Shown here piece after piece: positions 1 to 64,000 of a stretch of 64,000 nt of DNA. This DNA is from Enterococcus hulanensis (GTDB lineage: Bacteria > Bacillota > Bacilli > Lactobacillales > Enterococcaceae). A model generated the notes under the pieces. The model had not been told where the DNA came from and did not search any database. It saw only the letters and a list, made by a program, of their open reading frames with translations. The stretch is from positions 186,001 to 250,000 of the forward strand of contig NZ_BJED01000003.1 of assembly GCF_005405485.1 (NCBI RefSeq), written 5' to 3'. Both the position numbers and the translations under genes were made by a program. Each line of letters opens with the position of its first letter. The first letter of the stretch is position 1.

Positions 1-185
1 AAGATGATTGGGCTTCATGGTAATAATATATATTTTTGTTTATGCGATATATCTTTATTTTGTTACTATTTTTTCATTTTAAAAACGAATAAAACAATTA
101 AAAATATTTTTATGGTGATAGTTCTTCTAACCCATCCTCTGCTTTGGTAAACTGATTATATAATATATAGACGAGGGGTTATCAA

Positions 186-1031
186 ATGAAAAAGAAATTG
201 GTTTTACTATCGATATTCTTGTTACTATTACCTGTTACCGCCTGTTCGCCAAAGAAAAAAAATGCAGAAACTGACACCACGAATTCTTCGCAATCAACTG
301 TGAAGGAGTATGAATCGCTTATAGAAAAAGCTGAGAAATACTTTGAAGAAGAAGAATATGATAAATCAATTGCTGCGTATGAAATAGCTTTGGAAAAAGG
401 TGGCTCTAAAGATAGACGTATTAAGAAAAATATTGCTGGCATAAAAAGTTTGCAAATAGCGTTAGATTTAAAAAAAGAAAATAAAATTGATGAGTTGAAG
501 GAAAAGATTGAGGAATCCAAAATTTTAGATGATCCCGAAAATATTGCTTTTGATAAAATATCTCAATTGAATAAACTACAAGTATCAGAGCAAAGCACTA
601 TCAATAGTAAAACTGCTGAAAACAACTCTTCCACACAAAAATATCTAGTTAATAGTGAACAAGATGCCTTAAGCTTAGTTAATAGCAAACGAGTAAATCG
701 TGTTGAAATTAAACAGGCTGAGGGGTTTGATGGTACTTTTTATCGCTTTACCTTTATTGAACAGGGAGAAGAAGTTCGGGCTATTGTCAATGCTATAAAC
801 GGTTCTTTATCTTTTGAAGAAATCAAAACCACAAATACCCAAACCATTGATTATGAACAGATAGCGCGCGATAAAGTAGCAAGTCAATTTCCTGAATATG
901 AAGTTTATGAGTTTCAACCTGCTGGTGAAGATACGATGAATGTTTTTTTAAGAAATAAAGAGACTGGGGACATCCCAATTCATGCTGTCGGTGCAATTGA
1001 TATTAAAACTGGGGAAACATTTGGGTTTTAA
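186..1031 (+). CDS. Lipoprotein with TPR-like and PepSY-like segments (paralog 1)
   Basis: This is a 281-residue secreted lipoprotein of unknown function. The N-terminus has a short basic and hydrophobic signal ending in the lipobox LPVTAC, so Cys20 should be lipidated and the protein held on the outer face of the membrane. Residues 38-110 are charged and helical (YFEEEEYDKSIAAYEIALEKG), like one TPR-type hairpin pair. Residues 155-215 and 223-281 look like two PepSY-like alpha/beta segments (EQDALSLVNSKRV, then DYEQIARDKVASQFPEYEV); that family call is inference. The ATG has GAGGGG seven bases upstream. It lies 101 bp before a paralogous lipoprotein and shares a nearly identical 164-bp DNA block with it. 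Confidence 0.8.
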   Translation: MKKKLVLLSIFLLLLPVTACSPKKKNAETDTTNSSQSTVKEYESLIEKAEKYFEEEEYDKSIAAYEIALEKGGSKDRRIKKNIAGIKSLQIALDLKKENKIDELKEKIEESKILDDPENIAFDKISQLNKLQVSEQSTINSKTAENNSSTQKYLVNSEQDALSLVNSKRVNRVEIKQAEGFDGTFYRFTFIEQGEEVRAIVNAINGSLSFEEIKTTNTQTIDYEQIARDKVASQFPEYEVYEFQPAGEDTMNVFLRNKETGDIPIHAVGAIDIKTGETFGF

Positions 1032-1440
1032 AATCCAAATCTTTCGACATAATTAAGTTTTTATAAACGTATGAATAGTCTATTAACAAATCGAACCAGT
1101 ATTGAATAAAATATGACGAGGAGTTTACTAAAATGAAAAAGAAATTAATTGTAATTTTAATACTCTTGTCACTATTTCCTATTACTGCTTGTTCCACAAA
1201 AGAAAAAAAAGCAGAAACGGATCCCACGAGTACTTTAGAAGCATCTGATAAAGAGTATAAAGCACTTATAAAAAAGGCTGAGAAATATTTTGAAGAAGAA
1301 GAATATAATAAATCAATTGCTGCGTATGAAATAGCTTTGGAAAGAGGTGGCTCTAAAGATAGACGCATTAAGAAAAATATTGCTGGCATAAAAAGTTTGC
1401 AAATAGCGTTAGATTTAAAAAAAGAAAATAAAATTGATGA
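330..1440 (+). repeat. Duplicated 164-bp coding block, 97-98% identical
   Basis: Bases 330-493 in the first lipoprotein gene and 1277-1440 in the second differ at only four positions by eye, while both flanks have diverged strongly. The pattern fits recent gene conversion between tandem paralogs. Confidence 0.85.
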
Positions 1441-2056
1441 ACTAAAAGAGAAAATCACCTCAGCAAAAATCTTGAACGATCCCGAAAATATCGCCTTTAA
1501 CAAGTTATCTGAGTTGAACAAGTTACAGGCCTCGTTACAAAGTAGTGCAGCTGAAAATAGTGCTTCTACACAAAAATATTCAGTTAATAGTGAACAAGAC
1601 GCACTAAATTTAGTTAATAGTAAAAGGGTTAATCATGTCGATATAAAAAAATCGGAAGGATTTGACGGTACATTTTATCGATTTACTTTTATCGAACAAG
1701 GAGAAGAATACAGAGCTATCGTCAATGCCATAAACGAGGAAATATCTTTTGAAGCCGTCAATGGTGAACAGACTAATACTAGCCAATCCTCTGCGGACAA
1801 GCAAGAGTATGAATCTGTCAAAATGAATGCTGAAAGTTATTTGAATGGTGTCAAATCCTATTATAAACAAGGTGATTATCAAGCTTCTATAAACGCAGGC
1901 AACTCATTTATGGATATGAAAACGCAGGCTCATGATACTCTAACAGATTACGACTTTTCTCAACTATATAATGACTCCAACTTTAGAATGATCGAAAATT
2001 ATCGTAATATGGCTTATCAAGATATTCAAGGAACTCCTCAAGGGGTATCTCCATAA
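1133..2056 (+). CDS. Lipoprotein with TPR-like and PepSY-like segments (paralog 2)
   Basis: This is a 307-residue paralog of the lipoprotein just upstream. It has a signal peptide with lipobox FPITAC, the same helical TPR-like block and the same central segment (EQDALNLVNSKRVNHVDIKKSEGFDGTFYRFTFIEQGEE in pieces). Its C-terminus differs from residue ~205 onward: instead of a second PepSY-like segment it carries a helical tail (KMNAESYLNGVKSYYKQGDY), which suggests domain swapping after duplication. GAGGAG sits nine bases before the ATG. TTAACA (1083-1088) and TAAAAT (1107-1112), 18 bp apart, could be its own promoter. A strong terminator follows. The function is unknown; an extracytoplasmic role is the only safe statement. 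Confidence 0.8.
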   Translation: MKKKLIVILILLSLFPITACSTKEKKAETDPTSTLEASDKEYKALIKKAEKYFEEEEYNKSIAAYEIALERGGSKDRRIKKNIAGIKSLQIALDLKKENKIDELKEKITSAKILNDPENIAFNKLSELNKLQASLQSSAAENSASTQKYSVNSEQDALNLVNSKRVNHVDIKKSEGFDGTFYRFTFIEQGEEYRAIVNAINEEISFEAVNGEQTNTSQSSADKQEYESVKMNAESYLNGVKSYYKQGDYQASINAGNSFMDMKTQAHDTLTDYDFSQLYNDSNFRMIENYRNMAYQDIQGTPQGVSP

Positions 2057-2068
2057 TGTAAAAGAATG

Positions 2069-2113
2069 CGTCATACAAGTACCAATTAAGTATACTTGTG
2101 TGACGTTTCTTTC
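2069..2113 (+). terminator. Intrinsic terminator after the lipoprotein pair
   Basis: A 13-bp stem (CGTCATACAAGTA with TACTTGTGTGACG, one mismatch) is followed by TTTCTTTCT. Confidence 0.85.
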
Positions 2114-2166
2114 TAATCTTTTTCACTTAATAAACCCAATTACAGCATAAAAACAAAAAAATATCC

Positions 2167-2646
2167 CTATTTATGATACGGCTCCCCTGCATTGATCCGA
2201 AATGCGCGATAGATTTGCTCCACCAAAATCAAGCGCATTAATTGATGGGGATACGTCATCTTGCCGAAGGAGATTTGGGCGTTGCTGCGTTTTAGGACTT
2301 GATCGCTGAGGCCTAGTGAGCCGCCGATGATGAAGGCGAACTGGCTTTTGCCACTGGTTTGGAGTTTATCGAGTGTAGCAGCGAAGTCTTCGCTGCTGGG
2401 ATTTTGGCCGTTGATGGCTAGGGCAAAGACGTATTCTTGTTCTTTGATTTTGGCGAGGATGCGTTCGCCTTCTTTTTCTTTGACTTGGATCATTTCAGCC
2501 TCGCTGAGTTTTTCGGGGGCTTTTTCGTCGGGGACTTCGACTAATGTGATCTTGCAATATTTTGATAGGCGCTTCGTATATTCGTTGATTCCTTGAACCA
2601 AATATTTTTCTTTCAGCTTTCCTACAGAAATAATTTTGATGTTCAT
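2167..2646 (-). CDS. rlmH: 23S rRNA (pseudouridine-1915-N3) methyltransferase RlmH
   Basis: RlmH is a SPOUT-class SAM-dependent methyltransferase that methylates pseudouridine 1915 in helix 69 of 23S rRNA. The 159-residue length is exactly typical. The start [15 protein letters not shown], the SAM-binding loop [10 protein letters not shown] and the C-terminal knot segment [19 protein letters not shown] ending in GEPYHK are family hallmarks. AAGGAGG lies six bases before the ATG. It is divergent from htrA across a DnaA-box cluster. No anomaly is seen. Confidence 0.97.
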
Positions 2647-2731
2647 ATTTTTCCTCCTTAACCTTTTAAAAAGTTACTTTTCTTCTATATAAGTTGCTTC
2701 CATAGACTATATTTTTAATTTCAGATAAAAC

Positions 2732-2969
2732 TTATCCACCGATGGAAACGCTAAAATGGGGATTCATTTTTCTTTTTCCACGGAGTTATGCACACTAATC
2801 ACAGGTTTATCCACAGTTTTTAGATAGTTCTTTCCCTTTTTGCAAGTATTCTTACATACAAACATATGTTTTCCACCGAGTTATCCACCTTATCCACATT
2901 TGTGTGGATAAGAAACTTCAAACAATTAACAAACTTTTTCCTTAGTTTTCCACTAGGTATGTGGAAAAC
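2732..2969. promoter_or_regulatory. DnaA-box cluster between rlmH and htrA
   Basis: About 240 bp hold three perfect TTATCCACA boxes (2807-2815, 2890-2898, and 2903-2911 on the minus strand). Three one-mismatch boxes lie at 2732-2740, 2786-2794 and 2881-2889, and there are further TTTTCCAC variants near 2870 and 2946. Three boxes are nearly contiguous at 2881-2911. The flanks are AT-rich. This fits a DnaA titration or regulatory site, or DnaA control of the divergent genes. No dnaA or dnaN is in the window, so it is probably not the main oriC. Confidence 0.8.
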
Positions 2970-3103
2970 AAGTTTTTTTATCACTTCTCTACATTTTCCT
3001 CCGAACCTTTTTCATAAAAAAGTCAAATCGGTGTAGTAGACTTAACTTACAAAAAAATACTATACTCAATATAACGTATATCACAGTAGAGGTGGAGGAA
3101 AAT

Positions 3104-4405
3104 ATGATAAGAAAAGATATTACCCCAACACCCAAAAAGTCACCCGGTTTTTTCAGACGATTTGGGATCAGTTTATTAGGCGGTGTGCTTGGCGCCGTTT
3201 TAACGATCGGAATTTTTTATGTGGCGAACGGCTCGCTGCTTGCACCAAATAATCAGACGGCCAGCGGATCACCAAGTGCCGGCAATACGAAAGTCAGCAA
3301 TATGAAGGTTGATGTCAATTCGGATATTACAGATGCGGCCAGCAAAGTCCAAGACGCAGTCGTATCCGTCATCAACTTGCAGAAACAGCAATCACAAAGC
3401 GGTTTAGGCGGCTTCTCTGATATTTTCGGTAACGGAAATGATGATCAGCAATCACAAGATGATAGCGGCCAGCTGGAAGAAGCGTCAGAGGGTTCCGGTG
3501 TTATCTACAAGCTCGAAGGCAAAACAGCCTATATCGTAACGAATAATCACGTGGTAGAAAAACAAGATGGCCTTGAGGTGCTGTTGAAAGATGGCTCGAA
3601 GGTCAAAGCAACCCTAGTCGGTACCGATTCTTATACAGACTTGGCTGTTTTAAAGGTAGAATCTGACAAAGTTGCCGACATCAAGCCCGCTACCTTTGGC
3701 GACTCTAGCAGCTTAAAAGTTGGTGAGCCTGCTATCGCGCTTGGTTCTCCATTAGGTTCACAATATGCCAACTCTGTCACTTCAGGGATCATTTCTTCAT
3801 TGAACCGCCAAGTGGTCAATCAAAATGATGAAGGTCAAACAGTCAATATCAACGCAATCCAAACAGATGCGGCCATCAACCCTGGTAACTCCGGCGGTCC
3901 GTTAGTCAATATGGCTGGTCAAGTAGTCGGAATCAACTCTAGCAAGATCGTTCAAACGGAATCAAATGTCAGTGTTGAAGGAATTGGTTTTGCTATTCCA
4001 AGTAATGACGTTGTGAATGTCATCAACCAACTAGAAAAAGACGGCAAAGTGATTCGTCCAGCTCTAGGTATCACAATGGCAAATCTTTCTGACCTATCAA
4101 CCGAACAAGTAAGCGAGATCGTTAAGGTGCCAAGTTCTGTCACTCAAGGTGTTGTCGTTGCAAGTGTTCAATCTTCTACACCAGCTGATCAAGCGGGCTT
4201 GAAGAAGTATGATGTCATCACAAAAATCGATGACACAGATGTGTCATCGGGTGTTGAATTGCAATCTGAATTGTATAAACACAAAGTTGGCGACACCGTG
4301 AAGGTCACTTACTACCGTCAGGATAAGAAAGAAACAGTTTCAGTCAAGTTGAGCATCGATGCTACTTCATTGAAATCAAACTCGCAAAAACAAAGCAATC
4401 AATAA
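3104..4405 (+). CDS. htrA: Membrane-anchored serine protease HtrA/DegP-like
   Basis: This is a 433-residue extracytoplasmic quality-control protease that degrades misfolded secreted proteins. One N-terminal membrane segment (about residues 20-41) anchors it. The trypsin-like triad is visible: His149 in TNNHVVE, Asp179 in YTDLAVLKV and Ser263 in NPGNSGGPL. A single PDZ domain (about 330-420, with GVVVASVQSSTPADQAGLKKYDVI) follows. I chose ATG 3104 because GGAGG at 3094-3098 fits it; an in-frame GTG at 3092 would lie inside that site. It is divergent from rlmH, as in several related Firmicutes. A perfect-stem terminator follows. A Gly/Asp/Gln-rich linker precedes the protease domain. Confidence 0.97.
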   Translation: MIRKDITPTPKKSPGFFRRFGISLLGGVLGAVLTIGIFYVANGSLLAPNNQTASGSPSAGNTKVSNMKVDVNSDITDAASKVQDAVVSVINLQKQQSQSGLGGFSDIFGNGNDDQQSQDDSGQLEEASEGSGVIYKLEGKTAYIVTNNHVVEKQDGLEVLLKDGSKVKATLVGTDSYTDLAVLKVESDKVADIKPATFGDSSSLKVGEPAIALGSPLGSQYANSVTSGIISSLNRQVVNQNDEGQTVNINAIQTDAAINPGNSGGPLVNMAGQVVGINSSKIVQTESNVSVEGIGFAIPSNDVVNVINQLEKDGKVIRPALGITMANLSDLSTEQVSEIVKVPSSVTQGVVVASVQSSTPADQAGLKKYDVITKIDDTDVSSGVELQSELYKHKVGDTVKVTYYRQDKKETVSVKLSIDATSLKSNSQKQSNQ

Positions 4406-4410
4406 AATGA

Positions 4411-4445
4411 ACGACTCTATTCAACAACGAATAGAGTCGTTTTTG
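4411..4445 (+). terminator. Terminator of htrA
   Basis: A perfect 12-bp stem (ACGACTCTATTC with GAATAGAGTCGT) with a 6-base loop is followed by TTTTT. Confidence 0.9.
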
Positions 4446-4656
4446 TGCGATAACTAATGGTCAATTAACAGTTTGGACATCAAAAAATTCAAAGAAAAAA
4501 TTTCTTTGGATCGAATGAATGCGTTATTCCCTGATCGTTCTTCCTTTGATTAAGCGGATGATTCGTTCCGATACTGCCGCTTTGAATCAACGTCATAATT
4601 CTGAATGTTGCTTCTAAAGACATTTTTTGTTTGGCCTTCAGCTTGATAAAAAAGAA

Positions 4657-4702
4657 CAACTCTCCATTTTGACAGCCCAGCGGAGGTCAAAGTGGAGAGT
4701 TG
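4657..4702 (-). terminator. Terminator of the YtpR-like gene
   Basis: A long stem (AACTCTCCATTTTGAC with GTCAAAGTGGAGAGTT) is followed on the minus strand by a U-rich run. Confidence 0.85.
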
Positions 4703-4704
4703 TT

Positions 4705-5316
4705 TTATTTGCCTACTTCAAATTTTTCGCCGGTCTTCGCGTCTTCGTCCAAGGCTAGAATCCCTCTTTTTTCTGGGGCATTTGGCAGGTGTAATTCTTT
4801 GGCTGAGCAGATCATGCCGAAGCTGTCTACTCCGCGTAAGCTGCCGGGCCAAATCATTTGACCGTCTGGCATCATCGCACCTGGTTTTGCTACAACGACT
4901 TTTTGTCCGGCTTCGATATTTGGTGCACCGCAAACGATTTGCAGCGTCTTGCCGTCATCGATCTCTACTTCGGTAATATGCAGATGATCGGAATCAGGAT
5001 GATCGACACAAGTCTTCACATAGCCCACCACAAATTTTGGTGAAAGGTCCGCTGCTAGACGTTCTTCAAATCCTGCCAGCTTTAATTGTTCGTTTAAGGT
5101 TTCGATATCTTTTTCTGACAGCTCGACTTGTCCATTGCCTTGGATATTCAAGTATTCGGATACGTTGAAAAAGTTCCAAGCAACAGTCGTACCATCAGTC
5201 GTTTGAACGCGGGCAACTGCCCCTTTTCGTTCTGCAGCATTTTCTTTGTTTTCATCATTTTTGACGATCACCATTAACGTGTCGCCAACAGTTTGTTTGT
5301 TATACGCAAAAATCAC
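4705..5316 (-). CDS. ytpR: YtpR-like tRNA-binding (EMAP/OB-fold) protein
   Basis: This 203-residue protein resembles B. subtilis YtpR: an N-terminal DUF4479-type domain and a C-terminal OB-fold tRNA-binding domain like the N-terminus of the PheRS beta chain. The C-terminal half shows the fold's hallmarks (VGYVKTCVDHPDSDHLHITEV, IVCGAPNIEAGQKVVVA, GMICSAKELHL). Its role in the cell is not settled. I chose the GTG at 5316 because TGGAGG sits seven bases upstream and YtpR proteins begin in the same way; the upstream in-frame ATG would add 13 unlikely residues. It is transcribed alone with its own terminator. Confidence 0.9.
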   Translation of the reverse strand: MIFAYNKQTVGDTLMVIVKNDENKENAAERKGAVARVQTTDGTTVAWNFFNVSEYLNIQGNGQVELSEKDIETLNEQLKLAGFEERLAADLSPKFVVGYVKTCVDHPDSDHLHITEVEIDDGKTLQIVCGAPNIEAGQKVVVAKPGAMMPDGQMIWPGSLRGVDSFGMICSAKELHLPNAPEKRGILALDEDAKTGEKFEVGK

Positions 5317-5420
5317 GTTTTTACCTCCAGTCGTAGTCCTCTCGTATCTTAACAAATCTAATGGGCCTTGTGCATGAGATTTTTTTCATTTCCAGCTTAT
5401 CACTCAGTTCCCATTTTTCT

Positions 5421-5449
5421 CCAAATAAAAAGCTGGTCAAGCCAGCTTT
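5421..5449 (-). terminator. Terminator after the universal stress gene
   Basis: An 8-bp stem (AAAGCTGG with CCAGCTTT) overlaps the stop codon and is followed on the minus strand by TTTTTATTT. Confidence 0.75.
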
Positions 5450-5904
5450 TATTCGGCACTTGGATGAACGATTAAAACATCGCACAACGCTTCTTTAATC
5501 ACATAGCTGGCAACACTGCCGGTCATGAAGCGTTCGACAGCATTTAGTCCAGATTGTCCGACCATGACTAGATCGATGTCGTATTTTTCAGGCAAGGTCT
5601 TTGCCATCGCTTCTTTTGCCGAGCCATAGGCGATGATGCCTTCGATCTTGTTATAGCCAAGCTCTTTTCCGATCGCTTTGCATTGATTGATCAAGTCTTT
5701 AGCGTCTGCCGCTAGCTGATCCATAATGTTTTCATTCAAGGGCGAATAGCTCATGAACGTATAGATCTGATGATCGATCACGTTTGCGACGTAAACTGTT
5801 CCGTGGTTTCGTTTAGCAACCGCCAAGGCTTTTTTGAAGGCCTCCATCGCTTGATCGCTGCCGTCGATCCCAACTAAAATATTTTGATATGATTGTGTGA
5901 ACAT
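5449..5904 (-). CDS. Universal stress protein, UspA family (ATP-binding type)
   Basis: This 151-residue single-domain Usp begins with the strand ILVGIDGSDQAMEAF. Near the C-terminus it has the ATP-binding signature G-2X-G-9X-G-S (GQSGLNAVERFMTGS), which marks the nucleotide-binding MJ0577-like branch. Such proteins are cytosolic and dimeric and support stress survival; the client is unknown. AGGAG precedes the ATG. It starts nine bases after the thioredoxin-like gene stops, so the two are probably one operon with redox or general-stress roles. Confidence 0.95.
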   Translation of the reverse strand: MFTQSYQNILVGIDGSDQAMEAFKKALAVAKRNHGTVYVANVIDHQIYTFMSYSPLNENIMDQLAADAKDLINQCKAIGKELGYNKIEGIIAYGSAKEAMAKTLPEKYDIDLVMVGQSGLNAVERFMTGSVASYVIKEALCDVLIVHPSAE

Positions 5905-5913
5905 AACGATCTC

Positions 5914-6231
5914 CTACCCTTCTACTCGTTGTAAAAAGCCGGCGATTTCTTCTTTGGTTTTACGATTTTTATTGACCAGCCGACCTAATTCTTCTCCGTC
6001 ATTTACCACAACAAAACTAGGGATCCCAAAAATATTCCATTCAGCCGCTACGTCAATAAATTCGTCACGATCTACTTGAATAAATTGAAACTGCGGAAAC
6101 TCCGCTTCGATCTCAGGCATCTGAGGCTTGATAAAACTGCAATCGCCACACCAGTCAGCGGTAAAAAAGAAGACATTCTTACCTTTTTGCGCATAATCGG
6201 CTAATTCTTCAATACTTTTAGGGATAATCAT
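5914..6231 (-). CDS. Thioredoxin-like thiol reductase
   Basis: This 105-residue thioredoxin fold has a WCGDC active site (Cys28 and Cys31), a variant of the classical WCGPC, and the cis-proline loop FGIPSFV. It should reduce disulfides in the cytosol; there is no signal peptide from this start. The frame stays open upstream to 6333, but the extra 34 residues (rich in Lys, Arg, Gln and Ser) look non-coding, and MIIPKSIEEL matches the usual start for the family. The ribosome binding site is weak (AAAGG about ten bases upstream). It is followed nine bases later by the Usp gene. Confidence 0.9.
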   Translation of the reverse strand: MIIPKSIEELADYAQKGKNVFFFTADWCGDCSFIKPQMPEIEAEFPQFQFIQVDRDEFIDVAAEWNIFGIPSFVVVNDGEELGRLVNKNRKTKEEIAGFLQRVEG

Positions 6232-6523
6232 TCCGTCACGACCTTTTCTTTTACTACCTTGATTATACACTTTTCGTTCTTTTTGAGAAAGAAGGTTACT
6301 CGTGGACTGCTTCTGCTCAATGCGCTGCCTCATAGTTCTTTTTTATGGAAAAGAATGGCAGATAGTTTTCAAATTTGATTGGAAGAATGGTAAAATAAGG
6401 CGAACGCAAGAAACTACTACGCCCGCACTAATTAGATAGCTGATAATTTTACTTCTACCATTACATTTAAGTAAAGTGAAACTCAGCTTTAAAAACATTA
6501 AATTGAATGAGGAGATTGCTACT

Positions 6524-6859
6524 ATGGGAAAAGTTAAAAACTTTGCAGAAGGCCTCGCTGTAGGTTCAACGATCGGCTTAGCCGCAGGGATTGCTGCAAA
6601 TCATTATTACCGCAAAAAACAAAAAATGTCCCCAGATAAAGTGTTGGATCAGATCAAAGCGGCCTTTTTAAAGGAAGGTCCGATCGAGGGCTCATGGATC
6701 TCTTTTGACACAGAGCACAAGCAGAAATTCGCCATCACGATGGATGTTCTTTCTGGCGGGATCACTCGTACAGAAGACGATCATCTGGTTGCCTATGAAT
6801 TTAAAGCTGATGCTAAAACAGGAGCTGTTTTAAGTATTGATCGAGTCATTAGCGAATAA
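6524..6859 (+). CDS. Small membrane-associated PepSY-like protein
   Basis: This 111-residue protein has one N-terminal hydrophobic, glycine-rich segment (GLAVGSTIGLAAGIAANHYY) followed by basic residues, then an alpha/beta domain of about 65 residues ending in a PepSY-like strand pair (AYEFKADAKTGAVLSIDRV). The PepSY assignment is by pattern only. GAGGAG ten bases before the ATG at 6524 decides the start; the frame is open to 6476 but without a binding site there. The function is unknown. It stands alone between divergent and convergent genes. Confidence 0.8.
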   Translation: MGKVKNFAEGLAVGSTIGLAAGIAANHYYRKKQKMSPDKVLDQIKAAFLKEGPIEGSWISFDTEHKQKFAITMDVLSGGITRTEDDHLVAYEFKADAKTGAVLSIDRVISE

Positions 6860-6864
6860 AAATA

Positions 6865-6897
6865 AGCGTATGCCGGCAATCGGCATACGCTATTTTT
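6865..6897. terminator. Bidirectional terminator
   Basis: A perfect 11-bp stem (AGCGTATGCCG with CGGCATACGCT) with a T-run lies between convergent genes. It serves the PepSY-like gene and probably the SDR gene. Confidence 0.85.
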
Positions 6898-7790
6898 TAT
6901 AAGTTGATTGGTTCGCCGCCGGTCACACCATAGATTTGTGATGTCACGTAGCTGGCGTCGTTTGATGCTAAAAAGACATAAACTGGGGCCAACTCGGCTG
7001 GCTGACCTGCTCTTTCTAGTAACGCGTTTTGACCAAATTCAGGCAACGCTTCTTTTGGTTGGCCGTGATCCAATTGCAGCGGTGTCCAGATTGGACCAGG
7101 AGCAACCCCGTTCACGCGAATCCCTTTTTTCGCCAGCTGGCTCGCTAGGCTGACAGTGAAGTTCGCGATCGCCGCTTTAGTTGAAGCGTAATCCATCAGA
7201 TGATCGCTTGGATTGAAGGCTTGAACAGACGTTGTCGTCACGATACTGCTGCCTGCCGGTAAGTGAGGCAGTGCGGCTTGTACGATGGCAAACATTGAAA
7301 CGATATTTACCTTGAAGGTATCCTCCACTTGTTTGACTGGTAATTCTTCGATTGATTCTCGTGTAATCTGCTGCGCGGCATTTAGGACTAACGTATCTAA
7401 TCCGCCAAAGGCTTCGACTGTTTTAGCGACCATTTCTTTTGGGGCGTGATCTTCTCTTAGATCGTATGGCAGCAACAGTGCCTTACGTCCGGCTTTTTCA
7501 ATATAGTCGGCAACTTCTTTCGCATCTTTTTCTTCGCCCGGGAAATAATGGATAGCCACATCCGCACCTTCTCGTGCAAATGCAATCGCTGCGGCACGAC
7601 CGATTCCAGAGTCTCCTCCTGTAATCAATACTCGGCGATTCTCTAATTTTTTATTTCCAACATAGCTTTCCTCACCACAATCTGGTTTAGGTGCCATGTC
7701 ATCTTGCAGTGCCGGAGTATCTTGATCTTGCTTCTTAAATTGTCCTTCATGATACATTTTTCGCGGATCGATTAAGTTTGGTTCGTTCAT
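6897..7790 (-). CDS. Short-chain dehydrogenase/reductase (stress-type SDR)
   Basis: This 297-residue SDR has an N-terminal extension of about 45 residues, typical of the general-stress SDR group (B. subtilis YdaD/YhdF-like). The Rossmann nucleotide motif is TGGDSGIGRAAA, followed by NAA at strand 4, the catalytic Ser in TTTSV and the YASTK tetrad with Tyr and Lys. The C-terminal GGEPI is also typical. It reduces or oxidises an unknown carbonyl or alcohol substrate with NAD(P). AGGAG lies just before the ATG. Confidence 0.92.
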   Translation of the reverse strand: MNEPNLIDPRKMYHEGQFKKQDQDTPALQDDMAPKPDCGEESYVGNKKLENRRVLITGGDSGIGRAAAIAFAREGADVAIHYFPGEEKDAKEVADYIEKAGRKALLLPYDLREDHAPKEMVAKTVEAFGGLDTLVLNAAQQITRESIEELPVKQVEDTFKVNIVSMFAIVQAALPHLPAGSSIVTTTSVQAFNPSDHLMDYASTKAAIANFTVSLASQLAKKGIRVNGVAPGPIWTPLQLDHGQPKEALPEFGQNALLERAGQPAELAPVYVFLASNDASYVTSQIYGVTGGEPINL

Positions 7791-7880
7791 TCTATCTCCT
7801 CACTTTCTACCTCTAACACTACGCGATATTGGCAAAAAGCAAAAATATTTTGCTTAAAAGTTAAATTTGTAAAACGATTT

Positions 7881-8801
7881 TTACTTCGCTGTTTTGGCAA
7901 GCGAGTCGATAAACCATTGTTCAAAACGCGACGCCTCTACGTTGACCGCGACCTCCGCATTTGCCGGCAGATCTAAATAATTGTTCAGATCAATCAAGGA
8001 TGCCCCATAGGTTAATGACGCGGTCGTCTCAATCTCGACGCGCGTCGAAACCAATTCAAACATTTCCGGCTTTACGATCAAGGCAATCGCTAAAGCATCG
8101 TACATATTCAAACCCGCATCAACACTTCCGCTGCGGTACTTCGAAAATAGTTGATGGATCATTTCACCAATTTCACCCATACTTTTCAGCTTGTCCGTAA
8201 TTTCCGGCATGATCTTAGCTTGATTGCCGACTTCTAATGGCGCCACTTGGATCGGGATGCCGCTGTTGAAGACGATCTTTGCCGCTTCGGGATCAGCCGC
8301 AAAATTAAATTCAGACAGCACGCCATAATTTCCACGTCCCAAGCTGCCGCCCATCACAACGATTCGATCGATTTTGGCTAAGTCCTGCGGGTAAAGGTGG
8401 ATAAACAGCGCGATATCCGTTAATGGACCGATTCCGACTAGTGTCGTTTTTTCGGCTTCGTTCACTACCTCGTGCATCGCCTCAACTGCCGTCTGAGATT
8501 CATCCGCAAAAATGGTCGCCTCCGGAAACTCATAGCCGTCCATACCTGACTCCCCATGGATCTCACTGGCATCGATCGCTTCTCTTAATAACGGACGCGA
8601 GCTTCCTAGAACAACGCGCGGTGTCTTTTGATAGAGCGTCAATAGTTTTTCGGTGTTGGCTTTCGTGTGTTCCAAACTGACATTACCGAAGATCGGGCAG
8701 ATCAATTTGACCTCCAGCTCCTCGCTAAAAAGGGCCAAAGCGATCGCAACTGCATCATCGATTCCCGGATCGGTACTTAAAATGACTGGTCTTTTCTTCA
8801 T
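7881..8801 (-). CDS. Nucleoside hydrolase (IUNH family)
   Basis: This 306-residue enzyme cleaves the N-glycosidic bond of nucleosides to base and ribose. The Ca2+-binding signature DPGIDDAVA is at residues 11-19. VVMGGSLGRGNYG and FNFAADPEAAKIV are the conserved mid-protein segments, and MYDALAIA provides the C-terminal Asp ligand. It could be pyrimidine-specific (Rih-like) or broader; the sequence alone does not decide. It appears monocistronic, and its role is nucleoside salvage. Confidence 0.93.
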   Translation of the reverse strand: MKKRPVILSTDPGIDDAVAIALALFSEELEVKLICPIFGNVSLEHTKANTEKLLTLYQKTPRVVLGSSRPLLREAIDASEIHGESGMDGYEFPEATIFADESQTAVEAMHEVVNEAEKTTLVGIGPLTDIALFIHLYPQDLAKIDRIVVMGGSLGRGNYGVLSEFNFAADPEAAKIVFNSGIPIQVAPLEVGNQAKIMPEITDKLKSMGEIGEMIHQLFSKYRSGSVDAGLNMYDALAIALIVKPEMFELVSTRVEIETTASLTYGASLIDLNNYLDLPANAEVAVNVEASRFEQWFIDSLAKTAK

Positions 8802-8897
8802 AGCATTCTCTCTTTCTCTTTAAGTCTCAAGCGTTCTCAAAAAGCATACAACAGGATTCGCTTTTATGCCAACCAGTGCATCCTCTCCAACAGAAAA

Positions 8898-8924
8898 AAC
8901 CTCACAATTAAAAATTGTGAGGTT
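8898..8924 (-). terminator. Terminator of pepV
   Basis: A perfect 12-bp stem (AACCTCACAATT with AATTGTGAGGTT) is followed on the minus strand by TTTTTT. Confidence 0.9.
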
Positions 8925-8939
8925 CATTTCAGCAAATGC

Positions 8940-10352
8940 TTATTTCACTAAACGATAGATCGCGTCTGCATAGATTACTGCAGAGTTCAAAATATCTTCA
9001 ACGGACATGTATTCGTTGGCTTGGTGCATTGTATCTTCAAAGCCAGGGAATTGTGCGCCGTAAGCGACACCGCGTTCTAGTAAACGACCGAATGTTCCGC
9101 CGCCAATCACTTTTTCTTCCCCTTTGATACCAGTGTGGTCTTCAAAGGTATCTAGCAAAGTAGCTACCAATGGATCATCTGCTGGTACATAGTGAGGAAG
9201 CATGTGGTGTGCTCCTTGAGTCACCTTCACGTCCGCGCCGAATAGTTCTTCTAATTTTGCTTTGATGTCTTCGGCTGTCGTACCTTTAGGGTAACGGAAG
9301 TTCAACGTGATATGGTTGTCGTTGTCTTGACCGTCTTTGAAGCTGAAGATTCCAGCGTTCATCGTCAATTCGCCCATTTTTTCATTGTTGAATGCTACGC
9401 CTAATTTTTTACCATAAACATCTTCATGGATGTATTTTGCGCTGTTTTCGATAAAGGCTTTAGCACCCTTTTCAAAATCATAGTTTGTCAAAAAGACTGC
9501 TAAGAAAGTCCCAGCGTTCGTACCTAATTGAGGACTTGCGCCATGAGCTGCTTTTCCGTCTAAATGTAAAGTAACTGTTGTACCAGATACTTCAGCTTTT
9601 CCGCTAACTGGATTGTTTTCAACATAGTCGGCGAATTCCTTCGCTAATTTTTCAGCAGCGTCTGCATCTGCAACTTTTACTTCTGCAACTGCATTGCCGG
9701 GAACCATGTTTTCGCGAAGACCAGCTTCAAAGCTTACAAGTACATAAGAAGTACCGTTTGTACCATCAAAATGAGGGATCATAGTTACGTTCCCTTTTTC
9801 ACCGTTGATGATTGGGAAATACGCATCTGGTGAGAAACCAAAGTCAGGTTTTTCTTCGTGTTCGAAGTAGTAGTCCATATCTCCCCAGCCGCTTTCTTCG
9901 TCAGTACCGAAGACGAAACGGATTTTTTTAGAGATTGGCAAACCTAATTCTTTGATGATTTTTACAGCATAGTAAGCCGCAACTGAAGGGCCTTTATCAT
10001 CGCTTGATCCGCGGGCGTATAATTTGCCGTCGCGAATTTCTGGTTCGTAAGGATCTGAACTCCAACCGTCGCCAGCAGGTACCACATCTAAGTGACCGAA
10101 GATTCCTAAGGTTTCATCGCCGTCACCGTAATCAAAATGGCCGGCATAGTTGTCGACGTTTTTTGTTGTGAAGCCATCGCGTTCTGCGATCTCAAGCATT
10201 TTTTCTAATGCTTCCACCGGCCCAGGTCCGAATGGTGCTTCTTTAGTTGCTTTGTCGTCTTCACGTTCACTCTTAATACGTAATAAAGTGAATAGATCCG
10301 CTAATAGATCGTCTTTACGTGCTTCGACTTCTTTTTTAAAATCGATTGTCAT
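8940..10352 (-). CDS. pepV: Dipeptidase PepV (M20A)
   Basis: This 470-residue Zn-dependent cytosolic dipeptidase matches Lactobacillus PepV in length. Metal and catalytic motifs are visible: GHLDVVPAGDGW, the bridging Asp in SSDDKGPS, the EE pair in GTDEESGWGD and the late His in DTMHQANEYM. It completes peptide breakdown by releasing amino acids from dipeptides, including some carnosine-like ones in the family. TAAGGAGG upstream of MTIDFKKEV fixes the start; the open frame extends 15 residues further without support. Confidence 0.95.
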   Translation of the reverse strand: MTIDFKKEVEARKDDLLADLFTLLRIKSEREDDKATKEAPFGPGPVEALEKMLEIAERDGFTTKNVDNYAGHFDYGDGDETLGIFGHLDVVPAGDGWSSDPYEPEIRDGKLYARGSSDDKGPSVAAYYAVKIIKELGLPISKKIRFVFGTDEESGWGDMDYYFEHEEKPDFGFSPDAYFPIINGEKGNVTMIPHFDGTNGTSYVLVSFEAGLRENMVPGNAVAEVKVADADAAEKLAKEFADYVENNPVSGKAEVSGTTVTLHLDGKAAHGASPQLGTNAGTFLAVFLTNYDFEKGAKAFIENSAKYIHEDVYGKKLGVAFNNEKMGELTMNAGIFSFKDGQDNDNHITLNFRYPKGTTAEDIKAKLEELFGADVKVTQGAHHMLPHYVPADDPLVATLLDTFEDHTGIKGEEKVIGGGTFGRLLERGVAYGAQFPGFEDTMHQANEYMSVEDILNSAVIYADAIYRLVK

Positions 10353-10756
10353 TGAAAGATTCCTCCTTATTCGATTCGAATGCCATATAACATTCAACTA
10401 CTGCATTCACTTGAATGATTGCCTCACTTTTAAACGGCTTTCTCTTCTTAGTGAATTGCGAAAAGTTGAGCCAACTCTAATGAAGATGTAAAAATTTGAG
10501 ACAAATTTTCTTATTGTCGTTGGCATACGATTCCACTAGCGTATTAAAAATACAAAGTGGAACTCGCAACTGACATCCCTTAATTTAAACCACTTTAATG
10601 ATAGCATTCTATTGAATAGAATAAAAATGAAAACTCTTTAAGAAATGCAAGGACAGGTTCTCCTTTTTCCCTTATAATGAGACTCATAGTGAATTTTATC
10701 CTGTTATTACCATTAAAAATGATTCCAATATAAAGTTAATGAAAGCGGGTGACTAG
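10353..10756. other. Intergenic region with a repeat-like remnant and the nnrD promoter
   Basis: There is no credible gene here. Bases ~10441-10582 carry a minus-strand GGGATGTCAGTT start and a TTTTT/AAAAA-type hairpin that recall the tandem element at 14011-14498. A likely nnrD promoter is AGGACA (10650-10655) with TATAAT (10673-10678), 17 bp apart. Confidence 0.5.
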
Positions 10757-11596
10757 ATGGTCCAACTAAACGAAGAAATATTGCATAAAGTGATTACAAA
10801 ACGACCGAAGATTTCCCACAAAGGAACCTTTGGCAGAGTTGTTTTGATCGGCGGCAATCAACAATATGGCGGTGCGATCATCATGAGTGCCGAGGCTTGT
10901 ATCAAAAGCGGCGCGGGACTTACCACCGTCGTCACTGCTGAAAAAAATCATAGCGCCCTTCACGCACGCCTGCCAGAAGCGATGGTTTTAGCCTTTTGGG
11001 AGACGACGATGATCTATCAGGTTCTAGAAAAAGCCGATGTTGTCTTGATTGGTCCTGGGCTAGGCTTGGATAAAACGGCACTGACCCTGTTAAAAGGCGT
11101 ATTGAAAAGTCAAAAAGAGCAGCAATGGCTGGTAATTGACGGTTCAGCCATCTCGCTCTTTAGTGAGTATAATCTGACATTAAAGCATCCTGAACAGACC
11201 GTGTTCACTCCTCATCAGGCGGAGTGGGAAAGACTGAGCGGCTTATCCTTTATCCAGCAGACGGATGAAAACAATCGCGCCAAGCAGGCTCTTTTAGGCG
11301 CCAAGATCGTTTTGAAGAGTCATCGCACAACGATCTACGACGAAGCGATCGCCTACTATCAAAATTCCTTAGGTAATCCGGGAATGGCGACAGGCGGTAC
11401 GGGAGATACTTTGGCTGGTATGATCACCGGCTTTTTAGCTCAGTTTGAAAAAAATATCGATACGGTCGGAGCGGCGGTCTATCTCCATAGCTTGATAGGC
11501 GACGAGCTGGCAAAAGATCATTACGTCGTCTTGCCTACCTCCATCAGTGAGGCTCTGCCTCGTTATATGAAAAAATATGCAACCGAAAGGAACTAA
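10757..11596 (+). CDS. nnrD: ADP-dependent NAD(P)H-hydrate dehydratase
   Basis: This 279-residue ribokinase-fold enzyme dehydrates damaged NADH-hydrate or NADPH-hydrate back to NAD(P)H using ADP. The signatures are HKGTFGRVVLIGGNQQYGGA near the N-terminus, VLIGPGLG, FTPHQAEWERL and the anion-hole/catalytic GGTGDTLAGMI near the C-terminus. It is the stand-alone dehydratase form: no NnrE epimerase domain is fused. The thioesterase gene starts two bases after its stop, so the two are translationally coupled. Confidence 0.95.
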   Translation: MVQLNEEILHKVITKRPKISHKGTFGRVVLIGGNQQYGGAIIMSAEACIKSGAGLTTVVTAEKNHSALHARLPEAMVLAFWETTMIYQVLEKADVVLIGPGLGLDKTALTLLKGVLKSQKEQQWLVIDGSAISLFSEYNLTLKHPEQTVFTPHQAEWERLSGLSFIQQTDENNRAKQALLGAKIVLKSHRTTIYDEAIAYYQNSLGNPGMATGGTGDTLAGMITGFLAQFEKNIDTVGAAVYLHSLIGDELAKDHYVVLPTSISEALPRYMKKYATERN

Positions 11597-11598
11597 CT

Positions 11599-12033
11599 AT
11601 GGAAAAATATCCCGGCTATCTTCGCAAGCCTTTTTATTATGAAACAGACAAGATGGGCATCATTCATCACTCTAATTACATTCGCTGGTTTGAAGAGGCC
11701 CGTGTCGACGCGCTGTCTTTTATGAACTGCCCCTTTGAAAAAATCGAAGCTGATGGTATTATGATCCCTGTTTTAGGTGTCAGCTGCGAGTACAAGGAAA
11801 TGGTCCGCTTCGGCGACGAAGTTCTGATCCAACCAATCGTCACTAAATATACCGGCACACGCCTAGATTTCGAATACCGTGTCTATAATGGAGACAGACT
11901 GGTGACGACCGGTACGAGCCAACACTGCTTCATGTCCTACGAAACTAACCGTTTAGTGCAGCTGCGAAAAACTCATCCTGCCCTGCATGAACTATTTTTA
12001 GAATATTACGAAACAACCAAAGAAGATTTGTAA
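11599..12033 (+). CDS. Acyl-CoA thioesterase, 4HBT hot-dog fold (YbgC/FadM-like)
   Basis: This 144-residue hot-dog-fold thioesterase carries the family's N-terminal motif YYETDKMGIIHHSNYIRWFEEAR, including the Asp (in ETD) and the HHSNY helix start. It hydrolyses acyl-CoA thioesters of unknown chain type. AAAGGA lies seven bases before the ATG and overlaps the end of nnrD, so the pair is one transcript. A hairpin terminator follows at once. Confidence 0.9.
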   Translation: MEKYPGYLRKPFYYETDKMGIIHHSNYIRWFEEARVDALSFMNCPFEKIEADGIMIPVLGVSCEYKEMVRFGDEVLIQPIVTKYTGTRLDFEYRVYNGDRLVTTGTSQHCFMSYETNRLVQLRKTHPALHELFLEYYETTKEDL

Positions 12034-12036
12034 AAA

Positions 12037-12067
12037 AATAGCCGCTGGCAAATTGCCAACGGCTATT
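12037..12067. terminator. Bidirectional terminator between thioesterase and EIIC genes
   Basis: The stem AAATAGCCGCTGGCA pairs with TGCCAACGGCTATTT with one mismatch and has T/A-runs on both sides. Confidence 0.85.
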
Positions 12068-12099
12068 TTTAATTTAAGAAATCTTTCCGGTCTCTCTTA

Positions 12100-13473
12100 T
12101 TATGCTGAAATGCTTTCGCCAGCAGTTTCTTCTGACACACTTGTTTCTTCATCAACCAATTTTTTGTCGTAAGCACGAGCAAATGGCAGGTAGATGACAA
12201 ACGCTGCACCCGCACAGATGATTGCGACTAAAGCTGCTTTCCAGTCACCAGCGGTACTGATGAAGGCACCGACACCAACTGGTGAAGGCCAAGGCATGTT
12301 CGCGATTACTGGACGAATGAATTCTAATTGGATCGCAAAGTAAGCAATCGATGCTGAAACCATTGGTGCTAAGAAGAACGGAATCGCCATGAATGGATTG
12401 TAGATCAATGGGATACCGAAGATTAGCGGTTCATTGATATTGAACAGACATGGAACGATTGCTGCTTTACCTAAGACTTTTAACTGTTCTGATTTAGCCA
12501 TGTAAACTAAGAAGATACATAAACCTAATGTTGCACCAGATCCGCCGATTGTTACGAAGGCGTTTTGGAACTCACCGGCTAACGGGATATGTGCGCCGTC
12601 AGCGTTCAAAGCCAAGTTGCCCAAAGTGATCGGAGCGATCAATGAAGAAATAATGTTGGCGCCGTGAATACCCACGATCCATAAAGCGTGGATCAAGAAG
12701 TAAATCACCATAACACCGATCCAGCTGCTGGTTAAGTTCGTTACGAAACCGAACGGAATAGCGATCAATTGGAAAATATCGGTATTGAGGAATACTAAGA
12801 CCCCTGTAATGATCAGGATAACAAAGGCTACAACAAATGCTGGGATCAATGCTGTAAAGGCTCTAGATACACCTTCTGGAACTTGTTCAGGCATTTTGAT
12901 GACCCAATTTTTTGATACACACAAACGATAAAGCTGAACGGCAATGACTGCCATGATGATTCCTGTAAAGATTCCGACTGTTCCTAAACGAGCAACGCCG
13001 TCACCGCCGATTGCCCAACCGTTGATGATGTTTTCTTTAGCGTCAGTCAAACGAACCACTGTGCCGTTGTCCATCACTAATTGAGGAATCGACAAGAAGA
13101 ATGCGAACATTGACAGCAATGCACCTGTGATCGGCGCCATGTTCAAATCTTCTTCTTCCGCGATGATTTTCGTGTACTCATATCCTAAGCCAACACAAAA
13201 GTATAATGCCAAAATCCCCATCGTCGTACTGTTGGCTAACATGTAAAGGTCACTGAATTTGAAAAACGTCGCGTTGAAAATGCCTTCTAAAAACGGAAAT
13301 GTCATTGGCAAAATATTGAACACTAAGAACATTGAACCAACGATCGTAAATGGAATTGCGCCCATACCAGCACCCATGATTGCCCGCACAACTTTTAATG
13401 ATGCGATTTTCCCCATTGGGCCCATCAAGTTTTTCTCTAAGAAAGCAAAGACTTTATTATTTGATCCGTCCAT
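12100..13473 (-). CDS. PTS cellobiose-type EIIC permease
   Basis: This 457-residue membrane permease belongs to the lactose/cellobiose (Lac) PTS family. It moves a beta-glucoside across the membrane while EIIB phosphorylates it. About ten hydrophobic segments are visible, and the substrate-site loop NINEPLIFGIPLIYNPFMAIPFFLAP is the family hallmark. It is the last gene of the minus-strand operon, 14 bases after the 169-residue membrane protein. AAAGGG precedes the ATG. The long separation from EIIB and EIIA in the same operon is unusual. Confidence 0.95.
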   Translation of the reverse strand: MDGSNNKVFAFLEKNLMGPMGKIASLKVVRAIMGAGMGAIPFTIVGSMFLVFNILPMTFPFLEGIFNATFFKFSDLYMLANSTTMGILALYFCVGLGYEYTKIIAEEEDLNMAPITGALLSMFAFFLSIPQLVMDNGTVVRLTDAKENIINGWAIGGDGVARLGTVGIFTGIIMAVIAVQLYRLCVSKNWVIKMPEQVPEGVSRAFTALIPAFVVAFVILIITGVLVFLNTDIFQLIAIPFGFVTNLTSSWIGVMVIYFLIHALWIVGIHGANIISSLIAPITLGNLALNADGAHIPLAGEFQNAFVTIGGSGATLGLCIFLVYMAKSEQLKVLGKAAIVPCLFNINEPLIFGIPLIYNPFMAIPFFLAPMVSASIAYFAIQLEFIRPVIANMPWPSPVGVGAFISTAGDWKAALVAIICAGAAFVIYLPFARAYDKKLVDEETSVSEETAGESISA

Positions 13474-13487
13474 TTTTTAATCACCCT

Positions 13488-13997
13488 TTATTTATTATTT
13501 AGTTTGCTAAATTCTGTAATATACGATGCATGTTTATCCTTTTGACTATAAATGCTGTTAATTCTTTTTAAAATAATTCCTGACAACAGGATTCCAACGA
13601 TCAATATGCAGCTGACAAACCCTTTGCTTGTCATGTTATTTGTGAAAAATGGGAAGACTTGTTCGAAGCCTAGATTCGTCAAAACAGCCGCAAACAAAAT
13701 GATGTTCATTACTATTTGAGTTATTTGATATAGCCGATGCCATTTTAATTGGTCGCGAACATCATCTGATGGATAGCCGTACAGACGTAAATGCTCTGCA
13801 ATGGCTGGCACTGAAAGTACAATTAATCCCAGCGGCAGCAGTGCCCACATACTTTTACTCATAGCTAAAGAAAGCAACCAATATAAATTAGTAAAGAAAA
13901 AACCGGCTAATAAATATCTAAGTAAAAGGAAGCGATTATATCTAAAATTCTTCAATGCCGTTTCTTTTTTTAACTGACTAACAGACTCTTTATCCAT
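13488..13997 (-). CDS. Unknown four-helix membrane protein of the PTS operon
   Basis: This 169-residue protein has a short basic N-terminus and four predicted membrane segments (around residues 28-45, 50-68, 95-113 and 127-145) with a charged loop YGYPSDDVRDQLKWHRLYQ in between. I do not recognise a family. Its place directly before EIIC suggests a role in PTS assembly or sensing, which is inference. Its ribosome binding site (AAGGAG, ten bases from the ATG) is formed at the edge of the adjacent tandem repeat. Confidence 0.75.
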   Translation of the reverse strand: MDKESVSQLKKETALKNFRYNRFLLLRYLLAGFFFTNLYWLLSLAMSKSMWALLPLGLIVLSVPAIAEHLRLYGYPSDDVRDQLKWHRLYQITQIVMNIILFAAVLTNLGFEQVFPFFTNNMTSKGFVSCILIVGILLSGIILKRINSIYSQKDKHASYITEFSKLNNK

Positions 13998-14010
13998 CGT
14001 GTGTTCTCTC

Positions 14011-14498
14011 CTTATTCGTAGTTAGGTAATGATTTTTTATCAAAAATCAATCCTATTCTCATGCCGTATATCATTCTGCTAAAGTGCACGTACTTCTTTT
14101 TTCTTGAAGCTTGATGTCTTTACGTCGAACGTTGTGCTACTGCGAAAAGCAGAACTGACATCCTATCTCGTTCTTCGGTAACTATTTTTTCAAAAACCGA
14201 AAAAATAGGTTTTATTCTCGCCACGTATATCATCCAACTAGTTCTTTCATTTTTGTTTTCTTTGAACTGCTTTTTAGGTTTTTTCACCTTATTAGCTGCT
14301 AACAAGTTGGACTGACATCCTTATTCGTAGTAAGGTAATGATTTTTTAACAAAAATCACTCCTATTCTCATGCCGTATATCATTCTGCTAAAACGTACGT
14401 ACTTCTTTTTTCTAGAAACTTGATGTCTCTATATCGAACTTTGTGCTACTGCGAAAAGCAGAACTGACATCCTATCTCGTTCTTCGGTAGCTATTTTT
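14011..14498 (-). repeat. Tandem ~150-bp repeat array within the PTS operon
   Basis: Three full units and a truncated fourth lie at about 14011-14163 (A), 14164-14320 (B), 14321-14472 (C) and 14473-14498 (D). A and C are about 90% identical and 309 bp apart; B and D form a second subtype, so the order alternates. Read on the minus strand, each unit has GGATGTCAGT at one end, ATGATATACG in the middle and a TTTTT/AAAAA hairpin. Short reading frames start at both ATGs. There is no transposase and no obvious target duplication. Confidence 0.8.
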
Positions 14499-14677
14499 CA
14501 AACATCATTTGCTTGTTCGTATTCTTGTATTTCTTTTTCTAGCTGTTTATATTTTTTCTCGACTCGTTTGGCTTCAACGGCTAGCGGTATCCCGCCGTAG
14601 GGCAACTGCTTGATGGTGTCCAACTCTTTTTTTAAGTTGTTCAGCTCCACCCGTTTTAATTCGATTTTTTTATTCAT
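14498..14677 (-). CDS. 59-residue coiled-coil-like small protein of the PTS operon
   Basis: This short gene starts MNKKIELKRVELNNLKKELD and ends QEYEQANDV. AAGGAG lies nine bases before the ATG, a strong sign of translation. The charged heptad-like spacing of Leu and Ile on both sides of a central PYGGIPLAVEAKRVE segment suggests a helical hairpin. It sits 37 bases after EIIA on the same transcript. No family is recognised. Its last codons run into the truncated unit of the repeat array. Confidence 0.7.
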   Translation of the reverse strand: MNKKIELKRVELNNLKKELDTIKQLPYGGIPLAVEAKRVEKKYKQLEKEIQEYEQANDV

Positions 14678-14714
14678 CCTTAGCGCTCCTTGTTCTTACT
14701 AAGGTAAGTAGCTC

Positions 14715-15032
14715 TTATTGTGCTACTTTTTGATATAAAGACAGCATCTCGATTGCGACTTCGCGGAGGGTCATAGTGGTCATCAGGTGATCTTGTGCGT
14801 GCACCATAATGATTTCCATTTCGATTTTTTCTCCGCTGGCGTATTGCTGTAAGAGCTCGGTTTGTGCTTTGTGGGCTTTGACTAGCGACTCGTTTGCTTC
14901 GTTCAAATGTCCTTCGGCTTCTTCATAGTTTCCTTCACGCATACTTTTGAAACCTTCATGTACAAGAGTTCGGGCATCGCCACTACTCAAAATAATTTCA
15001 AATGCAGCTTCTTGTAATTTTTCTGAGTCCAT
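14715..15032 (-). CDS. PTS lactose/cellobiose-family EIIA
   Basis: This 105-residue all-helical EIIA of the Lac family accepts phosphate from HPr and passes it to EIIB. The active histidine is His78 in the conserved VHAQDHLMT, with His82 nearby, the same spacing as in lactose EIIA. AAGGAG precedes the ATG, and it starts 14 bases after the regulator stop codon. It belongs to the beta-glucoside operon. Confidence 0.95.
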   Translation of the reverse strand: MDSEKLQEAAFEIILSSGDARTLVHEGFKSMREGNYEEAEGHLNEANESLVKAHKAQTELLQQYASGEKIEMEIIMVHAQDHLMTTMTLREVAIEMLSLYQKVAQ

Positions 15033-15046
15033 TTGTTTTCTCCTTT

Positions 15047-17062
15047 TTATGCTTTTTTAAATTGATCAATAAACGCCTTGATAAAGTTATCAAAAGTATC
15101 GCTGAAAGCTAAGGCTTTCCTGAAGTGATCATCTTCCATGATTTCGACCAACATTTGACTAACCTTGTCTATCTCAAACTTCCCTATTTTATCCGGTGAC
15201 AGCAAGAATACTAATTGAATGCTTTGACATTCCTCGCCCCAGTTGATCCCTTCCGGTACTACCGCTACCGCAACGTGACCTTCTTTGGTCAGCGCTTCGA
15301 TTGGATGCGGTACAGCCATAAATTCTGAGAAGACGACTGAACTATAGGATTCTCTTAGTTTCAACTGGTTCAAAAAGCTTTCCTGCAAGTCGGTGTTTTC
15401 GACTGCTTCGATCTTGCCGATCAATTCTTTTAAGACCGCCTCTTTTGTTGCGGGTCCTTTGGCAAAATAAAACAGCTCTGGTTTGAAGCTTCGCTTAATT
15501 AATTCAATTTGTTCTTCGACCATTTCTGGCTGATTCTTTTCTTTGCAATCTTTGAAATGGCCACCCTTATTGCTGGATATTTCATGATTGATTTTTTGGA
15601 TGTCCTCTTTCCCTAAGAAGACGCTGACGTTAACGATTGGTGCATTTAAAACGATATTTCCCAAATTGATCGATGAAATGATCAAATCGATCTGGCTTAA
15701 ATCCTGTTCGGCGATCTCATAGTAGCTGATGACCTTTTCGATCAAGATTCTGGAGCCAAATTCTCGTTCCAACCGATTTTTGATCATCTGGGAGCTGCCT
15801 AAGCCGGTCGCACAAATAACTAGAACATGAGTCTTTTGCTCATTGAAGTAGCGTTCCACCGCTGCCGTTATGTGAATGGCAAGATAGGCCCATTCCCCTT
15901 CGGTCACTTGATAAGGCTTAAAGACAGGCATTTTTGAAAAATAGTTGACTGTCAGCTCATACAAATCAGGATATTGTGTCTTGATCTCCTCGAGCAGCGG
16001 ATTTTCGATGCTGGAGTTGTTTTGCAGCCGTGTCAATAGCGGGATGAAGTGAATCATCAGCCCATCAATTAAGATCGTATCGTGTTCCAAATTAAACGGC
16101 GTGTTCTGATCGATCGCCTTTAATGTTTCTAGCAACTGCGATCGAATTTCAGCTTCGGTCGCATCGGCCTTTTGAAAAATGGTTTTAGCGGTGATCTTAT
16201 TCTTCAAGTGAAGCGCGATAAAATCGGCTTCTTCAGAAGAAAAGGTGATCCCCATCGCATTTTCAATTCTTGCTAAGATTTTTAATGCTGTTTGGTATTC
16301 AATCGAATCTTCGTCAAAAGCGATCGGCGCCTGGATGTCCATCAAGAAACCATTTTGGATTCGTTTGATCGCCAGGCCGATATGAAGGACTAAGTTATAA
16401 ACGATGAAATCTGAAAGTTTTAATTGTGATTCCCGACATTCATCTAAAACAATAATGACAATTTCCTCAACACTGATCCCTTCCAATAAGTTCGCGTACA
16501 TTGAAAAGGCAAACAGATTGTCATGCAGACGTTCCATAAAGAAATAATTCATAATGAAGTGGCGAATATTCTGTTCATTCCCTACTATGAAAATTCCTTT
16601 ATTGCTTTTACTTTGAAGCTCGATTTGGTAAGGTGCGATCAGTTTTTTTATTTCAACTAGATCGTTCGATATGGTTGAGCGAGAAACAAATAGTTCGTCT
16701 GCGATTGCATCAACATACACGGCACTTTGTTCAAAAAATAAGCGGTTTAGAATATAGTACTGTCGATCATTTGATTCCTGAATCGTCGTAATATCCTTTG
16801 AAGTTGATTGATCTTTTACTTCGGTCAGATAAAACTCATCAAATCTTTTTGCGTCCTCAATTTTCAACTGGTACCCATTTCCTTGTTTCGCTTCGATCGT
16901 CGCGACAGCCTCAGCTTTTAATGTATCTTCTAACAAATGCAGATATTTTCTGGCTGTCCGATTGGAAACATCAATCCCCGAAGCAATTTCTTGGCTCGTC
17001 AAATACGTGTGCTTATGATCAAAAAGCAGTTTTAGGATTTGTGTTTCTCTTTTGCTCAACAT
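15047..17062 (-). CDS. PTS-regulated transcriptional activator (LicR/BglG type)
   Basis: This 671-residue multidomain activator has, in order, two N-terminal helix-turn-helix segments (LTSQEIASGIDVSNRTARKYL and VDAIADELFVSRSTISNDL), two PTS regulation domains with conserved histidines (about residues 190-390), a gat-type EIIB-like domain (VLVICATGLGSSQMI) and a C-terminal mannitol-type EIIA-like domain (active-site region FMAVPHPIEAL). It is phosphorylated by HPr or EIIB and activates the operon when substrate is transported. The ATG at 17062 is nine bases after AAGGA; the in-frame TTG at 17071 is too close. It lies within the operon it should control. Confidence 0.92.
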   Translation of the reverse strand: MLSKRETQILKLLFDHKHTYLTSQEIASGIDVSNRTARKYLHLLEDTLKAEAVATIEAKQGNGYQLKIEDAKRFDEFYLTEVKDQSTSKDITTIQESNDRQYYILNRLFFEQSAVYVDAIADELFVSRSTISNDLVEIKKLIAPYQIELQSKSNKGIFIVGNEQNIRHFIMNYFFMERLHDNLFAFSMYANLLEGISVEEIVIIVLDECRESQLKLSDFIVYNLVLHIGLAIKRIQNGFLMDIQAPIAFDEDSIEYQTALKILARIENAMGITFSSEEADFIALHLKNKITAKTIFQKADATEAEIRSQLLETLKAIDQNTPFNLEHDTILIDGLMIHFIPLLTRLQNNSSIENPLLEEIKTQYPDLYELTVNYFSKMPVFKPYQVTEGEWAYLAIHITAAVERYFNEQKTHVLVICATGLGSSQMIKNRLEREFGSRILIEKVISYYEIAEQDLSQIDLIISSINLGNIVLNAPIVNVSVFLGKEDIQKINHEISSNKGGHFKDCKEKNQPEMVEEQIELIKRSFKPELFYFAKGPATKEAVLKELIGKIEAVENTDLQESFLNQLKLRESYSSVVFSEFMAVPHPIEALTKEGHVAVAVVPEGINWGEECQSIQLVFLLSPDKIGKFEIDKVSQMLVEIMEDDHFRKALAFSDTFDNFIKAFIDQFKKA

Positions 17063-17077
17063 TGCTATCAATCCTTA

Positions 17078-17392
17078 CTAAATATTTTCAAGAATCACTT
17101 TAGACAATTTATCAATCCCCATTGGAATCGGTACATACGCTTGCGGCGGGATGTTGACAATTGGTTTGCTGTATTTCTTCGCGCTCTTTTCTAAGCTGTC
17201 AAAGTACATTTTTGTTTGCGGACTAACCAGATACAAATCATATTCGTCCTTGGCAATCGTGCTTGCTCCTTGCGATTGAGAAGTGGCATCTACTTGGATC
17301 TCTTCTCCTTTTCCTTGCAAGTTCTCTGTTGTTTTTTTGGCAATTACTGATGAAGACATTCCTCCGGCACAAATAATCAATGCTTTTTTCAT
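17078..17392 (-). CDS. PTS cellobiose-type EIIB
   Basis: This 104-residue cytosolic EIIB of the Lac family has its phosphorylated cysteine at Cys8 in LIICAGGMSSSVIAKK. It transfers phosphate from EIIA to the incoming beta-glucoside. GGGAGG precedes the ATG. It sits between the glucosidase (95 bp upstream) and the activator gene (15 bp downstream). Confidence 0.95.
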   Translation of the reverse strand: MKKALIICAGGMSSSVIAKKTTENLQGKGEEIQVDATSQSQGASTIAKDEYDLYLVSPQTKMYFDSLEKSAKKYSKPIVNIPPQAYVPIPMGIDKLSKVILENI

Positions 17393-17487
17393 CGTTGTTT
17401 CCTCCCTATATTATTTAAATATTTTTATCCTTATATTTCTTTCTACTATTATTTTAATAGAATCACAGCTTATAGCGGGTTCGTTTT

Positions 17488-19009
<1,522 letters not shown>

Positions 19010-19060
19010 TTTGCTAGCTGGGGTAGTTTCTATAGAAGAAAGTTGTTTTAAAAAGACAAA

Positions 19061-19098
19061 AAAACATCTAAAGCAACAGAATCTGCCTTAGATGTTTT
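19061..19098 (-). terminator. Terminator of the amino acid permease gene
   Basis: An 11-bp stem (AAAACATCTAA with TTAGATGTTTT) is followed on the minus strand by TTTTGTC. Confidence 0.75.
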
Positions 19099-19157
19099 CT
19101 CGTATTTGTTTGCTTTAAGCCGTTTTCGTAATAAATCGAAGATGACGGCTTTAACGC

Positions 19158-20507
19158 TTATTTGTATTTTTTCTTCAAGTAAATGTAGAAAGGAATACCT
19201 AATGCTGTGATCACGATACCGACCATTGCCAATTGGAACTGGTTAATCAGGGTCATCACTAGGATGAAAATTCCGCCGATGATCGCAACGATTGGAATGA
19301 TTGGGTAAAGTGGTACTTTATAAGGACGAACCAAATCTGGTTCTGTTTTTCTTAATTTGATTACTGCGATAAATACTAATGTGTAGAAGATCCAGATGAC
19401 GAATACCAGCATGTCAGTCAGCATATCGAATCCGCCGATCATCATCATACCGATAGCGATCACTAATTCTAGGATACCTGCAATGTAAGGAACGTGGTTT
19501 TTGTTTAATTTTACTAATTTATCTGAGAATGGTAATTGTTTTTCAAGTCCCATTGTGTAAGGAAGACGCATACCAGTCATGGTGTAACCATTGATCGTTC
19601 CATATACAGAGATCAAGATACCGATCGTCACTAATTTACCGCCCATGCCGCCGAAGATTTTTCCAGCAACATCCATCGCCGCATTTTCGTTACCTGCTAA
19701 AGCAGACATATCCAATGTACGTAGGAATGCGAATTGTACTAATAAGTAAACGACCATGATCCCTAAGATTCCGCCAGCGATGGCACGAGGCAAGTCGCGC
19801 GCTGGTTTTTTCAATTCGCCGGCGATATTTCCGACGTGAATCCAACCGTCATAAGCAAACATTGTTGCTAATAGACCGGCACCTAATGCTGGGGCAAAAC
19901 CGCCAACCGCTGGTCCTGCTTGGACTGGGAACAAGCTGACTGAGACATCTCCTTGGCGCATCAAACCGAAGATAACGATCAATGCTAGAGGAACTAACTT
20001 ACAAACTAACGTGATTGATTGGAACATCCCGCCGGCCTTTGAGCCTAGGAAGTTGATCAACATGATTGACGCCGCAGCGACGATTGCGATCGGAATGATC
20101 GTTGCATCGCTCATACCGAATAAGTTCTTGAACTGAGTGGCAAAAATAATTGATAAAGCGGCTACGTTTGCTGGGAAGTAGATGACTACTTGCGCCCAAC
20201 CAAGTAAAAAGCTCCAAAATTCTCCATAAGCACGTTCGATGTAGCGCAGCATCCCGCCGGTTTCTGGAATTGCTGCCGCTAATTCCGCACCTGTTAATCC
20301 CGCACAGACACTGATCAATCCGCCTAGGAACCAAGACAACATATGCAAGCTGGTTGACCCGGTTACTGCAGCAACACTGGCTGCTTTAAAGAATACCCCT
20401 GCTCCGATTACAGTACCCATTACTGTCGAAAGAGCCGGGAAGAATGTCATCGTTCGTTTTAATTCACCTTGTTGTGAACCAACGACGTCTTGTTGGTTGA
20501 CTGCCAT
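19158..20507 (-). CDS. APC-superfamily amino acid permease (serine/threonine exchanger-like)
   Basis: This 449-residue, 12-helix transporter is of the LAT/SteT type. TM1 carries the substrate loop TVMGTVIGAGVFFKAA, and PETGGMLRYIERAYG follows TM2. Its length and pattern fit B. subtilis SteT-like Ser/Thr exchangers. Being 244 bp downstream of the threonine catabolic genes kbl and tdh on the same strand supports threonine or serine as substrate, which is inference. A hairpin lies between it and tdh, so it may have its own promoter. Confidence 0.9.
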   Translation of the reverse strand: MAVNQQDVVGSQQGELKRTMTFFPALSTVMGTVIGAGVFFKAASVAAVTGSTSLHMLSWFLGGLISVCAGLTGAELAAAIPETGGMLRYIERAYGEFWSFLLGWAQVVIYFPANVAALSIIFATQFKNLFGMSDATIIPIAIVAAASIMLINFLGSKAGGMFQSITLVCKLVPLALIVIFGLMRQGDVSVSLFPVQAGPAVGGFAPALGAGLLATMFAYDGWIHVGNIAGELKKPARDLPRAIAGGILGIMVVYLLVQFAFLRTLDMSALAGNENAAMDVAGKIFGGMGGKLVTIGILISVYGTINGYTMTGMRLPYTMGLEKQLPFSDKLVKLNKNHVPYIAGILELVIAIGMMMIGGFDMLTDMLVFVIWIFYTLVFIAVIKLRKTEPDLVRPYKVPLYPIIPIVAIIGGIFILVMTLINQFQLAMVGIVITALGIPFYIYLKKKYK

Positions 20508-20680
20508 AATATTTCCTCCTTATTGCGAAGCGATTTCTTGTTCACTTCTTAACTTGATCTTTAAAACAAATAATTGAAGTTATCGAATAAGAGAAACAGA
20601 ACAAAAAATTGCGATATACCAAGTATTTAATAACTACCTTCATTTGTTCGGTCATTATCTTAACACGAGGAAAGAAAAAG

Positions 20681-20704
20681 GGAAACGTTATTTTAAACAT
20701 TTCC
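20681..20704 (-). terminator. Terminator after tdh
   Basis: GGAAACGTT pairs with AACATTTCC with one mismatch and is followed on the minus strand by CTTTTTCTTT. Confidence 0.65.
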
Positions 20705-20751
20705 TTTTTTCTTATTTCCCCCTCATGTTCTATTAAGAAAAACTAGCCGTT

Positions 20752-21753
20752 TTATGAATTTACTTTATCAAAAGACACTTTGGTTTCGATGCCTTCTGCC
20801 TTAAATTTTGCTGATAGTCTTTCTAACATTTCATCCGTCATTTTGTCTAAATCAAAGCTTGGACTGAAGTCCCATTCTTTGCGTGCATCGCTGTCGTCGA
20901 TGGAATTAGGCCATGAATTTGCGATTGCTTGGCGCGCTGGATCAACGTCATAGTTCAATTCAAAGTCTGGAATACGACGGCGGATTGAAGCCGCGATTTG
21001 TTCTGGTTCAAAGGCCATCGCTGTGATGTTGAATGAGTTGCGGTGTTCCAAACGGCTTGCATCCGCATTCATTAATTTCACGATTCCTTCGATTGCATCA
21101 TCCATATACATCATATCCATATATGTTCCTTTATCGATAAATGATGTGTAAGATTTGTTTTTTAATGCTTCGTAATAAATGTCTACTGCGTAATCTGTAG
21201 TACCGCCGCCAGGTTCTACTTTATATGAGATCAAGCCTGGGAAACGGACGGAACGAGTATCCACACCATATTTTGTATGATAGTAGTTTTCCAATAATTC
21301 ACCGGCTACTTTTGTAACACCATACATTGTAGTTGGGTGCATCACAGTATCTTGCGGTGTATTATCTGGTTCAGCATCTGGTCCGTAAGCTGCGATTGAA
21401 GATGGTGCGAAGAATTTAGTTTCTGGTCCGATTTCGCGAGCCACTTCTAAAGCGTTCATTAAACCAGTCATGTTCAAGTTCCAAGCAAACGCTGGACGTT
21501 TTTCAGCTGTAGCAGAAAGTAATGCTGCCAAGTGAATGATCGTATCAACTTCATAGCGTTTTGCCATATCTAAAAAGTTTTCGTAATTGGTTACATCTAA
21601 TTCTTCAAATTGACCATTTTCAACTACTGGGCTGCCTTCAATCGTACGAATATCAGTTGAGATGACATTCTTAACACCTAGATCTTTACGGAGTCTTTCT
21701 GTTAATTCTGAACCGATTTGTCCTAATGCGCCTGTGATCAATACTTTTTTCAT
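20752..21753 (-). CDS. tdh: L-threonine 3-dehydrogenase, epimerase-like SDR form
   Basis: This 333-residue NAD-dependent enzyme oxidises L-threonine to 2-amino-3-ketobutyrate. It is the extended-SDR (UDP-galactose-epimerase-like) form of TDH, not the zinc alcohol dehydrogenase form. The nucleotide motif is TGALGQIGSEL, and the catalytic pair Tyr144 and Lys148 is in MYGVTK. The product is unstable, which explains tight linkage to kbl 40 bp upstream. The end motif KEWDFSPSFDL is typical of the family. Confidence 0.93.
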   Translation of the reverse strand: MKKVLITGALGQIGSELTERLRKDLGVKNVISTDIRTIEGSPVVENGQFEELDVTNYENFLDMAKRYEVDTIIHLAALLSATAEKRPAFAWNLNMTGLMNALEVAREIGPETKFFAPSSIAAYGPDAEPDNTPQDTVMHPTTMYGVTKVAGELLENYYHTKYGVDTRSVRFPGLISYKVEPGGGTTDYAVDIYYEALKNKSYTSFIDKGTYMDMMYMDDAIEGIVKLMNADASRLEHRNSFNITAMAFEPEQIAASIRRRIPDFELNYDVDPARQAIANSWPNSIDDSDARKEWDFSPSFDLDKMTDEMLERLSAKFKAEGIETKVSFDKVNS

Positions 21754-21792
21754 GGATGTGACTTCCTCTCTCTTTAGCTTAATTTTGCTTTT

Positions 21793-22986
21793 TTATTTGA
21801 TGATGTTTAATTCTTTGCCGACTTTTTCATAAACTTTGATTGCGTCGTCTAACATTTCTTTTGTGTGGCCTGCGTTTGGCATGTTACGAACACGGCCTGT
21901 GCCTAGTGGTACTGTTGGGAAGACGATTGGTTTAACGTAAACACCGTTTTCCAATAATTTCTTAGAAAATTCTTGTGCTAATCTTTCATCGCCAACGATA
22001 ACCGGAGTAATCGGTGTTTCAGAATGACCGATATCGTAGCCGATTCGTTTCAATTCATCTTTAAAGTAATTCGCATTATCCCAAAGTTTTTCAACATATT
22101 CAGGATGTTTTTCAATCAAGTCAATCGCTTCAATACTTGCACCAGCAGCTCCAGGTGTTAATGAAGTTGAGAATAGGAACGGACGTGCTTGTGATTTCAA
22201 CCAAGTGATCAATTGTTTTGTTCCGGCTACATAACCGCCGACAACGCCGATCCCTTTTGATAATGTTCCCATTTGGAAATCAATATGATCTTGCATGCCA
22301 AAATGTTTAACTGTTCCGCGGCCTTTACCCATAACTCCAGTTCCGTGAGCATCATCGACGTAAGTGATTACATTGTATTTTTCGCAAATTTCAACGATTT
22401 CAGGAATCTTCGCTACGTCGCCGTCCATTGAAAAGACGCCGTCGGTAATATACATTACTTTGTTGTATTCGCCGCTTTCAGTCGCTGCTTTTGCTTTGGC
22501 TTCTAAATCTTCCATATCTTGGTGGTTGACGCGGATGATTTTCGCGCCGGATAAACGACAGCCGTCAATGATTGACGCGTGGTTTAATTCATCTGATAAA
22601 ATTGCATCGCCTTTTTTCATAACTGCTGAAATGGCACCCATATTACAGTTGAAGCCAGATTGGAAAGCAATGGCTGCTTCTGTTCCTTTGAACTCAGCGA
22701 TTTTTTCTTCTAGTTTTTGGTGGATGTCTAAAGTTCCGTTGATCGTCCGAACCGCTCCTGCACCTGCTCCATAGTGTTTCGTTGCTTCCACATCTGCATT
22801 GATCAGCTCAGGTCGAGTAGCAAATCCTAGATAGTTGTTAGATGCAAGGTTGATCATTTTTTTGTCATTAACAGTAATGATTGGACCGTTGCTTCCTTCT
22901 AACACATCGATTGTATTGAACAATCCTTTCTCTTTTAAATCTGCCAAGTTCGTTTCAAGAAATTGGTCAAGAACTTTTGAACTCAT
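21793..22986 (-). CDS. kbl: Glycine C-acetyltransferase (2-amino-3-ketobutyrate CoA ligase)
   Basis: This 397-residue PLP enzyme of the alpha-oxoamine synthase family converts 2-amino-3-ketobutyrate and CoA to glycine and acetyl-CoA. Visible motifs are [34 protein letters not shown] and the PLP-lysine Lys244 in [12 protein letters not shown]. Related enzymes (BioF, ALAS) share the fold, but the adjacent tdh makes the threonine pathway assignment firm. GGAGGAG precedes the ATG. A cre site upstream suggests glucose repression. Confidence 0.95.
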
Positions 22987-23804
22987 AACGATTCTCCTCC
23001 GTATTGATTATTGCGCAATTGAAGTTGTTATTTTTTAGCTTTCAAAAAATGAACAGCTGCTCAATTTGTTTGCGCTTTCCTTCTGTACACCCATAGTTTA
23101 TGCGGGATTGATAACGTTTACAACTTTAAACCTCGACAATTCTTTGAATTATCATAGAAGTTAGAATCTTTCTAATCAATTTTATTTAATAATTCAAAAT
23201 TTAGTTTTTGGGTTGAGAAATCCCGCTCATTTTAGCGATTGAAATACGAAAAATACAACGTGTCTTCTTTCACAATAGGCGAGTAATAATGATTCTAAAA
23301 AAATTCAGATCGGTGAAAACGCTTATCTGACGTTTTTAATCTTTGCTTTTTTCTACGCTCTTTTTCTCACAATAAAAACTCTGTTTTTTAATTTTCGATA
23401 AAGAGAATGAGTTTTTATTGCCCCGGCGAGTTTCTAATCATTTCCAAATAAAACGCGATTTTATTTTCATATAAAACTGTGATTTCGGCTTTTTCACCCG
23501 ATTTTGGCATAAAAACGATGAAATTTAGCTAAAAAAAGCGAAAATATTTGTAACCTAAAAATTTTAGACTGAAACTCGAAATCTATTTCTTAATAAATGA
23601 TGGTCCTAAATGAATTTAAAGAAAAGCTGTTATTTTCAAGGTATCCAGCCCTTTTTTCTGCGTTAATGGTCAATTTAAGAAAAAAAGACGGTACTTTTCT
23701 TTATTTTTTGGAATAAAAATGAATTAGTATTTTGAACCATTCAAGAGTATGATAATTTTAGAAACAACAGAAAACGGATACATTACCGACAGGAGCGAAT
23801 TGAC
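22987..23804. other. 818-bp AT-rich gap with no credible gene
   Basis: The kbl promoter region is at 23095-23130. Further on, a 12-bp inverted repeat CAATAAAAACTC / GAGTTTTTATTG (23370-23381 and 23409-23420) is the only structure seen. All frames are short and have poor binding sites. Only the last 40 bases belong to the next gene's start region. Confidence 0.6.
23109..23122. promoter_or_regulatory. Consensus cre (CcpA) site upstream of kbl
   Basis: TGATAACGTTTACA matches the degenerate cre consensus TGWNANCGNTNWCA at every position. On the minus strand it overlaps TTGTAA, which sits 17 bp from TAAACT, a plausible kbl promoter. Carbon catabolite repression of threonine breakdown is inferred. 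Confidence 0.65.
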
Positions 23805-24371
23805 ATGAAAAAATCAGACGTGCAAACGAAACCATTAACCGAACGACAAATCTTCTCCATAAAACGCGACAACCTTGAACGTAAAATCATCAGCTACTTC
23901 GAGCATTCTCAGAATGTTTCGGCTGTAATCGAGTACGCTGTGGCGATCATGGTGCGAAATACATTGATTCTCAGCGACTATTCCTTTATGTTTCAAGACT
24001 TGATTTGCGAATTGCTGCTGACTGCTAAGCCTAGTAATACGCTGCGCAGATACTGCTATTATTTTAAAAACTACTTTAGCGATGAGAATGACTGGCAAAA
24101 AGTCATCAATCGTTTGTTTAAGAATCAAGAGGAATTTCAGCATTTTACCAAAGAAGCTCGTTTATATAGTAGATTTTTGACCACCCCCGGCACCAGCACC
24201 AGCACCCGCAAATATCCTGACCTTGAGCTACGTCTGATCTCGATCTTTGAAGACGCGGCTGGTAAAAAGCATCGAATGTCATTGCGTGACATGGATGAAA
24301 CCTACACAAGAGCGCATACCTCGAAAATTTTAGAAATCCTGACGACGCTTTGCGAAATTCATCAAAACTAG
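23805..24371 (+). CDS. Unknown protein, N-terminal part; frame probably interrupted
   Basis: This 188-residue frame starts MKKSDVQTKPLTERQ after AGGAG with normal spacing, and I recognise no family. It is basic, helical and soluble-looking, with an aromatic-rich segment (RRYCYYFKNYFSDENDW) and a low-complexity TPGTSTSTRKYP stretch encoded by a CACCAG-type repeat at 24189-24206. It ends at TAG 24369-24371, but a convincing protein-coding frame continues directly in the +1 frame, so this is likely the first part of a protein of about 338 residues. Confidence 0.6.
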   Translation: MKKSDVQTKPLTERQIFSIKRDNLERKIISYFEHSQNVSAVIEYAVAIMVRNTLILSDYSFMFQDLICELLLTAKPSNTLRRYCYYFKNYFSDENDWQKVINRLFKNQEEFQHFTKEARLYSRFLTTPGTSTSTRKYPDLELRLISIFEDAAGKKHRMSLRDMDETYTRAHTSKILEILTTLCEIHQN

Positions 24372-24822
24372 CCGTCCCGGCTCAAAGGATACCTTCGATG
24401 ATGATGGGTGGCCGGAAGAGCTGCAGGAGGAGTCTGTCCAATTCGTTGATGCCGAGTTTTCTGAGCCAGATCCGATCGAGATCGTTGTTCCCGCAGATGT
24501 TGATCCAAGCGGCTTAAATGAAAGCGACGTGTTGGCCTTGGTTCAAGCCGCTCATCCGGAAATCGACAGTATAGAAAATATCCCTGTCGCCTTTGTTGAA
24601 GAAGTACCCGCAGACTCTCCATCTGCAGAACAGCCGCCCGTGATAGCAGAACCGCTGCCTTGGCCTGAAACTGACGCAACCGCCACTAAACCAGAGACCA
24701 TTAAGGCCGCCGCTTCGCCGACGCCTGCCAAAAAACCGAAAAAAAAGAAGCCCAACACAAGTAAGCTGGCCTATAGAATGAATTTGATCGATAACTGGCT
24801 AAAACGGCATTCCAAAGAATAA
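24370..24822 (+). pseudogene. Out-of-frame C-terminal continuation of the unknown protein
   Basis: This frame is open from 24343 to 24822 and lacks a good start codon until a GTG at 24529. It nevertheless reads as a designed protein: an acidic stretch (DTFDDDGWPEELQEES), then a Pro/Ala/Thr-rich linker, then a basic C-terminus (KKPKKKKPNTSKLAYR) ending in NLIDNWLKRHSKE. It is probably the C-terminal half of the preceding gene, separated by a single-base indel between 24343 and 24371, a programmed +1 shift, or a sequence error. Confidence 0.55.
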
Positions 24823-24892
24823 GACCTGAAAAATCGCTTCATTAACAAGGGTTTATTTAGTGCGCCAAATTTCAGCGACTGATTCGGCCGAT

Positions 24893-24933
24893 AAAAAAAC
24901 TGCCGAACTGAGAAATTTCTCTCAATCCAGCAG
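24893..24933 (-). terminator. Terminator of the MucBP adhesin gene
   Basis: A long imperfect stem (CTGCCGAACTGAGAA with TTCTCTCAATCCAGCAG) is followed on the minus strand by TTTTTTT. Confidence 0.85.
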
Positions 24934-24943
24934 CTTATTCAGC

Positions 24944-27900
24944 CTACACTTTTTTTCTTAAAACACTCATGCCGATAGTCCCAATAATTCCCAGCCCGAT
25001 TAGAGACAGAACAAGCGAACCTGTTCGTTTCTCACCTGTGGCAGGTAATTTCTTTGCACTTGCTTGAGACTGACCAGTATGAGGCAGTGTTTTTGGTGTG
25101 CCCGTGGTCGTTCCGCCATTGCCAGATGGGGCTTGGCCGCCGTCTCCATTCGTTGTTTCTTCTGCCGGCGCAGCTTTTAGGTAGACATAGGTGATTGTCT
25201 GCTCTTCTGCTTGGTAGGTTCCCTTCGCATTTTTCGGTGCTTCTTTGACCTTCCAGCCGTCAATCGTTTTTGCCGTTGTTTCGTATTCTTTGCCAATGGT
25301 GCCGATTTGTTGTTCGGCAGGCGCCAGCTCGGTGCCCGCTTCATCGACGTATTGAATCGTGATCGCACCTTTGTTTGAATAGATATACGTCACAATCTGC
25401 GGCTCTGCATTATACTTCCCGGCGACATTGCCGCTTGTTTCCTTCCATTGATAGCCTTTGATTTCTTTCTGCTCAGTCTGGTAAGCTTCCCCGACTTCCC
25501 CCTGCGTTGTAACAGGATCGGCTAATACTTTCCCCCCATCGCTAAGATAATTAGCGATCACTAGACCCTTTTGCTTCTTATATATAACGGTAATATCTTG
25601 CGCCTTCTCTGTGTATCGCGCCTCTTTCGTTAATCCCTTAATTTCTTTCCATTGATAACCAGAGATTTCTTTGTTCATCATTTCGATCGGCAAAGGTGTC
25701 CCAACTGGTTGTTCATCAGTATAATCTTCAGCCAGTTTCTTGCCCGCTTCATCTTGATAATGAATCGTCACTTTGCCTTTCTGAACATCTTTCTCATAGA
25801 CATACGTCACCTTTGTAATGCCCTCAACGTATTGGCCGCTTTCAGCGCCGATCACTTCTTTAAAGCTGTAACCTGCAATATCTTTTTTCGCAGTTGTATA
25901 TGAGTTGCCGATTTCTGCGATCGTCACTTCGCTATTTAGCAGCGGATGACCGGTTTCATCTTGATACTCTACGATCAGAACACCTTTTTCAACGCCAGTC
26001 CCCTTTTTCGCATAGGTCAAGGTCACTTCTTGATCTTGAAGCGCATACTTTCCGCTGACCTTCCCTTCGATCCCCTTCAAAGTATAGCCATCAAATAGTT
26101 TCACTTCTGCCGTATAGATATCGTCAACATCTCCTGTCAACTCAACATCTGGACTCAGCGGTACGCCATCCTCATCTTGATAATGAACGATCACTTTCCC
26201 CTGCTCCGCGGGATTCTTGGTATACACATAAATCACTTGGGTAATCCCTGACACATATTTGCCAGCAGCAGCCCCTTGTACTTCTTTAAATGTATAGCCC
26301 TCGATATCCTTTTGAACCGTGGTGTAATCACTGCCGATCACACCCGAAGTCATCTCACTACCTGCTAACGGTCTTCCTGATTCGTCTTGATATTGTGCCA
26401 GCACGGTGCCTTTTTCTTTGGGAACCTTAATGTAAATCAAGGTGATTTCCTTCGCCTCATCGCTAAAGATACCGGTGATCGAATCACCTTCTTTTACACC
26501 AGAAAAAGCATATTCATCGATTTCTTTGATTTCTGCATGATACGAATCGCCTAATGCGCCGGTCAAGGTGACATCCGGGCTGATTTGGACCAGATTCTTA
26601 TTTTCATCATAGGTCATATAATGAACGATGACCGGCTCTGATTTTTTCCAAACAGCATACAGCGTTTCATTGCCCTTAGGAATCGTAATGGTTTGACCCG
26701 CAGCTAAATTAGCATCCGGTTCTTTGGCATTCTTATCCTTGGACCAGCCCGCAAATTGATAGCCCTCTCGTGTTGCCTTCAAATCTGTACCGGCTGGAAT
26801 CGTTTGATTCAAATCCTTGTAACCGACTTGGTAATATTTTTCCGGCTGCGTGCCTTCATAATAGATCGTGCCTTCATATTTCGGCAGCACCGTTCCTAGA
26901 TCAAAGATCCCGCCATTGCTGTCGTATTTGATCCAATCGATCTCAATGGCGCCAATGTCCGCTTTCGCTGACCGCGGCAATCCTCGTTGATCTTCATTCA
27001 CTGCCCGAAGATTATCTACCTGATCATCCGCCAATTTTTCTGGTGCAATCGGAACTGTTGGTAAAACGATCGCATCGCTTGAAGTTCCGGCTTTGATTTT
27101 ATTGTAATTATCGACTAAACCAACCGGAACTGTTCCAAAAACATCTTCCATCGTTACCGAAGTCGCAGTGCCGTTATCATAGCCGAGGTTTGATTCGAGA
27201 TTCCCAGCACCATCAACCCTGCCATCGGCAATATTTTTTTTGCTAGCTGTACGTGATTTGTTGCCAGCAAATAGATTATTCGCGTAACGTCCCGCTGAAT
27301 AATTCAATCCATAGCCAGAGCTTCCGATCGCACCGCCATCGTATACCGCTACGTTTTCAACAAAACTATTGTTGATATAATCAACTGCAGCTCTCCTGCC
27401 TTCTAACGGTCCGCCATTCGCGTAAATCTGGATCGCTCCGCCATTATTCGCTGAAAGATCCTGCCCTAAAGCTTTGTTTTGGTAAAAGGTATTATTGATA
27501 AAGGTCGCTGCACTTGAGATGTTGTCATTCGTTTGAATCAAGATCGCCCCGCCGTCATCACCAGCGACATTACCTACAAATGAATTTCCAGTAAACAAAA
27601 TATCGGTGCCATTCACCGTATTGAAAAATGCGATCGCTCCGCCATCTGCTAATTTAGCTTTTCCGCCGCCAGAAACATTCTCGACCGATTTGTTGCCTTC
27701 AAAATAATTATTCTTGAAGGTGAATTTCGCTGAGGCGCTTGGTTGGAAGAAGTAGATCGCGCCACCCTCACCGCCGACATTTCCGGTTCCCGCCTGAAGT
27801 GTTTCATTGGCAATAAATTTAGAATTGGATACTTTGAAATTCGCTGAGTAGCCTTTACAGGCAATCGCACCACCAGAATATCCCGATGCATTGTTCACGT

Positions 27901-28399
27901 TGTTTGAGAACGTAGAATTATTGATCGTCGTATTTCCGGCTGTATAAAAGGCGCTGCCATCGTCGTATCCGCGAAAATTATTGACTACGGTATTTTCTAA
28001 AATGAACTCGCCCTTGTAGCCTGAGACGGATAACGCTCGAGCATTATTCCCCAGTCCTTGCAAATTAAAGTTTTTCAACGTCAATGTGGAGCTCGCTGTC
28101 CCAGTCCCGCCGCCGTAAGAAAACAACTGCTTTCCTGCACTGGATTGAATCGTCTTGCCCTCACCGTCAACTTCTACTTGATACGGTGATTCAGCTAATC
28201 CGATCGTGGCGCTGAGGTCTGTTGGGAAGGCGCCGCTCAATGTGACCCGCCGATTTTCTGGCGCATTCTTCACTGCATCCTGCAGCTCAGCTACCGTATC
28301 GACTGCCACTTCATCCGCAAAAGCCGTCTGTCCAGCTGCCCCTAAAATAAAAACACTTAACATTGAAACAAATAAAATAGTCCATTTGTCCTTCTTCAT
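24944..28399 (-). CDS. LPXTG-anchored adhesin: beta-helix plus seven MucBP repeats
   Basis: This is a 1151-residue sortase-anchored surface protein. A signal peptide (to about residue 30, FADE) is followed by a right-handed parallel beta-helix region (about 60-480, rich in SxFxxN and GGAI turns). An InlB/Flg_new-like repeat (YDSNGGIF to LYAVWKK) comes next, then seven MucBP-like repeats of 60-80 residues (each starting near VxYQDExG and ending YVY). Two sorting motifs stand in tandem, LPHTG and LPATG, before the hydrophobic segment and RKKV. Mucus or glycan binding is the family expectation. GAGG nine bases upstream favours ATG 28399; GTG 28414 and ATG 28405 are also in frame. Confidence 0.9.
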   Translation of the reverse strand: MKKDKWTILFVSMLSVFILGAAGQTAFADEVAVDTVAELQDAVKNAPENRRVTLSGAFPTDLSATIGLAESPYQVEVDGEGKTIQSSAGKQLFSYGGGTGTASSTLTLKNFNLQGLGNNARALSVSGYKGEFILENTVVNNFRGYDDGSAFYTAGNTTINNSTFSNNVNNASGYSGGAIACKGYSANFKVSNSKFIANETLQAGTGNVGGEGGAIYFFQPSASAKFTFKNNYFEGNKSVENVSGGGKAKLADGGAIAFFNTVNGTDILFTGNSFVGNVAGDDGGAILIQTNDNISSAATFINNTFYQNKALGQDLSANNGGAIQIYANGGPLEGRRAAVDYINNSFVENVAVYDGGAIGSSGYGLNYSAGRYANNLFAGNKSRTASKKNIADGRVDGAGNLESNLGYDNGTATSVTMEDVFGTVPVGLVDNYNKIKAGTSSDAIVLPTVPIAPEKLADDQVDNLRAVNEDQRGLPRSAKADIGAIEIDWIKYDSNGGIFDLGTVLPKYEGTIYYEGTQPEKYYQVGYKDLNQTIPAGTDLKATREGYQFAGWSKDKNAKEPDANLAAGQTITIPKGNETLYAVWKKSEPVIVHYMTYDENKNLVQISPDVTLTGALGDSYHAEIKEIDEYAFSGVKEGDSITGIFSDEAKEITLIYIKVPKEKGTVLAQYQDESGRPLAGSEMTSGVIGSDYTTVQKDIEGYTFKEVQGAAAGKYVSGITQVIYVYTKNPAEQGKVIVHYQDEDGVPLSPDVELTGDVDDIYTAEVKLFDGYTLKGIEGKVSGKYALQDQEVTLTYAKKGTGVEKGVLIVEYQDETGHPLLNSEVTIAEIGNSYTTAKKDIAGYSFKEVIGAESGQYVEGITKVTYVYEKDVQKGKVTIHYQDEAGKKLAEDYTDEQPVGTPLPIEMMNKEISGYQWKEIKGLTKEARYTEKAQDITVIYKKQKGLVIANYLSDGGKVLADPVTTQGEVGEAYQTEQKEIKGYQWKETSGNVAGKYNAEPQIVTYIYSNKGAITIQYVDEAGTELAPAEQQIGTIGKEYETTAKTIDGWKVKEAPKNAKGTYQAEEQTITYVYLKAAPAEETTNGDGGQAPSGNGGTTTGTPKTLPHTGQSQASAKKLPATGEKRTGSLVLSLIGLGIIGTIGMSVLRKKV

Positions 28400-29066
28400 T
28401 CTCATTATCCTCACTTTTCCTTTTCAATCCTCACTAGCATTAAGAAACAATCGTTATTTTTAATGTAAATCAGTCCGATATGTATCTATGGAACAATTAA
28501 TCCAAAAGGATTCAACATTGTTTGTAGATTCTTCAATGCTTCAAATACTTAATCGATTCCACTAACTTAAAAGTAACTAATTTTTAATCAATTTAATAAT
28601 CATTGTAATTTATAAAGAGATTATATTCAACTGTTATTAAGGATAAATTATTAAAAGATTAATTGAACGAATTCATTTTCTTGTTTTTCAGATTTATTAA
28701 TACTTAATACAAAAAAATACTATTAGTGGTTTTGAAGAAAGAGAAAAGAATAAGCTGAACAGATCTTCTAAGGATCAGTTTTGAAGAATGGAAAGCAGCA
28801 AAATCGTTATCTTTGATTCAAACGCTTCAAGTAACGATCCTTGCATTAACAAGTCGCAGCAAGTGCATCAAATGACCTCGCTTTTTTGCGACAAAAAAAC
28901 TCTCCCAAAAGACAGAATTCACCTATCCTTTGGAAGAGCTTGCTGTTGACTGTTAGTTTAAAAAATGCAGCGTTACGGCTAAACGATTGCAGAACCATCG
29001 AATATCAAACAAAGAAAAACGGAGTGGATCTCTCCACTCCGAAAAAGTCTAACTTTTATAGTTTGA
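28400..29066. other. 667-bp AT-rich gap, no gene
   Basis: The region holds the upstream region of the MucBP adhesin and two minus-strand hairpins. One at 28900-28938 (CTCTCCCAAAAG with CTTTGGAAGAG, U-run after) looks like a second terminator. I see no coding frame with a start and binding site. Confidence 0.6.
29020..29041 (-). terminator. Terminator at the end of the pilus-region transcript
   Basis: A perfect 8-bp stem (CGGAGTGG with CCACTCCG) has a TTTTTC run on the minus strand. It lies 25 bp after the DUF2089-like frame. Confidence 0.85.
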
Positions 29067-29368
29067 TTAATCTACAATCAAACAGTTTAATGATTTGCTG
29101 TATTCTAGGACAACCGTTTTGGCTATCTCTTGATCAATCTTTCCCTCTTCTTCTAATTGATTGATCAACTTTACAACCGTATCATTTTCCTTTCTTTCAT
29201 TCACTTGAATTTTTTGGATCAATTTATCCAATCTTTTTCGAATCGTTGGATAGCTAGTTGAGTAAGTTTCAGCCAACTCCTTTATTGAACCTGAAGCTAG
29301 TATAAATTTTTTTGTAAAGTTGATTTCTTCCTCATTCAGTTCCGAGAACCAGCGAGGAATTCTTCCAT
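29067..29368 (-). pseudogene. DUF2089-like small regulator with a disrupted 5' end
   Basis: The long open frame reads IPRWFSELNEEEINFTKKF, then a helix-turn-helix-like ASGSIKELAETYSTSYPTIRKRLDKLIQKI and a C-terminal helix, as in DUF2089 family regulators of about 100 residues. The only start with a good binding site (GAGGTG, ATG at 29368) is in a different frame: ATG GAA GAA TTC runs to a stop after ten codons, and one added base near 29360 would restore M-E-E-I-P-R-W. Either the gene is frameshifted, or it uses a rare ATT or internal TTG (29276) start. It follows the beta-helix gene in the pilus transcript. Confidence 0.65.
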
Positions 29369-29392
29369 TTTACACCTCATTTCTTCGCTTCG

Positions 29393-32329
29393 TTATTTGC
29401 GAACAATATTTGTCTTTCTGATTAATATTGCACTACCAATGATCAACGTTATTCCACACCAAATCAGTAATGAATCCGTTACACTACCCGTTTTAGGCAA
29501 CTCTTTCTTCGTTGATTCTGATGCTCCATTCACCGTTTGATTTCGAACAGTCACATTGCTGCCGCCTCTGTTACTTGGTGTATTCTGAGCGCCACCGCCT
29601 AAATTCCCCTTGGAATCGTCTGTTGGTTTCTTCTTACTATCATCTTTTGAATCATCCGAAGTCTTCTCTTTAGAGCTGCTACTGCTGTCTTTGCTTGTTG
29701 AAGCTTTCGTCGAATCTGTACCTTCATCTACAGATGATGATGGTTTCGTCGAATCTGTACCTTCATCTACAGATGATGATGGTTTCGTCGAACTGCTTTC
29801 TTCTGTACTGCTTGAAGATGGCTTCGTCGAACTGCTTTCTTCCGTACTTGATGATGGTTTCGTCGAACTGCTTTCTTCCGTACTTGATGATGGTTTCGTC
29901 GAACTACTTTCTTCTGTACTACTTGAAGATGGTTTTGTCGAACTGCTTTCTTCCGTACTTGATGATGGTTTTGTCGAACTACTTTCTTCCGTGCTGCTTG
30001 AAGTTGGTTTCGTCGAACTACTTTCTTCCGTACTGCTTGAAGTTGGCTTTGTCGAACTACTTTCTTCCGTACTTGATGAAGTTGGTTTTGTCGAACTACT
30101 TTCTTCTGTACTACTTGAAGATGGTTTCGTCGAGCTACTTTCTTCTGTGCTACTTGAAGATGGCTTCGTCGAGCTACTTTCTTCCGTGCTGCTTGAAGAT
30201 GGTTTTGTCGAACTACTTTCTTCCGTACTACTTGAAGATGGCTTCGTCGAACTGCTTTCTTCCGTACTGCTTGAAGTTGGCTTCGTCGAGCTGCTTTCTT
30301 CCGTGCTGCTTGAAGATGGTTTTGTCGAGCTACTTTCTTCTGTGCTACTTGAAGATGGTTCTGTTGAACTGCTTTCTTCCGTACTACTTGAAGTTGGTTT
30401 GGTCGAACTACTTTCTTCCGTGCTGCTTGACGATGGTTTTGTCGAGCTACTTTCTTCTGTGCTGCTTGAAGATGGTTCTGTTGAACTGCTTTCTTCCGTA
30501 CTGCTAGTTGGTGGTGTGATCTCGCCAGCGTACTCATGTGCGCCGATATCTGTTTGTCCATCAGTCAAAGCATTTCCAAAATAATCATGGCCACCATTAT
30601 CAACAATAGCTGTTCCTGCGTTGATCGCTGGTGAAGAAGATGTTAATTGGTAGCCAGCTACGCTATCTAGTCCAATTCCGCCTGTTCCTGGAGCAGTCAT
30701 TACTTCTCCTTCTACCGCTTCATCTTCCTTGATCCCTCGTTCATGCTGAGGTTCTTCAGGGAGCGTGATAGAATTGTAGGCTCCGGTTAACTCTACAGAA
30801 GGATTCTTAACTATAGTTGGATTTTCCTCATTATTCGGCAAGTTCGTATACCCATAATAAAGATTATGATCGTACTTAACTGTTGCCGGATGCTCTTTAC
30901 CATAATGAGCTGGTTGCCAATATGGTGTCACATTTATTCCTTCATTATAGAATAGATTATTTTTCATTCGCACATACCCTGGTTCTTCTTGACTCATCAC
31001 AGTTACATCGAGTCCAGGTCCAGTATACAATGTGTTGTTATAAACGTAAGCAGTCTCCTCTTCTGAAATTCCCGGATAGCGAGGGTCATAGTAATCCGGA
31101 TTCAAGCTGTTGGAAACTAAAAACAGATGCTTCCGATCATTTTGACTGATATTATAGCGAATCAAGCTATCAAAATTTTTCGGTGAACAAATCAGCATAA
31201 AGCCGCCTTCATTGTCATGACTGTAATTATATTGATAGATTGTTCCAGTGCCAGAATCGCAATCATAGGCTTCCCCGTCGTAATTATCGACCGTATTAAA
31301 CGCTTCGTTGTATTGGAAATTTGGGAAGTAGCACAGCCACGGCCAAATCCCTGCGTTCACTTGCCAAGTGCCATTCTCTTTACTGGTTAAGTCCCATTTC
31401 GAATGGCTGAAGCTTGCAGTATCTGAGACATTGTATTGAATTAATGGTTTGTAGCAGAATTGCGGAACGATCGCATCGCCGCCACTTTGCTTCACATAAT
31501 TATTTTCAATCAAAACGTCGGTATGTCCATATTGTTGGATCACACCAGCTTCAATCGTAGTCGCTTCGGTGTCAGGAGTGATAATATCCCCATAAACTGT
31601 AGCACCTACTGAAATTCCTGTACGAGTTACATTATCAACCTGACAATTAGTTACCGAAATATTATGAAAACGTGTAACTTCACCAGTAGGTGTTCCCGTA
31701 ACTGTAAAGAAGATTCCGCCATTTCCGATATCCTTTGCATTCCAACTGCCGTTTACATCACTGACATCTAAATTGTCCACATGGATATCTTGCGTCAACC
31801 CATTATTTTTGGCTAATACGTACATACCCACACGATCTTTTTTAGACATTTCATTCGTGTCTTCACCCGGACCAATATTAGTGATCGCTAAATCTCGAAT
31901 AGTCCAGTGACTGGCATTGAATAATGTAACAGTTGAATAAATGTCTTTCTTCTCCATTTGATCAACGTAACCTTTGCCATTACCGTTGATTGTTGCCTTA
32001 CCGCCAGTATCACCGTAACTTTCCAAAATAATCGGTGCCCCATCGGCTCCTTCACCGTTCTTATCACCTTCCAAAACAAGCGTATCATCAAACACACTAG
32101 CTTCATGGAGACGAATCGTATCACCTGGTTCAAATTTTGTTTTCTCTATTTTGTCTAGAGTGGCCCACGCCTGATCTGGCGAGGTACCTTCATTCGTATC
32201 ATTGCCGCTTTCAGCATTTACGTAGTAGACTGCCCCAGCAGCCTCCGTTTTTTCAGGTAATACCCCGAAAAGCAACGGAATAACCAAAGTCAGCACTCCT
32301 ATAAACGGCCATATCTTTTTCTTTTTCAT
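29393..32329 (-). CDS. LPXTG-anchored beta-helix protein with Ser/Thr/Glu repeat stalk
   Basis: This 978-residue surface protein has a signal peptide ending near EKTEAAGA, then a right-handed beta-helix domain (about residues 33-600) resembling pectate-lyase-like folds with many N-x-Y and GGx turns, opening with YYVNAESGNDTNEGTSPDQAWATL. A stalk of 19 repeats of about 13 residues (SSSSTEESSSTKP and variants) follows, then a charged Ser/Asp/Lys segment and LPKTG with a membrane tail and RKTNIVRK. A polysaccharide-binding or polysaccharide-cleaving role is possible but no catalytic residues were assigned. It starts ten bases after the PrsA-like gene, so it is part of the pilus operon. Confidence 0.9.
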   Translation of the reverse strand: MKKKKIWPFIGVLTLVIPLLFGVLPEKTEAAGAVYYVNAESGNDTNEGTSPDQAWATLDKIEKTKFEPGDTIRLHEASVFDDTLVLEGDKNGEGADGAPIILESYGDTGGKATINGNGKGYVDQMEKKDIYSTVTLFNASHWTIRDLAITNIGPGEDTNEMSKKDRVGMYVLAKNNGLTQDIHVDNLDVSDVNGSWNAKDIGNGGIFFTVTGTPTGEVTRFHNISVTNCQVDNVTRTGISVGATVYGDIITPDTEATTIEAGVIQQYGHTDVLIENNYVKQSGGDAIVPQFCYKPLIQYNVSDTASFSHSKWDLTSKENGTWQVNAGIWPWLCYFPNFQYNEAFNTVDNYDGEAYDCDSGTGTIYQYNYSHDNEGGFMLICSPKNFDSLIRYNISQNDRKHLFLVSNSLNPDYYDPRYPGISEEETAYVYNNTLYTGPGLDVTVMSQEEPGYVRMKNNLFYNEGINVTPYWQPAHYGKEHPATVKYDHNLYYGYTNLPNNEENPTIVKNPSVELTGAYNSITLPEEPQHERGIKEDEAVEGEVMTAPGTGGIGLDSVAGYQLTSSSPAINAGTAIVDNGGHDYFGNALTDGQTDIGAHEYAGEITPPTSSTEESSSTEPSSSSTEESSSTKPSSSSTEESSSTKPTSSSTEESSSTEPSSSSTEESSSTKPSSSSTEESSSTKPTSSSTEESSSTKPSSSSTEESSSTKPSSSSTEESSSTKPSSSSTEESSSTKPSSSSTEESSSTKPTSSSTEESSSTKPTSSSTEESSSTKPTSSSTEESSSTKPSSSTEESSSTKPSSSSTEESSSTKPSSSTEESSSTKPSSSTEESSSTKPSSSSTEESSSTKPSSSVDEGTDSTKPSSSVDEGTDSTKASTSKDSSSSSKEKTSDDSKDDSKKKPTDDSKGNLGGGAQNTPSNRGGSNVTVRNQTVNGASESTKKELPKTGSVTDSLLIWCGITLIIGSAILIRKTNIVRK
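29770..30510 (-). repeat. 19-unit coding minisatellite (36-39 bp units)
   Basis: The units encode SSSSTEESSSTKP-type repeats, with EP/KP and S/T variants and five 12-residue units. Such arrays expand and contract by slippage. They also create long open frames in the other reading frames, which are not genes. Confidence 0.9.
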
Positions 32330-32339
32330 TTATTTCTCC

Positions 32340-33194
32340 CTATTTGACTTCCACTTCAGCCTGCTTCACCCATTTTTTTACATTTGCCTGATAATGTTCC
32401 TTTTCTAAACGCAAAGCAATTTTTTCCTTTACTACCTCAAAGGATTGCACCTCTCCCGCCTTACTTGATAGACAGTAGTAGCTCCATGACTTGTCTGCAT
32501 TATCAAACGTGACACTCCATTCCCCAATGGAGAGATCGTTTACCGCCGACAGGTCATCCTCTCGATATTTGATCCAATCCCGCAAAGTGGTTTCATTCAG
32601 AGTAACTTGCTCAGAAGTGATACCTGAATGAGTGATTAATTTTTCTTGCGTCGTATCTTCTTTACGTAATTGTTCGAGCGTTGATTTTTTACCAGACACA
32701 CGATAAAGTTCCTTTGCGTCAATTTCCTTAAACTCTGATTGATGCTTATCATAGTAACTGCGCATCATTTTAGTCGTGATATCTTTGGCCCCGATCTTCT
32801 TTAGCTCATTGATCGTATTGCTTAATGAGTAGCGATAAAAACTGACTTCATCGTACATTCTTAAACCATAGACGACTTGTTTCTTTTTGATTTTCCGTTC
32901 ATTTTCTTGATTGACTGTTTTCAATTTCTTTTGCAAGGTCTTATAATCTGGAATCGTTTCAATCTTCTGCTTTTTTGCCTGCTGCAGCTGAACTTTGTCT
33001 TCCACGATCTGTTTTGCCAAAGCCTTTTCATCCAAACGAGGATACAGTTTTTGGTAAAAAGTATATTCGGTCTCCGATATTTTCTGATCGTTGACCTTCA
33101 TCACCCACTGACTGTTTCGCCAGATCAAGCCCGCCATCAATAAAATGAGTCCAACCAACAAAATAAAAACCGGTTTTTTTAGTTTTTCTTTCAT
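32340..33194 (-). CDS. Membrane-anchored PrsA/SurA-like chaperone of the pilus operon
   Basis: This 284-residue protein has one N-terminal membrane helix (PVFILLVGLILLMAGLIW) and an extracytoplasmic part like the N-domain of SurA/PrsA foldases: VMKVNDQKISETEYTFYQ, then helical Lys-rich segments. The C-terminal half lacks a clear parvulin motif, so isomerase activity is doubtful. There is no lipobox. It overlaps the sortase stop by four bases (ATGA), a sign of translational coupling. A role in folding pilins before sorting is inferred from context only. Confidence 0.7.
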   Translation of the reverse strand: MKEKLKKPVFILLVGLILLMAGLIWRNSQWVMKVNDQKISETEYTFYQKLYPRLDEKALAKQIVEDKVQLQQAKKQKIETIPDYKTLQKKLKTVNQENERKIKKKQVVYGLRMYDEVSFYRYSLSNTINELKKIGAKDITTKMMRSYYDKHQSEFKEIDAKELYRVSGKKSTLEQLRKEDTTQEKLITHSGITSEQVTLNETTLRDWIKYREDDLSAVNDLSIGEWSVTFDNADKSWSYYCLSSKAGEVQSFEVVKEKIALRLEKEHYQANVKKWVKQAEVEVK

Positions 33195-34396
33195 GCTTCA
33201 CCTCTGAAAACAGAGAGCTGATCCGCTTCGTTGATACCAACCTGCTTGCTTTTTGGTTTTAGCGAAAAGTTTATCGCTTTGATTTTCTTCACTTTTGTTT
33301 GCGCGAATACCGATGGCCCTTCTGAAAATTTCAAGCCGTACACTTTGCCGAAAAGCGGCGGGAATGTCACTTTGCCATTGCTATCAGACAAAACAACGAG
33401 AGGCTTACCATCAAATATAATAGGATTTTTTCCACGCCTTCCTGACAGATACACTTCTTGTTCTGTAATTGGCTGCTTCGTTGTTTGATCCAGCAGATAA
33501 AAGGTAAGCTGATACTTTCTCCGTCCAACCATTGCTGTTCGAATGATCCGATAAAAGATCCATAAAATCAGCAGAGTGCCAATGATGACTGCTGCCAGCA
33601 TCAAAAGCTGTTTGAATTTCTTCCGCTCATCCACTTGCGCTTTTTTCTTAGCCATCGCCTTGGTATAGGGAATGCGATGGCCGCGAACCAACAGCCGATG
33701 AGAATTCACTCCATAAGGTGTACATGTCATCAACGTCACATAATCCATACCGTCAACGATCAACAAATCCTTTGTCTCAGTTGGCTCGATCACTTTGATT
33801 TGATCCACCTCATACGCATGAGTCTCATTCAAAATCTCAAGGTAAAACTGATCCTGCTTTTTAAGCTTTGGCAGATCAGTGAACAGCTTCGCCTTTTTCA
33901 ATCCACGGTGGGAAGAAATGACACTGTGGGAACTTTCGCCTCCGTTGATTGAAGATGTTCCCTCCAACACCGTTGCGCCTTTAGATAGAAAGAAATCATT
34001 CGTCACATCAAAAATCGGAAGCTTCACATCAATTTTAGGAATAATGATCGTTCCTGTCGTATGTTCTTTGACATAGGATTGAGTCGGTTTTGGCTTCTTT
34101 TCTTTGTTTCTCCGCTGTTGGGAAAAAGGTTCACCATCTGATCCAGGATTTTTTTCCTTTTTTGCTTTTTCATCTTGCGCCGCCATTTGTTTTTGCAGCT
34201 TTTCAATCTCAGCTTTGTTTTTCTTTGACGCTTCTCTTTGATACTTTTGGACAGTTCGTTGATCAAGGTAGTCGTTGATTCCTTGACTGATTAACGGATA
34301 GACCAGTAGTGCCAGGCCGAAAAGAAAAAAGAGCATCATCACCAGTCGTTGGATCAATACTGCTGTTGCATTTGATTTTTCTTTCCGCTTCACCAT
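33191..34396 (-). CDS. srtC: Class C pilus sortase with a C-terminal cytosolic extension
   Basis: This 401-residue transpeptidase should polymerise the pilins encoded upstream. TM1 is at about 16-36. A Lys/Glu-rich linker follows, then the catalytic domain with His163 (ISSHRG), Cys225 (TLMTCTPYG) and Arg234 (SHRLLVRG). TM2 is at about 264-285, as in class C. Unusually, about 110 more residues follow TM2 (YQLTFYLLDQTTKQPI to SVFRGEA) and resemble a small beta-sandwich, on the cytosolic side by topology. ATG 34396 has AGGAGA six bases upstream; other in-frame starts upstream lack a site. Confidence 0.9.
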   Translation of the reverse strand: MVKRKEKSNATAVLIQRLVMMLFFLFGLALLVYPLISQGINDYLDQRTVQKYQREASKKNKAEIEKLQKQMAAQDEKAKKEKNPGSDGEPFSQQRRNKEKKPKPTQSYVKEHTTGTIIIPKIDVKLPIFDVTNDFFLSKGATVLEGTSSINGGESSHSVISSHRGLKKAKLFTDLPKLKKQDQFYLEILNETHAYEVDQIKVIEPTETKDLLIVDGMDYVTLMTCTPYGVNSHRLLVRGHRIPYTKAMAKKKAQVDERKKFKQLLMLAAVIIGTLLILWIFYRIIRTAMVGRRKYQLTFYLLDQTTKQPITEQEVYLSGRRGKNPIIFDGKPLVVLSDSNGKVTFPPLFGKVYGLKFSEGPSVFAQTKVKKIKAINFSLKPKSKQVGINEADQLSVFRGEA

Positions 34397-34439
34397 AAAA
34401 ACTCTCCTATCCATAACAACTGTCGTTTTTTTGAAAAAG

Positions 34440-34479
34440 GAAGACAGCAACGATTGATGTCGCCTTCGTTACTGTCTTC
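34440..34479 (-). terminator. Terminator/attenuator between major pilin and sortase genes
   Basis: A stem of about 13 bp (GAAGACAGCAACGA with TCGTTACTGTCTTC, one mismatch) is followed on the minus strand by CCTTTTTC. It would lower transcription into the sortase gene relative to the major pilin. Confidence 0.7.
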
Positions 34480-34502
34480 TAAAGCTTCGTGCTGTGAGTT
34501 TA

Positions 34503-36371
34503 TTACGCTTCTTTACGTTGTGAGCGCATGTAGGCAACTCCTACGATCGCCATCACAGCAACCCCTGCAGCCATCATCAAGTAAATACCTGAACCACCAG
34601 TTGACGGTAGGCTGCCTTTTTGTTTGTTGATTACTGTTTCAGCCGTACCAGTATTTAACGGATCAGTACTGTCGAATGAATTTTTATTGACTTCAAATGA
34701 TACTCGATCTTCTAGTAATACATATTTGTCATTTGGTGCTTTTGTTTCTTCTAAATAATATGTGCCATCTTCCAAACCTTTGATCGTTACATACCCTGAA
34801 CTATCTGAAACGAATACTTTCGCGTCATTTAGATTTGCTACCCAAGAGATTTCGCCGTTTGCGCCAACCTTCAAGTACTTCGCAGAATCATTATCCGCAT
34901 CACGTACAACAAATTCCGCGCCTGCTAATGCTTCGTTGTCATTTGAACCATCAACCTTCACAAAGTTGTATCCGCCAGTATAAACCTCTTTACCTGAACC
35001 AGTATCAGTATCATAATCTGTGTCAACTTTCGCAGTATTGTTTACTTCCACACCCGGTGCGATTGTTTGCATCAATTCCATTTTGTAAGTCATTGTTAGT
35101 GTTGCATTTGGTTCCATTGCTGCAATACCTGCTGGAGTAAACGCCACTGTGAATTCGCCAGCTGTTGTTTCATTCAACGTATAGTGAGCTGGTGAAGTAA
35201 ATGTTGTCGTACCATCAGTTAAAACTAAAGTCGTATTATCTAGTTTCAAATGCACGCCATGTGTATCTTTGATTTCATATTTCACGTAGCGCGGTGCATC
35301 GTTCACTCCGTCTCCATCTGTGTCAATTTGGTCTTTGATACCATTTGGAATGACGGTCTCAACTTTATAGTCGATCTTGTCGCCAACATTGACTGAACCG
35401 CCAGTATTGGTTTTCTTCACATCGATATCATCATTTTGAATGGCGTTCGTGCCAGTAAATGCTTTTGATTTGTTGGCATTATCCAAGGTAAATTGTTGGT
35501 TGATTGCACCGTTTTGGATCACATAACCAGGCGCTGTTGTTACCTCAGTTAAATAGTAAGTTCCGTATAGTAAGCGTTGTTCAGTGAATTTACCAGTTGC
35601 GTCGGTTTTAAATTTATACGCATCCGCTAGGTTTGTTGACCAAGTTGGGGTGTCTGATCCGTCAAATCCGCTTAAGTATTCAGTCGTTGCAGCCTTGTAT
35701 ACATCCTTGCGGTGGATCACAAACTCGACATTTTCCAACGGAATCGTTGAGCCATCTCCAGCTTTCAAATTGGAGATTTTTTCTACTTCGATACCTGCTG
35801 TTTCAACGACGTTTTTTGGATATAAGTGGATCGTATCTAACGTTACATCGCTAGCATTTTTGACAGGTAAAGCAACGACCATGTTATCAGCTGTCGTTAC
35901 ACCAGCCATAGGTGTTTCAACAATGACATAAACAGCGTTTTTGCCACCTGTTTTGGCTGGTAGATTCGCAAATGTCAAATCGCCGACAGTTCCAGTTGTT
36001 GCAGTCGTTTGCGTATCGACAGGTGTTGCAGGACTGTAGTTTTTCCCCTTCATTGTTGCCAAAGCTTCATCCATCGTGTATTTTTCAGTTGTCGCTGAAT
36101 TAACTGAATTTAGTAAATTATAAAAATCAGCTGTTACATCGTAGATTTTAAATTCTACTCCGCCAAATCCAGCAGCCGAATTGAATGCCGGCATTTCTTC
36201 CCCGGTATTTTGAATCTCAGTTTGTGCGCTGCTAAAACGTTTTTTGTGTAATTTGATATCTACAGTCGTTCCTGCTGCCTGTGCAGTTAACGACGACCCG
36301 AAACCTAATGCGATGGGCAACACCATAGCAAGGCTCGCAATTATAACCAATAATTTCTTTTTCACTTTCAT
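34503..36371 (-). CDS. Major (backbone) pilin, LPXTG
   Basis: This 622-residue pilin has a signal peptide (to LTAQAAG), several Cna-B/Ig-like domains and the backbone pilin motif TIHLYPKNVV, whose lysine is the usual polymerisation site. E-box-like segments (YYLTEVTTAPGYV and YYLEETKAP) suggest internal isopeptide bonds. A D2-type domain lies in the middle (DVKKTNTGGSVNVGDKIDYKV). The sorting signal is LPSTGG with a hydrophobic tail and SQRKEA. GGAGG is only two bases from the ATG used here; the GTG two codons later (36365) has better spacing and may be the true start. It follows the minor pilin by 17 bp. Confidence 0.93.
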   Translation of the reverse strand: MKVKKKLLVIIASLAMVLPIALGFGSSLTAQAAGTTVDIKLHKKRFSSAQTEIQNTGEEMPAFNSAAGFGGVEFKIYDVTADFYNLLNSVNSATTEKYTMDEALATMKGKNYSPATPVDTQTTATTGTVGDLTFANLPAKTGGKNAVYVIVETPMAGVTTADNMVVALPVKNASDVTLDTIHLYPKNVVETAGIEVEKISNLKAGDGSTIPLENVEFVIHRKDVYKAATTEYLSGFDGSDTPTWSTNLADAYKFKTDATGKFTEQRLLYGTYYLTEVTTAPGYVIQNGAINQQFTLDNANKSKAFTGTNAIQNDDIDVKKTNTGGSVNVGDKIDYKVETVIPNGIKDQIDTDGDGVNDAPRYVKYEIKDTHGVHLKLDNTTLVLTDGTTTFTSPAHYTLNETTAGEFTVAFTPAGIAAMEPNATLTMTYKMELMQTIAPGVEVNNTAKVDTDYDTDTGSGKEVYTGGYNFVKVDGSNDNEALAGAEFVVRDADNDSAKYLKVGANGEISWVANLNDAKVFVSDSSGYVTIKGLEDGTYYLEETKAPNDKYVLLEDRVSFEVNKNSFDSTDPLNTGTAETVINKQKGSLPSTGGSGIYLMMAAGVAVMAIVGVAYMRSQRKEA

Positions 36372-36388
36372 TTCCTCCAGTTTTCTAT

Positions 36389-37960
36389 TTAGTTGTTTTC
36401 TTGTTGCTGTTTTTTTCTAAAGCCATAAACAACGAACACTATTAAAATTAATAAACCGCCTAGTATCCCAAAATCTAAGATTTTTTCACCGGTACTTGGC
36501 AATCGGCTTGAAATGTTACGGGCAGTATAAGTAGTGTTTGAACCACCAGCTGCTTGAACGTCGTTGTTCGTTCCTCCGCCACCAGTATTTGGCAATTTAC
36601 TGTTCACAACTTCTAATGCGCCAGTCGTTTTCCCCGCTTCATACGTGTTCTTCTCGATCTTAAAATCAATCGGCTTTTGTAATCGGCGGTACCCATCCGG
36701 GGCAATCGTTTCTTCTATTTGATACGTACCATAAGCTAAACCCTTCACCTCAAATAACCCTTCTTGATTCGAAACGAGTTTTAACAACGCTTCATCGTTA
36801 GCTGGTTCATCTGATTTTTTCCACTCATACTCCGACGTCAAATAGTTGCCTTCTTTGTTCTTCACCACGAAAGTTGCGTCTTTAAGTTTTGACTCGTGAT
36901 TACTTTCATCCACTTTGATAAAGTGATAGCCGCCGGTCAGCACTTCTTTTGAAGTAGATGTCTGTTCCTGATCCTTTAAAGAATCGTTGTATTGCAACAA
37001 GACTTTGTTGTAATACGGCGTGTCAGGTGCCGCCCCTGCTTTGATCGATAATTGATATGAAATCTTCAATTGAGTATCTTGGTAAGCTACTAACTTACTT
37101 GGTACAAAATCTACAACAAAGCCATTTTCTTTGGCACTGACTTGATAAATGTCTGAATCAATCGCCTGTCCTTTTTGATCGACAATTTTTACCGATTTAA
37201 GATCCGCTGCCAAAGCCGGATCAGGCGTATCAATTACTTTGAAATATTGATAGCTGCTGATTGGTATCGGAATCGTTACATTGATCTCGTAATTAATTGC
37301 TTCACCATAAGTGAAATCCGCGTGATCCTCTGCCAATTTCTTCTCGATTTTTGGTTCTGTCGGAATTATCAGCAGACTGTCATTTTTGGAATAAACATGA
37401 ACCGCTTCATCAGGCACCGCATTATTCAACTCGTCTTCGATTGGAAAATGCATGATGATCGAATCACTTGGCGCAGCTTGACTGACCGAATCGGTCTCAA
37501 TGAATAAGTAGCTGGCGTCATGCGATTTGTTTTTCTTAGCCAATGCCAGTTTCAGCACACCATCCATTGACTCATTCTGTCCCTGCTTGTTCGGCACCTC
37601 CATCTGCGCCGTCTTCCCTTTGGCAACAACTTCCATCCCTAAACGATTGGGAACTGCTTGTCCGATCGCTAAATCGGCAACTTCCGCTTTCGTTACGCTC
37701 TTAGCCTGTTCCAAAGCTTCTTCATGGGAGGTTGAATGTGTCCGAACAAAATGCGTGATATCGATCACGGTAAACTCCGCTCCATTGATGCCTTGTTTTT
37801 CTTTTAGCAAGCTTTGACCAGTTTGATTCGGTTTTTCAGCCTCCTTGTGCAGATAAACAGTATGAGTTTCTGCCGCCGCAACAGGCTGCGAAAAGAACAG
37901 GTTTCCCGCTAAAAGAAAGACTGTCGCCAGAAGCGAGAGTATAATAGAAGGTTTCTTCAT
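36389..37960 (-). CDS. Minor pilin, LPXTG, with two sorting motifs
   Basis: This 523-residue pilin-like protein has a signal peptide ending at VAAAE, an N-terminal domain, a D2-type domain (YGEAINYEINVTIPIPISSY) and a Cna-B domain with E-box YQIEETIAPDGYR. The site equivalent to the backbone YPKN motif reads HVYSKND, so it probably does not polymerise by itself and is a base or accessory subunit. Two motifs, LPNTGG and LPSTGE, are 35 residues apart near the C-terminus. The start ATG lies within the stop region of the upstream tip gene (TAATATG), which implies coupled translation. Confidence 0.88.
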   Translation of the reverse strand: MKKPSIILSLLATVFLLAGNLFFSQPVAAAETHTVYLHKEAEKPNQTGQSLLKEKQGINGAEFTVIDITHFVRTHSTSHEEALEQAKSVTKAEVADLAIGQAVPNRLGMEVVAKGKTAQMEVPNKQGQNESMDGVLKLALAKKNKSHDASYLFIETDSVSQAAPSDSIIMHFPIEDELNNAVPDEAVHVYSKNDSLLIIPTEPKIEKKLAEDHADFTYGEAINYEINVTIPIPISSYQYFKVIDTPDPALAADLKSVKIVDQKGQAIDSDIYQVSAKENGFVVDFVPSKLVAYQDTQLKISYQLSIKAGAAPDTPYYNKVLLQYNDSLKDQEQTSTSKEVLTGGYHFIKVDESNHESKLKDATFVVKNKEGNYLTSEYEWKKSDEPANDEALLKLVSNQEGLFEVKGLAYGTYQIEETIAPDGYRRLQKPIDFKIEKNTYEAGKTTGALEVVNSKLPNTGGGGTNNDVQAAGGSNTTYTARNISSRLPSTGEKILDFGILGGLLILIVFVVYGFRKKQQQENN

Positions 37961-37961
37961 A

Positions 37962-40844
37962 TTAAGCACCCGCCTTTCTGCGGTACTCGATGATTCCGCC
38001 TACCAAGATAATGAACGCGAGAAACGCGCTAGCAAAAATCATCTGTTGTCGCGAGCCCTTGCCGCCAGTTTCTGGTAATGGTACTTTATCGCGTTTATTT
38101 TCAACTTGGACGCTCAATTTTTGTCCGGTATTAAACTGAACAGTAATTTGATTCGTCTTTTCTCCAGCTTGATTTACATAAGTCACAGCATATCCAGAGT
38201 CATCAACCTCATTCAACTGATAAGTTTCGCCTTCTGATAATACATCGGTCCAATCAGTGATTTTGGTTATCGAATCCTCTGGATCAGTATAGAAGATGAT
38301 TGGTACTTCAGTATTTTTGTCGGTTACTTCTGCTCTTCCGTGAGCGATCACGTTGTTCGAGCTATCCAATAGCTCAAATTTGAATGTTTCCTTTTCAAAT
38401 ACACCATCTCCAACAACTTTTTTAGTAGCGTTAAAATCAAAAGTATCGGAGTTTACAATGTTGATAGTAATATCCTTAGCCTTATTGTTATAAACAACTT
38501 CAAATTCATTGCTGTCAGTTCCCGTACCACCTGAATAATCCACGTTGTAGAACTGGTTCACTGTTTCAACTAATTTATATTTATTACCTTCTGTCAACAC
38601 AGTGGTCCAGTCAGTTATTAGCGTACTCGGTTCATAATTTGCTTGGGTATAAAACTCGATTATCTCCCTTTGTCCTTTAGTGCCAACCAACACCTTGCCG
38701 TATGCAACAGTATTTCCTGAACCAGCCATTTCCTTAAGTTCAAACTCAAATGTCTTAGCGGGTGTTAAATTACCAGAACCTTTTACTTCTTTATAGGCTT
38801 TAAAATCAAAAGAATCTTTATTCGTTACAGCAATCTGAATTGATTGAACAGGGTCAGTTGGATTTTCTGTGTGGCTCACTAAAAATTGATTGTCATCATT
38901 AATATTTCCACCTGAATAACTAACTTTATAACCCTGCGTATTTGTTTCAACTAATGAGTATTGCTTCCCATCTTCTAGTATCGTCGCCCACTCCGAATCC
39001 TTTATTCGATTATTATAAGTAGACTCTTTATAGAACTCGATTGAATGACTAGTATCCTTGTTCGAAATATTCACTTTCCCAAAGGCAACAGCCACATCAG
39101 AACTATCTCTAATTTCAAACTCAAACAACTTTTCACCAGTAAAGTTACTTGATCCCTTAACAACCTTTGTTGCTGAGAATTTATACTTATTCTTGTTCGT
39201 CATACTTAAATTGATGAAAGTCGGCTTTGATACTGCAGTAACTGTGAACGGTATTGGTGTTTGATCGGTCAAATATCCATTTGGTGCTTCAACTTCTACT
39301 AACTCATATTCACCAGCTTCTAGACCATCTGTTTGAAGTTTTCCATATTGATTAGTCGTGTATGTTTTTATATATTCGCCATCTTTATACAATTTAAATT
39401 TGGCGCCCTTTAATACCTCTCCAGTTTCATCATCTGTCTTTTGTAAGATTGCGTAGGTAAGATCTTCTAGTTCGGCAGAACCGCCAATTTCAACAAAATC
39501 CACATGTGTAGCAGTTTCATCTTTACCATCTTCACCATAAAAATATTCTGCTTCATTCACATACTCGCCTGTCCCACCTTGAACACTAACTTGAAAGGCT
39601 ATATCATATGCTACAATCGCACCTTTACTTGGGCTGATGGCCTTGTTTTCATTACCAATACCATACAATTTCTTCAAATTTTCTTTTTCTTCATCTGTTA
39701 AATCAGTTGTTTCGTCGATGAGTGTAGATACAATACCCTCATTGATATCTTCATATTGAAATCCATTTGATCCTGGAGTATCACCTAAAGAAGCTAAAAA
39801 CGTTTCTCGACCATTTGCTTGTTCGTAAACACCGTATGCCCTTTGATTGTGTTCCTTAGGATAATTTTTAACTCGCTCATAAAAATCCTCATAGCTTTCA
39901 CCGTTATTAGGGGTGAGCTTGGTAAAAGAACCGTGAACTTTAATATTGCCATTTCCTAGTCCGTGACTGCTTATTTTACCATCAGCTGTTAGTGCGTTAA
40001 TTGGAACAGTTACCCATAAAGAACCCTCATGGAACTTCACCCCTGGCGGAAGATGATCTACTAAAATTCCATCTTTCTTTTCTTGAATATATCCGCCTTC
40101 AACTTGCCCATTTTCTTTGTATTTATCAGCGAGTTCTCCTAGACTCGTATGATTCACTTTAAGACTCCAGACAATTGCATTTTGATCGCCTAATTGATGA
40201 CCATCCTTCTTAAATTTTTGTTCTTCTTCTGGATATTCTGGCTTTTCAATCGGACCAGGCGGTTCTGGCGGATCGATCGGTGGGTCAGGGGGATCAATTG
40301 GGGGATCGATCGGATTAGGCTTTATCTCAACTGGAGTTCCTTGTCCGTTCCCACCACCGGGAGATGTTCCCTCTTTTTGGGCTTTGCCTTTTGCAGTAAA
40401 GACACCATTGACGATTCTTTCTGAATTCACGCCGTCTTCTGAAAGAGTTACTTTCACTAAACCATCTATTATTTTATATGTTCCGATCACTTCATTAGTT
40501 ATCGGATCTCTTATAATGAAATCAAAAGCGCTATTGGGAAAATGAAAAAATTCTGATGGTGGTAAAGTTACTGTAAAATAACTACCTGCTTCGACCTCTG
40601 GCATCGGATTAATCGACCAGGTAAATTTAAACTCAACATCATCACCAACTTTTACCTCGTTTGTTTCTGATACCGGACTTCCATTTACACTAACCTCTGA
40701 TCCGTGTATTTGCACAGCCCCGGTTATATCCTCTACACTCAGCAAAGTTAATTCTTCAGTATCACTTGATACTAATTTCGGAAAATTCACTGAAGAAAAA
40801 AGTATAAAAGCTATAGTAAATAAATTAATCAACTTTCTTCTCAT
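37962..40844 (-). CDS. Pilus tip adhesin, LPXTG, with FctA-like isopeptide domains
   Basis: This 960-residue first gene of the pilus operon has a signal peptide (MRRKLINLFTIAFILFSS) and an N-terminal adhesin-type beta domain (VQIHGSEVSVNGSPVSETNEV to VFTAKG). A short polyproline stretch (PIDPPIDPPDPP) leads to a collagen-adhesin-like domain. A Cna-B domain (GAKFKLYKDGEYIKTY with YELVEVEAPNGYL) and three Spy0128/FctA-like isopeptide domains (FSATKVVKG, FKAYKEVKG and FNATKKVVG starts) follow, then LPETGG and a membrane tail. No vWA/MIDAS motif was seen. ATG 40844 fits the signal peptide; the binding site is weak (GGATGG). Confidence 0.88.
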   Translation of the reverse strand: MRRKLINLFTIAFILFSSVNFPKLVSSDTEELTLLSVEDITGAVQIHGSEVSVNGSPVSETNEVKVGDDVEFKFTWSINPMPEVEAGSYFTVTLPPSEFFHFPNSAFDFIIRDPITNEVIGTYKIIDGLVKVTLSEDGVNSERIVNGVFTAKGKAQKEGTSPGGGNGQGTPVEIKPNPIDPPIDPPDPPIDPPEPPGPIEKPEYPEEEQKFKKDGHQLGDQNAIVWSLKVNHTSLGELADKYKENGQVEGGYIQEKKDGILVDHLPPGVKFHEGSLWVTVPINALTADGKISSHGLGNGNIKVHGSFTKLTPNNGESYEDFYERVKNYPKEHNQRAYGVYEQANGRETFLASLGDTPGSNGFQYEDINEGIVSTLIDETTDLTDEEKENLKKLYGIGNENKAISPSKGAIVAYDIAFQVSVQGGTGEYVNEAEYFYGEDGKDETATHVDFVEIGGSAELEDLTYAILQKTDDETGEVLKGAKFKLYKDGEYIKTYTTNQYGKLQTDGLEAGEYELVEVEAPNGYLTDQTPIPFTVTAVSKPTFINLSMTNKNKYKFSATKVVKGSSNFTGEKLFEFEIRDSSDVAVAFGKVNISNKDTSHSIEFYKESTYNNRIKDSEWATILEDGKQYSLVETNTQGYKVSYSGGNINDDNQFLVSHTENPTDPVQSIQIAVTNKDSFDFKAYKEVKGSGNLTPAKTFEFELKEMAGSGNTVAYGKVLVGTKGQREIIEFYTQANYEPSTLITDWTTVLTEGNKYKLVETVNQFYNVDYSGGTGTDSNEFEVVYNNKAKDITINIVNSDTFDFNATKKVVGDGVFEKETFKFELLDSSNNVIAHGRAEVTDKNTEVPIIFYTDPEDSITKITDWTDVLSEGETYQLNEVDDSGYAVTYVNQAGEKTNQITVQFNTGQKLSVQVENKRDKVPLPETGGKGSRQQMIFASAFLAFIILVGGIIEYRRKAGA

Positions 40845-41337
40845 TTTTATCCATCCAATCTTTAAATTTATGATCTTTTTTATCTCCACACTTATTCCAT
40901 CCGAATACGAATATTGGATGAAATAACTATCCGTTACTCTAATAGAACCCAAGGAATAATCATGTCTATAAAAAATTATATGATAATCAATAAAATATTA
41001 ACTACTTTATTCATGAACAGTAAAATAATCACCTGAGCGTCATTCCAAACAAAAAAAACAGACGTTTATGATGCATAAACGTCTGTTTTTTTCTATATCA
41101 TTTTAAATTATCTTTAATTCATCATTATATTAAACATTAACATTTAAATTATTTTAAATAGAAATCATCTATATTTAATCACGAGATCATTTCATGGGAT
41201 TCAACAGTTATTTTCACATGATTTGTATACTCTTCTTAACCCAATTGTTATATAATAAGTATGTCGACTTATTAATTATTGCTGACATTTTTTTCGAAAT
41301 AATTTATTAACCTAATAACAAAAGGAAATATCCACAT
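40845..41337. other. Divergent control region of pilus operon and two-component system
   Basis: For the pilus operon, TATAAT at 40975-40980 (minus) has a poor -35 (AGTTAA), which suggests an activator. For the kinase gene, TATAAT at 41251-41256 (plus) is likely the -10. A strong terminator-like hairpin sits between them at 41058-41086. I found no convincing pair of LytTR direct repeats by eye. Confidence 0.5.
41058..41086. terminator. Bidirectional hairpin inside a divergent promoter region
   Basis: A perfect 12-bp stem (ACAGACGTTTAT with ATAAACGTCTGT) with a 5-base loop has A8 before and T7 after it. Its placement between divergent genes is unusual; it could block stray transcription toward either gene. 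Confidence 0.8.
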
Positions 41338-42828
41338 ATGATTAACTTTTATACTGCTGGTATGTCCACAAAAGAGATGCTGATTCTGCTTTTCTTTCAG
41401 ATGACACCTGCTTTGATTGTTTACTGCGGCGCACTTAAATATTGTTTTCCTACAAAAATTAATTGGCGGACCATCCTATTATTGTCGCTTTCCGCCTATA
41501 ACTTGGGCTGGATATTCAATACGATCATCCAATACTATTTTCAGGATCTTTTGGCGATTCATAATGCTTTTAGCATTATTTCCCAATCATTAATGATGCT
41601 GATTTTGTATCTGGTCTTTCACAGAGGCGAGCGAACCTTTCTTATTGATTTAATGCTGGTTACTATTCTCGTGACTTTGGCGGCAGGTCTATTCGAATAT
41701 ATCTGTATCTTCCTATTAAATAGAGTAGGCGCTCCATTAGCTTCCACCAAAATAATCAATTGGTACTTTTTAGTTTTTTTGCTGTTTCTTCCATTACTAA
41801 GAAAACTATTGAATTGGATCAATCTTTTTTTAACCAATTCACTTTTATCTTTGCTTGTATTGTTGTGGATGCTTTTACTGTCGCTAAACTATTTCTTTAT
41901 GTTTGTTCAAGTCTGCTCCATAAGAGAAGTAGCTGGGCAAACAAACTACTCGTCGATAATTTTTTTAGCTGATAGTTATATTGGACGTTCATTGATCAAA
42001 TGGTTGGCTCCTTCAGCAACATTTATTATTGAACCGATCTATCATGTTTTCTTTAAAGGCTCTGTGCTTATCTTTATAAATATGACTGGTTTAACTGCTT
42101 TTTCCATGTTGATCTTCATAAACCGCCGTACGAGAAAAAGATTGGAAGCTCAGGAGCGAGTAAAATATGAGTTAACGCAATACATTAATAGTCTTGAAAG
42201 TGTGACCCAAAACATTCGAAAGAATCACCATGATTTCAGCAACCTGCTTTTTTCTTTGGGCGGATATATTTACCAAGAGCCCATCAATGAAAAGGAGCTA
42301 AAAAAATATTTTGAAGATGTTACACAAACCTTTGAGGCGGATTATCATTACTTTTTAGAAATATCCCGACTCAGCAACTTAGAAAATCCTGAGTTGAAAA
42401 CTTTGATTTTCACCAAACTAATGGCGGCGACAAAAGAAGATATCCCCTTTGATATCGAGATTGATCAACCAATTAAAAAACTGCCGATTGACCATCTGGC
42501 TTTGGCACGAATTTTCGGTATTCTGATTGACAATGCTTTAGAAGCTGCCGAAGAAAGCGAAAAACCGTTTGTGCGTTTGGCTATATTGGAAGAAGAGCAC
42601 CATTACTTGTTTGTTCTGGTTAATGCGACTAAAAACAGAACTATTTCTCCAGCTTTGATGCAAAAGGAAAACTTCTCAACTAAAGGTGAAAATCGCGGAC
42701 TAGGACTGTCGATTGTTCAATCGATCATTCAGAATTATTCTCATAAATTAACATTGAAGACGACACAAAATGAGCAAGAGTTTTGTCAAACATTGATTTT
42801 AAAAAAGGAGCGTGTCTATGGCACTTAA
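41338..42828 (+). CDS. AgrC-like sensor histidine kinase (GHKL)
   Basis: This 496-residue kinase has six or seven N-terminal membrane helices (about residues 13-260), then a dimerisation helix with the H-box RKNHHDFSNLLFSLGGYI and a GHKL ATPase domain (N-box GILIDNALEAAEES, G-box RGLGLSIVQ). The architecture is that of peptide-sensing AgrC/FsrC-type kinases. No AgrB or AgrD gene is adjacent, so the signal is unknown. AAAGGA precedes the ATG. Its end overlaps the regulator start by 11 bases. It is divergent from the pilus operon, its likely target. Confidence 0.9.
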   Translation: MINFYTAGMSTKEMLILLFFQMTPALIVYCGALKYCFPTKINWRTILLLSLSAYNLGWIFNTIIQYYFQDLLAIHNAFSIISQSLMMLILYLVFHRGERTFLIDLMLVTILVTLAAGLFEYICIFLLNRVGAPLASTKIINWYFLVFLLFLPLLRKLLNWINLFLTNSLLSLLVLLWMLLLSLNYFFMFVQVCSIREVAGQTNYSSIIFLADSYIGRSLIKWLAPSATFIIEPIYHVFFKGSVLIFINMTGLTAFSMLIFINRRTRKRLEAQERVKYELTQYINSLESVTQNIRKNHHDFSNLLFSLGGYIYQEPINEKELKKYFEDVTQTFEADYHYFLEISRLSNLENPELKTLIFTKLMAATKEDIPFDIEIDQPIKKLPIDHLALARIFGILIDNALEAAEESEKPFVRLAILEEEHHYLFVLVNATKNRTISPALMQKENFSTKGENRGLGLSIVQSIIQNYSHKLTLKTTQNEQEFCQTLILKKERVYGT

Positions 42829-43576
42829 AGTTTATATTGTAGAGGATAATAGTGCTCAACGAGCGATTCTCGAACAAACCATCACAAATTATCAGTTATT
42901 CTCTGATTGGGAATTTGAATTGGCTTGCAGTACCGGCTCAGGTGATGAGCTGCTGGAAAAAGTCGACCGGAGAAATCAGTGGAATGTTTATTTTCTGGAT
43001 ATCAACTTAGATGAGGAGGCGGACTTGAAAAATGGTTTTGCCGTTGCACAGGAAATCCGAAAATTTGATCCGCTGGGATTCATCGTTTTTATCACCGTAA
43101 GATCTGAACTAAGTTTCTTAACTTTCCAATATCGCGTTCAAGCTTTGGATTTCATTATTAAAGATCCGAATGTTGATATTCGCGAGCGGGTTCATTCCTG
43201 TTTAAAAACGATTGAACAACGCTTGGATTTACTAACGACTAGTCAAACGATCAAATTAAATACCGGAAATGAGATTACTTCATTTATGGTGGATGATATT
43301 CTTTACTTTTCTTCTAACAAGGGACACATTTTATCATTGCATACAAAGAATAATGAATATTTAATTTACCAAAACACTCTAAATCATCTAGAAGAACAGT
43401 TGCAGGATAGTTTTATTCGCTGTCATCGCGGCTTTTTGATCAATCAAAAAGCCATCGCTTCAATTGCTAAAGACTACAACTCATTGATGATGGATGATGG
43501 GGCGACGATTCCGGTTGCCGTTCGCAAAAAAAGAAACTTAAAATCGCTGCAAAACAAATTGATCCTATGTTCTTAG
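42818..43576 (+). CDS. AgrA/ComE-like response regulator (LytTR)
   Basis: This 252-residue protein has a receiver domain with VEDN near the N-terminus, phospho-acceptor Asp in VYFLDINLD and Thr/Lys positions at FITVRSE and FIIKDPN. A LytTR DNA-binding domain follows (from about residue 147: TIKLNTGNEITSFMVDDILYFSS and the FIRCHRGFLINQKAI segment). It is activated by the upstream kinase. AAGGAG eight bases before ATG 42818 fixes the start. LytTR proteins bind paired 9-bp direct repeats; a site before the pilus operon is expected but was not proved. Confidence 0.92.
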   Translation: MALKVYIVEDNSAQRAILEQTITNYQLFSDWEFELACSTGSGDELLEKVDRRNQWNVYFLDINLDEEADLKNGFAVAQEIRKFDPLGFIVFITVRSELSFLTFQYRVQALDFIIKDPNVDIRERVHSCLKTIEQRLDLLTTSQTIKLNTGNEITSFMVDDILYFSSNKGHILSLHTKNNEYLIYQNTLNHLEEQLQDSFIRCHRGFLINQKAIASIAKDYNSLMMDDGATIPVAVRKKRNLKSLQNKLILCS

Positions 43577-43584
43577 ATACCTAA

Positions 43585-43613
43585 AAGGGATGTGCCGAAT
43601 CGGCACATCCCTT
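43585..43613. terminator. Bidirectional terminator
   Basis: A perfect 13-bp stem (AAGGGATGTGCCG with CGGCACATCCCTT) with a 3-base loop and a T-run lies between the convergent regulator and aldo-keto reductase genes. Confidence 0.9.
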
Positions 43614-43618
43614 ATTTT

Positions 43619-44545
43619 TTATGGTAAATCATTTCCTGCTGCGAAGTACACGTCGTACCATTCTTGTTTCGTTAAGGTTACATCGCCGCCTGCAGCACTT
43701 TCTTTGATCCGAGTCGGATTCATCGTACCTAAGATTACTTGCATATTCGCTGGATGACGTAAGATCCAAGCAGTCGCGATCGCATTTTTATTCGTGTCAT
43801 ATTTCTTCGCTAGTTTAGCCAGCAGCTCATTCAATTCTGGGAACTTGTCATTATCAATAAAGACTCCTTCAAAGAATCCGTACTGGAATGGCGACCACGC
43901 TTGGATCGTCACGCCTTTACGACGAGAAAATTCTAACACGCCGCCATCATGATCGAATGAACGGGTATCCGTCATATTCGTATGCATGCCGTAATCGATC
44001 ATCCCTGTATGCATGATTGAAAATTGCAATTGATTGATCAATAATTTTTGATCTACATGAGATTGCAATAATTGGAATTGTTCTGGGTTAACGTTCGATA
44101 CACCGAAGTGACGGACTTTTCCGCTGGCCTGCAAAATATCAAACGCTTCTGCAACTTCTTCCGGCTCCATCAATGGATCAGGACGATGCAGCAGATAACT
44201 ATCTAAGTAGTCGATGCCCATCCGTTCCAAAATACCATCTACAGAATCTAATAAATGTTGTTTCGAAAAGTCATAACGTTTGTCGTCGCCAGTCACGATG
44301 CCGCCTTTTGATTGAATAAAGAATTTATCCCGCGAGATGTTTGCTTCTTTTAAAGCCGCGCCGAAAACTAATTCGGATTTTCCATCGCCATACATATCCG
44401 CTGAATCGATAAAATTAATATCACTTTCTAAAGCAGTTTCTAAAACTTCTGCTGCCTTTGTTGACGTTAGCGCTGACATTCGCATGATTCCTAGAGCGAT
44501 CGCTGAAGCTTCCCAATAGCTGTTGCCGATTTTTCGTTTTAGCAT
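43619..44545 (-). CDS. Aldo/keto reductase
   Basis: This 308-residue NADPH-dependent TIM-barrel oxidoreductase shows the catalytic tetrad: Asp and Tyr in DSADMYGDG, Lys in IQSKGGI and His in YLLHRPDP. GVSNV and the C-terminal GTMNPTRI cofactor loop fit the YdhF-like group. The substrate is unknown. GAGAGG precedes MLKRKIG by nine bases and touches the upstream in-frame ATG, so the second ATG (44545) is the better start. It is divergent from the Mga-type regulator. Confidence 0.92.
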   Translation of the reverse strand: MLKRKIGNSYWEASAIALGIMRMSALTSTKAAEVLETALESDINFIDSADMYGDGKSELVFGAALKEANISRDKFFIQSKGGIVTGDDKRYDFSKQHLLDSVDGILERMGIDYLDSYLLHRPDPLMEPEEVAEAFDILQASGKVRHFGVSNVNPEQFQLLQSHVDQKLLINQLQFSIMHTGMIDYGMHTNMTDTRSFDHDGGVLEFSRRKGVTIQAWSPFQYGFFEGVFIDNDKFPELNELLAKLAKKYDTNKNAIATAWILRHPANMQVILGTMNPTRIKESAAGGDVTLTKQEWYDVYFAAGNDLP

Positions 44546-44705
44546 TGTGTCCATCCTCTCTGAAAAAACATTTTTTCTTACCTATAGAAGTATAGACTAT
44601 TTTGTTGATAAAAAAAATCCCCAGCCCTTAGAATCGCACTCCGCAGTTCTCGCTTGACCCAACAGACCTTTCTTCGTATGCTTATTTTTGAAGGAGGGTT
44701 CCTAT

Positions 44706-46154
44706 ATGTACTCGATGCTGAAAAAAATCATTACCGAAAAGGATATTTATCGTCAGATTTTACTCTTGGAACAGCTTCTTAATCATTCACAATTAACCGC
44801 CAAAGAGCTGGCCGAAAAAATCGGAACCACCGAGCGCACCATTTTTTCAGATTTGCAGCTGATTCGTACTTATCTGCCGCAACATTGGGAGTTGGACTCT
44901 GACAAAAGCGGCATCCGCTTGATTGCTCAGGAAAAGGCGTTGACCAATGATATCTGGGAAACCTTTTTACCCCATTCAGTCAGTCTGCAATTAATCAAAC
45001 AATTATTTTTTACCAAGGAATTAAACGTTCCTCGTTTTCTTGATGAAACAGGTGTCTCCTATGAAACGCTCAAACGGCAGCGCACAAAAATCAATCACCA
45101 GCTGCAGCTTTTTAACATCAAGATCCATCTAACCTCTACACGCGCCCATTTGATCGGCGAAGAAAGTGCCATCCGAATTTTTTATCATCGGCTGCTGCTG
45201 CCCTTTACTCATAACAATTACTTTTTTGAGGACTATACGATCCACGAAGAACATTATCTACGCTTCTTAACAAAAGAAATCACCGATGAGTTGTTTGTGG
45301 ATACGGAACAGATTTTTGGAATCTGCTGGTTCTTTATCAATAGTATCCGCATCAAGGCCGGTTGTCCCATCGATGACTTCAGCTTTGAAGCCAGCGATCC
45401 CTTATTCAATATTTACGCACCGCTGTTAAAGGACCTATACAAAAAAGAAGGCGTCTATCTGCAAGACGAAGAAATCTTTTTTGCCTTTTTCTGCTTTTTA
45501 GAAAGCTGGAACTACAATAATCCTTTAGGAAAAAAAGTCGCCGATGTATTAGCTGAAGGATATCCCTTGCTGCGAAAAAAAGCGCAGCAAACCATTCAAG
45601 AAATCGCCGGCGAGCTGTTGTTGCCGTCGTTACTTCAAACAAACCTGCTGACAAATATTTTGCTGCTGCTGTTAAAATACGCCGAATCACCGGCGCTGTC
45701 GAAGCAATTTCAATTAGAATATCAAGAACTGCTGCTGCAAAGAAATGAAACTTACGCGATCTTAACCGAAAAAAGCACGGAGCTTTTTAATAGTCTGCCG
45801 CAATTTTCTGCGATCGGAGATACGACTTATTTCGTTAATCTCTTTTCACTATTAAGCCAGCAGGCCATTTTCATGATCCGACCTTATACGAAAACGATCT
45901 TCTTTGTTTTCCAAAGTGAACCCGCTTGGAAAATCTTCCTGCAGCAGGAGCTGGCGGATCTTTTGGGCAAACGAGTCAACTTAGTTTCACTGGAAGTTTC
46001 TCAGCTGCAAACTGGAAGACTTCAAAGCGGTGATTTGATCCTTTCCAATATTCCGCTGGATTCGATGCCGATCCCGGTGGTCTACATTTCCACCATCCCA
46101 ACAAAAAATGAGCTCAGCCAATTGACTGAACTCACTTCTCATTCGTATCTTTAG
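44706..46154 (+). CDS. Mga-type transcriptional regulator
   Basis: This 482-residue protein has an N-terminal winged helix-turn-helix (LTAKELAEKIGTTERTIFSDLQLI), a second Mga-type HTH (VSYETLKRQRTKINHQL), a PRD-like helical middle and a C-terminal EIIB-like part. Its length and layout match the Mga/AtxA class of global regulators, including enterococcal MafR. AAGGAGGG seven bases before ATG 44706 decides the start; the TTG at 44688 overlaps the binding site. Its targets are not evident; the divergent aldo-keto reductase is the nearest candidate. Confidence 0.88.
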   Translation: MYSMLKKIITEKDIYRQILLLEQLLNHSQLTAKELAEKIGTTERTIFSDLQLIRTYLPQHWELDSDKSGIRLIAQEKALTNDIWETFLPHSVSLQLIKQLFFTKELNVPRFLDETGVSYETLKRQRTKINHQLQLFNIKIHLTSTRAHLIGEESAIRIFYHRLLLPFTHNNYFFEDYTIHEEHYLRFLTKEITDELFVDTEQIFGICWFFINSIRIKAGCPIDDFSFEASDPLFNIYAPLLKDLYKKEGVYLQDEEIFFAFFCFLESWNYNNPLGKKVADVLAEGYPLLRKKAQQTIQEIAGELLLPSLLQTNLLTNILLLLLKYAESPALSKQFQLEYQELLLQRNETYAILTEKSTELFNSLPQFSAIGDTTYFVNLFSLLSQQAIFMIRPYTKTIFFVFQSEPAWKIFLQQELADLLGKRVNLVSLEVSQLQTGRLQSGDLILSNIPLDSMPIPVVYISTIPTKNELSQLTELTSHSYL

Positions 46155-46160
46155 ATGGAA

Positions 46161-46189
46161 CGGTTAGTCATTTTGGTAATGGCTAACCG
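46161..46189 (+). terminator. Terminator of the Mga-type regulator gene
   Basis: The stem CGGTTAGTCATT pairs with AATGGCTAACCG with one wobble, followed by CTTTTTCTTTTTTT. It overlaps the end of the convergent ATPase gene. Confidence 0.85.
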
Positions 46190-48716
46190 CTTTTTCTTTT
46201 TTTCGAAAAATCCCTTTACTGATTCTTTTCTCGATCTCAACTACGAAGAACAGCAGCAGCGCATTGCCTAAAATCACTAATTGTTGTGTGAAGCTAAGTG
46301 CCGTTGTTCCAATCAACTGCTGGCCTAATGGTAAGAAGACAACACCTAGTTGAAGAACAAAGAGGATTCCTAATGAAATAAACAAGAATTTATTTTCGAA
46401 GAAGCGGCGGTTGATCGCCGGATCGACCATCTCACGACAATTGATCATATAAACCGCCTGTCCTAAAACAATACTCTGTAAAAGAATCGTCTGCTGCAAC
46501 GCCGCACCATCAAAACGCATTGATAAGAAGTACGCCGGAATCATGATCAGCAAGGAAACATACAAGATCCTGAAGAAGCTGTAGCCGGATAAAATCCCCA
46601 TCTTTGTATCTCTCGGCGGACGAGTCATTGTATCGGCACTCGCCTTTTCAAAGCCTAATGCATAAGAGAGTGTGATCGTCGTCACCATGTTGACCCACAA
46701 AATTTGGATCGGTGTTAATGGTAATGGACGGTTCATCAACAGAGCCAAGATTACGATCAACCCTTGTGCTAGTGCTGTTGGTAAAAAGAAATTGATCGTC
46801 TTTTGCAGATTATCAAAGATTCTGCGGCCTTCCTTCACGGCTTTTACGATCGTGTAAAAATTATCATCGGCTAATACCATATCCGCCGCTTGTTTACTTA
46901 CCTCACTGCCTTTGATCCCCATTGCGATCCCAATATCAGCCTGCTTCAAGGCTGGTGCATCATTCACGCCATCACCTGTCATTCCCACGACTTCTTCTTT
47001 TTTCTGCAACGCCGTCACGATTCTCAGCTTATGATCTGGCGTCGTACGAGCAAAGACATCTACTTGCCCCACCGCTTCAGCCAATTCTTCATCAGACATG
47101 CCATCAATATCGGCACCTTCTAAAATTTTAGACGTGTGCTTCAACCCAATCTGCTCACTGATTGCTTGAGCCGTGGCTTTGTGATCGCCGGTGATCATTT
47201 TAACCGCGATCCCTGCCTGCTGTGCCTGCTCAACCGCTCGAATGGCGCTCTCTTTCGGCGGATCAATGATTCCTGCTAAGCCGGCAAAGGTTAATCCAGA
47301 TAATGACTCATGGGTTAATTCTGTTGAAGAGACTTTTTTATATCCGAAGCCTAGTACCCGCTGACCTTTACTAGCAAGCTCCAGTCCGCGCTGCTCCCAC
47401 TTAAGCTGTTCTTCATTTGTTAAGCCAGCTTTTTCCAATAATACTTCCGGTGCACCTTTTACAAAAATTATCTGATTTTCGCCATCCGCGTGCAGCGTCG
47501 CCATATATTTGTAACTAGAGCTGAAGGGGATCTTCGCTAATACTGGCTTTAACTGCTGCTCTTCTTCGGCTACATAATTCAACAATGCCAGCTCTGTCGG
47601 ATTGCCATGAATCTCTTCGATTTTTTGCTCATCTTTAGTCTTTAACTCTTGGCAGTTATTCATTATTTCTTTAACTAATGAAAGCTCTTCTGTGACAACT
47701 TCCTGCACGGCCATCTCATTTTTCGTGAGAGTTCCTGTTTTATCCGAGCAGATCACCGTCATTGAGCCTAGCGTTTCTACCGCGGGCATTCCTTTGATGA
47801 TCGCATTCTCATCCGCCATTTCTTTGACACCCATCGAAAGGATCATTGTCAACACAGCCGGCAAGCCTTCTGGAATCATCGCAACGATCAAGGCAATACT
47901 CGCAGAGAACATCAAACTCCAGTCCATTCCATATCTAAAGCTCGTAAAGAATAGTAAGAAGACGATTAAGGCTAGAATGCCTCTAAAAATTTGTTTATTT
48001 AATTGATGCATTTTTTTAACCAGCGGTGTCGTCTGCGCTTGGATCGATTGCAAGGCATGATTGATTTTGCCGATTTCCGTCGCATCTCCTGTTTCAACGA
48101 CCAATCCGCGAGCCGAACCCGTTTGTACGAGTGTGCCTGAAAAAGCCATATTTAACTGATCCCCAGCCATAGCATCCTGTGAGATCGCTTCGACCGTTTT
48201 TTCAACTGCCTCAGATTCCCCAGTCAAGATTGACTCCTCCACTGTCAAATCATGTACTTCGATCAGACGCAGATCGGCTGGGATAACATCGCCAGCCTTT
48301 AAGATCACCACATCGCCCCGAACCAGTTTTTCTGAATCCAGCTTCAACGGCTGTCCTTCGTTTAAGACTGTCGCCTCTTGACCCATCATTTGCTTCAAGC
48401 CATCCAATGACTCTTCCGCCTTACGCTCTTGCCAATATCCCACGAAGCCGTTGACGATCACGACTAGGAAAATAATTCCGCCTTCCACCGCTTCGCCTGT
48501 CGCGAACTTCAGCAAGGCTGCCACGATCAAAACGATCATCAGCAGATCCGTAAAGTGCTTGGCGATTTTCCGCCATAGCTTGACTTGCTCTTTCTCCTCC
48601 ATTTTATTCGGTCCATTATTTTTTAACCGCGCCTCACGTTCTTCTGTCGTTAAACCTGTGATTTGCGACTCGACTTTATTTAAAACCGCTTCACTTGATT
48701 GTTTATACCATTTCAT
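46164..48716 (-). CDS. Ca2+-type P-type ATPase (PacL/SERCA-like)
   Basis: This 850-residue P2A-type pump exports Ca2+ (possibly Mn2+) using ATP. It has the N-terminal cation ATPase domain, the TGES actuator loop (LTGESEAV), the M4 motif MIPEGLPAVL, the phosphorylation site DKTGTLTKNEM (about residue 324), nucleotide-binding KGAPEVLL, and the hinge TGDGVNDAPALKQADIG. About ten membrane helices are visible. There is no heavy-metal-binding domain. It is transcribed alone. Confidence 0.95.
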   Translation of the reverse strand: MKWYKQSSEAVLNKVESQITGLTTEEREARLKNNGPNKMEEKEQVKLWRKIAKHFTDLLMIVLIVAALLKFATGEAVEGGIIFLVVIVNGFVGYWQERKAEESLDGLKQMMGQEATVLNEGQPLKLDSEKLVRGDVVILKAGDVIPADLRLIEVHDLTVEESILTGESEAVEKTVEAISQDAMAGDQLNMAFSGTLVQTGSARGLVVETGDATEIGKINHALQSIQAQTTPLVKKMHQLNKQIFRGILALIVFLLFFTSFRYGMDWSLMFSASIALIVAMIPEGLPAVLTMILSMGVKEMADENAIIKGMPAVETLGSMTVICSDKTGTLTKNEMAVQEVVTEELSLVKEIMNNCQELKTKDEQKIEEIHGNPTELALLNYVAEEEQQLKPVLAKIPFSSSYKYMATLHADGENQIIFVKGAPEVLLEKAGLTNEEQLKWEQRGLELASKGQRVLGFGYKKVSSTELTHESLSGLTFAGLAGIIDPPKESAIRAVEQAQQAGIAVKMITGDHKATAQAISEQIGLKHTSKILEGADIDGMSDEELAEAVGQVDVFARTTPDHKLRIVTALQKKEEVVGMTGDGVNDAPALKQADIGIAMGIKGSEVSKQAADMVLADDNFYTIVKAVKEGRRIFDNLQKTINFFLPTALAQGLIVILALLMNRPLPLTPIQILWVNMVTTITLSYALGFEKASADTMTRPPRDTKMGILSGYSFFRILYVSLLIMIPAYFLSMRFDGAALQQTILLQSIVLGQAVYMINCREMVDPAINRRFFENKFLFISLGILFVLQLGVVFLPLGQQLIGTTALSFTQQLVILGNALLLFFVVEIEKRISKGIFRKKEKAVSHYQND

Positions 48717-48830
48717 CTATGTATTCCTCCATGTCATTCATTTGATACCTTAAGTATACGGAGAAATCCCATTTTTTAAGGTCGATAATTTCATGGAAGA
48801 CTGCAATTATTGTGTTTAAGCAAATAAAAA

Positions 48831-48868
48831 AAGCAGCCCCGCTTCAATAATATGAAGTAGAACTGCTT
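48831..48868 (-). terminator. Terminator of the 42-residue peptide gene
   Basis: The paired segments AAGCAG / CTGCTT and GCTTCA / TGAAG form an interrupted stem, with TTTTTTT after it on the minus strand. Confidence 0.75.
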
Positions 48869-48882
48869 ACGATTAGATCAGA

Positions 48883-49011
48883 TTAATGTAAAAAGTTTTG
48901 CAGATCATCGCCGTATTCGTCGATTTTCTTCGTTGTCAAAATTGTTCCCGCTACTAAAACGCCGCTTACGATAAGTGTACTAGCAACCATAAATTTAACT
49001 AGTGATTTCAT
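48883..49011 (-). CDS. 42-residue single-helix membrane or secreted peptide
   Basis: This short gene encodes a peptide starting MKSLVKFMVASTLIVSGVLV and ending DLQNFLH. It has a very strong binding site (AGGAGGGG, six bases from the ATG) and its own terminator, so it is likely expressed. It has one hydrophobic helix and a short charged tail (TTKKIDEYGDDLQ). It could be a small membrane protein or, less likely, a type I toxin; no antisense partner was seen. I recognise no family. Confidence 0.65.
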   Translation of the reverse strand: MKSLVKFMVASTLIVSGVLVAGTILTTKKIDEYGDDLQNFLH

Positions 49012-49206
49012 GCGATTCCCCTCCTATGATTTTTAATTATTAATGAAAACGAAACAGCTATAACTAGATTGCTGCCTCAGTTATTGTATGTATTAACCAT
49101 AGCACAAGTAATTCTATGTATCTCCTAATATGCTCATTCCGGTCATTCATTCTTGAAAATGCAAAAATCACTCAATTGCTTTTATTAACCATACAACAAA
49201 AAATAT

Positions 49207-49857
49207 TCAGTACCTTTTTTTAGCGTATTCTAGTTGTTGATTGAACGCGATGATTCGATCTCTCAACCCCATCATCTCATCATCCAATAGATGCGCTTTA
49301 TCCGAACAGATGCGCAGCTCATTGATTAATGCTGGATCTTTGTTGTCGCTCTTATATTTCAATTCATGCTCTAAGCTCGCCCAAAAGTCCATGGCCGCAG
49401 TACGAAGCTGCACTTCCACCACAACATTTTTCTTCATGTTAGATAAAAATACTGGCAATTGAACGATCAGATGCAAACTGCGGTAGCCGTTTGTCTTTGG
49501 ATGTTTAATAAAGTCTTTTTCATTTACCAAGACCACATCATCTTGTCCAAGAAACATTTCTCTGATGCGGTAGACATCATCGATATAAGAACAAATCACT
49601 CGAACACCGGCTCCATCAAAAACATTCGATAAAATATCATCCAAGCTTATCGAAATTCCTTTTCTTTCGCATTTCTTATAAATCGATGTACTTGTCTTTA
49701 CTCTTGAACTAACTCCCTGAATCGATGAGCGTTCGTTTTTCATTAATAGCTCAGAAAAAAGAATTTGGAATTTTGTTTCACATTCCTTCATGGCACATTC
49801 ATAAAAAAACTGTGCCTGTTGTATTTCTTTTTGCTGAGATGAATGAAGCTCGTTCAT
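49207..49857 (-). CDS. Small alarmone synthetase, RelA/SpoT domain
   Basis: This 216-residue protein consists of a (p)ppGpp synthetase domain with a C-terminal helix, as in RelQ/RelP. Visible motifs are the ATP-site RVKTSTSIYKK (Arg52, Lys54), the metal-site Asp in DGAGVRVICSYIDDVY, the GTP-site NGYRSLHLIV and the catalytic-site VVEVQLRTAAMDFWASLEHEL. There is no hydrolase domain. It makes (p)ppGpp from GTP or GDP and ATP. GGGAG before ATG 49857 decides the start; the frame is open 15 residues further up. It is the last gene of the six-gene minus-strand operon, an unusual setting. Confidence 0.9.
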   Translation of the reverse strand: MNELHSSQQKEIQQAQFFYECAMKECETKFQILFSELLMKNERSSIQGVSSRVKTSTSIYKKCERKGISISLDDILSNVFDGAGVRVICSYIDDVYRIREMFLGQDDVVLVNEKDFIKHPKTNGYRSLHLIVQLPVFLSNMKKNVVVEVQLRTAAMDFWASLEHELKYKSDNKDPALINELRICSDKAHLLDDEMMGLRDRIIAFNQQLEYAKKRY

Positions 49858-49908
49858 TTTTCTCCCGCCATTCATAAAATTTATAGTACAACTATTAACC
49901 ATTTTTAT

Positions 49909-50085
49909 TTATAAGCTGAAAAATAAATGAACAGAGGAAAGAATGATCAAGAAAAGAGAGAGCAGGACAAAAAATAGGGACAGCATTAACTGATCTGTTG
50001 CAGAAAATTTTTTTTTGCTCCGCCTAATGAGGATGAGAAAAAGTCCTCCGATACCTGCTAACAAAAAGGCGCTTAATGCAATCAT
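49909..50085 (-). CDS. 58-residue two-helix membrane peptide
   Basis: This short gene encodes MIALSAFLLAGIGGLFLIL, a basic loop RRSKKKFSATD and a second helix LMLSLFFVLLSLFLIILSS. GGAGGAATTGG directly before the ATG is a strong binding site. It lies 81 bp after the M20 peptidase gene and 51 bp before the alarmone synthetase on the same strand. The hairpin topology resembles small membrane regulators. No family is recognised. Confidence 0.7.
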   Translation of the reverse strand: MIALSAFLLAGIGGLFLILIRRSKKKFSATDQLMLSLFFVLLSLFLIILSSVHLFFSL

Positions 50086-50166
50086 CCAATTCCTCCTTCA
50101 CTCAATTCCTTCAGCTCTTTCAACTATTTATTGAAAACCTCTGTCCAAATTTTTTTCTTGCGGCAG

Positions 50167-51288
50167 CTATCCATTTTGAGGCGCCCTCTTTGTCAATTCA
50201 ATCACCAATTTGACGGCTTTCTCCATTTCTGCGATAGCTATGTATTCCTCTGTCGTGTGGATCTTTTCATATCCAACAGACAGATTGACGACTTCTTTTC
50301 CTTTTTCATTGAAGATATTTGCATCGCTTCCGCCTCCGCTGATCTCTTTAATCAAAGAAAGATCATGTTCAATCATTGCCTGATCCAAAATTTTCATTAT
50401 CACAGATTCATCAGAAATGTTGTATCCTGTAGCCATTTTCTCTACTGTCATTTCAAAGGAACCGCCATATTTTTCTACCGCTCCATTAAAGGCAGCTTCG
50501 ATCTCCTTCAGTAACTGCTCAGCGACTTCTGATAATACCGAACGAACTTCTCCTTTCAGCTTCAATGAGTCCATGATAATATTCGTCGCTTTTCCGCCGT
50601 CGATCATCCCGATATTTGACGTTGTCATCTCGTCAATTCGGCCTATATCGATCTTTTGTAAAGCATCCGATAAAATCGCAACAGCAGATATCCCTTTTTC
50701 CGGCTCTATACCTGAATGCGCCGATCGTCCGTTTACTTGAACCTCATACATGAATAAGGTCGGGCTGGCAATTGTCACGCGACCGACCTCTCCTCCGCTG
50801 TCTAAAACATAGCCGTTTTCTGCTTTGATCAGCTGCATATCCAAGGCTGAAGCACCAATTAATCCGATTTCTTCTCCTGGAGAAAAAACAAACTCCAAAT
50901 CACCGGTTGTAATCCCCTGTTCTTGAATCGTTTCAATTGCTTCGATGATAATCGCAATTCCCGCCTTGTCATCTGCACCTAAAATCGTTTCCCCTTTAGA
51001 AGACAAAATACCTGATTCTTCAATCACTTCAATACCCATTCCTGGCGACACGGTGTCTGTATGGCAGGAAAAGAAAAGAGGCAGTTTGTTGCGGTCTTTT
51101 CCATGATGTCTAACGATCAAATTGTTTGAACCTAATCCGGTAATTTCCTTGCTGGCATCTTCAACGATCTCCATTCCAAACTTCATAAATTTATTTTTTA
51201 AGTATGCATGAATTTCTCCTTCATTTCTCGATTCAGAATCAATCTGAACCAGTTCGATAAATGTTTTCACTAAACGGTTTGTATTCAT
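50167..51288 (-). CDS. M20 metallopeptidase, tripeptidase T-like
   Basis: This 373-residue di-zinc aminopeptidase is related to PepT and YqjE. Metal ligands and catalytic residues are seen in FFSCHTDTVSPG, GADDKAGIAI, FSPGEEIGLIGA and VLDSGG. The dimerisation domain includes NGRSAHSGIEPEKGISAV, and a late SGGGSDANIFNEKG holds conserved glycines. It should release N-terminal residues from short peptides in the cytosol. GGAGGAACAGCT before ATG 51288 sets the start. It follows the SepM-like gene by 25 bp in the operon. Confidence 0.9.
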   Translation of the reverse strand: MNTNRLVKTFIELVQIDSESRNEGEIHAYLKNKFMKFGMEIVEDASKEITGLGSNNLIVRHHGKDRNKLPLFFSCHTDTVSPGMGIEVIEESGILSSKGETILGADDKAGIAIIIEAIETIQEQGITTGDLEFVFSPGEEIGLIGASALDMQLIKAENGYVLDSGGEVGRVTIASPTLFMYEVQVNGRSAHSGIEPEKGISAVAILSDALQKIDIGRIDEMTTSNIGMIDGGKATNIIMDSLKLKGEVRSVLSEVAEQLLKEIEAAFNGAVEKYGGSFEMTVEKMATGYNISDESVIMKILDQAMIEHDLSLIKEISGGGSDANIFNEKGKEVVNLSVGYEKIHTTEEYIAIAEMEKAVKLVIELTKRAPQNG

Positions 51289-51313
51289 AGCTGTTCCTCC
51301 ATCAATTGTTTTC

Positions 51314-52309
51314 TTAAGCATGCACTTCCAAATATTCAATAATATCTGTCATATTCCCTACAGGTACCACCTTCATCTCAGTCTGAATATCAGCTGCCAC
51401 TTTTCTAGCCTCGAAATAGTTTGTTGAAAAAGTTCCTTCTTCATTTCCTAAATAAGGAACAAAGAAAATATCCGCTTGAGAATGATGTGCAGCATATACC
51501 TTCTGCGGGATTCCTCCGACAAGACCAACACTTCCATTTGCTTCTATCGTTCCTGTTCCAGCAACTGTCCTGCCATTCAGCAGGTCCTGTCCTGTGATCT
51601 GTTGATAGATACTTAACGTCAGCATCGCTCCAGCTGAGGGGCCGCCAAATCCTTTAGAATTTATGCGGATTGGTTCATTAGTAGTGACCGCCAGTACGCC
51701 GTTCAATAAATAGCCGCTTCTTGCCACTTGCGGGATAGATAGTTCCTGTTTTTTACCTTCTCGCGCAACGACAAGTTCGGTTTGCGCCGCCCTCAATTTT
51801 TGAGGAAGTTTGGCTAACGCATTAGGCGACACTTTTTCTCCATTTATTGAAAGGATAACGTCGTTTATTCTAAGTGATTCTAAAGCCTGGACATCTCGAT
51901 TGATATTCATTATTCGTATTCCAATAAACTCAAGCTCCTTCTCCTTTTCGGCAAGTCGAAAAGCTTCCGTAACTGCTGTTTGCTTGGAATTTGCCATAAA
52001 AGCCTGCTGAACATCTCTGCTATCTTGTCTTACTGTTTCATAATTCTGAGTTTCTTTCGAGAAATTTTGATAGGGGTGGATCAGCGCTTTGATTAACGTA
52101 AATACCGTCCCCTGTTTTCGTTTGACCGTTGTTACCAAAATTTCTGAATCACTTTTTGGGGAGCTGTCTGCCACCGAGACCATTTCCATCGCATCTGCTA
52201 CTGGCCCCGGCTTGGTTATATATAAATCTGGAATTCTATAGAAAAACGCAAAGTAGATCACTGCAACACTCAACAAAGCAACCGCTAAATACTTACTAAA
52301 TCTCTTCAT
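51314..52309 (-). CDS. Membrane-anchored PDZ/Lon-like serine protease (SepM/YlbL type)
   Basis: This 331-residue protein has one N-terminal membrane helix (about 8-24), an extracytoplasmic PDZ domain (about 125-190, LRINDVILSINGEKV) and a Lon-type protease domain with the Ser225-Lys270 dyad in FGGPSAGAML and GGIPQKVYAAH. The streptococcal homologue SepM trims a secreted signal peptide; other family members have unknown clients. Its operon partners here are a peptidase and a transporter, not a peptide-pheromone system. AGAGG precedes ATG 52309. Confidence 0.88.
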   Translation of the reverse strand: MKRFSKYLAVALLSVAVIYFAFFYRIPDLYITKPGPVADAMEMVSVADSSPKSDSEILVTTVKRKQGTVFTLIKALIHPYQNFSKETQNYETVRQDSRDVQQAFMANSKQTAVTEAFRLAEKEKELEFIGIRIMNINRDVQALESLRINDVILSINGEKVSPNALAKLPQKLRAAQTELVVAREGKKQELSIPQVARSGYLLNGVLAVTTNEPIRINSKGFGGPSAGAMLTLSIYQQITGQDLLNGRTVAGTGTIEANGSVGLVGGIPQKVYAAHHSQADIFFVPYLGNEEGTFSTNYFEARKVAADIQTEMKVVPVGNMTDIIEYLEVHA

Positions 52310-52334
52310 AATCAACCTCTTTATTCATAAAAAA

Positions 52335-53540
52335 CTATCCTAGCATCAAACCAACAATTAACCCGCCGGTAATGACAGAAGTTATCGTTATCGTAGAAAA
52401 ACCTGCCGTTACCATAATCGGTAGAATATTCTGCTCAATAACAGCGATCTCTTCTTCTGTCTCCCCTACAGCTGCCGCAGCTTCTTTCGTTAGAACCATC
52501 GTCCCTGGGAAGCCAAAGAGTGTCGTCATTCCAACAGCGATAGATAAAGGACCCGAGTAACCGACCTTTTTACCAATAAGGAATGAAGCGATAAAGATAA
52601 TCGCCAAACCTGCTGCTAAGTAGAAAGCAATCGGTCCAATCAAATGCAAGAGATCCGCCGGAACAATATCTGCTAACGGTCCAAACGCGATAACCATGAT
52701 AGAAATCATTAGTAAGCCGAAAGAATCGGTTGAAGATAACGCATTAGGCTTCAAAATTCTGAAATGTCGCAAAACGATTCCCAGCAATAATGCAATCACA
52801 AAGGCATTCACCGTTCCATTAGTCAATTGACTTAAAAATCGAGATACGTACATTGTCAGCCCCAGTAAAAACAGTGTGCCGTATGGTGTCCGCAAAAATT
52901 CTGGTAAAATACTTTCCTTAGCCTCAGTTGTATTTTCAGCGACTTCCTGTTCAAAAAACGTCAGCTCACCATTGCGATATTGCTTCTTCACACGAAGCGC
53001 CTCTTTTTTCAAAATATTCGCCGTAAACAAGAAGCCGACTAGATTTTTTAAGTTTAGAATCAAGAGCGGGAAAACCGCTAATAAGTAACTAGATAAAATA
53101 CCTAAATCACCGCCAGCATTTTGAATCTCATTTACTTTCTCCTGCACCATTAAAATCGAAAGCGTCCCGCCAGTTATCGATGCCGTTCCAGCCACCGCAA
53201 TATTTCGATCAAAAATCAGCTCGCCAATGAAAATCAGTATTACCGTCATCAAAACAACAGTTAGAGAACCGATCACAAAAGTTCGCCATTGCAGCTTCAA
53301 ATCTTTAAAGCTCATCATCGTTCCTAAATGAACAATAATCACCCCGATGACCGCATTTCCTAAACCTAACAATCCCGAATCCTGAATCAAATCATGCGGC
53401 AGCAGATCCGTCGCAAAACCAACCAAAAAGATCAGAGATGCTACCAGCATCATCGATATCAAGGCCTTGCTTTTGTTTGAAACAAACTCTCCAATCGTCC
53501 AAATAAACATTACAATAGTAAAAGCTAATATAGGTTCCAT
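52335..53540 (-). CDS. Multi-pass membrane transporter-like protein, family uncertain
   Basis: This 401-residue protein has about ten or eleven hydrophobic segments in two halves joined by a charged loop (KKEALRVKKQYRNGEL to ESILPEFLRTP). Glycine-rich breaks GTASITGGTLSIL and TLFGFPGTMVLTKEA at similar points of each half suggest an inverted-repeat carrier, somewhat like sodium/glutamate (GltS) or related carriers. I cannot place it firmly. It lies between the YitT-like gene (15 bp) and the protease gene (25 bp), so an amino acid or peptide-derived substrate is plausible. Confidence 0.65.
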   Translation of the reverse strand: MEPILAFTIVMFIWTIGEFVSNKSKALISMMLVASLIFLVGFATDLLPHDLIQDSGLLGLGNAVIGVIIVHLGTMMSFKDLKLQWRTFVIGSLTVVLMTVILIFIGELIFDRNIAVAGTASITGGTLSILMVQEKVNEIQNAGGDLGILSSYLLAVFPLLILNLKNLVGFLFTANILKKEALRVKKQYRNGELTFFEQEVAENTTEAKESILPEFLRTPYGTLFLLGLTMYVSRFLSQLTNGTVNAFVIALLLGIVLRHFRILKPNALSSTDSFGLLMISIMVIAFGPLADIVPADLLHLIGPIAFYLAAGLAIIFIASFLIGKKVGYSGPLSIAVGMTTLFGFPGTMVLTKEAAAAVGETEEEIAVIEQNILPIMVTAGFSTITITSVITGGLIVGLMLG

Positions 53541-53555
53541 TATTTTTCCTCCTTA

Positions 53556-54479
53556 TTATTGAATCGGATGATACGTGAATCCCAAGCCGTGAACTTCCGC
53601 CACATTATATGTGATCATAAAGCTCTTAGGATCAATCTCATCTACGATTTTTCTAACCAACGGATATTCCTGCCCAGTCACCACTACCATGATCATTTCT
53701 CTATCACAATCATTTTTGCCGCCTCTAGCATCAAACACCGTCATTCCTCGATCGATTTCACTTGTTAATTGATCGCGAATTTCTTTTGTATTATCTTGAC
53801 TTATAATCATTACCGCTTTTCTTCTCTTCAATCCGTTCTCAATGTAGTTCATAACAATCGACGTAATCCCGATAGATAAGATAGCGAATAGAAACTCTTC
53901 AAAACCAAAAACATAAAGACTCATAAAAACTATCACCATATCTGTCAGTAATAATCCTAGCGATGGGTTCACACCAAAATATTTTTCAAAAATCAATGGC
54001 GGGATGGTCGTTCCGCCGCTAGAAGCTTGAATTTTATATAAAATGGCTACTCCAACCGCGAAAACGACACTCCCAAAAATAACAGATAATAATCGATCCT
54101 CAGTTAACATACCGATTGGTACGATACGTAACGCTAACGGAAATAGTAGACTTCCAATTAATGTATTAAAGAAAATCTTTTTTCCTAAGAATAAAGCGGC
54201 CAGAATTAAAACTATGACATTCAATGATAATACGACCCATGAACGATCGATACCCAAAGCTGATTCTGCTAAAATTCCAATCCCGCTAGCCCCTCCAGCG
54301 GCAATATCATGAGGTCCTAAAAATAGATTGATACTAATTGCTAGTAACAATACCGCTACTGATATTTTTAGCAGCTGCAATAAAAAAGAAAGAACAGTAC
54401 CGCTTTTCTTTTCTCTATTAATAATCGGCGTTCTTTTTTTCGCCCCTGTTTTTAAATTTAAAGTAACATTGTCTTTCAT
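53556..54479 (-). CDS. YitT-family membrane protein with DUF2179 domain
   Basis: This 307-residue protein has five or six membrane helices (about 35-210; NLFLGPHDIAAGGASGIGILAE is the family signature) and a C-terminal cytosolic DUF2179 domain (RRKAVMIISQDNTKEIRDQL, DREMIMVVVTGQEYPLVRKIV). YitT proteins are widespread in Firmicutes; their transport role is not established. GGGGGAAAGGG before ATG 54479 decides the start. It is the first gene of a six-gene operon, with the shared palindrome upstream. Confidence 0.9.
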   Translation of the reverse strand: MKDNVTLNLKTGAKKRTPIINREKKSGTVLSFLLQLLKISVAVLLLAISINLFLGPHDIAAGGASGIGILAESALGIDRSWVVLSLNVIVLILAALFLGKKIFFNTLIGSLLFPLALRIVPIGMLTEDRLLSVIFGSVVFAVGVAILYKIQASSGGTTIPPLIFEKYFGVNPSLGLLLTDMVIVFMSLYVFGFEEFLFAILSIGITSIVMNYIENGLKRRKAVMIISQDNTKEIRDQLTSEIDRGMTVFDARGGKNDCDREMIMVVVTGQEYPLVRKIVDEIDPKSFMITYNVAEVHGLGFTYHPIQ

Positions 54480-54548
54480 ACCCTTTCCCCCTTCGTGACG
54501 ACTCCTTAATGAGTATGGTGCTAGTTTAATAAAATAATAAAGAGCCCT

Positions 54549-54587
54549 CAAACAAACTATTTCTCAATATTAGAAATAATTTGTCTG
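54549..54587. promoter_or_regulatory. Shared palindromic element upstream of the YitT operon
   Basis: This is a 39-bp imperfect palindrome: left arm CAAACAAACTATTTCT, right arm AGAAATAATTTGTCTG. It matches a second copy before ldh at about 30 of 39 positions, with 14 of 16 in the right arm. It lies upstream of possible minus-strand -10 sequences (TATTAT 54534-54539 or TAAACT 54523-54528). It is probably an operator, likely for the Mga-type regulator at 55958. Confidence 0.65.
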
Positions 54588-54644
54588 AGAGCACTGCCGC
54601 TTTTTAAACATGTCGATCATTTATTATTTACCAGACGATTATGT

Positions 54645-54682
54645 AAAAAAGGACCTAAGAGAAAAGGGGATTCTCTTAGGCC
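54645..54682 (-). terminator. Terminator of ldh
   Basis: A perfect 10-bp stem (CCTAAGAGAA with TTCTCTTAGG) is followed on the minus strand by TCCTTTTTT. Confidence 0.88.
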
Positions 54683-54710
54683 ATATATTTTAACTATTTG
54701 GTTTATTGCA

Positions 54711-55652
54711 TCAGCTGTCACTCTCAAGTACGGTGTTCTGCATGTCTTTCAATGTTTGGATCGAAATCCGCATTTTCTCCATTTCATCTTCAGCTAGCGG
54801 TATTTCAATGATCTCCCGAATTCCTTCTCTATTTAAAACAGCGTTAGAACCAATACAAACATCTTCGCTATTATACTGACCCTCTAGATGAACTGAAACC
54901 GGAAGTACAGAATTTTCGTCCTGCAAAATTGCTTTTGTGATTCTTGCTAGTGAAATAGCAATCCCATAGTGAGTAGAGCCTTTGTAATGGATAATCTCAT
55001 AAGCAGCATTCTTCACATTTTCCGACAACTCAACTAAATCGGATTTCGAAAATTCAGGATGCTGATCCAACCATTCCGTAATCTTTAATCCCCCGATATT
55101 TCCATGGGACCAAACAGGAAACTGTGTATCTCCATGCTCGCCTAAAATATATATATTGACATCGCGTGGATCTATTTGAAATTTTTCACCTACCGCACTT
55201 CTTAATCGGGCACTGTCCAGAGAGGTTCCTGATCCAATAACTCTATTTGCAGGAAATCCAGTCAACTTCTTTACATAATGAGTAAGAACATCGACTGGAT
55301 TACTGGCAATTAGAAATATTCCAGTAAAATTATGTGCCATAACTGATTGAACAATCGACTTAATAATTCGTGCATTTCGCTTTACCAAATCCAGACGAGT
55401 TTCGTTTTCTTTTTGCGCTGCTCCAGCTGTGATGACTATTAGATCAGCATCAGAACAATCAGAATACTCCGCAGGATAAATACTTTTAGGTCCAACATAA
55501 GCCAAGCCGTTCGTAAGGTCTTTCACGTCGCCGGCAACCTTTTGAGAATCCAGATCAATAATGCCAACATTATTGCCAACTCCCTGTGCCATTAAAGCAA
55601 ACGTATAGCTTGAACCGACATCTCCATTACCGATAACTACAATTTTATTCAT
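54711..55652 (-). CDS. ldh: L-lactate dehydrogenase
   Basis: This 313-residue NAD-dependent enzyme interconverts pyruvate and L-lactate. The Rossmann motif is IGNGDVGSSY (Gly-x-Gly-x-x-Gly). The substrate loop AGAAQKENETRLDLV has Gln, which marks lactate rather than malate specificity. ASNPVDVLT, GSGTSLDSARLR and the catalytic His in ILGEHGDTQFPVWS are all present. The loop departs from the usual QKPGETR (here QKENETR), and it may be a secondary Ldh or a 2-hydroxyacid variant. It is monocistronic, with the shared palindrome upstream, and divergent from an Mga-type regulator. Confidence 0.92.
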   Translation of the reverse strand: MNKIVVIGNGDVGSSYTFALMAQGVGNNVGIIDLDSQKVAGDVKDLTNGLAYVGPKSIYPAEYSDCSDADLIVITAGAAQKENETRLDLVKRNARIIKSIVQSVMAHNFTGIFLIASNPVDVLTHYVKKLTGFPANRVIGSGTSLDSARLRSAVGEKFQIDPRDVNIYILGEHGDTQFPVWSHGNIGGLKITEWLDQHPEFSKSDLVELSENVKNAAYEIIHYKGSTHYGIAISLARITKAILQDENSVLPVSVHLEGQYNSEDVCIGSNAVLNREGIREIIEIPLAEDEMEKMRISIQTLKDMQNTVLESDS

Positions 55653-55776
55653 AAAAATTCTCCTTCTGACTCTCTTACTTATCTATTATCGAACTTCTCA
55701 TAATGACTTTCATAATTATTCAAGCAGCTTCAACGATAGATTGTATTGTAAGTTTAGTAAACAGAGATACTCTTCA

Positions 55777-55815
55777 CAAATAAAATAATTCCCAAAAATG
55801 GAAATACTTTGTCTG
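55777..55815. promoter_or_regulatory. Shared palindromic element upstream of ldh
   Basis: This second copy of the 39-bp element has right arm GGAAATACTTTGTCTG. Its centre lies about 48 bp from a likely minus-strand -10 of ldh (TACAAT at 55745-55750), and the -35 is poor. This geometry fits an activator. The right end also forms a local TTTGTCT/AGACAAA hairpin (55808-55827). Confidence 0.65.
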
Positions 55816-55957
55816 AAGCAAGACAAAAAAACTTGAGTACTTATAAATCAGCCAACAAAAAAATAATTTAATAATCCCAAGGCAAATGTTTTATTTAATA
55901 AGCCAGTTCGTATTATAATGTAAGCGCATTGAGACTTTTAGATAAGGGGTCCTTTCT

Positions 55958-57394
55958 ATGAATACTTATTCCTATGATTTGCTAGTCGATAAATCCATAA
56001 AAAGAAAAATCAAAATACTTCAAATATTACTTGAAGCCAATCGTCCGGTATCATTAAAAACTTTTAGCGACCTCTGTGATGTTTCTTACAAAACGATTCA
56101 ACAGGACATTGCCTACTTAATCGATAATTTGCCAAACACTCTGTTATTGGAAGAATTCAATCACACCTTATCCCTTGAAAATTATGGAACGAGTCGTGAA
56201 ATCATCACTTATATCGATAGCCTGATTTCTGATAATCCGATATTCCACATTATCGAATCAATTTTTTATGAAGAAAAAAAAGATTTAATCACTTACGCTT
56301 TAGACTTATACATTTCCGAATCTACAATGAAAAATTATATCAAAACCTTCCGTAAAGTTCTTAAGGATTTCAAGCTTGACCTCGATACCGCCAATTTCTC
56401 CTTGGTGGGGGATGAAGCAGATATTCGCTATTTCTTCTTCCAATATTTTCGCTCTATTCACGAAAGCAGCGCACCGATTATCCACAATGATCAATATCAT
56501 GAGATAACAGAAGTATTAGAAAAAATGAAAAAGGAATATGATCTAAATCTAAATTTCGACTACTACAGAGCGACAATCTGGATGTTCATCATAGAAAAAC
56601 GAATAGAAAACCACCACTTTATTAAATTTGATACCCCAATACTGGAAAAATATGAAAATAAAGATAGCTACCGTCGTTTTAAAACAGCCTTCTCCGCGTA
56701 TTTCCACCCGAAGATACTTAACGAAGACAAACGGAACCAAGAAGTTTTGTTTTCTTATTTTGCACAAGTCGATACCATTATTTATGAATCGAACAGCTCA
56801 TACTTAACCAACGACTTTATTCAAGAATTTACAGAGCAGGATTTGCTTATTACGAAATTCTTTATCGAATCAAAACAAAATTTGGTACTCAATCATAAAG
56901 CAAAATCAGCTATTCAATCCTATCTCACAAACCTGTCAATATTAACTGAATGTACAGACTTATTTCAAAAATATTCTCGCATTCTGATACGCAAGGCAAA
57001 AAACAATTACCCTGCTACTTTTTCCATTTGGTGCCGCATTTTAGAAAATCACAAATATTTTTCACAGATTGAAGATGTAGCGGCTAGATTGACCTTATTA
57101 TATGAGGTAAAAAAATATAACAAGAAAAAGGTGCTCTTTGCCTTAACTGGTGATTCTTCTTCCGTAAGTTACTACAAAGCCCTAGCAAAAAAAGTCATCC
57201 CAAATGACGTTGAATATCACTTTTTGTTCAATCGTCCCTTAACAAATGAATTGCTAAGTACGTTGCAGATTGATTTGTGTGTGTATAATTTTGAACCGCA
57301 GCTAAACCTGACTTCATCCGATCTTTATCGCTTATCTGACATTCCCTTAGATACTGAATGGCAAGAACTGCAAGACCTGCTTTTCAACATCTAA
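55958..57394 (+). CDS. Mga-type transcriptional regulator next to ldh
   Basis: This 478-residue protein has an N-terminal HTH (VSLKTFSDLCDVSYKTIQQDIAYLI), a second HTH (LYISESTMKNYIKTFRKVL), a PRD-like helical region and a C-terminal EIIB-like segment (KKVLFALTGDSSSVSYYKAL). It lacks a clear phospho-cysteine. TATAAT at 55914-55919 is its likely -10, and AAGGGG precedes the ATG. It is divergent from ldh and is the best candidate to bind the shared palindromes. It is a distant paralog of the regulator at 44706. Confidence 0.88.
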   Translation: MNTYSYDLLVDKSIKRKIKILQILLEANRPVSLKTFSDLCDVSYKTIQQDIAYLIDNLPNTLLLEEFNHTLSLENYGTSREIITYIDSLISDNPIFHIIESIFYEEKKDLITYALDLYISESTMKNYIKTFRKVLKDFKLDLDTANFSLVGDEADIRYFFFQYFRSIHESSAPIIHNDQYHEITEVLEKMKKEYDLNLNFDYYRATIWMFIIEKRIENHHFIKFDTPILEKYENKDSYRRFKTAFSAYFHPKILNEDKRNQEVLFSYFAQVDTIIYESNSSYLTNDFIQEFTEQDLLITKFFIESKQNLVLNHKAKSAIQSYLTNLSILTECTDLFQKYSRILIRKAKNNYPATFSIWCRILENHKYFSQIEDVAARLTLLYEVKKYNKKKVLFALTGDSSSVSYYKALAKKVIPNDVEYHFLFNRPLTNELLSTLQIDLCVYNFEPQLNLTSSDLYRLSDIPLDTEWQELQDLLFNI

Positions 57395-57404
57395 AGACAA
57401 AAAA

Positions 57405-57442
57405 TACCCCGTTGCTTTTATGTTCATTAAAGCAGCGGGGTA
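57405..57442. terminator. Bidirectional terminator
   Basis: The stem TACCCCGTTGCTTT pairs with AAAGCAGCGGGGTA with one mismatch and has A/T runs on both sides; it lies between convergent genes. Confidence 0.88.
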
Positions 57443-58956
57443 AAAAATTCACTTAATCGTTCCTTTACAACGGTCGCAACGTTCCTGTTCTTCTGTGTTT
57501 CGCTGCTTAAGCGTTTTGATTGACGAACATCCTCTTCAAACTGTGCTTGAATCTCACTAACCAAGGCGCTTGGACCATATAGAAATGCCGATATTTCATG
57601 ATTTAAATGAAAGCTTCTAATATCAAAATTGGTCGAGCCCACCGAGGCAACGAGACCATCTACAATCAAATATTTGCAATGCAAAAATGACTCTGAGTCA
57701 TACGCATAGACTTCAACTCCCGCAGACAGCAGCCGATCTATGAAGGAATTATTCCCGTAGTAAGAGATGGCACGGTCGCCTTTTCCCGGAATAATCAATT
57801 GCACCTTTAACCCGCATCGTGCTGCACGCCGAATAACCGATAAGGACTCCTCATCTGGTACAAAATATGGACTTGCTATCTGAATGGACCGTTCGGCTTT
57901 CCCAAACAACTCCATGATGGAGTCCCTTAGAATGCGCTCTGAATCATAGGGACCGCCAAAAATTATTTGACAGATGTCACTTCGTTCTCCAAAATACTCC
58001 TTTTCCAGCGGAAAATAGCTTTGCCGCGCATCAAAAAATGGCTGCAAAACTTGCTCATCTTCATTTAAGAAGAGCCAATCCAATAGAAATACATACTGTA
58101 AATAAATCGTACTAGGTCCTAAAATTCTTAAATTCGTATCACGCCAATACTTAAATTTGTCTGTTATACTTCGATATTCATTTCCTAAATTCATGCCGCC
58201 CATATGAGCAATTTGACCATCGATTATAACCATTTTACGATGGTTGCGCCAATTTATTCTGGTACTTAAAGAAGGAGAATTAACTAAATCATACGAGCGA
58301 ACCGAAATTCCGGCTTCTTTCAGTTTAGAGATAAATTCAAAGGGCAGCTTTATCGATCCTACACTATCATAAATAAATCTAACCTTTACCCCTTGTTTAG
58401 CCTTTGCTATTAAAACATCAGCTAACTCAAGACCTGTTTCGTCTGCTTTATAAATGAAATACATTAGATGAATATGATGCCTAGCGCTTTGAAGATCCTT
58501 TAATAATTCCTGATACGCTTTTTCACCATCCGCCAAATGTGTAATTCGATTTCCTTTTAGCGGTTCATTTCCAGAAAGATACGTCAGCTCTTTTGAGATA
58601 GAATAAGGCTCATTGATTATTTCCGAATGCTCATTTAATAATTGAGCCATATATTGGTGCAATAATTGTTCATTTCTTTTTTGTACCGAAGAAAAACGTC
58701 TAAAATTAGGCTTACTGCCTACTAAGAAAAAGAGTAAAATGCCGACATAAGGAAAAAATAAAATAGCAAATAGCCATGCGAATTTTGAAGTAGAAGATCG
58801 CTTATCAATAAAAACCAAATAGCCGCATAAGACAAAAGATACCGCCTCTACAAAAATCGTCAAAACAATCAAACTATCAAAAAACTGATACGCCGCAAAA
58901 CAAACACAAATAAATATCAAGCTGATGACCAACAAACGCTGTAATTTATTTTTCAT
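57427..58956 (-). CDS. cls: Cardiolipin synthase
   Basis: This 509-residue phospholipase D superfamily enzyme joins two phosphatidylglycerols into cardiolipin plus glycerol at the membrane. Two N-terminal membrane helices (about 8-55) are followed by two HKD motifs: NHRKMVIIDGQIAHMGGMN and LHCKYLIVDGLVASVGSTNFD. The C-terminal FFTPLL is typical. GAGAGGAG before ATG 58956 sets the start. It has its own terminator and no operon partners. Confidence 0.95.
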   Translation of the reverse strand: MKNKLQRLLVISLIFICVCFAAYQFFDSLIVLTIFVEAVSFVLCGYLVFIDKRSSTSKFAWLFAILFFPYVGILLFFLVGSKPNFRRFSSVQKRNEQLLHQYMAQLLNEHSEIINEPYSISKELTYLSGNEPLKGNRITHLADGEKAYQELLKDLQSARHHIHLMYFIYKADETGLELADVLIAKAKQGVKVRFIYDSVGSIKLPFEFISKLKEAGISVRSYDLVNSPSLSTRINWRNHRKMVIIDGQIAHMGGMNLGNEYRSITDKFKYWRDTNLRILGPSTIYLQYVFLLDWLFLNEDEQVLQPFFDARQSYFPLEKEYFGERSDICQIIFGGPYDSERILRDSIMELFGKAERSIQIASPYFVPDEESLSVIRRAARCGLKVQLIIPGKGDRAISYYGNNSFIDRLLSAGVEVYAYDSESFLHCKYLIVDGLVASVGSTNFDIRSFHLNHEISAFLYGPSALVSEIQAQFEEDVRQSKRLSSETQKNRNVATVVKERLSEFFTPLL

Positions 58957-59132
58957 TTCTGCTCCTCTCAAAAAGCCGCACTTTCATTTATTAGCATCCC
59001 CAAACCTTTATAAACGTAATTTTACGCTATAATTTATAATCAATCTAGTTTATCGAATTTATGAATAACTCCTTCAACATTTTTACCTGAAAAATTGTGC
59101 AAGATATGAAACACATTTTAAGCAAACAAAAA

Positions 59133-59154
59133 ACCCCGCTCAAACGAGCGGGGT
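59133..59154 (-). terminator. Terminator of the infC-rpmI-rplT operon
   Basis: A perfect 9-bp GC-rich stem (ACCCCGCTC with GAGCGGGGT) is followed on the minus strand by TTTTTTG. Confidence 0.92.
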
Positions 59155-59164
59155 CGATCATTCA

Positions 59165-59524
59165 TTATTTGCTTAATGAATCTTTAGCTTGGTCAGCTAG
59201 TGCTGTGAAAGCAGCTGCATCGTTAACTGCTAAGTCAGCTAACATTTTGCGGTTGATTTCGATACCGGCAACTTTAAGACCGTGCATTAATTTTGAGTAG
59301 CTCAAGCCGTTCATACGAGCTGCAGCGTTGATACGTGCAATCCACAATTTACGGAAGTCGCGTTTCTTTTGACGACGATCGCGGTATGCGTAGTTGTATG
59401 AATTCATTACTTGTTCTTTAGCTGTTTTAAATAGAGTGTGTTTAGAACCGTAGTAACCTTTAGCTAGTTTTAGTGTCTTTTTACGACGTTTACGAGTTAC
59501 AGTTCCACCTTTAACACGTGCCAT
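59165..59524 (-). CDS. rplT: 50S ribosomal protein L20
   Basis: This 119-residue, strongly basic assembly protein of the large subunit starts [29 protein letters not shown], as in all L20 proteins. It binds 23S rRNA and, in Firmicutes, also represses its own operon by binding the infC leader. It is the last gene of the infC-rpmI-rplT operon. Confidence 0.98.
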
Positions 59525-59586
59525 GTTTAATTCCTCCTAATAAATAAATCATTGAATTTTTTAAAGTTGTAAAGCGGGTTGCGCAA

Positions 59587-59787
59587 TTATTTCATGCGTG
59601 CCAATTGTTGGCGGATACGTTTGTAATCGCCTTTTGATACCATAGACGCTTTACGTAATTGACGACGTTGTTTTTTAGTTTTTCCGTGGAAACGGTGACT
59701 TGTGAACGCGCGGAAACGTTTCAAACCGCCTTTACCAGTGCGTTTTACGCGTTTTGCTAAACCGCGATGTGTTTTTTGTTTTGGCAT
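59587..59787 (-). CDS. rpmI: 50S ribosomal protein L35
   Basis: This 66-residue basic protein starts [24 protein letters not shown] and has the usual [17 protein letters not shown] core. It is a large-subunit component, in the canonical position between infC and rplT. Confidence 0.98.
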
Positions 59788-59860
59788 GACTAAATTTCCT
59801 CCTACTTTTCATTTCGCATACTCTTTAACTAGAGTCAAAGAAGCATTCTCAAAATTATTG

Positions 59861-60385
59861 CTAGTCTTTCTTCTCTTTCGGTGCAAGCACTAAGAACATG
59901 CTACGTCCGTCCATCTTCGCTTTTTGTTCCACTGTCGCGATATCGGCAGTTTCTTCAGCTAAGCGATCAAGAACTTTTTGACCAATATCTTTGTGGGTAA
60001 TGGCACGGCCCTTGAAGCGGATCGAAGCTTTCACTTTGTCGCCTTTTTCCAAGAATTTACGTGCGTTACGAAGTTTTGTATTAAAATCGTTCAAGTCGAT
60101 TGTTGGGCTCAAACGAACTTCTTTAACGTTGATCACTTTTTGTTTCTTGCGAGCTTCACGTTCTTTTTTCTGTTGTTCGAAACGATACTTCCCATAATCC
60201 ATAATACGTGCTACCGGTGGTTTTGCACCAGGAGCTACTAGGACAACATCAAGGTTTGCTTGTTCAGCAATCTTTAAGGCTTCTACTTTCGATTTAACAC
60301 CTAGTTGTTCGCCGTCTTGTCCGATCAAACGTACTTCACGTGCACGAATGCCGTCGTTAACCATCATATCCTTTGCTATGGTCAT
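59861..60385 (-). CDS. infC: Translation initiation factor IF-3
   Basis: IF-3 has 174 residues: an N-domain ([21 protein letters not shown]), a lysine-rich linker helix ([15 protein letters not shown]) and a C-domain ([26 protein letters not shown]-like). It binds the 30S subunit and checks start codon pairing. GGAGGTGA sits directly before the ATG, a tight spacing typical of this gene in the group. A long leader with L20-type structures precedes it. Confidence 0.97.
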
Positions 60386-60410
60386 TCACCTCCAAATTTT
60401 TTGAGAGAAA

Positions 60411-60545
60411 AAAAGCGAATAAAAAAAACGAGTTCTTTACGAGCCCGCACGTAGTTCGACTCATCGAAAAGATCAGTCATTAACTATCTAGCCCAGCGAG
60501 ATGTTCGCATAAGGCGAGAAGCGGGTGCTTCTGCTTTTATTTCTC
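60411..60545 (-). ncRNA. L20-type autoregulatory leader of infC
   Basis: On the minus strand the leader contains the hairpin AGAAGC-ACCC-GCTTCT (60517-60532). Further along is a terminator-like stem (GAGT and CTACG segments pairing with CGTA and ACTC) followed by TTTTTTTT before infC. This agrees with the known Firmicute L20 leader, in which L20 binding promotes early termination. Confidence 0.75.
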
Positions 60546-60554
60546 AACTTTAAT

Positions 60555-60583
60555 AGTATACAAGCTATTCTATCGAATGTCAA
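60555..60583 (-). promoter_or_regulatory. Promoter of the infC operon
   Basis: A perfect TTGACA (60578-60583) and TATACT (60555-60560) on the minus strand are 17 bp apart. The leader starts about 160 bases before the infC ATG. Confidence 0.88.
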
Positions 60584-60715
60584 CCTCTTAACGACTGTTT
60601 CTGATTATTTTCAGAAACTATCTATTGAATTTTCTTTAGTTTGTATGCTAACGTATATATGACAGAACACTCTACAACTTAAAAATTTATTCAATATAAA
60701 AAAGGACGTGATGCA

Positions 60716-61750
60716 ATGGAACAATCTTTTCTCAAAGAATTGATTCATTACAAAAAACTAAAGGAATCACCATTTCGCTTGATCGGTGCTGGCCTTTGTA
60801 TGATCAGTGTTTTATTCACCGGCTATTTATCACACCAACTAGCTATTTCTAGTTTCGGCTCATTAGGTATCTTCACCTTTCTCTATTATCAAAGACTCCC
60901 GCTAAAACAATTAATGTTGCGCCTGTCTGTCGTCGGCAGCTTTTTAACTGCGGCAAATTTTTTCGCCATGCTTTCGACTCACGCCGCTTGGACGGCGCCG
61001 ATCGTCGTTGCTGCTATTGGCTTTTTAGGAAGATTTTTCTTTCGCTTATATGGAATTGCTAAGCCCGGTCCTTTTTTCATCGTCATGGTTACGGCCATGG
61101 GCGTAAGTACCAAGATTCCGCTAGCTAGAATTCCTGTAATGAGCGGCTACTTTTTTATTGGGGTTCTTTTCGCCATAGCGGTCGCTTTCGTCTTACATTT
61201 TGTAGAAAATGAGCCTTTGCCTGAGAAAAAAGCAGGTAAAACAATAATTGCGCGAATCAATGATGATCCTGCTGTCGTTATCGATAGTCTCTTATATAGT
61301 GGAATCTTATTTTTCGCAGTCTATCTAAGCATGGGCTTGCAGCTGAAAAATCCATACTGGCTCGTCGTTTCTTGCGCCTCCATTTTACAGGCGGATAACC
61401 TGCGGGCAATGGCCCATCGTAATGTCCAACGCATCTTTGGTACGATTATCGGACTGGCAATTGCCGCCTTTCTGCTGAATTTACCTTTATCAGTTTTCGA
61501 AACGCTGCTGATAATCACTGCCCTGTTTGTGACTGTTGAATATTTCGTTAAACGCAATTATGCGATTGCCCAGTTTTTTACCACTCCGATGGCATTGATG
61601 CTCTCCATGTTAGTCCGCCAGCAATATCTTTACTCCATGATCCAGTTCCGCTTTTTAGGAATCGTGATCGGCAGCTTATTAGGACTTCTAGCCGGCTGGC
61701 TGATGAGCACCAGTTTAGAATTTTACAATCGAAAATTTCATTCGAACTAG
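60716..61750 (+). CDS. FUSC-family-like membrane protein
   Basis: This 344-residue protein has two sets of about five membrane helices separated by a short cytosolic loop (NEPLPEKKAGKTIIARINDD). The second half carries the FUSC-type motif NPYWLVVSCASILQADNLRAMAHRNVQRIFGTIIG in pieces, as in aromatic acid exporters (AaeB/YccS-like). The large cytosolic domains of those exporters are missing, so the substrate is unknown. AAAGGA precedes the ATG. It has its own terminator. Confidence 0.85.
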   Translation: MEQSFLKELIHYKKLKESPFRLIGAGLCMISVLFTGYLSHQLAISSFGSLGIFTFLYYQRLPLKQLMLRLSVVGSFLTAANFFAMLSTHAAWTAPIVVAAIGFLGRFFFRLYGIAKPGPFFIVMVTAMGVSTKIPLARIPVMSGYFFIGVLFAIAVAFVLHFVENEPLPEKKAGKTIIARINDDPAVVIDSLLYSGILFFAVYLSMGLQLKNPYWLVVSCASILQADNLRAMAHRNVQRIFGTIIGLAIAAFLLNLPLSVFETLLIITALFVTVEYFVKRNYAIAQFFTTPMALMLSMLVRQQYLYSMIQFRFLGIVIGSLLGLLAGWLMSTSLEFYNRKFHSN

Positions 61751-61765
61751 ATAGAAAGATCGGAA

Positions 61766-61787
61766 AACCGAGTGTCCTCACTCGGTT
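61766..61787 (+). terminator. Terminator of the FUSC-like gene
   Basis: A perfect 9-bp stem (AACCGAGTG with CACTCGGTT) with a 4-base loop is followed by TTTT. An extended -10 (TGCTATAAT, 61790-61798) for the next gene begins directly after it. Confidence 0.85.
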
Positions 61788-61828
61788 TTTGCTATAATGG
61801 AGACATGAAAATTGAAGGAGGCTCCTCT

Positions 61829-62638
61829 ATGTACCGATTGATTACTTGCGATTTGGATGAAACCTTGTTAGATAAAGGACGGCATGTTTCAAAACGAACG
61901 CAAGAAACCATAAAAATGGCAGAAGCGAAAGGTTTGGTCTTTGCGCCGGCAACAGGGCGTGGATTCTATTCAATCAAACAAACCTTGAAAGAATTAGATG
62001 CGGAAAATAAAGCAAATCACTATATGATCGGTTTTAATGGCGGTGTGGTCGTTGAAAATGAAGGTCCCACGATCATTAAGGATTTTCCTTTGTCATTTGA
62101 TATTTTGGCGCGATTATTTGAATTTGGCTCAAACTATGATGTAGCGATCCACCTTTATACCTTTGATCAAACGTATGTCTATCATAGCAACCCGGAAGAA
62201 GACGCCTATCTTACGACGATCCCTCATGAGAAACGACTGGATGATGATATTCGCTTTCTGGAAAATCAAGTCTGCTATAAAGCGTTGTTCCAAAATTTGG
62301 ACCGCAGCTACTTAGAAAAACTGGAACAAGAAATGCCGGCGGAGCTTCATGACCTGTTAGAGATCAGCTACTCTTCTAACCGTTACATTGAATTTAATCC
62401 CAAAGGTGTCAATAAAGGGGGCGCTTTGCAAACCTTGGCTGAACATCTCGACATCCCAATGAACGAGACGATCGCGATCGGGGACAACACCAACGACCTA
62501 GCGATGATCCATGCAGCGGAATTAGGGATTGCCGTAGCCAATGCTGTCCCTGCCGTAAAAGAAGCCGCGCAGCATACGACAATCGCTGATCACGAGCAAA
62601 GTGCTGTCGCTGAAGTCATCGAAACTTTTATATTATAG
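61829..62638 (+). CDS. Cof-type HAD phosphatase
   Basis: This 269-residue HAD-IIB hydrolase has motif I DLDETLLD at residues 8-15, motif II in ATGR, the Lys of motif III in NKGGALQTLAEHLDI and motif IV GDNTNDLAMI. It dephosphorylates small metabolites such as sugar phosphates; the true substrate is unknown. GAAGGAGG before ATG 61829 sets the start; the frame stays open to 61772 without a binding site and would overlap the preceding terminator. Confidence 0.93.
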   Translation: MYRLITCDLDETLLDKGRHVSKRTQETIKMAEAKGLVFAPATGRGFYSIKQTLKELDAENKANHYMIGFNGGVVVENEGPTIIKDFPLSFDILARLFEFGSNYDVAIHLYTFDQTYVYHSNPEEDAYLTTIPHEKRLDDDIRFLENQVCYKALFQNLDRSYLEKLEQEMPAELHDLLEISYSSNRYIEFNPKGVNKGGALQTLAEHLDIPMNETIAIGDNTNDLAMIHAAELGIAVANAVPAVKEAAQHTTIADHEQSAVAEVIETFIL

Positions 62639-62689
62639 TAGTAAACAGTTATCTCTGTCTCATCTTAATGAATTTATTTTTCAAAGCAA

Positions 62690-62722
62690 AAAAGCGAAGC
62701 GATCAAATGATCGTTTCGCTTT
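62690..62722. terminator. Bidirectional terminator
   Basis: The stem AAAGCGAAGCGATCA pairs with TGATCGTTTCGCTTT with one mismatch; A/T runs flank it between convergent genes. Confidence 0.88.
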
Positions 62723-63627
62723 TATCGTATTCTGCGCCATAAAATCAGGATCAGCCACACGGATAATCCCAGACTAATGATCAACGTTATGATCCATCCA
62801 ACCTCAGAATGAGTGAATGGCAATGGCATGTTCATCCCAAAAAAACCTGTTACGATCGTCGGAATCGTTAATAATAATGACCAGATCGTCAAAATTTTCA
62901 TCGTGTCATTCAGATTATTATTCAGCAAATTATTGTAGGTTCCTGATAATTGATCCAAAATCTCACTGGACAACCTCGTCATCTCCACTGCCTGCCTAGC
63001 CTCAATCAACGCATCATCCAGCTCTTCTTTTTCCTTATCCGTAAAACTGGAAAAAATCGACTGCACCTTTACCTGCTCCAACAGTACGGCATTCTGTTTG
63101 GTCGCAGTGACTAAATAAACCAAGCCGATCTCTAAATCAGAGAGCGCCAATAAATTCTTATTCGTCGTCTTTTCCCGCAATCTTTTATTCAATTGAATGC
63201 GCTGACTGTCTACTTCTTCCACCAGCGGGAAATAGTAATCAGAAATCAAGAACAATGTATGGAACAGCAAACTCGCCGTGCTTTGATTCGGCTCGTTCGC
63301 TAAGAGATTTTCGATGATATTCTCTACATATGACGTCCGTTCATTTACAAAAGAAAAAAAGTAATGGTCCTTTAAGATAAATGCCATCGGACTAGTTTCG
63401 TAATGATTATCCTTTTTTAAGAGGTTCGGCACATTAAAGATCAGAAGCAACGCTTTTTCCATCGGATCATACTCCACCCGCGCCCGTTCATTATCATCGA
63501 GCGCATACGTCAGCATCTCATCACTGATCGCAAAGCTGGTTCTCAATTTTTTTATCTCATGAGGTTGCGTAGTGTCTACATTGATCCACGAACACATCTC
63601 TTGATTGAATGTCTGTCTGCTGTCCAT
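62722..63627 (-). CDS. CorA-family magnesium/metal channel
   Basis: This 301-residue pentameric channel subunit has a large N-terminal cytosolic domain, a long stalk helix and two C-terminal membrane helices with the selectivity motif GMN in TGFFGMNMPLPF. The sequence is closer to the YfjQ-like branch than to classical CorA. The tail LWRRIR gives the basic ring. GGAGG precedes the ATG. It is transcribed alone. Confidence 0.93.
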   Translation of the reverse strand: MDSRQTFNQEMCSWINVDTTQPHEIKKLRTSFAISDEMLTYALDDNERARVEYDPMEKALLLIFNVPNLLKKDNHYETSPMAFILKDHYFFSFVNERTSYVENIIENLLANEPNQSTASLLFHTLFLISDYYFPLVEEVDSQRIQLNKRLREKTTNKNLLALSDLEIGLVYLVTATKQNAVLLEQVKVQSIFSSFTDKEKEELDDALIEARQAVEMTRLSSEILDQLSGTYNNLLNNNLNDTMKILTIWSLLLTIPTIVTGFFGMNMPLPFTHSEVGWIITLIISLGLSVWLILILWRRIR

Positions 63628-63714
63628 CAGAAACCTCCGTATATTGAATGGTAGTAATAGTATAACAAAAACTTCCGACTAGCATGAGTTCAATGCTGTT
63701 TCCCACCAACAAAA

Positions 63715-64000
63715 TCAGTTAGCGCTAGAAATAGAAATATGCAATCGACCATAGTAAATCAAAAACAAAAGATAGCAAATTGTCAAAAGAATCACTGCAA
63801 TAATATTCTTTTCAATCGAAACGTCATTAGAAATTGTTGCAAAGACATTGAATAGCCCGTGAAAAAGAATAACCGTGTAAATAGAGTGATTCGTATAATA
63901 GATTAATGAAAAGACGATTCCTAACAGCAGCGCATTGATAATCTGCAAAATCACTAAAATAAATGCCGTTTCTGGATTTAAACTACTAGCTAAATGCAAC
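63715..64000 (-). CDS. CPBP intramembrane metalloprotease, C-terminal fragment
   Basis: The gene runs off the window end, so only about 95 C-terminal residues are visible and the true start lies beyond 64000. The remaining part has three membrane segments. It shows LHLASSLNP, which would follow the FxxxH motif, and the third family motif FHGLFNVFA with conserved His and Asn. CPBP (Abi/CAAX) proteases are linked to bacteriocin self-immunity in lactic acid bacteria, but nothing nearby supports that here. Confidence 0.75.
   Translation of the reverse strand, partial: LHLASSLNPETAFILVILQIINALLLGIVFSLIYYTNHSIYTVILFHGLFNVFATISNDVSIEKNIIAVILLTICYLLFLIYYGRLHISISSAN

Follow-up and report, generated by a model that had tools for sequence, protein, structure and literature searches.

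The window (the whole 64,000-nucleotide stretch of Enterococcus hulanensis DNA that was analyzed, positions 186001–250000 of contig C3 of a 4.74-Mb genome) contains on its minus strand a second lactate dehydrogenase gene, ldh, followed by six genes that begin with a YitT-family gene. A gene for a regulator of the Mga/AtxA type is divergent from ldh. The genes of the locus are as follows:

55958–57394, plus strand: 478-aa Mga/AtxA-type regulator, proposed binder of sites A and B (NCBIfam AcpB_EbpR_MafR; Pfam Mga and HTH_Mga)
54711–55652, minus strand: accessory second L-lactate dehydrogenase, ldh (TIGR01771, 387.1 bits)
53556–54479, minus strand: YitT-family membrane protein with DUF2179 (Pfam), operon gene 1
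52335–53540, minus strand: 401-aa helix-rich protein, probably a membrane transporter (role assigned by eye only)
51314–52315, minus strand: SepM-family S16 (Lon-like) protease with PDZ (NF041438, 200.8 bits, barely reaching the cut-off of 200)
50167–51294, minus strand: M20 peptidase, PepT-like (TIGR01883, 366.6 bits, cut-off 274.25)
49909–50085, minus strand: 58-aa hydrophobic ORF between the peptidase and synthetase genes, conserved in frame in E. avium
49207–49902, minus strand: small alarmone synthetase, start probably at about 49863

The ldh product is 55–57% identical to the main Ldh of the genus and has orthologs (93–100%) in three of 20 genus genomes, including its own. Orthologs of the YitT protein (83–93%) are present in E. 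avium, E. alishanensis and E. viikkiensis, and its next best matches are a 75% identical paralog in its own genome (contig C40) and a partial match of 69% in genome G007. The YitT start is likely the ATG at 54479, giving 307 aa as in E. avium; a longer ORF from the TTG at 54551 would overlap site A (see below) by 3 bases, so that with the start at 54479 site A lies outside the gene. Neither Pfam nor NCBIfam gave a match for the 401-aa protein at E 0.001, and its structure prediction was poor (pLDDT 46.6). The alarmone synthetase is nearer to the solved YwaC (157 bits) than to YjbM (120), scores below the YjbM equivalog cut-off (161 versus 320), and has orthologs (91–92%) only in E. avium and E. 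alishanensis among the 20 genus genomes; its identity is 32–36% with the genus-wide copy and 39% with an additional one in E. viikkiensis. The SepM-like protease is 28–31% identical to other genus copies. Judged from these identities, the cassette genes compared (Ldh, synthetase and protease) are extra, diverged copies. Simple scans of 49800–50250, upstream of the synthetase gene, revealed no promoter-like or terminator-like site, and the arrangement from YitT through the alarmone synthetase is consistent with one transcript; the number of six genes given for the operon in the first-pass annotation is correct if the 58-aa ORF is counted. A second YitT gene (75%), paired with a transporter gene, is located at about 2870–5563 of G000:C40 (L106) and is preceded by a stretch that by eye resembles a degenerate PepT-like gene. 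No palindrome was found on that contig (best match 17/26).

The regulator matches NF053736 (AcpB_EbpR_MafR) over residues 11–474 with 178.1 bits against a cut-off of 130 and is a full-length member of the family, in agreement with its initial description as a complete divergent Mga-type regulator. Its N-terminal part contains two helix-turn-helix domains (HTH_Mga, residues 12–62, and Mga, 86–164, each above its cut-off). The central PTS regulation domains (PRDs) and C-terminal EIIB-like domain expected in this family gave no separate Pfam match, and a profile match to 5way extends over residues 7–444; the predicted structure of the protein was poor (pLDDT 37.6). At E 0.001 the regulator matched only NF053736, and not the MafR equivalog model NF053735, which instead identifies the gene at 44688 as MafR (776 bits). 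In a plasmid collection the regulator had five matches, all below 60% identity. The MafR ortholog adjoins a calcium-type P-ATPase gene (44688–48716), and E. faecalis MafR is described as activating a calcium P-type ATPase gene (PMC6467988), so by analogy this pair may represent the same circuit.

Sequence and conservation of the two palindromes

Two related palindromes, sites A and B, are located upstream of the YitT operon and of ldh, respectively. The sites and the elements around them are:

54523–54528, minus strand: TAAACT, proposed -10 of the YitT operon, within the in-register TTYAYTAAACT common to both sites (10/11)
54546–54551, minus strand: TTGAGG, proposed -35 of the YitT operon, overlapping the end of site A
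54549–54587, minus strand: site A, proposed 39-bp palindromic operator upstream of the YitT operon (31/39 to site B)
54652–54682, minus strand: terminator-like hairpin 3' of ldh, separating ldh from site A
55751–55756, minus strand: TAAACT, proposed -10 of ldh, in the same register as at site A and absent at the same place in E. viikkiensis
55774–55779, minus strand: TTGTGA, proposed -35 of ldh, overlapping the end of site B
55777–55815, minus strand: site B, second palindrome copy and proposed operator, between ldh and the divergent regulator gene
55914–55919, plus strand: TATAAT, proposed -10 of the regulator gene, the same hexamer in 4/4 genomes (-35 candidates at most 3/6)
55918–55932, plus strand: weak cre-like box directly after the regulator -10, with one mismatch to the cre consensus

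Site A is composed of 15-bp arms and a 9-bp center, with pairing that reaches 54545–54591. When compared directly at these coordinates, sites A and B share 31 of 39 bases, slightly more than the approximately 30 first noted, and the arm ending TTTGTCTG is identical at 14 of 16 positions, as had been claimed. Among all 39-mers of the window on both strands, excluding the copies and their reverse complements, the next-best resemblance to either copy is 24/39. Comparison of the two intergenic regions gave a best 39-base match of 31, against a mean of 23.3 and a maximum of 27 in 500 dinucleotide shuffles and a maximum of 27 in 487 random pairs of window pieces.

The palindromy of site A (13 of 15 arm positions) was equaled in one of 500 shuffles, and that of site B (11 of 15) in 109 of 500, so the palindromy of site B on its own is unremarkable. 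One other palindrome in the window is better than site A and two are equal to it. Half-sites are not enriched in the window (19 found, 13.6 expected; 13 of 100 shuffles had as many), and with up to 2 mismatches the whole genome contained 106, compared with 90 for a reversed-pattern control; by themselves half-sites are uninformative. Therefore, the significance of the sites rests on their shared sequence and conservation. Of 30 half-site loci inspected in the genome, the three that belong to sites A and B had a second arm agreeing at 11–13 of 15 positions, compared with 8/15 or fewer for the 27 others. Eight natural copies of the site, six of them distinct, occur in four genomes. The proximal arm of site A, GAAATAGTTTGTTTG, is identical in all four, and the 12 half-sites of the six distinct sequences (the identical E. 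avium and E. alishanensis copies were entered once) give the majority sequence CARACAAANTATTTC, with 9 of 15 positions invariant. No Rfam match was obtained at the gathering score in 48000–58000. Elsewhere in the window, a perfect palindrome with 15-bp arms and A-run and T-run ends (41053–41091) is perhaps a bidirectional terminator.

Distribution and probable mobility of the locus

Pattern searches with a limit of 3 mismatches found the palindrome in four of 20 genus genomes and in four of 105 family genomes (which include the 20), at two places in each, with no hits for the reversed-pattern control. The site-bearing genomes are those of E. hulanensis (the window genome), E. avium ATCC 14025, E. 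alishanensis and E. viikkiensis. The first-pass annotation had asked about many unrelated copies and about conservation in relatives; the copies are restricted to two places per genome at this limit and are kept in the three relatives. In E. viikkiensis both sites are at the limit itself, with exactly 3 mismatches, and copies of greater divergence in other genomes would have escaped the search. A relaxed pattern applied to eight chosen genomes gave no convincing third site (single extra hits turned up in G016, at 3 mismatches, in G001 and in G005, and the reversed control gave one in G009). Orthologs of the regulator (89, 91 and 92% identical) occur in three genomes in addition to its own, i.e. 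in four of the 60 examined, a search that took in 37 of the 105 family genomes; at E 0.001 some match was obtained in 49 of these 60 genomes, and the hit that ranks directly after the orthologs by E-value is 23% identical. The sites and the regulator ortholog thus occur in the same four of 20 genus genomes. Since the four loci share ancestry, this co-occurrence counts for less than four independent events would.

The E. avium and E. alishanensis loci can be joined in one alignment of 8396 columns at 98.3% identity, which holds the regulator gene, ldh and the operon and extends from just past the E. avium cardiolipin synthase gene to just past the alarmone synthetase gene. The rest of the 19.9-kb stretches gave no further alignment at E 1e-5, i.e. 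the flanks are unrelated. At E 1e-100 among 20 genomes, a close ortholog of the flanking cardiolipin synthase gene is present only in E. hulanensis, E. avium and E. viikkiensis, and none was found in E. alishanensis. In the latter the block is bordered on one side by an IS21-type pair, consisting of IstB (PF01695) and a transposase-like partner, and on the other by an IS240-type transposase (PF13610), and is located on a 69.5-kb contig that also bears a topoisomerase gene; the block was not found in the plasmid collection. Its end coincides with the start of GGTTCTGTTGCAAAG (L063, 15895–15909), which we take to resemble an IS6-family terminal repeat.

The E. viikkiensis locus has the regulator, YitT and transporter genes and is devoid of ldh and the protease, peptidase and alarmone synthetase genes. 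At the threshold applied, a single Ldh match (57% identical) was found in this genome, and the closest synthetase and protease show 39 and 29% identity; all three are encoded at other loci. Comparison of its intergenic DNA with ldh gave only short chance-level matches (E 0.11 or worse). Nevertheless, E. viikkiensis keeps both sites, one beside YitT and one beside the regulator gene, as conserved stretches that stand out in diverged intergenic DNA. The earlier suggestion that this locus couples lactate or redox state to (p)ppGpp is unsupported: both sites are retained here in the absence of ldh, protease, peptidase and synthetase, and the searches made, which had other aims, gave no indication of a lactate or NADH sensor. 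The transporter gene in this species is divided into two ORFs (L064, 7550–8755) and may be decaying.

Proposed promoter elements and regulation

In E. hulanensis, each palindrome is located 20 nt from a TAAACT hexamer that forms part of TTYAYTAAACT, a motif found downstream of both palindromes at equal distance with an in-register match of 10 of 11 bases. This match was attained by 11 of 20000 single-base shuffles for the E. hulanensis sequences and by 5 of 20000 for those of E. avium. The register match is absent in E. viikkiensis, in which the best A/B match is 7/11, a value reached by 3214 of 20000 shuffles. TAAACT fits the -10 consensus at only four of six positions, and the proposed -35 hexamers (TTGAGG, TTGAGA or TTGTGA) fit at four to five; the E. 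hulanensis candidates fit at 4/6, which bears out the observation that each copy is located upstream of a minus-strand gene with a poor -35. The spacing between the two elements is 17 nt (18 nt at site A of E. viikkiensis). If TAAACT is the -10 element, the palindromes span about -71 to -33 by hand count. The TAAACT beside site B is missing in E. viikkiensis; its absence exactly where ldh is absent suits an ldh promoter element. The cre-like box that follows the regulator -10 was scored against a cre consensus, and has no mismatches in E. viikkiensis and two in each of E. avium and E. alishanensis. The same test gave 35 one-mismatch and three perfect matches in the 64-kb window. The box may indicate CcpA control of the regulator gene.

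We consider it probable that the divergent AcpB/EbpR/MafR-type regulator uses sites A and B as dyad-symmetric, sequence-specific operators, through which it would activate ldh and the YitT operon, and that, as part of the same reading, the regulator gene, ldh and the operon constitute one transferable cassette with a private two-operator regulon. A regulator dimer, with one protomer per 15-bp arm, would bind each site at about -71 to -33, overlap the weak -35 and recruit RNA polymerase to the weak -10 (TAAACT), so that ldh and the six-gene YitT operon would be switched on together. Site B probably has a further role at the promoter of the regulator gene itself (autoregulation), because it persists where ldh is absent. 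Among the relatives examined, the sites are present only where the regulator gene occurs, and they are thus most likely the binding sites of this neighboring regulator. Of the original proposal, control of ldh and the YitT operon by one regulator is very probably right in view of the same four of 20 genomes, the same register and the shared block, and the lactate or redox signal attached to it is unsupported. Protein binding, activation rather than repression, autoregulation and the nature of the signal are what we infer from these sequence comparisons. Looping between the two sites was also considered and rejected, as the distances between them (1228, 1342, 1338 and 400 bp) do not agree in helical phase when worked out by hand.

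Another factor borne on the cassette would show the same co-occurrence with the sites as the regulator, and the overlap with the -35 fits a repressor as well. In the latter case the same regulator, bound to the same sites over the proposed -35 elements, would block the polymerase until an inducer is present. We regard repression as unlikely, since the proposed promoters are weak, as activated promoters are, and since MafR and Mga, which are described as binding over the -35, are activators. It is quite improbable that the sites belong to a different factor, either MafR encoded at 44688 or a host global regulator. MafR belongs to the same family, its gene is nearby and its published sites overlap -35 elements; however, its reported sites are low in sequence identity, unlike A and B, and 12 of the 15 genus genomes (of 20) with a MafR match at E 1e-150 or better lack the sites. 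Conversely, no MafR match was found at this threshold in E. alishanensis, though both sites are present there. MafR was judged unlikely as the cognate regulator on this mismatch between its presence across the 20 genus genomes and that of the sites.

The palindromes could alternatively act as RNA hairpins, in which case site A would be an additional terminator, or an attenuator, in the ldh–YitT intergenic region. Site A does fold at -29.1 kcal/mol (z -8.87, with none of 200 shuffles as good), is followed by a T-rich stretch and was flagged as terminator-like. However, the folding of site B is less pronounced (z -2.30, equaled by 5 of 200 shuffles), there is no covariation (155 of 500 shuffles reach the pair score in an alignment of six distinct rows), ldh already has its own terminator-like hairpin, the T-rich tail is not conserved in E. 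avium, and the proposed start points are downstream of both sites. The hairpin was judged unlikely on the weaker folding of site B and on compensatory changes no more frequent than in shuffles, and we hold it to be very improbable; as read from the aligned copies, the conservation pattern is that of a DNA dyad and not of an RNA hairpin. Finally, the repeats are located within a block that moved between species, as two copies of a small mobile repeat devoid of a regulatory role would be, but each genome has them at only two places within the 3-mismatch limit, the relaxed pattern adds no convincing one, and both copies are in the same register to promoter-like elements, so that this reading has almost no likelihood in our view.

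Comparison with known Mga/AtxA-type regulators

The proposed activation of ldh and the YitT operon by the 478-aa regulator can be compared with four described systems. MafR of E. faecalis, from the same NCBIfam subfamily, is reported to activate one promoter at which it protects the -35 region, from -70 to -34 (PMC10773906, PMC6467988). MafR is a global regulator with sites reported as being of low sequence identity, in contrast to the two strict palindromes per genome found here. For Mga of Streptococcus pyogenes, most sites are placed around -54, overlapping the -35 (PMC6467988); Mga is capable of activating its own gene, and the sites that it has at emm and scpA are described as resembling one another among strains (PMC8560693). 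It differs in its virulence regulon and in the poor conservation reported for its other sites. The closest parallel in the searched literature is VipR of Bacillus thuringiensis, an AtxA/Mga-like protein: a palindrome common to vip3A and vipR is located directly upstream of a promoter that lacks a canonical -35, it ends 29 bp upstream of the start of the target, and its disruption strongly lowers activation (PMC9430311). VipR is autoregulated, with a related palindrome, reported as 16 bp, at its own promoter (PMC9430311). The VipR palindrome is shorter and serves other genes, and it is likened to sites A and B by its published description, not by sequence. For RofA of S. pyogenes, a consensus was derived from two sites within a single intergenic region and was not found upstream of other RofA-regulated genes (PMC8560693); the excerpted account mentions no palindrome. 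By analogy, a promoter geometry like that of MafR, Mga and VipR favors activation by the local regulator. The Mga/AtxA family is described as PTS-regulated, MafR being reported to lack conserved histidines (PMC8560693, PMC9430311); a PTS-type signal for the present regulator would be extrapolated from this family habit only.

The top results of our literature searches included no published work on this cassette. The transferable unit delivers second copies of an LDH and an alarmone synthetase along with their likely regulator. As a tentative and somewhat doubtful extension, the cassette may bring together spare genes of housekeeping type (for an LDH, an alarmone synthetase, a YitT protein, a SepM-like protease and a PepT-like peptidase), an Mga/AtxA-type regulator of its own, and a palindromic operator that is private to it and strictly sequence-specific. 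It would give a recipient enterococcus a self-contained regulatory layer over fermentation, peptide processing and (p)ppGpp, with base readout in a family thought to read mainly DNA shape. The literature on Mga/AtxA regulators mostly describes low-identity sites and suggests shape readout, with VipR, RofA and the emm/scpA sites as exceptions. Sites A and B are likely a further exception, and their eight natural copies allow recognition of sequence and of shape to be tested directly.
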